From Methylococcales bacterium (GTDB lineage: Bacteria; Pseudomonadota; Gammaproteobacteria; Methylococcales; Methylomonadaceae): a stretch of 33,575 nucleotides of DNA. The DNA is taken from contig QVQE01000114.1 in NCBI GenBank assembly GCA_003584865.1, positions 1-33,575 on the forward strand, written 5' to 3'. Positions 1 through 33,575 of the stretch are shown here, piece after piece (within the stretch, counting starts at the first letter, position 1; each line of letters begins with the position of its first letter). A model generated the notes under the pieces. That model was not told where the DNA came from, did no database searches, and saw only the letters and a list, made by a program, of their open reading frames with translations. Made by a program: the position numbers and the translations under genes.

Positions 1-2229
1 ACTGCGGCATTACTGTTTCAGGACACGACGTTAGCCAATGAAAATCTTGGGGTACTTAAGGCCTTGTGGGAGGTAAAGGTTGCCTGTCTGTACGATAGGC
101 AGGGTGCTGTTTTTGCTAAATTGTTGAAAGTGAACGATGCAGAATTAGACTGTCCCATGGCTATTGATGATGAACGAACCGAATTTGACACAGTATATTT
201 ACACATAGTCCAGCCAATTATTGTTGATAGTGAAAGGCTAGGGGCTGTTTATATTTATGCTGATTTTAGGAACTCCTATTGGCAAAAGATAAAGTTTATA
301 GGGGAATTGATCCTTGTGTTAGTGGGCGCATCGATACTTGCTTCCTTTTTAACGTCACCCCTCTTAAGGCTTATTTCATTACCAGTTAAAAAGTTGTTGG
401 AAACTGTTAAAGCTATTAGCGACACTAAAAATTATTCATTACGAGCGGTTAAAGTTAATAATGATGAGCTGGGAGTTTTGGTCGAGGCATTCAATGATTT
501 GATCGGTATTGTTCAAACTCAAAATCAGTCTTTGACTCGAGCAAAAGACCGTTATCTGGCGCTTTTTGATGACAATCCAACAATGGTATTTAATCTCTCC
601 AATACCGGTGTTATCTTGTCTATTAACCGTACTGGCGCTAAACAATTGGGTTTGACTGTTGATGAAATTCAGGATTGCTCTGTATTTGGTTTTATTAATC
701 CAGGTGATTTGCTTGTCATGGAAGGAATCATTGAAAATTGCTTGGCGATGCCCGCGTCTGTGTATAAGCAGGAACTCAGATTGATTTGTGAAAATGGACG
801 GATTATTTGGGTTAGAGCAACCGCTAAAGTATTTGAAAATGAACAGCGGTTAAATAGTTTATTACTGGTTTGTGAGGATATTACAGAAACACGAGAATTA
901 AGCGAGCAAATTGCTTATCAAGCTACTCATGATGCATTAACTGGTCTCGCCAATCGCGGCCAGTTTGATATACAGATTAATGAGGCGATAGCTATAGCTT
1001 GTACGGAACACTCCGAGCACGCTGTCTGTTATCTGGATTTGGATCAGTTTAAAGTCGTAAACGATACCTGTGGGCATTTGGCAGGAGATGAATTGCTCAG
1101 GCAGTTAGGTGAGTTATTTAGAAAAAATCTACGTAAGCATGATTTTATAGCTCGATTAGGGGGGGATGAGTTTGGCGTATTAATGCATAACTGTTCGGTC
1201 GATCAGGCTATTTATGTTTGTGAACAGTTATGTAATATGGTCAAAGACTTTAATTTTGCTTGGGAAGATAGGCGCTTTACCATCGGTGTAAGTATTGGTA
1301 TTTCAACAATAAGTGAAAGGAGTCACAGTGCAGTTGATTTGCTTAAAGAAGCCGATGCTGCTTGTTATGCAGCAAAGGATAGAGGTCGAAATAGAGTACA
1401 TGTTTATCGTCCAGATGATAAAGAATTAGCTCAAAGGCATGGAGAAATGCAATGGGTATCAAAAATAAAACAGGGTTTGGAAGAGAATCGTTTCTGTCTC
1501 TATGGTCAGCCAATAGTTCCATTTGATAACAGTGATGAAGGTTTACATTTCGAAGTCCTGGTTCGTTATCGGGATGATCAAGGGCATATTGTTCCGCCAG
1601 GCGCCTTTTTACCAGCCGCAGAGCGTTATCATCTCTCTCCCGCATTGGATCGGTCAGTAATTAGTCAATTATTCGAGTGGGTCGCAACTAGGCCTGATTT
1701 TCTCGAAAAGCTCTCTCTGTGTTCCATTAACTTATCGGGCGTGTCCCTGTCAGACGAGACTTTGCTAGAGTTTATTTCAGTTCAGTTCAGTAAGTGGAAT
1801 ATACCTACTAATAAGATTTGCTTTGAGATAACAGAAACAGCTGCTATTGCCAATTTAGCCAATGCTACTAATTTTATTAATGAGTTAAGAAGTCGTGGGT
1901 GTTCGTTTTCACTGGATGATTTTGGTAGTGGCTTATCCTCTTTTGCATACTTAAGAAATTTGCCGGTAGATTATCTTAAGATTGATGGTTTGTTTGTGAA
2001 AGACATTTTAGTTGATAAAGTAGACTTCGCTATGGTAAAGTCAATTAACGAAGTCGGTCATATTATGGGTAAAAAGACGATTGCAGAGTTTGTTGAAAAT
2101 GAAAAAATATTTTCATTGCTAAATGAGTTGGGGGTGGATTATGCGCAAGGTCATGGCATTGGTAAGGCTGTTCCCCTGGAAGACCTTAGGATAATTATAC
2201 CTTTTACGAAGGTTTCCAATGAAAATTAA
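1..2229 (+). CDS. CHASE8-HAMP-PAS-GGDEF-EAL cyclic-di-GMP protein, 5' truncated by window edge
   Basis: The frame is open from base 1, so the real start lies outside the window; a TTG at 64 is only an internal codon. The residues encoded by the first 60 bases continue smoothly into a CHASE8-like periplasmic sensor (roughly 1-280). One membrane segment follows (about 283-360), then HAMP (361-520), PAS (550-900), GGDEF (900-1420) and EAL (1460-2200). The GGDEF motif is intact at 1159-1173. An RKHD inhibitory I-site sits exactly five residues before it (1132-1143). The EAL signature is EVLVRY at 1552-1569, and DDFGSG and KKTIAEFVE are present further on, so both cyclase and phosphodiesterase activity look possible; which one dominates cannot be read from sequence. 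The stop overlaps the next gene, a TonB receptor, by 11 bases. CHASE8 plus HAMP plus GGDEF is the architecture of YfiN, whose partner is periplasmic YfiR; a YfiR-like gene upstream is inferred. Confidence 0.93.
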   Translation, partial: TAALLFQDTTLANENLGVLKALWEVKVACLYDRQGAVFAKLLKVNDAELDCPMAIDDERTEFDTVYLHIVQPIIVDSERLGAVYIYADFRNSYWQKIKFIGELILVLVGASILASFLTSPLLRLISLPVKKLLETVKAISDTKNYSLRAVKVNNDELGVLVEAFNDLIGIVQTQNQSLTRAKDRYLALFDDNPTMVFNLSNTGVILSINRTGAKQLGLTVDEIQDCSVFGFINPGDLLVMEGIIENCLAMPASVYKQELRLICENGRIIWVRATAKVFENEQRLNSLLLVCEDITETRELSEQIAYQATHDALTGLANRGQFDIQINEAIAIACTEHSEHAVCYLDLDQFKVVNDTCGHLAGDELLRQLGELFRKNLRKHDFIARLGGDEFGVLMHNCSVDQAIYVCEQLCNMVKDFNFAWEDRRFTIGVSIGISTISERSHSAVDLLKEADAACYAAKDRGRNRVHVYRPDDKELAQRHGEMQWVSKIKQGLEENRFCLYGQPIVPFDNSDEGLHFEVLVRYRDDQGHIVPPGAFLPAAERYHLSPALDRSVISQLFEWVATRPDFLEKLSLCSINLSGVSLSDETLLEFISVQFSKWNIPTNKICFEITETAAIANLANATNFINELRSRGCSFSLDDFGSGLSSFAYLRNLPVDYLKIDGLFVKDILVDKVDFAMVKSINEVGHIMGKKTIAEFVENEKIFSLLNELGVDYAQGHGIGKAVPLEDLRIIIPFTKVSNEN

Positions 2230-4339
2230 CTCTTGGGCTCCAAGTTCCATACTATTTTTAAGCTGGATTAGCTCAGGTGTTGTATCGGCAGCCGACCGTA
2301 AAATAGATGATTATTTCGCTATGTCACCAGCTCAACTGGCTGAGATTCCAGTTACTATCGCTTCAGGAACGCCAAGGCCGATTTTTCAGTCTGCCGCTGT
2401 GACCAGTGTGGTGACGGCTGATCAAATTAAATCCATGGGTGCAACCGAATTGCATGAGGTGTTGGAGACCATTCCCGGTGTGCATACCAGTCTTCAGCCA
2501 AATAGCTTTGACTACAGCTATAGCATAAGAGGTATCAGTAATGCAGCTAACTCGGAAGTTTTGATATTATTGGACGGTACCCGCATTACCACACCTTTTG
2601 GCGGCACATTATTGAATACAACGGAGTTGCCGCTGGAGTCTATTGCGCGAGTGGAAGTGATTCGTGGACCTGGGTCTGCTTTGTATGGAGCGGATGCTTT
2701 TGCCGGCGTCATCAATATCATTACCAAAAAAGCCAAGGATATTAATGGCTCGGCCTTAGGGGTGCGTGCCGGCGATCATGGTACCCAGAGCGGATGGGGG
2801 CAGCATAGTGCAGAGTGGGCAGGTTGGGAAATTGCGACTAGTTTGCAATATCAGCGCACCGATGGTGACCCATCGCGTATTATTAGTGCTGATGCTCAAA
2901 CAGGCTTTGATCAGGTGTTTAATACCCATGCATCTCTTGCTCCTGGTGCTATTAATACCAACTATGAAACGTATAACGGGCATCTGAAGCTACAGCGAAA
3001 ATACTGGGATATTGGTTTCTGGGCATTTAATTCAAATGGCGGCGCTCGTGCTGGGGTTGCTGGTGCGTTAAATCCAAATGGTGTTATTAGTGGTCAGCAA
3101 TACTTAGGCGATGTGCGCTTTTCCACAGAAGACTTGCTGGATGACTGGGAGTTTAACGCTCATGTCAGTTATTTGAATGCTGATCTTTTGGCTCAAGTCA
3201 GTTTGTTCCCCGCTAATGCATTGATACCTATAGGTTTGGATGGTAACATTGGCTCTTACGGCAGTGTGCCGATGTTGTTTCCAAATGGTGTTAACACTAA
3301 TTTAGGCCGTACAGATCAAATACCCTCGTTTGAATTGGGTTCAACCTATAAAGGTTTTTCTCAGCATCTACTTCGCTTTAGCTCTGCTTTCCGTTACGAA
3401 AGCGAAAGCGTAAGTCAAAGCAGTAATTTTGGTTACGGCACTCAGGCAGGTGTTGGAGGTGCATTAAATAATGTAACCGGAACTGCCTACAGCTATTTGC
3501 CAAATACACATCGAAATATAGGTTCGTTGGTGGCACAGGATGAATGGCAGTTAGCCTCTAATTGGCAGTTGACGACGGGGTTGCGCTATGATCATTACTC
3601 AGATTTTGGCGGAACCTTTAATCCGCGTGTGGGTCTGGTTTGGGATATTAATAATCAACTCACCAGTAAGCTAATGTATGGAAAGGCATTTAGGGCACCT
3701 AGTTTTTCTGAGCAATTTACCCAGAATAATCCAGTTGTCGTTGGCAATAGTCATTTAAAGCCTGAAACGATTAATACTTTTGAATGGGCTCTGAATTATC
3801 GCCCTTTGACAACAGTGAGTACAGCAGTCAATGTGTATTACTATCAAATTAATAATTTGATAGCACAAGTAATGAATACAACTCCGGTTGCAAGTGCAAG
3901 TATCTATCAAAATAACGGTAATCAAAACGGCTATGGATCAGAGTTTGAATTTAACTGGCAATGGAACTCAAAATGGGATTTAAAAGGTAATTACGCTTGG
4001 GTGCATGCTTTAAATGAGACTAATCAACGTTTGGTGACAGGAGTACCTGCTCATCATGTTTATGCCGCCTTGTTATGGAAATTTTTGCCTCAGTGGCAAT
4101 TACAGCCCCAGCTTAACTATATTGGCAGCAGGAACGGCAATGGAAGTCAGCAGTTGTGTGATTACGAAACCATCGACGTCACATTGAGAGGTGTAAAATT
4201 ATTTGGACATGTTAATCTGGCTGGTTCGTTACATAATGCTTTCGACGCAAAATATTATGAGCCTACGGTTTTACAAATGCCGACTATGATACCCATGCTG
4301 GGGAGAAGTTTTTATCTCGAAGCATCAGTTAATTTTTAA
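2219..4339 (+). CDS. TonB-dependent outer membrane receptor, colicin I/B12-receptor type
   Basis: This 706-residue protein has a signal peptide ending near residue 24 (VVSA) and a plug domain at about 48-170. The plug contains ADQIKSMGATELHEVLETIP, an SIRGI strand, LLDGTRI and VIRGPGSALYGADAFAGVINI, all hallmarks of the TonB-dependent receptor plug. The barrel fills the rest and ends in Phe, as outer membrane beta-barrels do. A GAAGG-type ribosome site lies 7 bases before the ATG, inside the preceding c-di-GMP gene, so the two are co-translated. The substrate cannot be read from the sequence. The tight link to a CHASE8 signalling protein suggests that the receptor's traffic or state is coupled to c-di-GMP output. 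This pairing is known for YfiR/GGDEF/TonB-receptor neighbourhoods; here it is inference. Confidence 0.93.
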   Translation: MKINSWAPSSILFLSWISSGVVSAADRKIDDYFAMSPAQLAEIPVTIASGTPRPIFQSAAVTSVVTADQIKSMGATELHEVLETIPGVHTSLQPNSFDYSYSIRGISNAANSEVLILLDGTRITTPFGGTLLNTTELPLESIARVEVIRGPGSALYGADAFAGVINIITKKAKDINGSALGVRAGDHGTQSGWGQHSAEWAGWEIATSLQYQRTDGDPSRIISADAQTGFDQVFNTHASLAPGAINTNYETYNGHLKLQRKYWDIGFWAFNSNGGARAGVAGALNPNGVISGQQYLGDVRFSTEDLLDDWEFNAHVSYLNADLLAQVSLFPANALIPIGLDGNIGSYGSVPMLFPNGVNTNLGRTDQIPSFELGSTYKGFSQHLLRFSSAFRYESESVSQSSNFGYGTQAGVGGALNNVTGTAYSYLPNTHRNIGSLVAQDEWQLASNWQLTTGLRYDHYSDFGGTFNPRVGLVWDINNQLTSKLMYGKAFRAPSFSEQFTQNNPVVVGNSHLKPETINTFEWALNYRPLTTVSTAVNVYYYQINNLIAQVMNTTPVASASIYQNNGNQNGYGSEFEFNWQWNSKWDLKGNYAWVHALNETNQRLVTGVPAHHVYAALLWKFLPQWQLQPQLNYIGSRNGNGSQQLCDYETIDVTLRGVKLFGHVNLAGSLHNAFDAKYYEPTVLQMPTMIPMLGRSFYLEASVNF

Positions 4340-4354
4340 CTTATTCGCTGATTT

Positions 4355-4372
4355 AGTCCTTTAAGGGCTTTT
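4355..4372 (+). terminator. weak hairpin plus short T run after the TonB receptor gene
   Basis: AGTCC at 4355-4359 pairs with GGGCT at 4365-4369 (one T-G wobble) around a TTTAA loop, followed by TTT. It lies between convergent genes and is a plausible but weak intrinsic terminator for the receptor transcript. Confidence 0.4.
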
Positions 4373-4380
4373 ATTGGTTG

Positions 4381-5181
4381 TTATGTTTCAGTGTCAACAC
4401 TTTTGGTTGTGATAGAAGTAGGGGTTTCAAATAAGCCGCCATTGCTAGTCAGGAACTCCCAAATGCCTATGTTTTTTTCAGCGACACTATCAAGCAGGTC
4501 TGTTATTTTGATTGCTGTCGGCCATCGCAGTCCGTGGTAATCTACCATAGGGCCAATTTTTATAAAATTGATTCCTATTTTCGATAAAAAGCGTATCAAC
4601 GAACGATCCATAACAGCAAACCAATGCTCTATGTTATTTTCATGGCTTGCTTTAATGATACAAGCAATTAAAGCGATAGTTATAAAAGGGAAAGTCTTTT
4701 TTTCATCCCGAGTGCTGTTAATTTTTGGGTCTGTCAGGTTTTGTCGAGAATTATCTGCTTCGATTCTTCTTCTTTTAAATGATTTTGATATGCAAAATCG
4801 AGATACTTCCGCTAGGTGTTTTCGATCAATCTGTTGTAATAGAGGAATATGATCTATTTCACAATGCTGTTCCAAAGGGAGTAAATAGTTCGGATTATTG
4901 GTGTCTGGAAGGATAAGGCGAACAGTCGCTACAAAGTCCCCAGATTTGCGGTGAAGAATTAGGTACTGGATGGATTGCTGGTCATGTTTATCAAATTCCA
5001 TGCCGTCTGGATAGTGGTCAGCTTTTTCAAATGTATTTTCAACGCAATACACCAGATAACGTAATTTATAAGCTTCATTTTTAAGGTTATCAGTTATTGC
5101 AGGGATTGTTTCAAAATATTTATTAAATGTGTTAAATATTTTAATAGTCAATTGATAGTCTCTGAGTGAAATAAATACCAA
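4381..5181 (-). CDS. PEP-CTERM/exosortase system-associated acyltransferase (GNAT, autoinducer-synthase-like)
   Basis: The 266-residue protein has the layout of the exosortase-associated acyltransferase family (TIGR03694), a relative of acyl-homoserine-lactone synthases. The N-terminal part reads FNKYFETIPAITDNLKNEAY then LRYLVYCVE. A strand with DFVATVRLILP, the segment EVSRFCISKSFKRRR, and a GNAT-like second half with WFAVMDRSLIRFLSKIGI follow. Genes of this family normally sit with exosortase and exopolysaccharide clusters; no exosortase or PEP-CTERM substrate is in this window, so it stands alone here. The start is uncertain: no ATG opens the frame before Met60. The TTG at 5181 lacks a clear ribosome site, while the TTG at 5151 has AGAG about 9 bases upstream and would give 256 residues. 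The true small-molecule product is unknown. Confidence 0.82.
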   Translation of the reverse strand: MVFISLRDYQLTIKIFNTFNKYFETIPAITDNLKNEAYKLRYLVYCVENTFEKADHYPDGMEFDKHDQQSIQYLILHRKSGDFVATVRLILPDTNNPNYLLPLEQHCEIDHIPLLQQIDRKHLAEVSRFCISKSFKRRRIEADNSRQNLTDPKINSTRDEKKTFPFITIALIACIIKASHENNIEHWFAVMDRSLIRFLSKIGINFIKIGPMVDYHGLRWPTAIKITDLLDSVAEKNIGIWEFLTSNGGLFETPTSITTKSVDTET

Positions 5182-5354
5182 ATGCCAATATTTTTTGATA
5201 AGTCATTAGTGAGATACGAAAGTATTTGATGATTAATTCTATCAAGAGCTGCTTTAAGCATCACTTTTATGAACATTATTTTGATTTCAGCTAAAGGTAA
5301 GGTGTTAGTTTAACAGATAGTTGTTGTCTCTTGGCATAATGAATAACCTGGTGC

Positions 5355-5388
5355 TTTACTGTGAAATTAAATAGTACTATAATGGTAC
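5355..5388 (+). promoter_or_regulatory. sigma70-type promoter of sufR with a GTAC-flanked candidate operator
   Basis: TTTACT at 5355-5360 and a perfect TATAAT at 5378-5383 are separated by 17 bases. The -10 box is bracketed by GTAC at 5374-5377 and GTAC at 5385-5388, giving a small symmetric site that an Rrf2-type repressor such as SufR could occupy. Transcription would begin near 5390, which excludes the upstream GTG at 5361 as the translation start of sufR. The promoter is seen directly; the operator role is inferred. Confidence 0.6.
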
Positions 5389-5408
5389 AGAATAAATATG
5401 GAGTCTAT

Positions 5409-5873
5409 ATGTTACGGTTAAGTAAATTAACAGATTACGCAACGGTCATTTTAAGTTTCATGGCTAAAGATGATGCCCAAGTGCTCACTGCAATGGAAAT
5501 AGCCACTGCAACAGGGATTGCATTGCCTACAGTGAGCAAGATTCTTAAGTTATTGGTTAATGCTAAAGTGTTGATTTCGACACGAGGTGCAAAAGGTGGT
5601 TATGCCTTATCAAGAGCAGCTGAAAAGATTACAGTAGCAAGTGTGATCAGTGCCTTGGAGGGGCCAATCGCATTAACAGAGTGTAGTATTTCTCAACTAG
5701 GTTGTGAGCAGGCCTCTGGTTGTGGAATCAGAAGCAACTGGAGTCTAATTAACCAGACTATCCATCACGCCTTAGAATCAGTGACTTTGGCCGATATGAT
5801 TAAGCCAGTACCTGTTAAAGACGTTGTCTGGAATCAAGAAGTTATGATTCCTGTCACCAGTTTATATCGTTAG
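5409..5873 (+). CDS. sufR: SufR-type Rrf2-family transcriptional regulator of the SUF system
   Basis: The frame is open from a GTG at 5361, but the ATG at 5409 is the better start. GGAG lies 5 bases upstream of it, the family's usual beginning (MLRLSKLTDYATVILSFMA) starts there, and the probable transcription start lies between the two. The product is 154 residues. A winged helix-turn-helix occupies about 1-75. Three cysteines follow in the order C-x6-C-x5-C (ECSISQLGCEQASGC), close to the C-x5-C-x5-C cluster ligands of IscR. This matches the gammaproteobacterial SUF regulator family (TIGR02944). It leads the operon and presumably senses cluster status through the three cysteines, repressing its own promoter, whose -10 box is flanked by a symmetric motif. 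Confidence 0.93.
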   Translation: MLRLSKLTDYATVILSFMAKDDAQVLTAMEIATATGIALPTVSKILKLLVNAKVLISTRGAKGGYALSRAAEKITVASVISALEGPIALTECSISQLGCEQASGCGIRSNWSLINQTIHHALESVTLADMIKPVPVKDVVWNQEVMIPVTSLYR

Positions 5874-5924
5874 TAAGAAATAGTTTTCATAGACTACGTC
5901 CTTGTACTTTAAAAGAGAATTTTT

Positions 5925-7373
5925 ATGTCAGCCAGTACACAAGAAATTAACAATCTTATCAATCAGGAATACAAACAAGGATTTGTGACTGAGTTGGAAA
6001 CTAACACATTCTTACCAGGACTGGATGAAAGTGTTATTCATAAGTTGTCCAAGATCAAGAATGAACCTGAGTTTATGCTGGAGTATCGATTAAAGGCTTT
6101 TCGACATTGGCAAACGATGAAGTCTCCAGAATGGGCATTTGTAAAGTTTGATCCTATCGATTATCAATCTATTAGTTATTACTCTGCGCCTAAGCGTAAA
6201 GAAGATGGCCCTAAAAGTTTGGATGAGATTGATCCGCAAATCCTAGAAGCCTATAAAAAATTGGGTATCCCTTTAGATGAGCAAGAACGTTTAGCAGGTG
6301 TGGCTGTTGATGCTGTTTTTGATAGTGTGTCAGTAGCCACTACTTTTAAAGGAAAATTAAAAGATGCGGGTGTTATTTTCTGCCCAATATCTGAAGCCTT
6401 GCGAGATCATCCAGAGTTGATTAAAGAATATTTGGGTTCTGTCGTTCCTATTACGGATAATTATTTTGCGGCTTTAAATGCGGCGGTATTTACGGATGGT
6501 TCATTTGTTTACATTCCAAAAGGCGTGCGTTGTCCTATGGAATTATCTACCTATTTTAGAATTAATGCGGCTAATACCGGGCAGTTTGAAAGAACCTTGA
6601 TTATTGCCGATGAAGGTAGCCATGTCAGCTATTTAGAAGGCTGTACGGCACCGATGCGTGATGAAAATCAGTTGCATGCGGCTGTTGTTGAATTGGTCGC
6701 AATGAAAGATGCGGTGATTAAATATTCAACGGTACAGAATTGGTATCCGGGTGACAAAAATGGCTTGGGGGGTATTTATAACTTTGTGACTAAACGGGCT
6801 GATTGTCGCGGTGCGAACTCTAAAGTGTCCTGGACTCAAGTCGAAACCGGTTCTGCCATTACTTGGAAATATCCTAGTTGTGTTTTAACAGGTGATAATT
6901 CAGTCGGCGAGTTCTACTCTGTGGCGTTAACGAATAATTATCAGCAAGCGGATACCGGTACGAAGATGATTCATATTGGAAAAAATACCCGTAGTACGAT
7001 TGTCTCTAAAGGTATTTCGGCAGGTAAAGCACAAAACACCTATCGTGGATTGGTTAAAGTATTAAAGAGTGCAGAAAACGCCCGAAACTATACCCAATGT
7101 GATTCTTTATTGGTGGGTGATCAGTGTGGTGCGCATACGTTTCCCTATATTGAAGTTAAACAGCCTTCCGCTCAGGTGGAGCATGAAGCGACCACTTCTA
7201 AAATTAGTGAAGATCAGTTGTTTTTCTGTCAGCAACGCGGACTCTCTGCAGAAGATGCTGTGTCAATGATCGTGAATGGTTTTTGTAAAGAAGTTTTCAA
7301 AGAATTGCCGATGGAGTTTGCAGTAGAAGCGCAGGCTTTATTAGGTTTGAGTCTCGAAGGCTCGGTTGGATAA
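5925..7373 (+). CDS. sufB: Fe-S cluster scaffold subunit SufB
   Basis: SufB of 482 residues forms the SufBC2D scaffold on which new iron-sulfur clusters are built in the cytoplasm. The sequence is well conserved throughout: [38 protein letters not shown] and [17 protein letters not shown] are all recognisable. Cys392 (TQCDS, codon 7098-7100) and Glu421 (in VEHEATTSK) keep the spacing of the cluster-assembly residues Cys405 and Glu434 of E. coli SufB. The gene begins 52 bases after sufR, with GAGA upstream as a modest ribosome site, and 56 bases precede sufC. Confidence 0.97.
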
Positions 7374-7429
7374 CACAGAATTTTTTAAGGATTAGGGTTA
7401 AGAGCCCTCTATACAATAGGTAACAATGA

Positions 7430-8185
7430 ATGCTTAGCATAAAAAATCTTCACGTGAGTGTGGGTGATAAACCCATCCTTAAAGGTATTAATCTTGAAAT
7501 TAAACCGGGTGAAATTCACGCCATTATGGGTCCCAATGGTTCGGGTAAAAGTACTTTATCTCACATTTTATCAGGTAAGAGCGGATACACAGTGACTGAA
7601 GGTTCGGCGACTTATCAAGGTAAAGATTTATTAGAAATGCCGCCTGAAATACGTGCGCGTGAGGGCGTCTTTTTAGCGTTTCAATACCCCGTTGAAATTC
7701 CGGGTGTGAGTAACGTGTATTTATTAAAAGCGGCGCTGAATTCCATTCGTAAACATCAGGGTCAATCAGAAGTCGATGCGATGGATTTCTTAACGTTGGT
7801 TAAGGGTAAAGTACGTCTTTTGGAAATGGATGAGAAGTTTTTATATCGGGCGGTGAATGAAGGATTTTCGGGTGGCGAGAAAAAGCGTAATGAGATATTA
7901 CAAATGGCTATTCTTGAACCTAAATTGTGTATCCTAGATGAAACGGATTCTGGATTGGATATTGATGCCTTAAAGATTGTGTCTGAAGGCGTTAATTCAT
8001 TACGTTCACCGGATCGCTCTTTTGTGATGGTGACGCATTATCAGCGTTTATTGGATTACATTAAACCGGATTTTGTACATGTGTTGGCGAATGGACAAAT
8101 CGTTAAGTCCGGTGGGGCAGAACTCGCTTTAGAACTTGAAGAGAAAGGTTATAGTTGGCTTGAAGATGCAGAGGCATCTGCTTAA
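7430..8185 (+). CDS. sufC: SUF system ATPase SufC
   Basis: SufC is the ABC-type ATPase that drives conformational change in the SufBCD scaffold. The 251-residue protein has Walker [10 protein letters not shown] at residues 34-42, the Q-loop [10 protein letters not shown], the signature [13 protein letters not shown] and Walker [13 protein letters not shown], with the switch His in VTHYQR. There are no membrane segments, as expected for this soluble ABC protein. The ATG at 7430 was chosen because the protein's family start (MLSIKNLHV) is there; a nearby ATG at 7426 runs into a stop after three codons. The stop codon shares one base with the sufD start, indicating translational coupling. Confidence 0.97.
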
Positions 8186-9513
8186 TGGCTAAGGCAAATT
8201 CAAGTGCTTATGTAGAGCGTTATGCTGATGGTGCCTCTTCATTGTGTGGGCAAACCGTGCCTTGGTTGCAACAGCAGCGTGCAGACGCAATCTTGCAGTT
8301 CACTGAATATGGATTCCCTGCTATACGTGATGAAGACTGGCGTTACACAAATGTTTCCGTCCTTGATAAGCAACATTTTGCGATGGCTCAGAAGAGCGTC
8401 TCGGCTGTTATAACGGCTGATTGGTTAAAGGCTTATCAGTTGGTTGATGCCTGGTCATTGGTATTGGTCGATGGCTATTTTTCAGCAGAGCACTCTGTGT
8501 TGGCCGATTTGCCAGAGGGTGTTACGGTTATGAGTCTGGCCAAAGCTTTGCAAGACGCACAGTACGCTACTGTGTTAGAAGGGAAGATAAACGGTGCTGT
8601 AAGCCAAGATGAGAACGGTTTTGTTGCCTTTAATGGGGCTTATTTTGTTGATGGTGTGCTGATTCATGTGCCGGCAAAGCTTCAAGTGTCGAAGCCAATA
8701 CAGGTGCTGCATATCGCTACGCAAGAATTAACAGCGATCAATACACGCTCAGTCATAGTGGCTGATGAGTTGTCTGAGGTGCAGTTAATTGAAACCTTTG
8801 TAGGTTTAGAGTGTGCTTATTTGTCTGTCGCCGTGACAGAAGTGTTTGTCGGGCAAAATGCCAATGTTACCCTTCATAAGGTGCAGGTGGAGTCTGAAAA
8901 GGCAATTCATTTTGGCGGGACTTATGTTAAGCAAGCCCGAGATGCGCGTTTTCGTCATGATAACTTTGCTTTGGGTGCTGTGTTAGCGCGTAGTGATGTG
9001 CATACTGATTTAGATCACGCGTCTGAATGTGAGTTAAATGGTCTGTATTTAGGTGTTAAGCGCCAACATATAGATAATCATACCAGGATCAATCATTTAA
9101 AGCCCCACGGTATCAGTCGCCAATTATACAAGGGCGTATTGGATGATAGAGCGAGAGGGGTTTTTCAGGGTCGAGTTGTGGTGGCAGAAGATGCGCAGAA
9201 AACGGATTCGCAAATGAATAATCGTAATCTTTTGTTATCGAGTGATGCTGAGGCGGATACAAAGCCGCAATTAGAGATTTATGCGGATGATGTAAAGTGC
9301 GCACATGGTGTGACTGTAGGGCAGTTAGATGAAAAATCTATTTTTTATCTCCAGTCTCGTTGTGTCGATGAAGAAACTGCGCGTAACATGCTCACGTTTG
9401 CGTTTGCTAATGAAATGGTGGATAAGGTTAAGATTAAAAGTTTGCATGATTTAATTTTGGGGCAAGTGTTAACACGCTTTCCACAGGAAGGAATCAATAA
9501 GGAGTGGCTATGA
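8185..9513 (+). CDS. sufD: Fe-S cluster assembly protein SufD
   Basis: SufD (442 residues) pairs with SufB and SufC in the scaffold and is needed for iron entry. The N-terminal half is variable, as usual, including FPAIRDEDWRYTN near residue 45. The C-terminal beta-helix core is conserved: HIDNHTRINHL, DDRARGVFQGRVVV, QMNNRNLLLS, KPQLEIYADDVKCAHGVTVG and RCVDEETARNML. His374 (in CAHGVTVG, codon 9304-9306) corresponds to the functionally important His360 of E. coli SufD. The ATG overlaps the sufC stop by one base, and the gene ends with an ATGA overlap into sufS. Confidence 0.95.
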   Translation: MAKANSSAYVERYADGASSLCGQTVPWLQQQRADAILQFTEYGFPAIRDEDWRYTNVSVLDKQHFAMAQKSVSAVITADWLKAYQLVDAWSLVLVDGYFSAEHSVLADLPEGVTVMSLAKALQDAQYATVLEGKINGAVSQDENGFVAFNGAYFVDGVLIHVPAKLQVSKPIQVLHIATQELTAINTRSVIVADELSEVQLIETFVGLECAYLSVAVTEVFVGQNANVTLHKVQVESEKAIHFGGTYVKQARDARFRHDNFALGAVLARSDVHTDLDHASECELNGLYLGVKRQHIDNHTRINHLKPHGISRQLYKGVLDDRARGVFQGRVVVAEDAQKTDSQMNNRNLLLSSDAEADTKPQLEIYADDVKCAHGVTVGQLDEKSIFYLQSRCVDEETARNMLTFAFANEMVDKVKIKSLHDLILGQVLTRFPQEGINKEWL

Positions 9514-10733
9514 CCGTGTTTGATGTAGAGAAAATACGCCAGGATTTTCCTATCCTGAAGGAAAAGATTCGCGGTAAGGATCTGGTTTATTTAGATAATG
9601 CAGCGACGTGTCAAAAGCCGCAAGCCGTTATCGATAGTATTGTGCAGGTTTATAGTCATGATTATGCCAATGTGCATCGTGGCGTGCATACCTTAAGTGT
9701 ACGTTCTACCGATAAATTTGAAGCGGCACGCACTAAAGTAAAAGAGTTTATTAATGCAGCGAGTGACAAAGAAATTATCTTTGTGAAAGGCGCTACAGAA
9801 GCGGTTAATTTAGTCGCTCAGACCTATGGTAAGGCGAATATTAAAGCCGGTGATGAGATTGTGATTACCGCAATGGAGCATCATTCCAATATTGTGCCTT
9901 GGCAAATGTTGTGTGAGCAAACAGGGGCCGTGTTAAGAGTGGCGCCGATTAATCAAACGGGTGAGTTAATCTTTGCCGAGTTTGAGCAATTACTGAATGA
10001 TAAGACAAAATTAGTTTCAGTCGTGCACATGTCGAACGCCTTAGGGACGATTAATCCGGTTAAGGCGATTATTGAGACGGCGCATTCAAAAAATATCCCT
10101 GTGTTGTTGGATGGTGCTCAAGCTATTCCGCATATAGCAGTGGATGTACAAGCCTTAGATTGTGATTTTTATGTGTTCTCTGGGCATAAGTTATATGCGC
10201 CTACGGGTACGGGCGTATTGTATGGAAAACAAGCGTTATTAGAAGTTATGCCTCCGTATCAGGGCGGTGGAGATATGATTCGTAAGGTCACCTTTACTGA
10301 GACTGAATACAATACTTTGCCGTACAAATTTGAAGCCGGTACACCTAATATCGCGGATGTGATTGGTTTAGGTGCGGCTATTGATTATATCAATGCGATT
10401 GGAATGCCAGCGATTGCCGCTCATGAAGCCGAGTTATTGGATTATGCGACTACAAAAGCCCGTGCTATTAAAGGTTTAAGAATCATTGGTGAAGCGGAAG
10501 AGAAGGGTGCGATTTTGTCCTTTGTGTTGGATAAAATTCATCCGCACGACATTGGTACCATGCTTGATAGTTTAGGTATTGCTATCAGGGCGGGACATCA
10601 TTGTGCGATGCCGGTGATGGATTTTTATAATGTTCCTGCAACAGCAAGAGCTTCATTTGCACTGTATAATACCCGTCAAGAAATTGATGTATTAATGAAT
10701 GGCATAGAATCTTTGATTGAGGTATTTGGCTAA
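9510..10733 (+). CDS. sufS: cysteine desulfurase SufS
   Basis: SufS is a PLP-dependent group II cysteine desulfurase that takes sulfur from L-cysteine and hands it to a carrier. From the ATG at 9510 it has 407 residues. This start has GGAG five bases upstream and overlaps the sufD stop as ATGA; a GTG at 9504 is in frame but overlaps that GGAG. Visible features are the N-terminal YLDNAATCQKP, the PLP lysine in FSGHKLYAPTGTG (Lys227) and the catalytic cysteine in IRAGHHCAMP (Cys365). The short loop around the catalytic Cys marks group II SufS rather than IscS. The stop codon overlaps the sufU start by one base. Confidence 0.96.
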   Translation: MTVFDVEKIRQDFPILKEKIRGKDLVYLDNAATCQKPQAVIDSIVQVYSHDYANVHRGVHTLSVRSTDKFEAARTKVKEFINAASDKEIIFVKGATEAVNLVAQTYGKANIKAGDEIVITAMEHHSNIVPWQMLCEQTGAVLRVAPINQTGELIFAEFEQLLNDKTKLVSVVHMSNALGTINPVKAIIETAHSKNIPVLLDGAQAIPHIAVDVQALDCDFYVFSGHKLYAPTGTGVLYGKQALLEVMPPYQGGGDMIRKVTFTETEYNTLPYKFEAGTPNIADVIGLGAAIDYINAIGMPAIAAHEAELLDYATTKARAIKGLRIIGEAEEKGAILSFVLDKIHPHDIGTMLDSLGIAIRAGHHCAMPVMDFYNVPATARASFALYNTRQEIDVLMNGIESLIEVFG

Positions 10734-11185
10734 TGTTTGATGATTTACGTGATCTGTATCAAGAGGTTATTTTTGACCATAATCGTAATCCAAGAAATTT
10801 TCGAGTCATCGATGATGCGGATAGAAAGGTAGAGGGTTTTAATCCTTTATGTGGTGATCGTCTGACCTTGTATTTGAAAATGGACGGGGATGTCATTACA
10901 GATGCCAGTTTTCAAGGTTCAGGTTGTGCAATTTCAACGGCTTCTGTGTCATTGATGACTGAGATCATTAAGGGTAAAACTGAGCAAGAGGCTGATGCTT
11001 TGTTTAGGCAATTTCATGAGATGACGACGGGCAAAGATGAGCATTTTAATCTCGAAGCGATTGGTAAGTTGGCAGTTTTAGCCGGTGTTCGGGAATATCC
11101 AGCAAGAGTTAAATGTGCGACTTTGGCATGGCATACTTTAGATGCGGCTTTAAAAAATCAACAACAAGCTATTTCTACTGAATAA
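10733..11185 (+). CDS. sufU: SufU-type sulfur acceptor of the SUF system
   Basis: The 150-residue protein belongs to the SUF-associated NifU/IscU-like family (TIGR01994). It carries the three conserved cysteines Cys40 (NPLCGD), Cys65 (GSGCAIS) and Cys128 (RVKCATL), with Asp42, the set that binds zinc and accepts sulfur from SufS in characterised members. The insertion between Cys65 and Cys128 that distinguishes SufU from IscU is present (about residues 80-105). No sufE or sufA is in the operon, so SufU is the likely sulfur relay here. It overlaps sufS by one base (TAATG). Confidence 0.94.
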   Translation: MFDDLRDLYQEVIFDHNRNPRNFRVIDDADRKVEGFNPLCGDRLTLYLKMDGDVITDASFQGSGCAISTASVSLMTEIIKGKTEQEADALFRQFHEMTTGKDEHFNLEAIGKLAVLAGVREYPARVKCATLAWHTLDAALKNQQQAISTE

Positions 11186-11208
11186 GCTTTATCGATTATT
11201 GATAGGCT

Positions 11209-11976
11209 GTGCAAACATACACTGGAAAGTTAGCCGTACTGTATCAGGGCGAGGGCGATAGACAGCTATCACAAGCCTTAGCGGATAGATTGGCGGTTCC
11301 TTTGTATGCGTCTGTAGCTCATGACTGTCCAGAGAGCTTTTTTTTAAGCTGGCGTGAAGGCTGTTTAAAGTTATTGGATAAAGAACTGCTTAAGAAAGGC
11401 GGCTTAGTGGTCGATATTGCGCCTCGTAATGGTGAGCAGCGTTCATGGCCTGCGCCTAAGCAAGATGCGTTGGCACAGGCTTTAGGGCGAAAGACTAAAA
11501 CAATTATCGATGCTACCACGGGTTGGGGGCAAGACAGTTTGCATATCTTTCGGATGGGGTATAACCTGCTGTGTATTGAGCGATCACCAGTGATGGCAGA
11601 GTTGCTAAGCGATGGTTTTAATCGATTGCTTGCAGAAGATTGGATGCAGACCTTAAAGCTACAGCCGCCTCAATTGTTAAGAGGCAATGCCATTGAGTTA
11701 TTGCAGGCATTAGATGCACCGCCTGATTGTATTTATCTTGATCCGATGTTTCCCCCTAAACGTAAGAAGTCCGCCTTGGCTAAAAAATCAATGGTAGTGC
11801 TTCGAGAATTGCTGGGTGATGATCAAGATAAAGAATTGCTATTTGAGGCAGCCTTGCAAGCGACAGCAAGGCGTGTGGTGGTAAAGAATCCAGATTATGC
11901 TGAGCCTTTAGGCGGAAAGCCCAGTGAGAGCTATCAAGGTAAGCTACTAAGGTATGATGTCTATCTTAAAAATTAA
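11209..11976 (+). CDS. rsmJ: 16S rRNA (guanine1516-N2)-methyltransferase RsmJ
   Basis: RsmJ methylates a guanine in helix 44 of 16S rRNA using S-adenosylmethionine. The 255-residue protein shows the family's landmarks: the SAM-binding strand and loop IIDATTGWGQDSLHIFRMG near residues 98-116, the acidic residue in LLCIERSP, and the catalytic DPMFPPKRKKSALAKKSM. VVVKNPDYAEPL follows near the C terminus. The start is GTG at 11209, with a weak AGG upstream; it follows sufU by only 23 bases on the same strand, so it probably rides on the suf transcript. Nothing in the sequence suggests a direct role in iron-sulfur assembly. Confidence 0.92.
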   Translation: MQTYTGKLAVLYQGEGDRQLSQALADRLAVPLYASVAHDCPESFFLSWREGCLKLLDKELLKKGGLVVDIAPRNGEQRSWPAPKQDALAQALGRKTKTIIDATTGWGQDSLHIFRMGYNLLCIERSPVMAELLSDGFNRLLAEDWMQTLKLQPPQLLRGNAIELLQALDAPPDCIYLDPMFPPKRKKSALAKKSMVVLRELLGDDQDKELLFEAALQATARRVVVKNPDYAEPLGGKPSESYQGKLLRYDVYLKN

Positions 11977-12038
11977 TGAGAATCGTCAGAGAATAGCATG
12001 TTGTAATAGGTTTCTGGTTAGAAATGTGAGGTTAGACA

Positions 12039-12350
12039 ATGTCAGATTGGATAGATGTAATTTCAGCATCAGCATTGCTGGACGGTGAAAATAGTGTGGT
12101 GGATGTCGATGGGGTCGATGTTGCCGTATTTAACTTAGCAGGGACGTTTTATGCCATTGAGGATGTTTGTTCTCATGATGGTGGGGAGATTGCAAGCGGG
12201 GTAATAGAGGGTGAAGAAATTATTTGTCCCCGTCATGGCGCTCGCTTTTGTATTAAAACGGGCAGAGTGACAAGTCCACCTGCTTATGAGGACATTCCCT
12301 GTTATTCGGTGCGCATTGAAAATGGACGTATTCAAGTCAAAGGCGTTTGA
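12039..12350 (+). CDS. small Rieske-type [2Fe-2S] ferredoxin
   Basis: This 103-residue protein is a stand-alone Rieske domain of the non-heme oxygenase ferredoxin type. The cluster ligands are plain: Cys44-x-His46 (VCSHDGG) and Cys63-x2-His66 (ICPRHGARF). There is no signal peptide or membrane segment, so it is cytoplasmic. GAGG lies 7 bases before the ATG. Small Rieske ferredoxins are commonly found at the end of suf operons, so it is probably an electron donor to cluster assembly or a resident [2Fe-2S] client; no partner oxygenase or reductase is encoded nearby. The gap to rsmJ is 62 bases. Confidence 0.92.
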   Translation: MSDWIDVISASALLDGENSVVDVDGVDVAVFNLAGTFYAIEDVCSHDGGEIASGVIEGEEIICPRHGARFCIKTGRVTSPPAYEDIPCYSVRIENGRIQVKGV

Positions 12351-12356
12351 GATAAC

Positions 12357-12373
12357 TGTTGTTCATGACAACA
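12357..12373. other. hairpin just after the Rieske gene
   Basis: TGTTGT at 12357-12362 pairs with ACAACA at 12368-12373 around a 5-base loop, seven bases after the last operon stop. A second repeat (ACCAGTTGA at 12404-12412, TCAACTGGT at 12442-12450) follows. Neither has a T run, so they may protect the mRNA 3' end more than terminate transcription. Confidence 0.4.
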
Positions 12374-12500
12374 TAGTACAACATATAAAATATTCAAGTC
12401 ATAACCAGTTGATAGGCATAAAGCCAAAGAAAGTAGACTGCTCAACTGGTCATTCACAGTAAAATGTTAAGCTCAAATTAAGTCGGCAGATGGTATGTCA

Positions 12501-12929
12501 TTAAAGGCCAGAAACCCCAATGATAGACCAATTGTTAAAGTCCTGGGCGCCCTCTTCGTTATCACCGTTGTTGTAAGTTATACGGCAAGCATATTTCTTT
12601 TTGTTGGTAGCAGCTTTGTCAGTTGTAACGCTGAATTCAGCGCTAATAAGATATTGATAATTGCCTAGTGTCCATGCGTTGAGAGGTTTTTCAGGAAAAA
12701 TAACCGATGTATCAGCCCCCAGTTCAGCTTTGATGTAATTGTTGCAGTGCATGAACGCTATGTTAGATAACGGTGTAGAGATAGCAACTTGACTAGCTTT
12801 GTCTTTACTATCGACTAAAAAAAGATCGGATGCTACAACCTTATAAGCAAAAGGCATTATAAGTTTGTATTGGCTAAGGAGAAGTATAGCAAGTCCAGCG
12901 ATAAGTATAAAGATTCTGTATTTGGGCAT
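12501..12929 (-). CDS. hypothetical membrane-anchored protein
   Basis: I do not recognise this 142-residue protein. It has one hydrophobic segment at about residues 6-24 (IFILIAGLAILLLSQY). With few following charges, this reads as an uncleaved signal anchor that leaves the remainder in the periplasm. The rest is moderately polar with two cysteines (Cys62 in AFMHCNNY, Cys115 in KKYACRITYNNGD) that could form a disulfide. It is transcribed divergently from pmoC, with 287 bases between the starts. Nothing links it functionally to methane oxidation. Confidence 0.65.
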   Translation of the reverse strand: MPKYRIFILIAGLAILLLSQYKLIMPFAYKVVASDLFLVDSKDKASQVAISTPLSNIAFMHCNNYIKAELGADTSVIFPEKPLNAWTLGNYQYLISAEFSVTTDKAATNKKKYACRITYNNGDNEEGAQDFNNWSIIGVSGL

Positions 12930-13068
12930 TTAATTTAGGATCCTGTCAGGTGGAATATTGCAGTTTTTCAGTGCGTAATTCTAACAGAAATCAGAGTATT
13001 AGGCGTAGGTAAATTAAAGATTCTTAAGACATGTGAAATGAAAAATTTAGTAGTTGATTAATTTCGAC

Positions 13069-13096
13069 TTGACAAGGATGCATGAGCTGGTAGACT
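13069..13096 (+). promoter_or_regulatory. sigma70-type promoter upstream of pmoC
   Basis: A perfect TTGACA (13069-13074) is followed after 16 bases by TAGACT (13091-13096), a 4-of-6 match to the -10 consensus. Predicted transcription begins near 13103, leaving a leader of about 115 bases before pmoC. Sigma70-type promoters upstream of pmoC are established for methanotrophs. I found no clear copper-responsive operator in the leader. Confidence 0.65.
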
Positions 13097-13216
13097 GGTA
13101 ACTCACTAAATTGACTTGGTGGTATTTCAGGGTGATTATTCTGAAGTAAGAAAAAGGAATACTATAGAGTCCTGATCGTATAGGTTGGGGTTTTTTTTAA
13201 TTTTTAGGAGGTAGAA

Positions 13217-13969
13217 ATGGCAGCTACAACTGAATCAGTGAAAGCTGATGCTGCGGAAGCACCGCTGTTAAATAAAAGAAATATGTTCTTGGGCGCTGCG
13301 CTCTATGTCATATTTTACGGTTGGGTTCGTTGGTATGAAGGTGTTTACGGATGGTCAGCAGGTTTAGACTCATTTGCACCTGAATTCGAAACATACTGGA
13401 TGAACTTCTTGTATATCGAGTTTGTTCTTGAAACTATCACTGCAGGTATTCTGTGGGGTTACATCTGGAAATCTCGTGATCGTAAAGTGATGTCAATCAC
13501 TCCAAGAGAAGAGTTAAGAAGACACTTTACTCATTGGATCTGGTTGGTAATGTATGCTATCGCAGTATATTACGGTGCTAGCTACTTTACTGAGCAAGAC
13601 GGTACTTGGCATCAAACTATTGTTCGTGATACTGACTTTACACCAAGTCACATCATCGAATTTTACTTGAGCTACCCTATATACATCATCACTGGTGGTG
13701 CTTCTTTCTTATACGCAAGAACAAGATTGCCAAGCTATCAAAATGGTTTGTCTTTGATGTACTTGGTATCAGTAGTTGGTCCATTCATGATCTTACCAAA
13801 CGTTGGTTTGAATGAATGGGGTCACACTTTCTGGTTTATGGAAGAGTTGTTTGTTGCTCCTTTACACTACGGTTTCGTATTCTTCGGATGGGCTACTTTG
13901 GGTGTATTAGGTGTTGTGAACACAGAAGTTGCTGCAATCAGCAAACTTCTGAAAAAAGACTTAGCATAA
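13217..13969 (+). CDS. pmoC: particulate methane monooxygenase subunit C
   Basis: PmoC is an all-helical membrane subunit of the copper enzyme that oxidises methane to methanol. The 250-residue sequence keeps the conserved metal-site ligands Asp128-x3-His132-x12-His145 (EQDGTWHQ and TPSHIIEF), which correspond to Asp156, His160 and His173 of Methylococcus capsulatus Bath. GPFMILPNVGLNEWGHTFWF and APLHYGFVFFGWA are also family signatures. GGAGG lies 5 bases before the ATG. The N terminus is shorter than in Bath by about 28 residues, matching the shift in ligand numbers. It leads the pmoCAB operon and is preceded by a clear promoter. Confidence 0.98.
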   Translation: MAATTESVKADAAEAPLLNKRNMFLGAALYVIFYGWVRWYEGVYGWSAGLDSFAPEFETYWMNFLYIEFVLETITAGILWGYIWKSRDRKVMSITPREELRRHFTHWIWLVMYAIAVYYGASYFTEQDGTWHQTIVRDTDFTPSHIIEFYLSYPIYIITGGASFLYARTRLPSYQNGLSLMYLVSVVGPFMILPNVGLNEWGHTFWFMEELFVAPLHYGFVFFGWATLGVLGVVNTEVAAISKLLKKDLA

Positions 13970-14001
13970 AATAAAGTTCTCGCTGTAAATCTATCCTCCT
14001 G

Positions 14002-14032
14002 GCTGTTTCGTCTAATTTCAAGGCGAAACAGC
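14002..14032 (+). other. hairpin in the pmoC-pmoA intergenic region
   Basis: GCTGTTTCG (14002-14010) is perfectly complementary to CGAAACAGC (14024-14032) with a 13-base loop. There is no T run after it. A stem just downstream of pmoC is suited to mRNA processing, 3'-end protection of pmoC or partial attenuation of pmoAB. Flanking bases 13979-13986 can extend it by pairing with 14033-14040 with one wobble. Confidence 0.6.
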
Positions 14033-14087
14033 ACAGTGAGTGGATAGTGATTAATAAAAAAAATTTAAATCCTTTAGGAGGTAAGCT

Positions 14088-14837
14088 ATGAGCGCATCTC
14101 AATCAGCTGTACGTTCACGCGCAGAAGCAATAAAAGTTTCTCGTACGTTCGACTGGCTAATTTTGTTTACATTGTTCTTCGTTGTTCTTGGTGGTTATCA
14201 CATTCACTATATGTTAACTGGTGGTGACTGGGATTTCTGGACTGACTGGAAAGATCGTCGTCTATGGGTAACCGTAGCTCCAATCGTTTCAATCACTTTC
14301 CCTGCTGCTGTACAAGCTTGCTTATGGTATCGTTACCGTTTGCCATTCGGTGCGGTAGTTTGTGTATTAGGTCTTTTGTTAGGTGAGTGGGTCAACAGAT
14401 ACTTAAATTTCTGGGGTTGGACTTATTTCCCAGTAAACTTCTGCTTTCCTTCAAACCTGATGCCAGGTGCAATCGTATTAGACTCTATCCTGTTGTTATC
14501 AGGTAGTTTAACTGTTACTGCTGTAATCGGTGGTTTAGCTTGGGGCTTATTGTTCTATCCAGGTAACTGGCCAATCATTGCTCCTCTTCATGTACCTGTA
14601 GAATACAACGGCATGATGATGACTTTGGCTGACTTACAAGGTTATCACTATGTAAGAACAGGTACTCCTGAGTATATCAGAATGGTAGAAAAAGGTACTT
14701 TAAGAACATTCGGTAAAGACGTTGCTCCAGTATCAGCGTTCTTCTCTGGTTTCGTTAGTATCATCATTTACTTCTTATGGCATTTCTTCGGAAAATGGTT
14801 TGCACAAACTACTTTCATTTCTAGTGAAGATTTCTAA
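14088..14837 (+). CDS. pmoA: particulate methane monooxygenase subunit A
   Basis: PmoA is the membrane subunit widely used as a methanotroph marker. The 249-residue sequence carries GGDWDFWTDWKDRRLWVTV, GLLLGEWVNRY, NFWGWTYFPVNF, FYPGNWPIIAPLHVPVEYNG and VRTGTPEYIRMVEKGTLRTF. These features place it with gammaproteobacterial type Ia sequences and away from the divergent pmoA2, Crenothrix-type or AmoA forms. GGAGG is 7 bases upstream of the ATG. The gene follows pmoC after 118 bases that contain a hairpin. The segment NFCFPSNLMPGAIVLDSILL contains a Cys where sequences I can recall carry Val; that is a minor variant. Confidence 0.98.
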   Translation: MSASQSAVRSRAEAIKVSRTFDWLILFTLFFVVLGGYHIHYMLTGGDWDFWTDWKDRRLWVTVAPIVSITFPAAVQACLWYRYRLPFGAVVCVLGLLLGEWVNRYLNFWGWTYFPVNFCFPSNLMPGAIVLDSILLLSGSLTVTAVIGGLAWGLLFYPGNWPIIAPLHVPVEYNGMMMTLADLQGYHYVRTGTPEYIRMVEKGTLRTFGKDVAPVSAFFSGFVSIIIYFLWHFFGKWFAQTTFISSEDF

Positions 14838-14898
14838 TTAAAAAGTTCTATAATAAAGAACTGGACAATTAAAATTGCCAGATATACTAATAAAGATT

Positions 14899-14912
14899 CT
14901 CTATTAATAGAG
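14899..14912 (+). other. palindrome overlapping the pmoB ribosome binding site
   Basis: CTCTATTAATAGAG is a perfect 14-base palindrome whose last bases form the beginning of the pmoB Shine-Dalgarno run (GAGGGGGA, 14910-14917), ending 3 bases before the ATG at 14921. If folded, the hairpin would partly cover the ribosome site; another short stem (AGTTC 14844-14848 with GAACT 14858-14862) lies upstream. Confidence 0.45.
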
Positions 14913-14920
14913 GGGGATAT

Positions 14921-16165
14921 ATGAAAATATTAAAAGACAAGGTAGCTAAATTATCCTTTGTCGCACTGCTGATCACAATGACAGCAGCGATGTTTTATGC
15001 ACCAACAGCGTCTGCTCATGGTGAAAAGTCGCAAGCAGCTTTCATGCGTATGCGTACTATTCACTGGTTTGACCTTAACTGGTCAAAAGATGAGGTACCT
15101 GTTAATGACACAATGACATTAACTGGTAAGTTCTATGTATTTAAAGGTTGGCCAGAAACTGTTGATAAACCAGAAGTATCATTCTTAAACGTAGGTATTC
15201 CTGGTCCTGTATTTATTCGTGCAGGATCTTGGATCGGCGGTCAATTAGTTCCACGCTCAGTATCTTTGGAATTAGGCGAAACTTATGAGTTTAAAGTACT
15301 TTTGAAAGCGCGTCGTCCAGGTGACTGGCACGTTCACGCTATGATGAACGTACAAGGTGGTGGTCCAATCATTGGTCCTGGTAAATGGGTAACTGTTACT
15401 GGATCTATGGGTTCATTCGTTAACCCAGTAACTACTTTAACTGGCGAAACAATTGATTTGGAACACTACAACCTAAGCAATACCTATTTCTGGCATGGTC
15501 TTTGGTATGCAATTGGTTTAATCTGGGTCGCTTACTGGGCTCGTAAACCATTGTTCATTCCACGTTCTATCGCTGTAGAATCAGGTAAAGCAAACACTTT
15601 GGTTACTCCATTAGACAAAAAAGTTACATTGGCATTTGCAGTTGGTACTATTGCGATTATTGCGGTTTCTATGGGCGCAACAAACGAAAAGTTCCCAATT
15701 ACAACTCCATTACAAGCTGGTTTGTTACGTGGTATGAAAACAATTGAACTGCCAGTTGCAACTGTTGCAGTTAAAGTTGAAGATGCTACTTATCGTGTAC
15801 CTGGCCGTGCAATGCAAATGACCTTGACTATCACTAACAATGGTGATTCTCCAGTTCGTTTAGGTGAATTTAACACTGCTGGCGTTCGTTTCTTGGATCC
15901 TGCTGTTTCTGAAGACGAATCAGGATATCCTGATGACTTATTGGCTGAAGAAGGTTTGACTGTTAGCGATAACAGCCCAATTGCTCCAGGTCAATCAAGA
16001 ACAGTTCAAGTTACTGCATCTGACGCTGCATGGGAAGTTTACCGTTTAGCTGACTTGATCTACGATCCAGATAGCCGTTTTGCTGGTTTGTTGTTCTTCT
16101 ATGATGCAGCTGGTAATCGTCAAATGATTACTGTTGACGCACCATTAATTCCAACTTTCATCTAA
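14921..16165 (+). CDS. pmoB: particulate methane monooxygenase subunit B
   Basis: PmoB carries the periplasmic cupredoxin domains and a conserved copper site. The 414-residue precursor has a signal peptide ending at ASA32, so His33 becomes the mature N terminus. His137 and His139 (GDWHVHAMM) complete the set. These are the exact Cu-B ligand positions of the M. capsulatus protein. Two cupredoxin domains flank two membrane helices near residues 188-206 and 236-255. The second domain contains VEDATYRVPGRAMQMTLTIT and ends with FFYDAAGNRQM. It is the last gene of the operon; no pmoD follows. A strong terminator lies 45 bases after the stop. Confidence 0.98.
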   Translation: MKILKDKVAKLSFVALLITMTAAMFYAPTASAHGEKSQAAFMRMRTIHWFDLNWSKDEVPVNDTMTLTGKFYVFKGWPETVDKPEVSFLNVGIPGPVFIRAGSWIGGQLVPRSVSLELGETYEFKVLLKARRPGDWHVHAMMNVQGGGPIIGPGKWVTVTGSMGSFVNPVTTLTGETIDLEHYNLSNTYFWHGLWYAIGLIWVAYWARKPLFIPRSIAVESGKANTLVTPLDKKVTLAFAVGTIAIIAVSMGATNEKFPITTPLQAGLLRGMKTIELPVATVAVKVEDATYRVPGRAMQMTLTITNNGDSPVRLGEFNTAGVRFLDPAVSEDESGYPDDLLAEEGLTVSDNSPIAPGQSRTVQVTASDAAWEVYRLADLIYDPDSRFAGLLFFYDAAGNRQMITVDAPLIPTFI

Positions 16166-16210
16166 TGATGCTGGGTGACTAGGTTTTTAACTTAGTCTGG
16201 AAGTAAAAAT

Positions 16211-16244
16211 AACCCCGCTATCAGTTTTGGTAGCGGGGTTTTTT
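16211..16244 (+). terminator. strong intrinsic terminator of pmoCAB
   Basis: AACCCCGCTA (16211-16220) pairs perfectly with TAGCGGGGTT (16231-16240) across a 10-base loop and runs straight into TTTT then ATT. The GC-rich 10-bp stem and T tract make this the most convincing terminator in the window. Confidence 0.92.
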
Positions 16245-16567
16245 ATTGACATTTTTTTAGTGATATATGAGTTTTAGTCACTTCTTCAAGTAGTTCGACA
16301 TAAGGCTATTAAAATCAGCTGCTTTGTCGGATTATTCATAATAACCCGTTCAAGAACAAAGCTGTACTTTCCCGCTGAATAGTAGACTCTCGTCTACCGC
16401 CCCGTCTTTCTTTCAGATAAATAACAATAGGAGTGCAATCACTTCAGTTATTGCCTGTAAAAAAGCTAAAGCTAAAAAGCTAAAGCTATTTTACTCCACC
16501 ATTAGGTTTTTACCCCTGTGAACTAAAACTTCGCATTATGGAAGTTGAATTTCTGAAAGACTATATT
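16245..16567. other. gene-free convergent spacer with short repeats and hairpins
   Basis: No coding frame is credible here. It holds a 13-base direct repeat (AAAAGCTAAAGCT at 16461-16473 and 16475-16487), a hairpin GTAGAC/GTCTAC with a 4-base loop at 16382-16397, and AACTTC/GAAGTT (16527-16532 with 16541-16546). The last one is placed to act as a weak minus-strand terminator for the TonB receptor gene. Confidence 0.5.
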
Positions 16568-18904
16568 TCAAAAATTGATAGTGATGGTTCCTCGTATCAT
16601 TCTTGGCTCAACTGGGTGTTTCATAAGACCAGTCTGTGGTGTCGAGCCTGCGGGATAGGCATATTGATAAGCGTAGGCAATATCGTTAGACGTCGAATCA
16701 AAAATATTGAATAGATCTAGCTCAAATTTGTATTTTTTCTGTTTGTACCCTGCACCTAAGTTAACGATGCTTGTATTGCCGGCCCAGTATGTGCCAGATG
16801 GATCTAGAGGCATGTCGCCAAAATGACGTAAGCGCAGGGTGCTGAACAAACCATTGGGTGCGACTGCTGTTGCGCCGATACTGATAACTCTGCCTGCTGA
16901 GTTTGGTACATAAGTATTGGTTTCACCCGTTGGAATTGCCGTGTAGCGTGACGAAGTCAGAGCAAAGTCGGCATCTAGTGTTAGCCAGTCAGTTGGTTTG
17001 TAATAGTTACTCCATTCAATGCCATAACGATTAGACATGCCTCTTACATTGGTGGTGCCATCATCACCAGAAAATACTAATTCCTGACTGCTTTGTAGCC
17101 ACCACAAGGCTAGTGTACTATTTAGTTTAGGGATGAAGTTGCTGCGTATCCCAAATTCAGCACCTCGTGACCAAGCCATTAGCGTTACTGGCGTGATCGC
17201 AGAGCCGTCACCGGCAATAGTGGTACCGTCCGCAGGATTGAGATGTAGCATGGTGCCTCGAGCATCGTTAGAGTGATAGCCTTCACCGACATTAATGAAA
17301 TATTCGGTGTCGTACCAAGGGCCGACAATTAAACTTAGCTTGGGGCTAAGCATTGCCTTGGAGCGATTGCCTGAATTAGCAGCGTTGATGCTGGCGGCAG
17401 TAATCAGGTTGATATTGGTAAAGCTATTAGCGGTTTGTGTCACATCGTTATTGATAAAATCACCTCTTAGACCTGCAATGGTGCGTAATTTTTTAAACCA
17501 ATAAGTTTGGTTCTTGAAATAAATGCCAGCCGAAGTTTCGGCTACATTATTTTTACTAATGGTGCTGAGATATTGTCGGTTAATAGTGTTATCCAGTCCT
17601 AGACCCATAACCTGATCATTGCGAAGCTGTAAGCCCACAGTATTATCCATCTCAAAACCGAACAGCTTATTGTAGCGAGTATGTTCGATATTGCCGCCCG
17701 TTTGTATTCTATGTTCAAACTGGTGAATCTGATCGCCTTGGGGGCCGTTCAAATAGCCGGTAAAGTTTGAGAATAAGTTTACGTCATAGTAGAGTGCGTA
17801 GATATTAGCGTCATTTTTCCAGTTATCGCCTTTATTCCAAAGATTTGTGGAAAAGCTGTAACGGTTGGTAGTGCCTCCGTCAGTAGGACTCATAGTGCCG
17901 TACAATCCTAGGGAGCCGTTGTCAACTGATGCTTGTGGAATCTGATTGGTTGCAGTCCAACTGTTACTATAACCTTTGGTGTTAACCGCTAATCCCCAGT
18001 TACCTTTATCTAAACTATAGCGAACCATACCATTAAATTTTCTGGAACCTTCCGGTTGTTGCCAAACGCCATTATAGGCATTGAATTCACCGGCATAGAG
18101 CAAGTTGCCATCGCCTACTTTGTTGGAATTGGCAAGTAGCCCTCGGTAATAACCAAATTCGCCACCGGTAAACTTGGCGATACCTTGTGGCAAGGTATCC
18201 ATTGAATACATTTTGGCAAAACCAGCCGATGAAAAATCGCCTACTTCTGCATAATAAGGACCCTTGCCGTATTCGATATTTTTCACTAGTTCGGGAATGA
18301 CACTATTAATGTCCATATAGCCTTGACCGTGTGCATGAGTAGGCATGTTCATGGGTATGCCATCAACGTAAGTGGTAAAGTCGGTACCGTGGTCAAGATT
18401 ATAACCACGTAGAAAATACTGATTGGCTTTGCCGGAGCCGCTGTGCTGCGTGGCTACAGCACCTGGCACTATTTCCACTAGTTCACCGTTACGGGATAGT
18501 GGGCGGTATTCAAGCTGTTCTTGGCTGACTTCGCCTTGAGAGGCTGACCCAGTAATACCGATAAGGTTTTTTGCCCGTCCGGTAGGGGTCTTGGAAGTGA
18601 TGATTATTTCTTTCAGTTCAACAGTATCTGTTTTATTTGTTTTGGCCTTGGTTTTTGCTTTAGAGGTGACTTTTTTTTGAGTTTGTGTAGGAGTTGTAGC
18701 AATATCTTTAGCCGCTGTCTGAGTGCTTTCCTGTGTTGTGGTACTCTCTTGGGTCTCATCTGTAGCGAGTGTTGTGGTCGAATAGCTGAGCATAAATGCA
18801 CAGGCAAACAAGGTCAGTCCTGCGTTCTGTAGTTGTAATGTTTGTGGTTTTGGAAGCAAATTAGGTAGAGTCATGGTCTTTGGTATTTTCATCGTTTTTC
18901 TCAT
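16568..18904 (-). CDS. TonB-dependent outer membrane receptor with Met/His-rich plug loop
   Basis: The precursor is 778 residues. A hydrophobic stretch near residues 28-42 fits a signal peptide that starts late (Met5 at 18892 is another possible start). It is followed by a 45-residue Thr/Lys-rich linker (49-93), a TonB-box-like ELKEIIITS (97-105), the plug (about 110-235) and a long barrel ending in Phe. The plug contains FLRGYNLDHGTDFTTYVDGI and then MNMPTHAHGQGYMD, placing Met185, Met187, His190, His192 and Met197 close together, a side-chain set suited to copper. The substrate is otherwise unknown. It lies 12 bases after a HupE-type transporter gene and is probably co-transcribed with it. 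Confidence 0.92.
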   Translation of the reverse strand: MRKTMKIPKTMTLPNLLPKPQTLQLQNAGLTLFACAFMLSYSTTTLATDETQESTTTQESTQTAAKDIATTPTQTQKKVTSKAKTKAKTNKTDTVELKEIIITSKTPTGRAKNLIGITGSASQGEVSQEQLEYRPLSRNGELVEIVPGAVATQHSGSGKANQYFLRGYNLDHGTDFTTYVDGIPMNMPTHAHGQGYMDINSVIPELVKNIEYGKGPYYAEVGDFSSAGFAKMYSMDTLPQGIAKFTGGEFGYYRGLLANSNKVGDGNLLYAGEFNAYNGVWQQPEGSRKFNGMVRYSLDKGNWGLAVNTKGYSNSWTATNQIPQASVDNGSLGLYGTMSPTDGGTTNRYSFSTNLWNKGDNWKNDANIYALYYDVNLFSNFTGYLNGPQGDQIHQFEHRIQTGGNIEHTRYNKLFGFEMDNTVGLQLRNDQVMGLGLDNTINRQYLSTISKNNVAETSAGIYFKNQTYWFKKLRTIAGLRGDFINNDVTQTANSFTNINLITAASINAANSGNRSKAMLSPKLSLIVGPWYDTEYFINVGEGYHSNDARGTMLHLNPADGTTIAGDGSAITPVTLMAWSRGAEFGIRSNFIPKLNSTLALWWLQSSQELVFSGDDGTTNVRGMSNRYGIEWSNYYKPTDWLTLDADFALTSSRYTAIPTGETNTYVPNSAGRVISIGATAVAPNGLFSTLRLRHFGDMPLDPSGTYWAGNTSIVNLGAGYKQKKYKFELDLFNIFDSTSNDIAYAYQYAYPAGSTPQTGLMKHPVEPRMIRGTITINF

Positions 18905-18916
18905 GATAAATTGTGT

Positions 18917-20257
18917 TCAGGCGTTGTGTATCGCAAGGTAATTGGGGGAACTGGAAATAATTGGCGTTACTAGGCAATCGAAAGGTATGCCGGTGTTGCT
19001 TAAGGGGTGTATTAATAGCCGATGGCTAGAAAATAAAGTAAGGCAGAGCGTTAGAGGTCGTTCTGCGAAACTTATGAAACTGTGAGGGCTGCGAAAAGCA
19101 AATCCGTCGGAATGGGGTGATGAAATAACAGTGACTCTACAGTGTACGGGTGGCGCAGTGGTGCCTAAGCCATTAGTCAAAAAACGAATAGCCAGTGTGT
19201 GTCTTATAAGGAATAAAACTAATTCTGGGGTGGTTGCTGTAACCTGATTGCCATCATTAGCAGGAATGTCGGCAAAGTGAACAATGTGGGCAGTAGGGCA
19301 AAAACGAGGCGTGTCCTTAATGGCGATAGCAATCGGTGGTGATGTTGCACCTACACCATTAGTTAAAAAATGTTTACCGGGTTTATGATAACTGGGCGAA
19401 TCGTTATTAGTAACAAGAGTGCTAGTGCGAGCATTGGTCGCATTGTATTTGGCGATCCGCAGAAAGTTGCGGTGATTGTCCGATATAGGTGGATGATCAC
19501 CCGTTGTACGGTACTTATCTACCTCACTATCGCTTGCGATTCCTTGTACACTGTATAACAAGAGCCTATGCGCTTCGTTATCAGCGGTGGAGTGTGTAGA
19601 TAGGGTTAATTCGTAAGCTTTGTCCGATTGTGTGGGTACAATGCTGTTAGCGCTTGAGTCATCGGCGGTTGACTGGGCATAAGTAACATGGCAGAGAATA
19701 AGTGTCAGTAACATCACTAATAAACGGAGAACTAAAATACCTGCGCCATGCAATAATAAAGTAGCTATCATAAAGCCTAAGGTGTAGGAAATAAGGCTAG
19801 CTGATGTGGATATTTCCTGACCATGGGCAAAGCCATGGAAAAAGGCGAAAAAAGCTACGATGATCAGATTGGTTTGACTGCTGAAGCGGATTTTGCGGAC
19901 AATAAATACGCTGAATACCAGACAGGAAAGAAGAATGATGGGTTCTGCGATAGGAATTAATACACCGGCTGCACCAGCCAAACCACCGATACTCATCACG
20001 CCTACAAAGGTAAGAGGCAACAGCCAAATCGCCGTCCCCCTCATTTGTGCCGCCCAAATACCTACGGCAAGCATGGTAAGCAAGTGATCGCCGCCGTGTA
20101 ATGGATGAATAAAGCCACGACTCCAACTGCTAATATCAACGGCTGTGCCTAGGTTATTGAGTACAATGACACCTAATGTCGACAATAAGACCAACGCAAG
20201 CGTCAGCCACCGCCGAGTGTGTTGGGAAAGACTTGTTGAGGACATAGCTTTATTCAT
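18917..20257 (-). CDS. HupE/UreJ-family metal permease with an unusual 250-residue C-terminal extension
   Basis: Residues 15-195 form a HupE/UreJ domain of about six membrane helices. Metal-binding motifs are HPLHGGDH (residues 51-58) and FFHGFAHGQE (140-149). HupE relatives move nickel or cobalt into the cell; here the metal is unproven. Normal members end near residue 200. This protein continues for another 250 residues (bases 19672-18917) rich in Thr, Ser, His and Pro, with two imperfect repeats: FLTNGVGATSPP (19334-19370) and FLTNGLGTTAPP (19148-19183). I recognise no domain in the tail. The open frame is too long to be chance, so it is translated or only recently acquired. The TonB receptor begins 12 bases downstream. 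Confidence 0.8.
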   Translation of the reverse strand: MNKAMSSTSLSQHTRRWLTLALVLLSTLGVIVLNNLGTAVDISSWSRGFIHPLHGGDHLLTMLAVGIWAAQMRGTAIWLLPLTFVGVMSIGGLAGAAGVLIPIAEPIILLSCLVFSVFIVRKIRFSSQTNLIIVAFFAFFHGFAHGQEISTSASLISYTLGFMIATLLLHGAGILVLRLLVMLLTLILCHVTYAQSTADDSSANSIVPTQSDKAYELTLSTHSTADNEAHRLLLYSVQGIASDSEVDKYRTTGDHPPISDNHRNFLRIAKYNATNARTSTLVTNNDSPSYHKPGKHFLTNGVGATSPPIAIAIKDTPRFCPTAHIVHFADIPANDGNQVTATTPELVLFLIRHTLAIRFLTNGLGTTAPPVHCRVTVISSPHSDGFAFRSPHSFISFAERPLTLCLTLFSSHRLLIHPLSNTGIPFDCLVTPIISSSPNYLAIHNA

Positions 20258-20445
20258 TTAAGTTCGTTGTTTATGCAAAGGCGAATAAAAGGATTTGAAT
20301 TCTGAACTTTTTTTTAGCGATAGGCAAGTAGATAATGGCTTATCACCCTTTAAAGTTGGATGCTATGTGAAAATTAAGTGTTTACTCTGCGCGTGTTGGT
20401 CACACTTTACACGCTGTAGGTTAGGTCATTAATCCATTCACAGTG

Positions 20446-20480
20446 ATGGCATGTCTTATAATCTCTATAAGACATGCCAT
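20446..20480. repeat. perfect 15-bp inverted repeat between the two HupE-type genes
   Basis: ATGGCATGTCTTATA (20446-20460) and TATAAGACATGCCAT (20466-20480) are exact reverse complements around a 5-base loop. It starts 20 bases beyond the stop of the downstream-reading HupE/UreJ_2 gene. No T tract follows on the minus strand, so it is either a non-classical terminator or mRNA-stabilising stem, or a dispersed palindromic element. Confidence 0.7.
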
Positions 20481-20499
20481 AAAGATAGGGTTAAAACGA

Positions 20500-21606
20500 C
20501 TAACTAAGCAGCGTTCTTTCTATGAGCCAATAAGCGCCCGCTAAGGCAATTAAGATAGAACAAACAGAGGTTAATTTAGCTTCTATCTTTACTTGTTTAT
20601 GTAGCCACCAAATAATAGGTAACACTAATACCGTTACTGCAATTTGACCGAGTTCTACGCCTAAATTGAAAGAAAATAGAGGGACAAGAATACCCGTCTC
20701 ATAAGAGGATATACCCATTTCACGTAGTACAGCAGCAAAGCCGAATCCATGGACTAACCCAAAAAAGAAGGTTAGCCACTGCCGTCCTTTAGGCTTGCCA
20801 TCTCTTAGGATATTTTCCACCGCCACGTAGACAATCGTTGCTGCGATTAATGGCTCGACAATATTACCCGGAATATCAATGATATTAAGTCCGGCTAAGG
20901 CTAAAGTAATTGAATGTGCAATTGTAAAATAAGTAATTATCTTGAAGGCGGGCCAGAAACTACGAGTCACTATTAACAGGGACAATAAAAACAACAAATG
21001 ATCATAGCCTGTCAGAATATGTTCAATGCCTAACAGTAAAAAGTCATTAAACGTAGTTGATTTAGCTTCAGAAGCAGTTGAGTTACTTTTATTTAAAGAA
21101 GTAACCGTTAAATTCAGATCAATAACGTTATCTGTCTGAGACAGCATTTTTTCACTTAGACTATGTCCTGATTCATTCTTTATGGTCACAAATTGCTTGT
21201 GATTAGCGGGTAATTTACTTAGGAAGTCCGCTTGAAATCTAAGCGTCTGACCTACTGATTGAGGGTAATGGAATTCAATGAAGGCATTGTTTTTATCATC
21301 AAAAGAGACACTGCCTAAACTATCCGGTGACACTTTTTTGCCATCAATCGTCGTTTGCACGCCATTTAATGCCCATTTAGCAATTTCAGGTTTTACATTC
21401 TCTTGCTCTATAGGTGTCACCTCAGCATCTAAATCACTATCCATTGGCACAAAAGCTTCTATGTCTTGCAATGAAAAGGTGATTTTTGCATCAACCCCTT
21501 GCGTCTTAATCGCGATATCAGTCGAACTTAATCCAGGGTCATGAGCTAAACCAAGATGACTGAAAGCAATAAGGAAAATAAACGCGATTGTTTTGCGACT
21601 AAACAT
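20500..21606 (-). CDS. HupE/UreJ_2-family membrane protein with periplasmic N-terminal domain
   Basis: The 368-residue precursor begins with a signal peptide ending at GLA21, so the mature chain would start with His22 (HDPGLSS). Residues 22-185 form a beta-rich periplasmic domain. Residues 187-365 form the HupE/UreJ_2 membrane domain (PF13795), with about seven helices and the motifs GIEHILTGYDHLLFL (His196, Asp202, His203), TIAHSITLALAGL (His231), GLVHGFGFAAVL (His286) and FNLGVELGQ (Glu318). These intramembrane His, Asp and Glu residues suggest metal passage. It overlaps the preceding lipoprotein stop by one base, in line with CopC, and so belongs to a CopC-lipoprotein-HupE unit. The metal could be Cu, Ni or Co. 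Confidence 0.9.
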   Translation of the reverse strand: MFSRKTIAFIFLIAFSHLGLAHDPGLSSTDIAIKTQGVDAKITFSLQDIEAFVPMDSDLDAEVTPIEQENVKPEIAKWALNGVQTTIDGKKVSPDSLGSVSFDDKNNAFIEFHYPQSVGQTLRFQADFLSKLPANHKQFVTIKNESGHSLSEKMLSQTDNVIDLNLTVTSLNKSNSTASEAKSTTFNDFLLLGIEHILTGYDHLLFLLSLLIVTRSFWPAFKIITYFTIAHSITLALAGLNIIDIPGNIVEPLIAATIVYVAVENILRDGKPKGRQWLTFFFGLVHGFGFAAVLREMGISSYETGILVPLFSFNLGVELGQIAVTVLVLPIIWWLHKQVKIEAKLTSVCSILIALAGAYWLIERTLLS

Positions 21607-22262
21607 TAAACCTTTTCACCTTTGGCTGTTTTCGAATGACGTCTTTTTCTGTACCATACGACGCCGCCGATGAGTAGGGCTAGTGTTAAAGTTGCGCCTG
21701 CTCCTATCAGGAGTAGGGTCTTCTTAGGTAATGCGTCTGGATCCCCGCCCACATGAAAAGGTATTCTTAACTTGTCTTCATCAGAAACGGCAGCATCTCC
21801 ACCGACTAACAGATACATGGCGTAATAACCATTGTTCTCAATATCGGCTTGGGCTTCAACGACGCCTTTGCTGTATTCTTTAGCGGCAACTTCAGTAATG
21901 GTTTTAATCTCTTTAAAGTTATCGGCTTTTGTATCATCAGAGCCAACCATTTCCAGTTCAACGACTCGAATACCAATAGGCGTTTTACGAATATCGCGAT
22001 CAATTAAATCAGCCGCAAGAAATACTTTTCCTGAGCCTGGAATTTCTTGGCAATAGGGTCTTAATAGAGCGGCTCTATCACTCTCATCTTTTTTAGGTGC
22101 TGATGATTTTAAATAAACACTAAAATGGACAGCATAAAAATCATTAGTAATTAAGCAGCCAACGCTATTTAAGTCGGGTATTTGCGGTTGTGTACCCAGT
22201 TGATTTTTATCACAACCCGATATCAATAGAGCAAGAAATAGTAAACTAAATAATCGAATCAT
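21606..22262 (-). CDS. lipoprotein with C-terminal membrane anchor, unknown function
   Basis: The 218-residue protein starts with a type II signal peptide whose lipobox is LISGC (Cys17). A predicted membrane helix near residues 183-203 (LLLIGAGATLTLALLIGGVVW) is followed by a basic tail YRKRRHSK, so the C terminus should be cytoplasmic. The periplasmic middle part holds two further cysteines (GCLITNDFYAVHFSVYL and LRPYCQEIP). I do not recognise the fold. A chain held by a lipid at one end and a helix at the other is unusual. It is four bases after copC and overlaps the HupE/UreJ_2 gene, so it probably serves the same metal pathway, perhaps bridging CopC and the permease. Confidence 0.75.
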   Translation of the reverse strand: MIRLFSLLFLALLISGCDKNQLGTQPQIPDLNSVGCLITNDFYAVHFSVYLKSSAPKKDESDRAALLRPYCQEIPGSGKVFLAADLIDRDIRKTPIGIRVVELEMVGSDDTKADNFKEIKTITEVAAKEYSKGVVEAQADIENNGYYAMYLLVGGDAAVSDEDKLRIPFHVGGDPDALPKKTLLLIGAGATLTLALLIGGVVWYRKRRHSKTAKGEKV

Positions 22263-22266
22263 AAAC

Positions 22267-22665
22267 TTAGGGAGCTTTGATGGTAAATTGAAATTTGCCT
22301 GTAACGATATGCGTGTCGATTGAAACGACTCGGTATCTTACAGTGTAGGTGTCCGGTGACAATTTAGGTATTGAAGCAAAGAGATGTGAAGGATCAAAGG
22401 TCTCTTGTTGAGCATCTTTATTGTCCACCCGTTTTCCTTTACTGTCGATTACAGCGAGTGCAATGTATTCTGAGCCCACTTTATCATTAAACCAAACGTC
22501 AACCTGCTTGGGTGATTCCGGTACAGTCGCATTGGCTTCGGGTGTTGAGCGAACCATAATGGCATGAGCATACAGTGGCAGAGGTGCTGCAAGCGTAAAG
22601 GGTATAATAAATCCTGAAAACAGTAACTTATATTTATTATGTTTTTTAAATAGGCTTCGTATCAT
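22267..22665 (-). CDS. copC: CopC-family periplasmic copper-binding protein
   Basis: The 132-residue precursor has a signal peptide ending at LYA33. His34 becomes the mature N terminus, as in Cu(II)-binding CopC proteins, where the amino-terminal His forms a histidine brace. The other family ligands are visible as Asp117 and His119 in SIDTHIVTGKFQF, matching the family's DGH-x-V-x-G pattern. RSTPEANATVPESPKQVDVWF is the usual start of the CopC fold. No CopD-type membrane partner is fused or adjacent; instead a lipoprotein and a HupE/UreJ_2 gene follow within five bases. That suggests CopC here delivers copper to a different permease. The Met-rich Cu(I) site of the original Pseudomonas CopC is absent. 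Confidence 0.93.
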   Translation of the reverse strand: MIRSLFKKHNKYKLLFSGFIIPFTLAAPLPLYAHAIMVRSTPEANATVPESPKQVDVWFNDKVGSEYIALAVIDSKGKRVDNKDAQQETFDPSHLFASIPKLSPDTYTVRYRVVSIDTHIVTGKFQFTIKAP

Positions 22666-22685
22666 AGTTTTTTAAGTCAAAAATA

Positions 22686-22760
22686 AACAAAATTGTTGCG
22701 TAATTCAGTATATCTTATCTGTAATAGAATACACAGAAAAAGCTAAGTCTCAATTTTGTT
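22686..22760 (-). terminator. candidate terminator, long-loop stem after the BNR gene
   Basis: On the minus strand AACAAAATTG (22760-22751) and CAATTTTGTT (22695-22686) form a 10-bp stem with a 55-base loop, followed by TATTTTT. The position between the BNR gene and copC fits a terminator or a processed spacer. The AT-rich stem and large loop keep confidence low. Confidence 0.35.
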
Positions 22761-22809
22761 ATCTTGATTGGCTTATCTCCTTGTCGGAATAGAAGATAGA
22801 AAATAGCGT

Positions 22810-23991
22810 TTAATTTAATGTTTGGATGATTAATTGCGTCACTTGTTTGTCGTTTTTTTCTGTCCACATAACGATAAAGTCATCACCCATTGGTACAATG
22901 CGCGGGAAACCAGCTAATGTGGACGCCGATGATAAGCGAGTTTTTGATGACCAAGACAAGCCACCGTCTTGCGACTTAGCGAAATATACACCAATATTAG
23001 TTGCTGTTCTTTCATCCCAGACAGTGACAACCCGTTTGTTATTGACTGAAATATCACTATGACTGGCTAGTTTGCTTAACAAATTAGGTGTTGACCAATG
23101 GTGGCCACCATCATTAGATGCTAGTGAGTACAAACCATATATATCTGCTTGACCCGTCCAGACGGTACTGTATAGCGCGTTATTTTCATCGGTTGCTAGC
23201 CCACCGCCAATATGAGGGCATCCATCAAACTCCCATTTGAAATCGCCTATGGTTATTTTTTCTGACCAGGAGTCTCCTCTATCGACAGATTGTTTAATCG
23301 ACATATCACGCGGCTTCATGTCTCTGTATAAAACGCTAAGTGTTCCGTTAGGTGATAAAGTCAACGTATTCCAGCAGCACGAGCAGGTTGAGTTATCCAG
23401 AGCCTTGCTGAGTTCCCAATGTTCGCCACCGTCAATAGAGCGTGCATAGATGAGGCTTTGATAACCATTCTCTTCGGGGTCGGCGAGCCAAACGGCATGA
23501 AAATACCCTGAGGCATCCGCTATAATGTCCGCATGCGATTGATCGCCCTTATCGTCACCCGCAGGATTCGTTCCTTTTTTCCAAGTCTTGCCGCCATCAT
23601 GAGAATAATAACTGATTAGAGGCCCCATATTGGGTAACTCACCTTTAACTTGCCATAGTGCAACTAAATTTTCACCGGACACGGCTAGTTGTGTATCGTT
23701 GCCTCTTGCGGCAATTGAATTTAGTTTAGAGTCCAGGTCGTTTATGTCATGCCACGAAAACGCACCGTTTTCTAAATGACCATATTTTATGGTTGTGTGA
23801 TCATGCTGAGTGTCTTGGCCCGCAACCAAGAGGTGTACTGCTTTTTTATCAGCCACAACATCCAGGCTTTTAATATCATTTAAGGCAACGTTAACGATTG
23901 CTGGTGTCGTTGAGAAATGACTGTCTTTCAGTTTAACCCATATAAAAATAATTATTACCGCAACGAATGCCAACTTATAGACTCGTTTCAT
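22810..23991 (-). CDS. BNR/Asp-box beta-propeller protein with CxCC motif, sialidase-like
   Basis: The 393-residue protein has an N-terminal hydrophobic segment at 7-19 (LAFVAVIIIFIWV), which exports it or tethers it to the periplasmic face. Five Asp boxes (S-x-D-x-G-x-x-W) are visible: residues 130-137, 185-192, 235-242, 292-299 and 340-347, marking a six-bladed propeller. Annotation pipelines would call it an exo-alpha-sialidase, but the catalytic Arg triad and Tyr of sialidases are not evident to me. Instead it has Cys203, Cys205 and Cys206 (STCSCCWN) and Cys258-Pro-His260 (DGCPHIGGG), which look like a thiolate/His metal site. It is upstream of copC on the same strand with a 144-base gap, so a role in periplasmic copper binding is inferred. 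Confidence 0.85.
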   Translation of the reverse strand: MKRVYKLAFVAVIIIFIWVKLKDSHFSTTPAIVNVALNDIKSLDVVADKKAVHLLVAGQDTQHDHTTIKYGHLENGAFSWHDINDLDSKLNSIAARGNDTQLAVSGENLVALWQVKGELPNMGPLISYYSHDGGKTWKKGTNPAGDDKGDQSHADIIADASGYFHAVWLADPEENGYQSLIYARSIDGGEHWELSKALDNSTCSCCWNTLTLSPNGTLSVLYRDMKPRDMSIKQSVDRGDSWSEKITIGDFKWEFDGCPHIGGGLATDENNALYSTVWTGQADIYGLYSLASNDGGHHWSTPNLLSKLASHSDISVNNKRVVTVWDERTATNIGVYFAKSQDGGLSWSSKTRLSSASTLAGFPRIVPMGDDFIVMWTEKNDKQVTQLIIQTLN

Positions 23992-24239
23992 AGCAGGTTA
24001 TCCAGAGTTTTAGTAAGTAATGTAGTTGAGCGATATTGTAGTAGAGTTTGCTTTCAAAAAGAGCGGTAGGCTACCTTTATTTCATAGAATACTTGATGAG
24101 TCATTTTATAGCCATGCTTTTTCATGGGTGACGATTTAACATTTTTTGATGTTGTTTCACATGATTAAGTAAGTATGCTATTTTAGGCAGCGTGGAAAGA
24201 ACCAGAAATTATGCAATTTTTATTAATGCGGTTATATTT

Positions 24240-25016
24240 ATGAATACTTACTTACAAAAAAAGATTTATTTAATACTGTGCGCTTTTTTGTATTGTCAAT
24301 CATCACACGCTTTTGAATACAAAACGTTTTCCGGTATTCTTTTTGTTAAGATTAATGCCGGTTGCTTCCTGATGGGTAAGGATACTGATCTTAAAGAAAG
24401 CAGTCCTGTAGAGCAACCTCAGCATAAAGTGTGTATATCCCATCCGTATTACCTGAGTGAAACGGAAATCACCCAAAATCAGTGGGAAAGCATTATGGGA
24501 TCCAATCCCAGCAAATCCAAGTCTCTCTATAAGCCAGTTGAAAGGGTAAGCTGGAACGACGCCCAAGAGTTTATTCAGCGTCTTAATGCTAAAGAGGGCG
24601 GGCGCTCATTTCGGTTGCCTAGTGAAGCAGAGTGGGAGTACGCGGCTCGGGCAGGTAGCAAGGATCTCTATTCTTTTGGAAGTAAATCCAAGGATTTGAG
24701 TGATTATGGCTGGTATGGTGATGAAGGTTATGGTGGGGCCAGTCATCAGGTTGCACTTAAAAAGCCTAATTCATGGGGTCTATATGATATGCATGGAAAT
24801 GTGTGGGAGTGGGTACAGGATTGGTATGGGTCAGATTACTATGCGATGAGTCCTGAAAATGATCCTCGTGGGCCAGATTCTGGGCAATATAAGTCTTATA
24901 GAGGCGGTAGTTGGGTTGGTAAAGCGGTTAATTTACGCTCCTCTTTGCGCTACAGTGGCCTTCCTAGTATGCGTACGAGTGATATTGGTATTAGGCTTTT
25001 ACATGAGATGGATTAG
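24240..25016 (+). CDS. secreted SUMF1/formylglycine-generating-enzyme-fold protein
   Basis: From the ATG at 24240 it has 258 residues with a signal peptide ending at SSHA24; a GTG at 24192 extends the frame by 16 residues and has an AGG upstream, but would bury the signal peptide, so I prefer the ATG. The SUMF1-like fold is clear: GCFLMGKD, HPYYLSETEITQNQWESIMG, PVERVSWNDAQEFIQRLNA, FRLPSEAEWEYAARAG, WGLYDMHGNVWEWVQDWYG and YRGGSW. The pair of cysteines that binds copper in true formylglycine-generating enzymes, expected shortly after the RGGSW stretch, is missing (VGKAVNLRSSLRYSG), so it is unlikely to make formylglycine. The ligand is unknown. Confidence 0.88.
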   Translation: MNTYLQKKIYLILCAFLYCQSSHAFEYKTFSGILFVKINAGCFLMGKDTDLKESSPVEQPQHKVCISHPYYLSETEITQNQWESIMGSNPSKSKSLYKPVERVSWNDAQEFIQRLNAKEGGRSFRLPSEAEWEYAARAGSKDLYSFGSKSKDLSDYGWYGDEGYGGASHQVALKKPNSWGLYDMHGNVWEWVQDWYGSDYYAMSPENDPRGPDSGQYKSYRGGSWVGKAVNLRSSLRYSGLPSMRTSDIGIRLLHEMD

Positions 25017-25173
25017 TTATTGAGCGATAATTTAATTATTACGTATTCTTTACTATTAACAATAAGCATCTATGATAAAATGCTAACCGACATAAGTCGA
25101 AAGATAGAACTCATTAGATAATTATTTTTTTGGGTTTTTATAATTAATGAATACATACCATCAGGATTAATAA

Positions 25174-25569
25174 ATGAAGTTTTTGAATAAAGCAGTCGTA
25201 TCAGCAGTCATGGCAGCTTCAATGCTTGCTATGTCGTCTTCTGTGTTTTCTGCTGAAGAGCACAAAGATAAAAATCTTGCAGTTCAAGAAGCAGCAAAAA
25301 ATACCGAAGCAAGTATGTTAGAAGCTAAAGAAGCTCTTCTTAAAGGTGGTGATGGAGAGAAAACTCTAAACGCATTAAACGATGCACGTCAGTTCGTAAA
25401 AGAATTCCGTTATGAACAAACTGAGCGTTTACGTCAAAAATTAAATACCAGTTTAAAAACTGCTCGTGAAGAAGCAATAGCTAATAATAACGAAAAAGCC
25501 TTGGCAGAAGTTAACAATGGCTTAGCTATTTATGCGGAAATGAAGAAAATTTACGACGCAGCTCATTAA
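25174..25569 (+). CDS. small secreted helical protein (paralogue 1)
   Basis: The 131-residue precursor has a classic signal peptide (MKFLNKAVVSAVMAASMLAM..VFSA, cut near residue 27). The mature part is almost entirely helical, Lys/Glu/Ala-rich and free of Cys, Trp and Pro. It carries stretches such as QKLNTSLKTAREEAIANNNE and YAEMKKIYDAAH. I do not recognise a named family. It resembles the next gene in length, signal, helix layout and the pattern R-x-K-x2-LK-x-AR, so the two look like diverged duplicates. AGGATTA lies upstream of the ATG as a partial ribosome site. A periplasmic chaperone-like or binding role is possible but unsupported. Confidence 0.72.
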   Translation: MKFLNKAVVSAVMAASMLAMSSSVFSAEEHKDKNLAVQEAAKNTEASMLEAKEALLKGGDGEKTLNALNDARQFVKEFRYEQTERLRQKLNTSLKTAREEAIANNNEKALAEVNNGLAIYAEMKKIYDAAH

Positions 25570-25586
25570 TTTACTAACATTATCGT

Positions 25587-25636
25587 CAGCCTTTATTGCT
25601 TTACAATCATAAAAATTTTAACTTTAATAAAGGCTG
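25587..25636. other. 11-bp inverted repeat between the paired secreted-protein genes
   Basis: CAGCCTTTATT (25587-25597) and AATAAAGGCTG (25626-25636) pair perfectly over a 28-base loop. No T run follows, so it may be an mRNA 3'-end stem rather than a terminator. The remaining gap (25637-25824) holds no gene. Confidence 0.5.
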
Positions 25637-25824
25637 TGATTTAGTAAACAAGCATCTTTTAGACTTAAGCAAATTGACTTGTTTAATTATTGCTACTAAT
25701 TTACAAGTTCTTTCATAAAATTGTCATATATCCATTGTTTTAATGATAGAATTACCGCTGGGTCTTAAGATTTTTCACTAATGCCTTTTTAATATAATTT
25801 AAAACAACCTAAGGAGTTAATTAA

Positions 25825-26211
25825 ATGCTTAATTTGAAAAAAATTGCATTTGCCATTGTTATCGCTACATCTATGGGCACTATTTCTTCACCTGTATTTG
25901 CTGAAGCAGATGCCGGTCGTATCGTTTACTCGCCAACTCAAGCAATTGATTTAGTTGCTGGTAAAGTGGGTACTGCGTTAGAGGCTCTAAAGAGCGGCGC
26001 GAAAGCCGAGCAAGTTGATGATTTGATAAAAGATGCTTTATCATCTAGCAAAGAAATCAACGCGAGTGACAAAGTATTTGCAGCAAGAGATAAAATTCAT
26101 AATAAACTAAAATCTGCTCGTAGTAGTCTTAAAAGTGGAGACAAAGCCGCTGCAGAAGCTGATTTGACTGCTGCACAAAAAGCTTTTACAGCGTTAAAAG
26201 ACCTACTTTAA
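25825..26211 (+). CDS. small secreted helical protein (paralogue 2)
   Basis: The 128-residue precursor has a signal peptide ending at VFA26. The mature protein is predicted to be three or four amphipathic helices, rich in Ala, Lys and Ser, without Cys, Trp or Met after the signal. AAGGAGTT lies directly upstream of the ATG, an excellent ribosome site, so expression may be high. It shares overall plan with the preceding gene, notably KLKSARSSLKSGDKAAAEAD aligned with the Lys/Ala/Arg helix there. I know no function. A structured inverted repeat with a T run follows the stop. Confidence 0.72.
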   Translation: MLNLKKIAFAIVIATSMGTISSPVFAEADAGRIVYSPTQAIDLVAGKVGTALEALKSGAKAEQVDDLIKDALSSSKEINASDKVFAARDKIHNKLKSARSSLKSGDKAAAEADLTAAQKAFTALKDLL

Positions 26212-26224
26212 GTATTAAAAATTT

Positions 26225-26323
26225 GAGCAATTTGCAAACTGTCCCATTGCTTAGGACTAAATTCCAGTCTACTCTGTGGATGGTTTACCTTTAAAACGTT
26301 TGACATTGCAAATTGCTCTTTTT
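26225..26323 (+). terminator. long-loop terminator or structured small RNA
   Basis: GAGCAATTTGCAA (26225-26237) is a perfect reverse complement of TTGCAAATTGCTC (26306-26318), followed by TTTTT (26319-26323). The 68-base loop contains its own stem, TAGGACT (26252-26258) with AGTCTA (26266-26271), one base bulged. Either it terminates the preceding gene or it is a small RNA ending in its own terminator. Confidence 0.5.
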
Positions 26324-26345
26324 AGCTACCATTCGGGTAGTTTTT
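26324..26345 (+). terminator. compact intrinsic terminator
   Basis: CTACC (26326-26330) pairs with GGTAG (26336-26340) around ATTCG, extendable by a G-T and an A-T pair, then TTTTT (26341-26345). It follows the long-loop structure immediately, giving two tandem T-tailed stems. The rest of the gap to sucC (26346-26620) shows no gene. Confidence 0.6.
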
Positions 26346-26620
26346 CATCATCAGTATTATTTCTTTATTTTACCCTCGCCTTGGCGTTTCGGTTTTCTTT
26401 CCTTAATCTCCAGTTTTCCTTCCTTATTGTAGTAGAAGAGTTTGCGTAGGAATAGCTATCCGGTTATATTTAATAGCGTAATTTAATAAGTATTTTTAGT
26501 AGTTTGTTTGACGTGTTCTAATTACAATTGTTTCGTTGCTTTTTGGATGAAGTCGCCCAGATATTACTGCAACAATAAAGAGAATGTGCTGAATTTATCC
26601 AAATTAATCAGGAGTTATAG

Positions 26621-27787
26621 ATGAATATTCATGAGTATCAGGCTAAACAGTTATTTAAAGCCTATGGGATAGCTGTGCCACAAGGAATGTTTGCAAACAC
26701 TCCAGAAGCCGCTGTACAGGTTGCTAATGATTTAGGTGGAGAGGGCTGGGTTGTTAAGGCTCAAGTACATGCCGGTGGTCGGGGAAAAGTCGGTGGCGTC
26801 AAAGTAGCTAAAAGTTTGGATCAAGTAGCAGAAATCAGTGAAGAGTTGCTAGGTAAACGATTGGTTACGATACAAACGGATCATTTAGGGTTACCTATCA
26901 ATTCTTTATTGATAGAAGGTTTATCTCCAATAAAACGGGAACTCTATCTAAGCATTTTAGTAGACAGAGCGACAGAAAGAGTTATTTTTATAGCCTCAGT
27001 CGCCGGTGGAATGGATATAGAGGCCGTTGCACATGATTCACCTGAACAAATTATTACTGTGCCCGTGCATCCAGCCGCAGGATTACAAGCAAATCAGTGT
27101 CGTAAAGTGGCTTATAACTTAGGACTTAAAGGTTCTCAAGTTAAAGCGTTGACCAAGATAATGCAGGGAATGTACGATTTGTTCCTCGATAAGGATGCAA
27201 CTCAAATTGAAATCAATCCGCTCATAGAAACTGAAAGCGGTGATTTATTAGCCTTGGATGCAAAAATAAATTTTGATGACAATGCGGTTGGTTTACATAG
27301 TGATATCTTGGCTATGAAAGATCCCACACAGGAAGATGATAAGGAAAATTATGCACAGAAATACGGCCTTAATTATATAACCTTAGAGGGAAATATAGGC
27401 TGTATGGTTAACGGTGCTGGATTAGCCATGGCGACCATGGATCTGGTTAAGCTGAAAGGAGGATTGCCAGCAAACTTTCTCGATGTGGGGGGCGGTACCA
27501 ATGTCGAAAAAGTATGTGAAGCTTTTAAATTGATTCTTTCTGACAGCAGTGTCAAAGCCGTACTCGTTAACATTTTTGGCGGTATCGTACAGTGTGATGT
27601 GATCGCTTCTGGCATTTTGGCTGCGATAGAACAGATTCATGTAACAGTACCGGTGGTTGTCAGACTAGAAGGAACGAATGTTGAACAAGGTAGAGCCTTG
27701 CTGACAGACACCGGTTTAAATATATACCCTGCGGAAGATTTAGCTCACGCAGCAGAACAAGTCGTTGCTTTAGCGGAGGCCGTATGA
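26621..27787 (+). CDS. sucC: succinate-CoA ligase (ADP-forming) subunit beta
   Basis: SucC with SucD converts succinyl-CoA, ADP and phosphate to succinate, ATP and CoA in the TCA cycle. The 388 residues equal the E. coli length. An ATP-grasp domain (1-235) begins with [17 protein letters not shown], includes [15 protein letters not shown] and TQIEINPL, and is followed by the ligase domain with [29 protein letters not shown] and [12 protein letters not shown]. The last motif matches SucC more closely than the malate-CoA ligase MtkA, which typically reads AGINRCDW at this point, so I favour SucC. CAGGAG precedes the ATG. The stop overlaps the sucD start as ATGA. Confidence 0.93.
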
Positions 27788-28650
27788 GTATTTTAATCAA
27801 TAAAGACACCAAAGTAATTTGCCAGGGTTTTACCGGAAAACAGGGCACCTTCCATTCTGAGCAAACATTAGCTTACGGTACTCAATTAGTGGGTGGGGTA
27901 ACTCCCGAGAGAGGCGGGGAGTTACATTTAGGGTTGCCGGTTTTTAATACAGTCGATGATGCAGTTAAAACCACAGGAGCCACAGCCAGTGTTATTTATG
28001 TGCCTCCTTTTTATGCGGCTGATGCAATACTTGAAGCGGTTGAGGCCGGTATAAAGCTTATAGTTTGTATCACAGAAGGTATTCCCATTTTGCAAATGTT
28101 GCGAGTGAAAGCAGCCATGGCGGGAACGGATACTCTTTTAGTAGGGCCTAATTGCCCGGGTGTGATTACGCCCGGAGAATGTAAGATTGGTATTATGCCG
28201 GCTAAAATTCATTTGCCTGGATCAATTGGGATTGTATCGCGTTCGGGTACGTTAACCTATGAGTCAGTCCATCAAACCACTCAACAAGGATTGGGACAAA
28301 GTACTTGTGTGGGTATTGGCGGCGACCCTATTCATGGTATGAACTTTGTAGATGCCTTAAGCCGTTTTCAAGCGGATGATCAAACAAAAGGTATTGTAAT
28401 GGTCGGCGAGATAGGCGGCAGTGAAGAAGAAGATGCGGCTGATTACATTAAAGCGCACGTCACTAAACCTGTTGTCGCTTATATAGCGGGACAAACTGCA
28501 CCTTCAGGTAAACGTATGGGTCATGCCGGTGCGATTGTTACTGGGGGTAAGGGGACAGCAAAAGGTAAAATTGCGGCTTTAAAAAGCGCAGGTATTGAGG
28601 TGTGCGTATCACCCACTGATATTGGTGCAGCCATGAAGGCCTGCTTCTAG
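27784..28650 (+). CDS. sucD: succinate-CoA ligase subunit alpha
   Basis: SucD (288 residues) binds CoA and carries the phosphohistidine of succinyl-CoA synthetase. The CoA-binding N-terminal domain shows [17 protein letters not shown] and [10 protein letters not shown]. The conserved [20 protein letters not shown] and [12 protein letters not shown] follow, and the active-site His247 lies in [10 protein letters not shown], next to the family-typical TGGKGTA. The gene overlaps sucC by four bases and ends just before a hairpin shared with the convergent miaA gene. Confidence 0.94.
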
Positions 28651-28681
28651 TATTGACTTAAATTGATTCAAACTTGCTGAG

Positions 28682-28720
28682 GAGAGTTTAGGAGACCAAT
28701 AAACAGTCTCCAAGACTCTC
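28682..28720. terminator. candidate bidirectional hairpin between convergent sucD and miaA
   Basis: GAGAGTTTAGGAGAC (28682-28696) pairs with GTCTCCAAGACTCTC (28706-28720), 13 of 15 positions matched, with a 9-base loop. It is centred between two convergent stops (28650 and 28740). T runs are weak on both sides. Confidence 0.55.
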
Positions 28721-28739
28721 TTCGGTAACATCAAATAGA

Positions 28740-29690
28740 CTACAGTGCATGACATTGTTTATGAATTGCACTTAATACCTGATCAACTAAATTCACTTGT
28801 CCTGTTTCAAAAGTAAGCGCATCGGTTTCTTTACGTAGCCAGGTAAATTGACGTTTAGCGAGTTGTCTGGTTGCAATAATTGCTTTCTCGGTCATGTTGG
28901 CTAAATTATCTTCACCTTGTAAATAAGCCCACGCTTGTCGATAACCGACTGCACGTATCGAGGGCATCTTTTCATTTAAATCCCCGCGATGATAGAGTTG
29001 TTCAACTTCAGCGATGAAGCCTTGTTCAAGCATGGTATGGAAACGTTGAGCGATAATGTCGTGTAATATCTTTCGATCACTGGGCGCAACAATAAGCTTG
29101 ATCTTCTGATAAGGTAAGTCATCCTGTTGCGCTGGACTAAAGAAGGAAGACAGCGGTTTTCCACTTAGCTCATAAACCTCTAACGCACGTTGCACACGTT
29201 GAGGATCATTGGGATGAATTCTGGCTGCTGCTTCAGGATCAACGTCTGCTAGACGCTTATGTAACGCCTCCTTACCAAAGCGCTCTAAGTCCAAATCAAG
29301 TTGAACCCTAAGTTCTGGGTCAGCTTCAGGTAACACCGCAAGCCCTTTAAAAAGAGTATTAAAGTAAAGCATGGTGCCGCCAACTAAAATAGGTGTCTTT
29401 CCTCGCTGGGTAATATCCGCTATATGGGTAAGCGCCTGTGTTCTAAATTGACCGGTCGAAAAGACGTCAGAGGGATCAATAATATCAATCAAATGATGAG
29501 GAATACCCTCTCTTTCAGCCATGGAAGGTTTTGCAGTACCTATAGACATGTCTCTAAAAACTAGTGCAGAATCCACGCTAATGATTTCGCCATTGAGTGC
29601 ATGGGCTAATTTGACTGATAGCGCAGACTTGCCCGAAGCAGTAGGTCCCATTAAAAAGATAGCCGGTGGCAGATCTGGTTTTTGCATCAT
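28740..29690 (-). CDS. miaA: tRNA dimethylallyltransferase
   Basis: MiaA transfers a dimethylallyl group to N6 of adenosine-37 in tRNAs that read codons starting with U. The 316-residue protein has the P-loop GPTASGKS at 15-22, the substrate-binding SVDSALVFRDMSIGTAKPS (39-57), the loop PHHLIDIIDP, VGGTMLYF and RVQRALEVYELSGKPLS. The C-terminal IIATRQLAKRQFTWLRKE is also typical. Two start methionines stand in tandem. The ATG begins 3 bases after the mutL stop, the usual mutL-miaA arrangement of gammaproteobacteria. No hfq gene follows; it is instead convergent with sucD. Confidence 0.97.
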   Translation of the reverse strand: MMQKPDLPPAIFLMGPTASGKSALSVKLAHALNGEIISVDSALVFRDMSIGTAKPSMAEREGIPHHLIDIIDPSDVFSTGQFRTQALTHIADITQRGKTPILVGGTMLYFNTLFKGLAVLPEADPELRVQLDLDLERFGKEALHKRLADVDPEAAARIHPNDPQRVQRALEVYELSGKPLSSFFSPAQQDDLPYQKIKLIVAPSDRKILHDIIAQRFHTMLEQGFIAEVEQLYHRGDLNEKMPSIRAVGYRQAWAYLQGEDNLANMTEKAIIATRQLAKRQFTWLRKETDALTFETGQVNLVDQVLSAIHKQCHAL

Positions 29691-29693
29691 GAG

Positions 29694-31532
29694 TTATTGT
29701 CCACGCATAAAGAATTTATCGAGTTCATTCGTTGATAATTCAATCCAGGTAGGGCGCCCGTGATTACATTGCCCAATCCGTTCGGTTTGTTCCATATCGC
29801 GTAATAAGGCATTCATTTCATCAATGGTTAGACGACGATGAGCACGTACAGACCCATGACAGGCAATAGAGGCCAACAGTTGATTGGTTTTATCCTGGAT
29901 ACGGTGACTCAAACCATGCACAAGAATATCGGATAATACGTCTCGTACTAGCTTCTCTTTATCAATGTTGCGTAATAAGGCGGGTGTGGCTCTTAGTGTA
30001 ATTGTTTCTGGGCCAGAACGATCAAGCTCAAAGCCAAGTGACATAAAAAACTCATATTCCTGTTCGGCTAACTCTGCTTCAGCCGAGGTGACATTCATTT
30101 TTATAGGTAATAATAACGGTTGACTCGGTATCGTACCGTTTTGGTATTGTTGCTTAAGACGCTCATAAGTCACTCGCTCATGGGCGGCATGAGTATCGAC
30201 TAAAATAACCCCTTTAGGTGTTTCAGCTAGAATATAAATATTGTGAATGTGAGCAATCGCATAGCCTAAGGGATGGTTAGACGTTGGGTGTATGTTGGGT
30301 GTGGTAATCGAGGTTTCAACGGGTTGATGTTCAATCGGCTTGTCCTCAGGATACAAAGCCGCATAAGCCCTGATAGATTCCGAAACCGTCAGCGGGAGAG
30401 AGCTTTGTTGTGGAGGTCTTGAGTTATGGGACGCCGTGAACGTGAATCTTGGTTTGGGTTCATTATCATGCTCGGAGAGTTGTTCAGGTTGAGCAGGATC
30501 AATAGTGTCTATTTGAGTTATCATGTGTTCAGGTCTAATATCGGCCAGTGAACGATGCAGGGCAGTAAATAAAAAATCATGAACCAGACGACCTTCTCTG
30601 AAACGCACTTCCAGTTTAGCAGGATGTGCGTTAACATCAACCAGAGTAGGGTCGAGTGTTAAATACAGCACGAAAACAGGGTGTCTGCCATGAAACAATA
30701 CATCTTGATAGGCCTGCTTAACCGCATGTGAAACCAACTTATCTTTGATTAAGCGGCCATTGACATAAAAGAACTGCATGTCTTGCTGACTGCGTGAAAA
30801 GGTGGGTAAGCCTGCCCAGCCGGTTAACTCTAAACCAGACGCAGCAAACTCAATCTTGACCGCATTCTCAATAAAAGCAGCGCCACATATCTCGGCAATA
30901 CGTCGTTCCTTGTCGCGTTCTAACTCGGCTACTTTAAGATTAAGTATCTCTTTATGATTATGGTTAAGGGTAAAGCTAATATCAAAACGACTCAACGCCA
31001 TGCGTTTAACTAGGGTTTCAATATGAGCAAACTCGGTCTTTTCAGTTTTTAGAAACTTACGTCTTGCCGGGGTGTTGTAAAATAAGTCACGTACATCAAT
31101 CGTTGTGCCTAAAGGATGCGGATCAGGTTGTGGATCAACGTTTTTCTCAGAACCATCGGCGGTGACGCGCCAAGCGCAGTTAGCCTCAGCGGTGCGTGAA
31201 ATTAGTGTAAGTCTTGCAACCGAACTGATACTGGGTAATGCTTCGCCACGAAAGCCCATGCTGGACACCTGTTCTAAATCTTGTAGCGTGGCAATTTTAC
31301 TGGTGGCATGGCGGGATAGCGCTAATGGCAAATCTTCTTTGACTATGCCACAGCCATCATCTCTTATTTTTATTAAACGTGCGCCACCTTGTTCTATCTC
31401 AATAATGATTTGCTTGGCACCGGCATCAAAACAGTTTTCAACCAGTTCTTTAACGACAGATGAAGGTCTTTCAACCACTTCACCCGCAGCAATTTGATTA
31501 ACGAGTTGAATCGAAAGGGAATGGATGCGCAT
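29694..31532 (-). CDS. mutL: DNA mismatch repair protein MutL, endonuclease type
   Basis: MutL links MutS mismatch recognition to strand incision. The 612-residue protein has the GHKL ATPase at about 1-330: QIAAGEVVERPSSVVKELVEN, IRDDGCGI, ATSKI, GFRGEAL and DVNAHPAKLEVRF. After a variable linker (335-425) comes the C-terminal domain with DTHAAHERVTYE at 446-457, which fits the metal-binding D-x-H-A-x2-E-x4-E nuclease motif, plus ACHGSVR, CNHGRPTW (Cys589, His591) and a final FFMRG. Together these are the endonuclease-active form found in bacteria without MutH, so this strain probably lacks MutH/Dam-directed repair. miaA follows closely. Confidence 0.96.
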   Translation of the reverse strand: MRIHSLSIQLVNQIAAGEVVERPSSVVKELVENCFDAGAKQIIIEIEQGGARLIKIRDDGCGIVKEDLPLALSRHATSKIATLQDLEQVSSMGFRGEALPSISSVARLTLISRTAEANCAWRVTADGSEKNVDPQPDPHPLGTTIDVRDLFYNTPARRKFLKTEKTEFAHIETLVKRMALSRFDISFTLNHNHKEILNLKVAELERDKERRIAEICGAAFIENAVKIEFAASGLELTGWAGLPTFSRSQQDMQFFYVNGRLIKDKLVSHAVKQAYQDVLFHGRHPVFVLYLTLDPTLVDVNAHPAKLEVRFREGRLVHDFLFTALHRSLADIRPEHMITQIDTIDPAQPEQLSEHDNEPKPRFTFTASHNSRPPQQSSLPLTVSESIRAYAALYPEDKPIEHQPVETSITTPNIHPTSNHPLGYAIAHIHNIYILAETPKGVILVDTHAAHERVTYERLKQQYQNGTIPSQPLLLPIKMNVTSAEAELAEQEYEFFMSLGFELDRSGPETITLRATPALLRNIDKEKLVRDVLSDILVHGLSHRIQDKTNQLLASIACHGSVRAHRRLTIDEMNALLRDMEQTERIGQCNHGRPTWIELSTNELDKFFMRGQ

Positions 31533-31631
31533 AATTAATACACATTTGTAATCAGGGCGATCTTAGACGCTCCTAGTTCCAAGCGGCAACGCTGGGTCAA
31601 TTGGCTTGTTTTCGGGCAATAGAGTGGGGAG

Positions 31632-32201
31632 CTATAAACTTGTATTAACGCTAGTTAATTCCGCTAATGATGATTTGCTGTCTACGGTCGTCTCTTTTGG
31701 AGTATTTACAGAGGTATTTACTGTGATCTCTGTTGGGGTATTGGCTGCAGTAGTTACCGTAGTCTCTACTGGAGTATATGCTGTTGAATCTACAATAGGC
31801 GTAATTTGTATTTCTGCTGTGCCGTTCATGCCGAGTTCTTTAGCGGCTGCATAAGATAAGTCCATCACTCTTCTGGAATGAAAAGGACCACGATCATTGA
31901 TTTTTACTATAACAGTGCGATTATTCTGGAGATTCTTTACTTCAACATAGGATGAAAGTGGCAGTGTCTTGTGCGCGGCGGTCAACGCATACATATTAAA
32001 TCGTTCGCCGCTGGCTGTTCTTTTTCCGTGAAACTCAGCACCGTACCAGGACGCTATGGACTGCCTATAGTTTTCAGTTGGGTAATTACTTGAATGATGA
32101 CGATGGTGGTGATGACGGTGCGCAGCTTCCGCCGTTCCAATCGGATTCGAAAAGTAACTGGACGTGGCAACAAAAATGACTGCTGTTATCAGTTTGTTCA
32201 T
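31632..32201 (-). CDS. RlpA-like septal ring/peptidoglycan-acting protein with His-rich start
   Basis: The 189-residue precursor has a signal peptide ending at about AEA26. The mature N terminus is His-rich ([10 protein letters not shown], residues 27-36). A double-psi beta-barrel RlpA domain follows at 48-134, with [26 protein letters not shown] (His77), VKINDRGPF (Asp103) and [13 protein letters not shown]. RlpA proteins cleave naked glycan strands at the division septum. The C-terminal 50 residues are Thr/Val/Ser-rich with repeated TPxETTV-like units; the SPOR domain of classical RlpA is missing and no lipobox is present, so septal targeting may differ. The His-rich start could bind metal, which is inference. 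Confidence 0.88.
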
Positions 32202-32259
32202 AGGTAAAAAACCTTTAAATTAAAATCTTGGGTTGATTCTAACTTGGGTTGTCTTAAGA

Positions 32260-33150
32260 CTACCTTAAATCAAACTTTTTATTGAATAATTTAATTAATG
32301 TTGAGGGATCTTGCTCTAAATAACCCTGATTGCCATGTAATTGCATCAATTGAGCCGCCAAGCCGGACATAGGGATTGCATTGCCTTGCTTAACCGCTAA
32401 ATCAATCGCCATATTCAAATCTTTTAATAAGGTTTTAACCCGCCATTTAACCGGTTCGAAACTTTCTAAAGCCATCTCTGGCCCCACTATTTGCAAGGGC
32501 TTGGAATCAGCAAAGCCGCACGCTAAGGCTTCAGGTATTTTTTCTGCTGCCACCCCTGCTTGTTTTGCAAACGCAATCATTTCTGCAATAACCAATACAT
32601 TACAACTGACAATCATCTGATTACAGATTTTGGTCACCTGACCGCTACCCACAGGTCCCATGTGAGTCAATTGTTTATAGAGTGGCGCTAAAACAACTCG
32701 CGCAATTGCAATATCATGAGCGCTCCCCCCCGCCATGATAGCCAAACTACCTTGTTCTGCCCCAGAAACTCCGCCGGATACCGGTGCATCAACCCAAGTC
32801 ATACCACACTTGTCATATAAAACAGATGCCAACTGTCGGGTATTCTCAGGATGAATACTGGATAAATCAATAACTAGTTTGCCTGCTGAATCGGATTCCA
32901 ATACTGCATTGTGAATGACGGATTCAACGGCTTGAGTATCTGCTAAACATAATAAAGTGACAGTTGAAGCCTCCACTAATTGACTGGGTGATGAGCAGAC
33001 ATGAGCCCCTGCCTCACTGACCTGAAATAACTTCTCAGGACTGCGGTTCCAGACATTAACGGTAAAACCCGCCGCTAACAAACGCAATACCATGGGTTTA
33101 CCCATTAAGCCAGTGCCTATGAAGCCAAGCGTAGGATGATTATCGATCAT
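32260..33150 (-). CDS. NAD(P)-dependent beta-hydroxyacid dehydrogenase (3-hydroxyisobutyrate dehydrogenase/tartronate semialdehyde reductase family)
   Basis: The 296-residue enzyme starts with a Rossmann fold (GFIGTGLMGKPM, residues 9-20). WNRSPEK follows the second strand; Arg36 there rather than an acidic residue favours NADP. The substrate loop is DAPVSGGVSGAEQGSLAIMAGG (121-142) and the catalytic lysine is Lys174 in GSGQVTKICNQMI. The family includes 3-hydroxyisobutyrate, tartronate-semialdehyde and succinic-semialdehyde/glyoxylate reductases, and sequence alone does not choose between them. It is last in the minus-strand group, separated by 58 bases from the RlpA-like gene. Confidence 0.9.
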   Translation of the reverse strand: MIDNHPTLGFIGTGLMGKPMVLRLLAAGFTVNVWNRSPEKLFQVSEAGAHVCSSPSQLVEASTVTLLCLADTQAVESVIHNAVLESDSAGKLVIDLSSIHPENTRQLASVLYDKCGMTWVDAPVSGGVSGAEQGSLAIMAGGSAHDIAIARVVLAPLYKQLTHMGPVGSGQVTKICNQMIVSCNVLVIAEMIAFAKQAGVAAEKIPEALACGFADSKPLQIVGPEMALESFEPVKWRVKTLLKDLNMAIDLAVKQGNAIPMSGLAAQLMQLHGNQGYLEQDPSTLIKLFNKKFDLR

Positions 33151-33575
33151 ATATATTGATTTATTTCAAAGAATTCTTCTTGCGCTATAGGGAAAAAGGC
33201 TTTAAGTATTAGAGTCATTACACCACCAAGAATTAATTCCAACATCCCTTTAGTTAAAGGTAACTGTCGCCATAGTAATACAAAGAAATTTTTAAAGTAT
33301 CTTCAATATAACAAATATCAGAGGTGTAAACCTCATTCATTTTAAAAGAGCCATTTGCGCTGTAACGCTTTCCAGATTCACGGGCGAAAAAGATCGGGTA
33401 TTTCGGGCATCCTTCATAGCGGCCTAAAAGTAGTTGACACTTTTGATGTCAATAAAAAATTAACAACAAGCTACCGTAGCCATTAAAAAACGGCCAGTGA
33501 CTTTAAAGATAAACGGCTTAGCTGTTTCTTAAATTTAAGAAATCAGAAGTAGTTCTGGCTTTTTCTCTCTGACGA
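33151..33575. other. spacer without a convincing gene; palindromes present
   Basis: No credible gene is seen. There is a perfect 18-base palindrome (TTTCTTAAATTTAAGAAA at 33525-33542) and a shorter inverted repeat TTGACA/TGTCAA at 33434-33452. A 64-codon open stretch on the minus strand (33448-33254) lacks a start and is treated as doubtful. The palindromes could be regulator sites for a gene beyond the window. Confidence 0.4.

Follow-up and report, generated by a model that had tools for sequence, protein, structure and literature searches.

How copper is taken up and handed on to pMMO in gammaproteobacterial methanotrophs is an open question, and pMMO loses activity on isolation. Among the described systems closest to the locus considered here, the cluster CRC3 of Methylococcus capsulatus Bath (MCA2168-2179) is reported to respond to copper limitation (PMC4831470), and the pmoD gene MCA2170b is reported to adjoin copC and to be up-regulated without copper (PMC6688271). 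The PmoD/AmoD copper proteins (Fisher et al. 2018, 6CPD) include a Cx9HxnC class, which reportedly makes up 22.2% of PmoDs, is often encoded near copC and binds Cu without forming CuA; for M. trichosporium, the same report describes a PmoD of another class without which copper-dependent growth on methane is critically impaired (PMC6189053). That pmoD adjoins copC is an already published arrangement. For the anglerase Ang-1, a HupE/UreJ-2 protein (Franco Cairo et al. 2025, 9GCE), the published Kd values are 74 nM for Cu2+ and 220 nM for Ni2+ (RbAng-1a, PMC12537917). A gene annotated “BNR repeat” in Thioalkalivibrio, its neighbour (“Iron outer membrane complex”), copCD and some ABC genes are reported to increase together with thiocyanate dehydrogenase, a copper enzyme (PMC5744179), the likeness to the BNR protein discussed below being one of annotation. 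In the copper-regulated TonB operon of Bordetella pertussis (CruR-BfrG/CrtA), the TonB receptor gene is preceded by a C>G bubble and by a coding region that has a conserved ..PP motif.

The present locus lies in a window of 33,575 nucleotides (the whole stretch of DNA that was analysed, from a Methylococcales bacterium), in which six genes on the reverse strand converge with a pmoCAB operon (13217..16165, forward strand). All six same-strand ORFs listed in the initial annotation were recovered in the ORF list, as were the junctions, namely a gap of 4 bp between CopC and the “lipoprotein”, an overlap of 1 base between the latter and HupE2, and a gap of 12 bp between the HupE and receptor genes. 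The terminator placed between pmoCAB and the cluster corresponds to a terminator-like stem-loop of 13 pairs (16211..16240, forward strand). The division into two transcription units finds comparative backing in the form BNR/copC/pmoD/hupE2 and hupE1/TonB receptor, with the BNR gene joined to the copC unit. Comparative evidence (the identity of PmoD, the CopC triad, the layout of HupE2 and synteny) also supports the view that this is a metal-acquisition locus aimed at copper. Most likely, it is a gene set beside a copper-dependent methane enzyme that captures copper and passes it on, and it probably constitutes an accessory copper-acquisition and delivery module supplying pMMO. The locus gives a concrete gene set for the copper supply of pMMO, connected with a cluster that reportedly responds to copper limitation. 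Gene content, synteny, the conserved candidate ligand residues, the fold match of the HupE2 domain and the coupling or fusion of HupE1 and receptor were established in this analysis; Cu binding by PmoDs and the Ang-1 domain and the copper-limitation response of the M. capsulatus cluster are taken from the work of others.

CopC (22267..22665, reverse strand) belongs to the CopC family by Pfam (78.4 bits, cut-off 23.3) and matches 5icu_A (E = 1.9e-13) in an alignment that begins at H34. The histidine-brace triad claimed for it, consisting of His34 at the likely mature N-terminus, Asp117 and His119, is kept in 114/114 aligned CopCs, that is, the one in the window and those found beside BNR. Its score against the NCBIfam equivalog NF033814 is 66.9 bits (cut-off 95), which places it in the CopC family, outside that equivalog. 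The neighbouring gene product (21606..22262, reverse strand) had been described as a two-ended lipoprotein. A lipobox-like N-terminus and a C-terminal TM helix can indeed be recognised by eye, and what this description missed is that the protein is a PmoD homologue, by which the “lipoprotein” is explained. It matches 6cpd_A (phmmer, E = 2.1e-7, residues 69-152) and contains Cys36, His46 and Cys71, with C36 and C71 invariant in 113/113 aligned sequences. The CuA-forming Cx7MxHxnC motif is absent and Cx9HxnC is found instead, indicating a PmoD, not a CuA PmoD; copper binding, predicted for it, is reported for another Cx9HxnC PmoD (PMC6189053). The protein thus resembles the PmoD/AmoD proteins in sequence, in its two invariant cysteines, in its C-terminal TM helix and in being a Cx9HxnC protein encoded near copC, but it differs from 6CPD in not being of the CuA-forming class and in its lipobox-like N-terminus.

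The BNR beta-propeller protein (22810..23991, reverse strand) carries an N-terminal signal or anchor, matches Pfam BNR_2 with 42.6 bits and was modelled with a pLDDT of 89.8. Across 46 aligned sequences, Cys203, Cys205 and Cys206 of the CxCC motif (C-S-C-C, residues 203-206, codons 23374..23385, reverse strand) and Cys258-Pro-His260 of the CPH motif (residues 258-260, codons 23212..23220, reverse strand) are invariant; they are candidate ligands of a putative copper site. The predicted model adopts a sialidase-type propeller fold, with approximately 13% identity in the comparison with the PDB. A copper propeller like that of N2O reductase or thiocyanate dehydrogenase was considered for BNR and is unsupported; of 711 PDB fold matches at E<=0.001, the 50 listed comprise proteins such as sialidases, lectins and lyases, with no metal-dependent copper propeller among them.

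BNR, CopC and PmoD form a block that is conserved across Methylococcales and Nitrosomonas; CopC adjoins BNR in 60/80 named loci and in 53/60 loci of another set. In Methylococcus capsulatus Texas (L178), the order is BNR-CopC-PmoD-TM protein-ABC-ABC-ZnuA-like, and its first three genes, which presumably correspond to those of CRC3 under the MCA numbers, are arranged as in the window. Whereas the TM protein and the ZnuA-like ABC set follow there, the window has HupE2, HupE1 and the TonB receptor, and inspection of its ORFs by eye found no ABC/ZnuA-like set beside the block, indicating a homologous core but not a CRC3 locus. The initial annotation could not name the combined system; the core block can now be matched to CRC3 as reported (PMC4831470), and the HupE2/HupE1/receptor part differs. 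In Nitrosomonas oligotropha, an ammonia oxidiser, a receptor-HupE fusion is followed by TlpA-like, BNR, CopC and PmoD genes.

HupE2, a HupE/UreJ_2 permease (20500..21606, reverse strand; Pfam HupE_UreJ_2, PF13795, 158.5 bits), has the anglerase architecture, with an N-terminal Ig-like periplasmic domain that begins at His22, after the signal peptide. This histidine lies directly behind the signal peptide (A21-H22, cleavage site judged by eye) and is invariant in 32/32 sequences. The match of the periplasmic domain to the fold of 9gce is modest (E = 1.9e-4, prob 1.0, TMt 0.54); the top fold match, ranked above 9gce, is the zinc protein ZrgA, and phmmer found no detectable sequence similarity between HupE2 and 9gce. 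HupE2 and Ang-1 are alike in their signal peptide, N-terminal His, Ig-like periplasmic domain and PF13795 permease, but the neighbours CopC, PmoD and BNR differ from those that the excerpted report names for Ang-1. Copper transport by a HupE protein had been expected to be new; a link between copper and HupE is not wholly so, given the 2025 report of Cu binding by HupE/UreJ_2 proteins with an N-terminal His domain (PMC12537917).

The second HupE gene (HupE1 with its tail, 18917-20257, reverse strand; Pfam HupE_UreJ 142.9 bits) had been read as a permease gene. It does contain a HupE domain of ~192 residues (19682..20257, reverse strand) with HPLHGGDH and FHGFAHGQE stretches, but it is not a plain permease, as a tail of ~250 residues follows. 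The last hydrophobic helix of HupE1 (19673..19750, reverse strand) bears a signal-peptidase-like site (HVTYA/Q). The TonB-dependent receptor encoded downstream (16568..18904, reverse strand; Pfam Plug 47.6 bits) has plug residues His154, His172 and His192, which are kept in about 97% of 70 relatives. HupE1 and receptor occupy one reading frame in 14/51 close homologues (the 51 coming from 42/151 genomes), as well as in N. oligotropha, and in these fused homologues the last HupE1 helix runs directly into the mature TonB receptor, with a signal-peptidase-like site at the joint. All 51 close copies have either the receptor fusion or a long tail of at least 316 residues, and the other HupEs in the same homologue list show at most 47% identity. 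HupE1 and receptor together constitute a single unit, which the initial annotation had not recognised. Fusions were counted only if one ORF matched both HupE and receptor queries, because open-frame length alone is no proof of fusion. Long open frames also occur at ordinary HupEs (984 residues in G351; also G017, G021 and G045) and were left out of this count. A HupE-receptor fusion encoded as a single protein is unusual and directly testable, and would, if true, represent a one-gene importer for two membranes.

As an accessory copper module, the locus would operate as follows. The TonB receptor would bring chelated copper through the outer membrane, and the exported BNR propeller would capture copper at its CxCC/CPH site, which a TlpA/ResA-like thioredoxin may keep reduced in lineages carrying one. 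CopC, through its histidine brace, and membrane-anchored PmoD would hold copper and hand periplasmic copper towards pMMO, and, at the inner membrane, metal transport would be the task of HupE1 and of HupE2, the anglerase-type protein with the N-terminal His. In Methylococcus-type genomes, the position of HupE2 after the core is taken by a set of ABC transporter genes whose binding protein is ZnuA-like. We infer the direction of transport, copper as the substrate of HupE1 and the receptor, copper binding by BNR, and the order of transfer. Several observations count against this reading, namely the dispensability of the module and the occurrence of BNR in genomes without PmoB (both below), the nickel-permease motifs of HupE1 and the enrichment of its subfamily with urease and hydrogenase, the rank of ZrgA above 9gce for the HupE2 domain, and the sialidase-type fold of BNR.

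A less probable reading, which nevertheless deserves some weight, is that the locus serves two metals, with BNR-CopC-PmoD-HupE2 dedicated to copper and HupE1-TonB receptor, its neighbour by position only, importing nickel (or cobalt). Like HupE nickel permeases, HupE1 has a PF04955 domain, and its alignment contains the HX5DH and FHGX[AV]HGXE-type motifs, which we take to be the classical nickel-permease motifs; unlike them, its close copies are all receptor-fused or long-tailed. A link to nickel enzymes, which the initial annotation regarded as contrary to copper, was found in part: within the family, urease is present in 33/42 genomes with the HupE1 subfamily versus 16/35 without (p = 0.004), and NiFe hydrogenase in 26/42 versus 13/35. 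The subfamily is tied more closely to the BNR block, however (28/42 versus 6/35, p = 2e-5; both statistics ignore shared ancestry), and neither urease nor NiFe hydrogenase was found in 6/42 HupE1 genomes (97-99% complete). Consistent with two metals, fused HupE-receptor genes also occur in genomes without strong BNR (G008, G092, G094, G125 and G078), and behind some tail-bearing HupE1s lie a receptor gene of another family and one for an ABC ATPase (L238, L242, L246 and L247). Against this stand a second copC-pmoD pair near hupE1 in 8/27 unfused loci and a same-family receptor beside or <1 kb from BNR-CopC-PmoD in L076, L081 and L087, where HupE1 has no match within the fetched stretch.

Unfused HupE1s, including that of the window, share a tail with a conserved NGVGxTSPP motif, behind which the coding RNA is rich in C and poor in G as far as the receptor gene. 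Two motif copies lie in the window, HKPGKHFLTNGVGATSPP (copy 1, 19334..19387, reverse strand) and FLTNGLGTTAPP (copy 2, 19148..19183, reverse strand). The post-motif tail (18920..19333, reverse strand; skew +0.33) reaches the receptor gene and is a candidate Rho-dependent attenuator, the region resembling, by its sequence, a translation-arrest/Rho attenuator. Mean skew is +0.26 in post-motif regions versus -0.06 in the HupE domain. Such an excess of C over G is no decisive evidence for attenuation: fourfold-site skew in the window is 0.54 for the receptor gene and 0.27 for mutL, against 0.33 pooled over tails, and the local skew maxima of the receptor gene and mutL (0.34 and 0.35) are near that of HupE1 (0.37). 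Over 12,543 nt of post-motif sequence, the alternative frames 2 and 3 contain 169 and 174 stops, respectively. Since an ORF ends at its first stop, the stop-free length of these regions follows from the definition and was not used; what counts is how the frame differs from those two and that it ends near the receptor gene. dS is lower in the post-motif region than in the HupE domain in 10/15 pairs (median ratio 0.67; receptor body 1.42) and higher in five, which is no more than suggestive of synonymous constraint. Among the pairs, L246/L247 is strongly opposite, with the higher post-motif dS, and L223/L234 looks recombined.

On a tentative and rather doubtful extension, HupE1 and the TonB receptor would be one machine across both membranes. 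Some lineages would make it as one polyprotein, the final helix of HupE serving as the cleavable signal peptide of the receptor; others would do so, the window included, through a tail arrest motif (PGxxLLSNGVGLTSPP) and a C-rich Rho-loading region, such that translation of the permease would gate receptor transcription by metal supply. A point against this is that the window's receptor gene has a stronger fourfold-site preference for C over G than the tail. A CruR-type C>G bubble does lie between motif and receptor gene, though the receptor gene itself is C-rich. The window's upstream gene also differs from CruR in being a membrane permease, in having NGVGxTSPP and not RAPP, and in a frame that continues through the C-rich region; Pfam found no DUF2946 (the CruR-type leader with CXXC and RAPP) in the HupE1 ORF, and the proposed likeness concerns mode of action only. 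The tail offers a testable form of metal-controlled attenuation. Other explanations were discarded. The tail is not a decayed receptor N-terminus: when aligned it shows no likeness to the receptor, which in the window begins with a signal-peptide-like stretch of its own. Neither is it a dispersed DNA repeat, its exact coding pattern occurring twice in its own genome (75% complete), both times in the HupE1 gene, with any match in 2/11 same-genus genomes. Control of HupE/receptor by a riboswitch (B12, NiCo) was dropped, as no Rfam match above gathering was found in the window.

That the genes form a dedicated assembly or metallation apparatus, essential for pMMO and not an accessory scavenging system, is improbable. 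The reported importance of a PmoD of a different class for M. trichosporium (PMC6189053) and repeated closeness to pmoCAB are consistent with it. The suggested co-conservation with pmoCAB does appear in four different arrangements, but it is not general, being seen in 10/80 named loci and 6/60 loci of the other set (2 of the 6 pxm-like). PmoB is present in 9/9 sampled same-genus genomes, of which only three (G000, G100 and G127) have a strong BNR, leaving 6/9 with PmoB and no strong BNR; the module is dispensable. Similarly, PmoD relatives occur in 83/151 genomes versus 129/151 for PmoB. BNR is also present in genomes without PmoB, and a pMMO-specific BNR protein was therefore rejected. In a class sample of 369 genomes, 26 match the BNR alignment at 1e-20, five of them strongly; three of these five lack PmoB (G408, G511 and G152), and PmoB was found in 1/18 of the BNR-matching genomes checked (of 26). 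Among genomes behind the named loci, 4/11 checked gave a PmoB-family match, two of these being a 31-residue fragment only, and three Verrucomicrobia MAGs had no PmoB-family match and neither CopC nor PmoD beside BNR. In genomes without PmoB, the BNR family is found next to a multicopper oxidase/CopB gene fusion (L194), within a few genes of a copper P-type ATPase (L200) and beside a TlpA-like gene (L195-L198, L200), neighbours that also speak for the copper module. Copper resistance or detoxification instead of acquisition is very unlikely: CopC is classically a resistance-operon protein and BNR relatives have the first two neighbours just named, but TonB receptors are importers, the M. capsulatus counterpart reportedly responds to copper limitation, with its pmoD up without copper, CopC scores under the NCBIfam equivalog cut-off, and no copper-efflux gene was recognised among the window ORFs by eye, the profile scan covering part of them.

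No tRNA genes were found in the window. Divergent from the cluster lies a gene for an FGE-sulfatase-fold protein (24192..25016, forward strand), considered accessory, which repeatedly adjoins BNR in Methylobacter-like loci. Two small exported helical proteins follow (25174-25569 and 25825-26211, forward strand), the first of which is weakly SMBP-like (14.4 bits, under the cut-off), and both recur beside such loci.

Within the window, a terminator-like stem (16211-16240) stands behind pmoCAB (13217-16165, + strand), and beyond it lie six genes on the opposite strand, encoding a TonB receptor (16568-18904), HupE1 (18917-20257), HupE2 (20500-21606), PmoD (21606-22262), CopC (22267-22665) and a BNR protein (22810-23991). 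The genome holding the window (as contig G000:C15) measures 2.5 Mb and is 75% complete. The protein at 21606-22262, originally annotated as a lipoprotein, is similar in sequence to PmoD, a copper protein of solved structure (6cpd_A, E 2.1e-7), and its motif Cx9HxnC is retained in aligned relatives (Cys in 113/113, His in 101/113, Cys in 113/113). According to Fisher et al., PmoDs of this class are often encoded near copC and bind copper, but do not form CuA (PMC6189053). CopC, named in the initial annotation with His34/Asp117/His119, keeps this triad in 114/114 aligned sequences. HupE2 has an invariant His22 (32/32), judged by eye to stand directly behind the signal peptide, and its predicted periplasmic domain resembles in fold the Cu-bound Ang-1 domain (9gce, E 1.9e-4, a comparison based on a model), with zinc-binding ZrgA (E 3.7e-5) ranking above it; the Ang-1 domain prefers Cu2+ over Ni2+ (PMC12537917). 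The BNR protein is predicted to be a propeller of the sialidase-type fold (pLDDT 89.8), in which Cys203, Cys205, Cys206 and Cys258-Pro-His260 are invariant across 46 sequences.

BNR homologues occur in 93/151 genomes of the order (E<=0.001). Among the matches listed, 66 were long matches with an identity of 35% or more (65 without the window's own), and 60 of these 65 loci were taken: CopC adjoins BNR in 53, PmoD in 53, HupE2 in 23 and an ABC set in 19. The seven without adjoining CopC include those of genomes G048 and G147, which carry a CopC-PmoD pair elsewhere (loci L203 and L202). A scan of named genomes gave 166 relatives, of which 80 were kept, with CopC in 60/80, PmoD in 59/80 and HupE2 in 35/80, while 4/80 end too soon to tell. 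At L032/L103, several kb with further FGE-type ORFs separate BNR from CopC-PmoD, and in G130 the PmoD match is split into two pieces. Methylococcus capsulatus Texas (L178) has the order BNR-CopC-PmoD-TM protein-ABC ATPase-ABC permease-ZnuA-like protein, with family names assigned from the homologous L070, and we infer that this corresponds to CRC3 of strain Bath, a cluster reported to respond to copper limitation (PMC4831470), in which the pmoD beside copC is reported to go up when copper is absent (PMC6688271).

Nearness to pmoCAB was found repeatedly but is not the rule. The fetched flanks contain pmo genes at 6/60 BNR loci (two pxm-like, in A-B-C order) and 10/80 named loci, where, roughly estimated by hand from genomes having 1-3 PmoB matches each, fewer than one pmo operon per set of ~1.06 Mb would be expected, a comparison that is not a formal test, as the sets share species and their members are related. 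The arrangements vary: pmoCAB is codirectional and upstream in L102, L107 and L108, downstream and convergent on PmoD/HupE2 in L112, L115, L117, L118, L124 and L202, codirectional and downstream in L162 and L164, and in the window convergent on the receptor. Strong BNR matches occur in only 3/9 same-genus genomes, all nine of which have PmoB, and this speaks against a tight link between BNR and pmo. At L068 and L072, pxmABC-like genes (A-B-C order) lie ~5 kb from a BNR-CopC-PmoD-ABC block.

The BNR alignment matched 26 genomes of the class; 18 of them were checked for PmoB and 1/18 was positive. Three of the 11 genomes behind named BNR loci are Verrucomicrobia MAGs without PmoB; four of eight Nitrosomonas genomes have a PmoB match, two being fragments at contig starts, and in this Nitrosomonas group assembly gaps are likely. 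BNR is therefore a general module, probably related to copper, which is joined with CopC and PmoD in methane and ammonia oxidisers. In Thioalkalivibrio a gene labelled 'BNR repeat' is reported to rise together with the copper enzyme thiocyanate dehydrogenase (PMC5744179). In Methyloglobulus and Nitrosomonas oligotropha the gene in front of BNR is TlpA/ResA-like, several other Gammaproteobacteria have the order receptor-BNR-TlpA (receptor confirmed at L195, L197, L198 and L200, assigned by position at L196), and at L199 the propeller is fused to a TlpA/ResA-like thioredoxin (L199:9030-10733), preceded by an ORF resembling a TonB receptor. Such adjacency and fusion suggest that the BNR cysteines may be under redox control.

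With the HupE1 domain as query, 42/151 genomes gave a total of 51 close copies, all of at least 169 bits, the next match listed reaching 121 bits. None of the 51 is an ordinary HupE of ~200 residues: 37 have open frames of 316-543 residues and 14 of 860-945, the latter being HupE in frame with a TonB receptor (ORFs match both queries). Six more from named loci bring the distinct fused proteins to 20, from carriers that include N. oligotropha Nm45 and Nm75 and Methyloglobulus morosus KoM1; fused copies also lie on contigs of 4.4-5.0 Mb (genomes G008, G092, G094, G125, G144). The junction, seen for 17/20, is alike in 17/17: the final helix of HupE has Ala at -1 and one of Ala, Val or Ile at -3 and leads into receptor sequence, an internal Met that could start the receptor separately being present in 4/17. 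Among the titles listed, mainly of open-access papers, a scope that leaves absence unproven, none deals with a HupE-TonB receptor fusion or with the BNR-CopC-PmoD-HupE set.

A receptor lies directly behind HupE1 at 25 of 27 unfused loci (exceptions L227, L237), belonging to the window's family in 21 and only to a second family in 4; HupE2 stands behind the receptor in 10/27, and a second CopC-PmoD pair is nearby in 8/27 (weak matches, 38-62 bits). Among a wider set of 41 unfused proteins, a receptor is just downstream in 33. Among 369 genomes sampled from the class, members of the close subfamily were found only in two Methylococcales genomes and G323, whose copy has an open frame of 256 and which shares its family label with PmoB-bearing G178. 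At L224, L225, L238, L242, L246 and L247 a TonB receptor of another family and an ABC ATPase gene stand behind a tailed HupE1, either at once or past the usual receptor, possibly a second cargo system coupled to this subfamily; L224, L238 and L246 also have neighbours of ~470 aa there. L112:1577-3187 is a tandem HupE-tail-HupE in a single ORF, followed by HupE2 and receptor, and at G351:C16:73265-73720 an ordinary HupE match lies inside a 984-residue open frame, either a fusion or merely a long frame.

Copper had been proposed as the metal, with a link to nickel enzymes counting against it. Across 77 family genomes, 42 with and 35 without HupE1 (shared ancestry uncorrected), such enzymes are indeed commoner with HupE1: urease in 33/42 against 16/35, and NiFe hydrogenase, called from PF00374 matches better than 1e-30 (those of ~60 bits are presumably complex I subunits), in 26/42 against 13/35. 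The excess is larger for the BNR block (28/42 against 6/35), and six HupE1 genomes lack both enzymes, five of them having the block. Copper is somewhat more likely than not to be the metal of the HupE1-receptor unit.

Unfused HupE1 proteins have the same last helix, in most cases carrying a cleavage-like site, and continue into a tail. In 36/41 tails the motif [IV]NHTPGxxLLSNGVGLTSPP is found (28 strictly, 8 by a looser reading), is missing in L113, L115, L124, L160 and L227, and by the strict pattern occurs in 0/20 fused proteins; L160 (1/41) resembles a broken fusion. Coding-strand skew, (C-G)/(C+G), has a mean of -0.06 over the HupE domain and of +0.15 over the tail (higher in 41/41), of +0.06 before and +0.26 after the motif (35 loci with the motif placed), and of 0.00 over the initial 750 nt of receptor sequence in 17 fused genes. 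Fourfold-degenerate sites give 0.33 after the motif, 0.03 before it and 0.07 in the HupE domain (after-motif above HupE domain in 30/35 loci); the window's own receptor gene (0.54) and mutL (0.27) speak against skew as a hallmark of the tail. dN/dS climbs from 0.03-0.20 in HupE through 0.12-0.45 (defined in 13/15 pairs) to 0.34-0.98 in the stretch past the motif (15 pairs), and rut-like 78-mers (C/G >=3) occur after the motif in 13/35, before it in 1/35, in the HupE domain in 0/35 and in the receptor body in 1/32. Taken together, motif, skew, dN/dS and 78-mers make the tail look like a leader acting as RNA upstream of the receptor gene. First would come a nascent-chain motif, short, conserved and closing with Pro-Pro, then a ribosome-covered Rho-loading region and the receptor gene, and nascent-chain arrest would expose the C-rich region. 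Alternatively, the tail might be a periplasmic peptide that is disordered and cleaved off. CruR of Bordetella has parts of this kind before a copper-controlled TonB receptor (PMC9426467); the likeness is in parts, as the CruR leader is unrelated and the logic of the HupE1 tail would be opposite. PMC12914433 and PMC13038864 deal with the CrtA copper receptor family.

Divergent from pmoC, the window encodes a 142-aa unnamed protein (12501-12929, - strand), with homologues in the same place in Methylobacter and Methylomonas (L033, L036, L058, L060, L162, L164) and near hupE1 and its receptor gene in L048, L231, L232 and L244. A protein of the FGE-sulfatase fold and, with it, two exported helical proteins of small size (24192-26211, + strand) are conserved next to BNR in loci of Methylobacter and Crenothrix type, and similar helical proteins lie beside the second copC-pmoD pair in several unfused HupE1 loci. 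At 64-4339 (+ strand), a GGDEF/EAL-looking membrane protein is followed by a 706-aa TonB-receptor-like ORF, as judged by eye.
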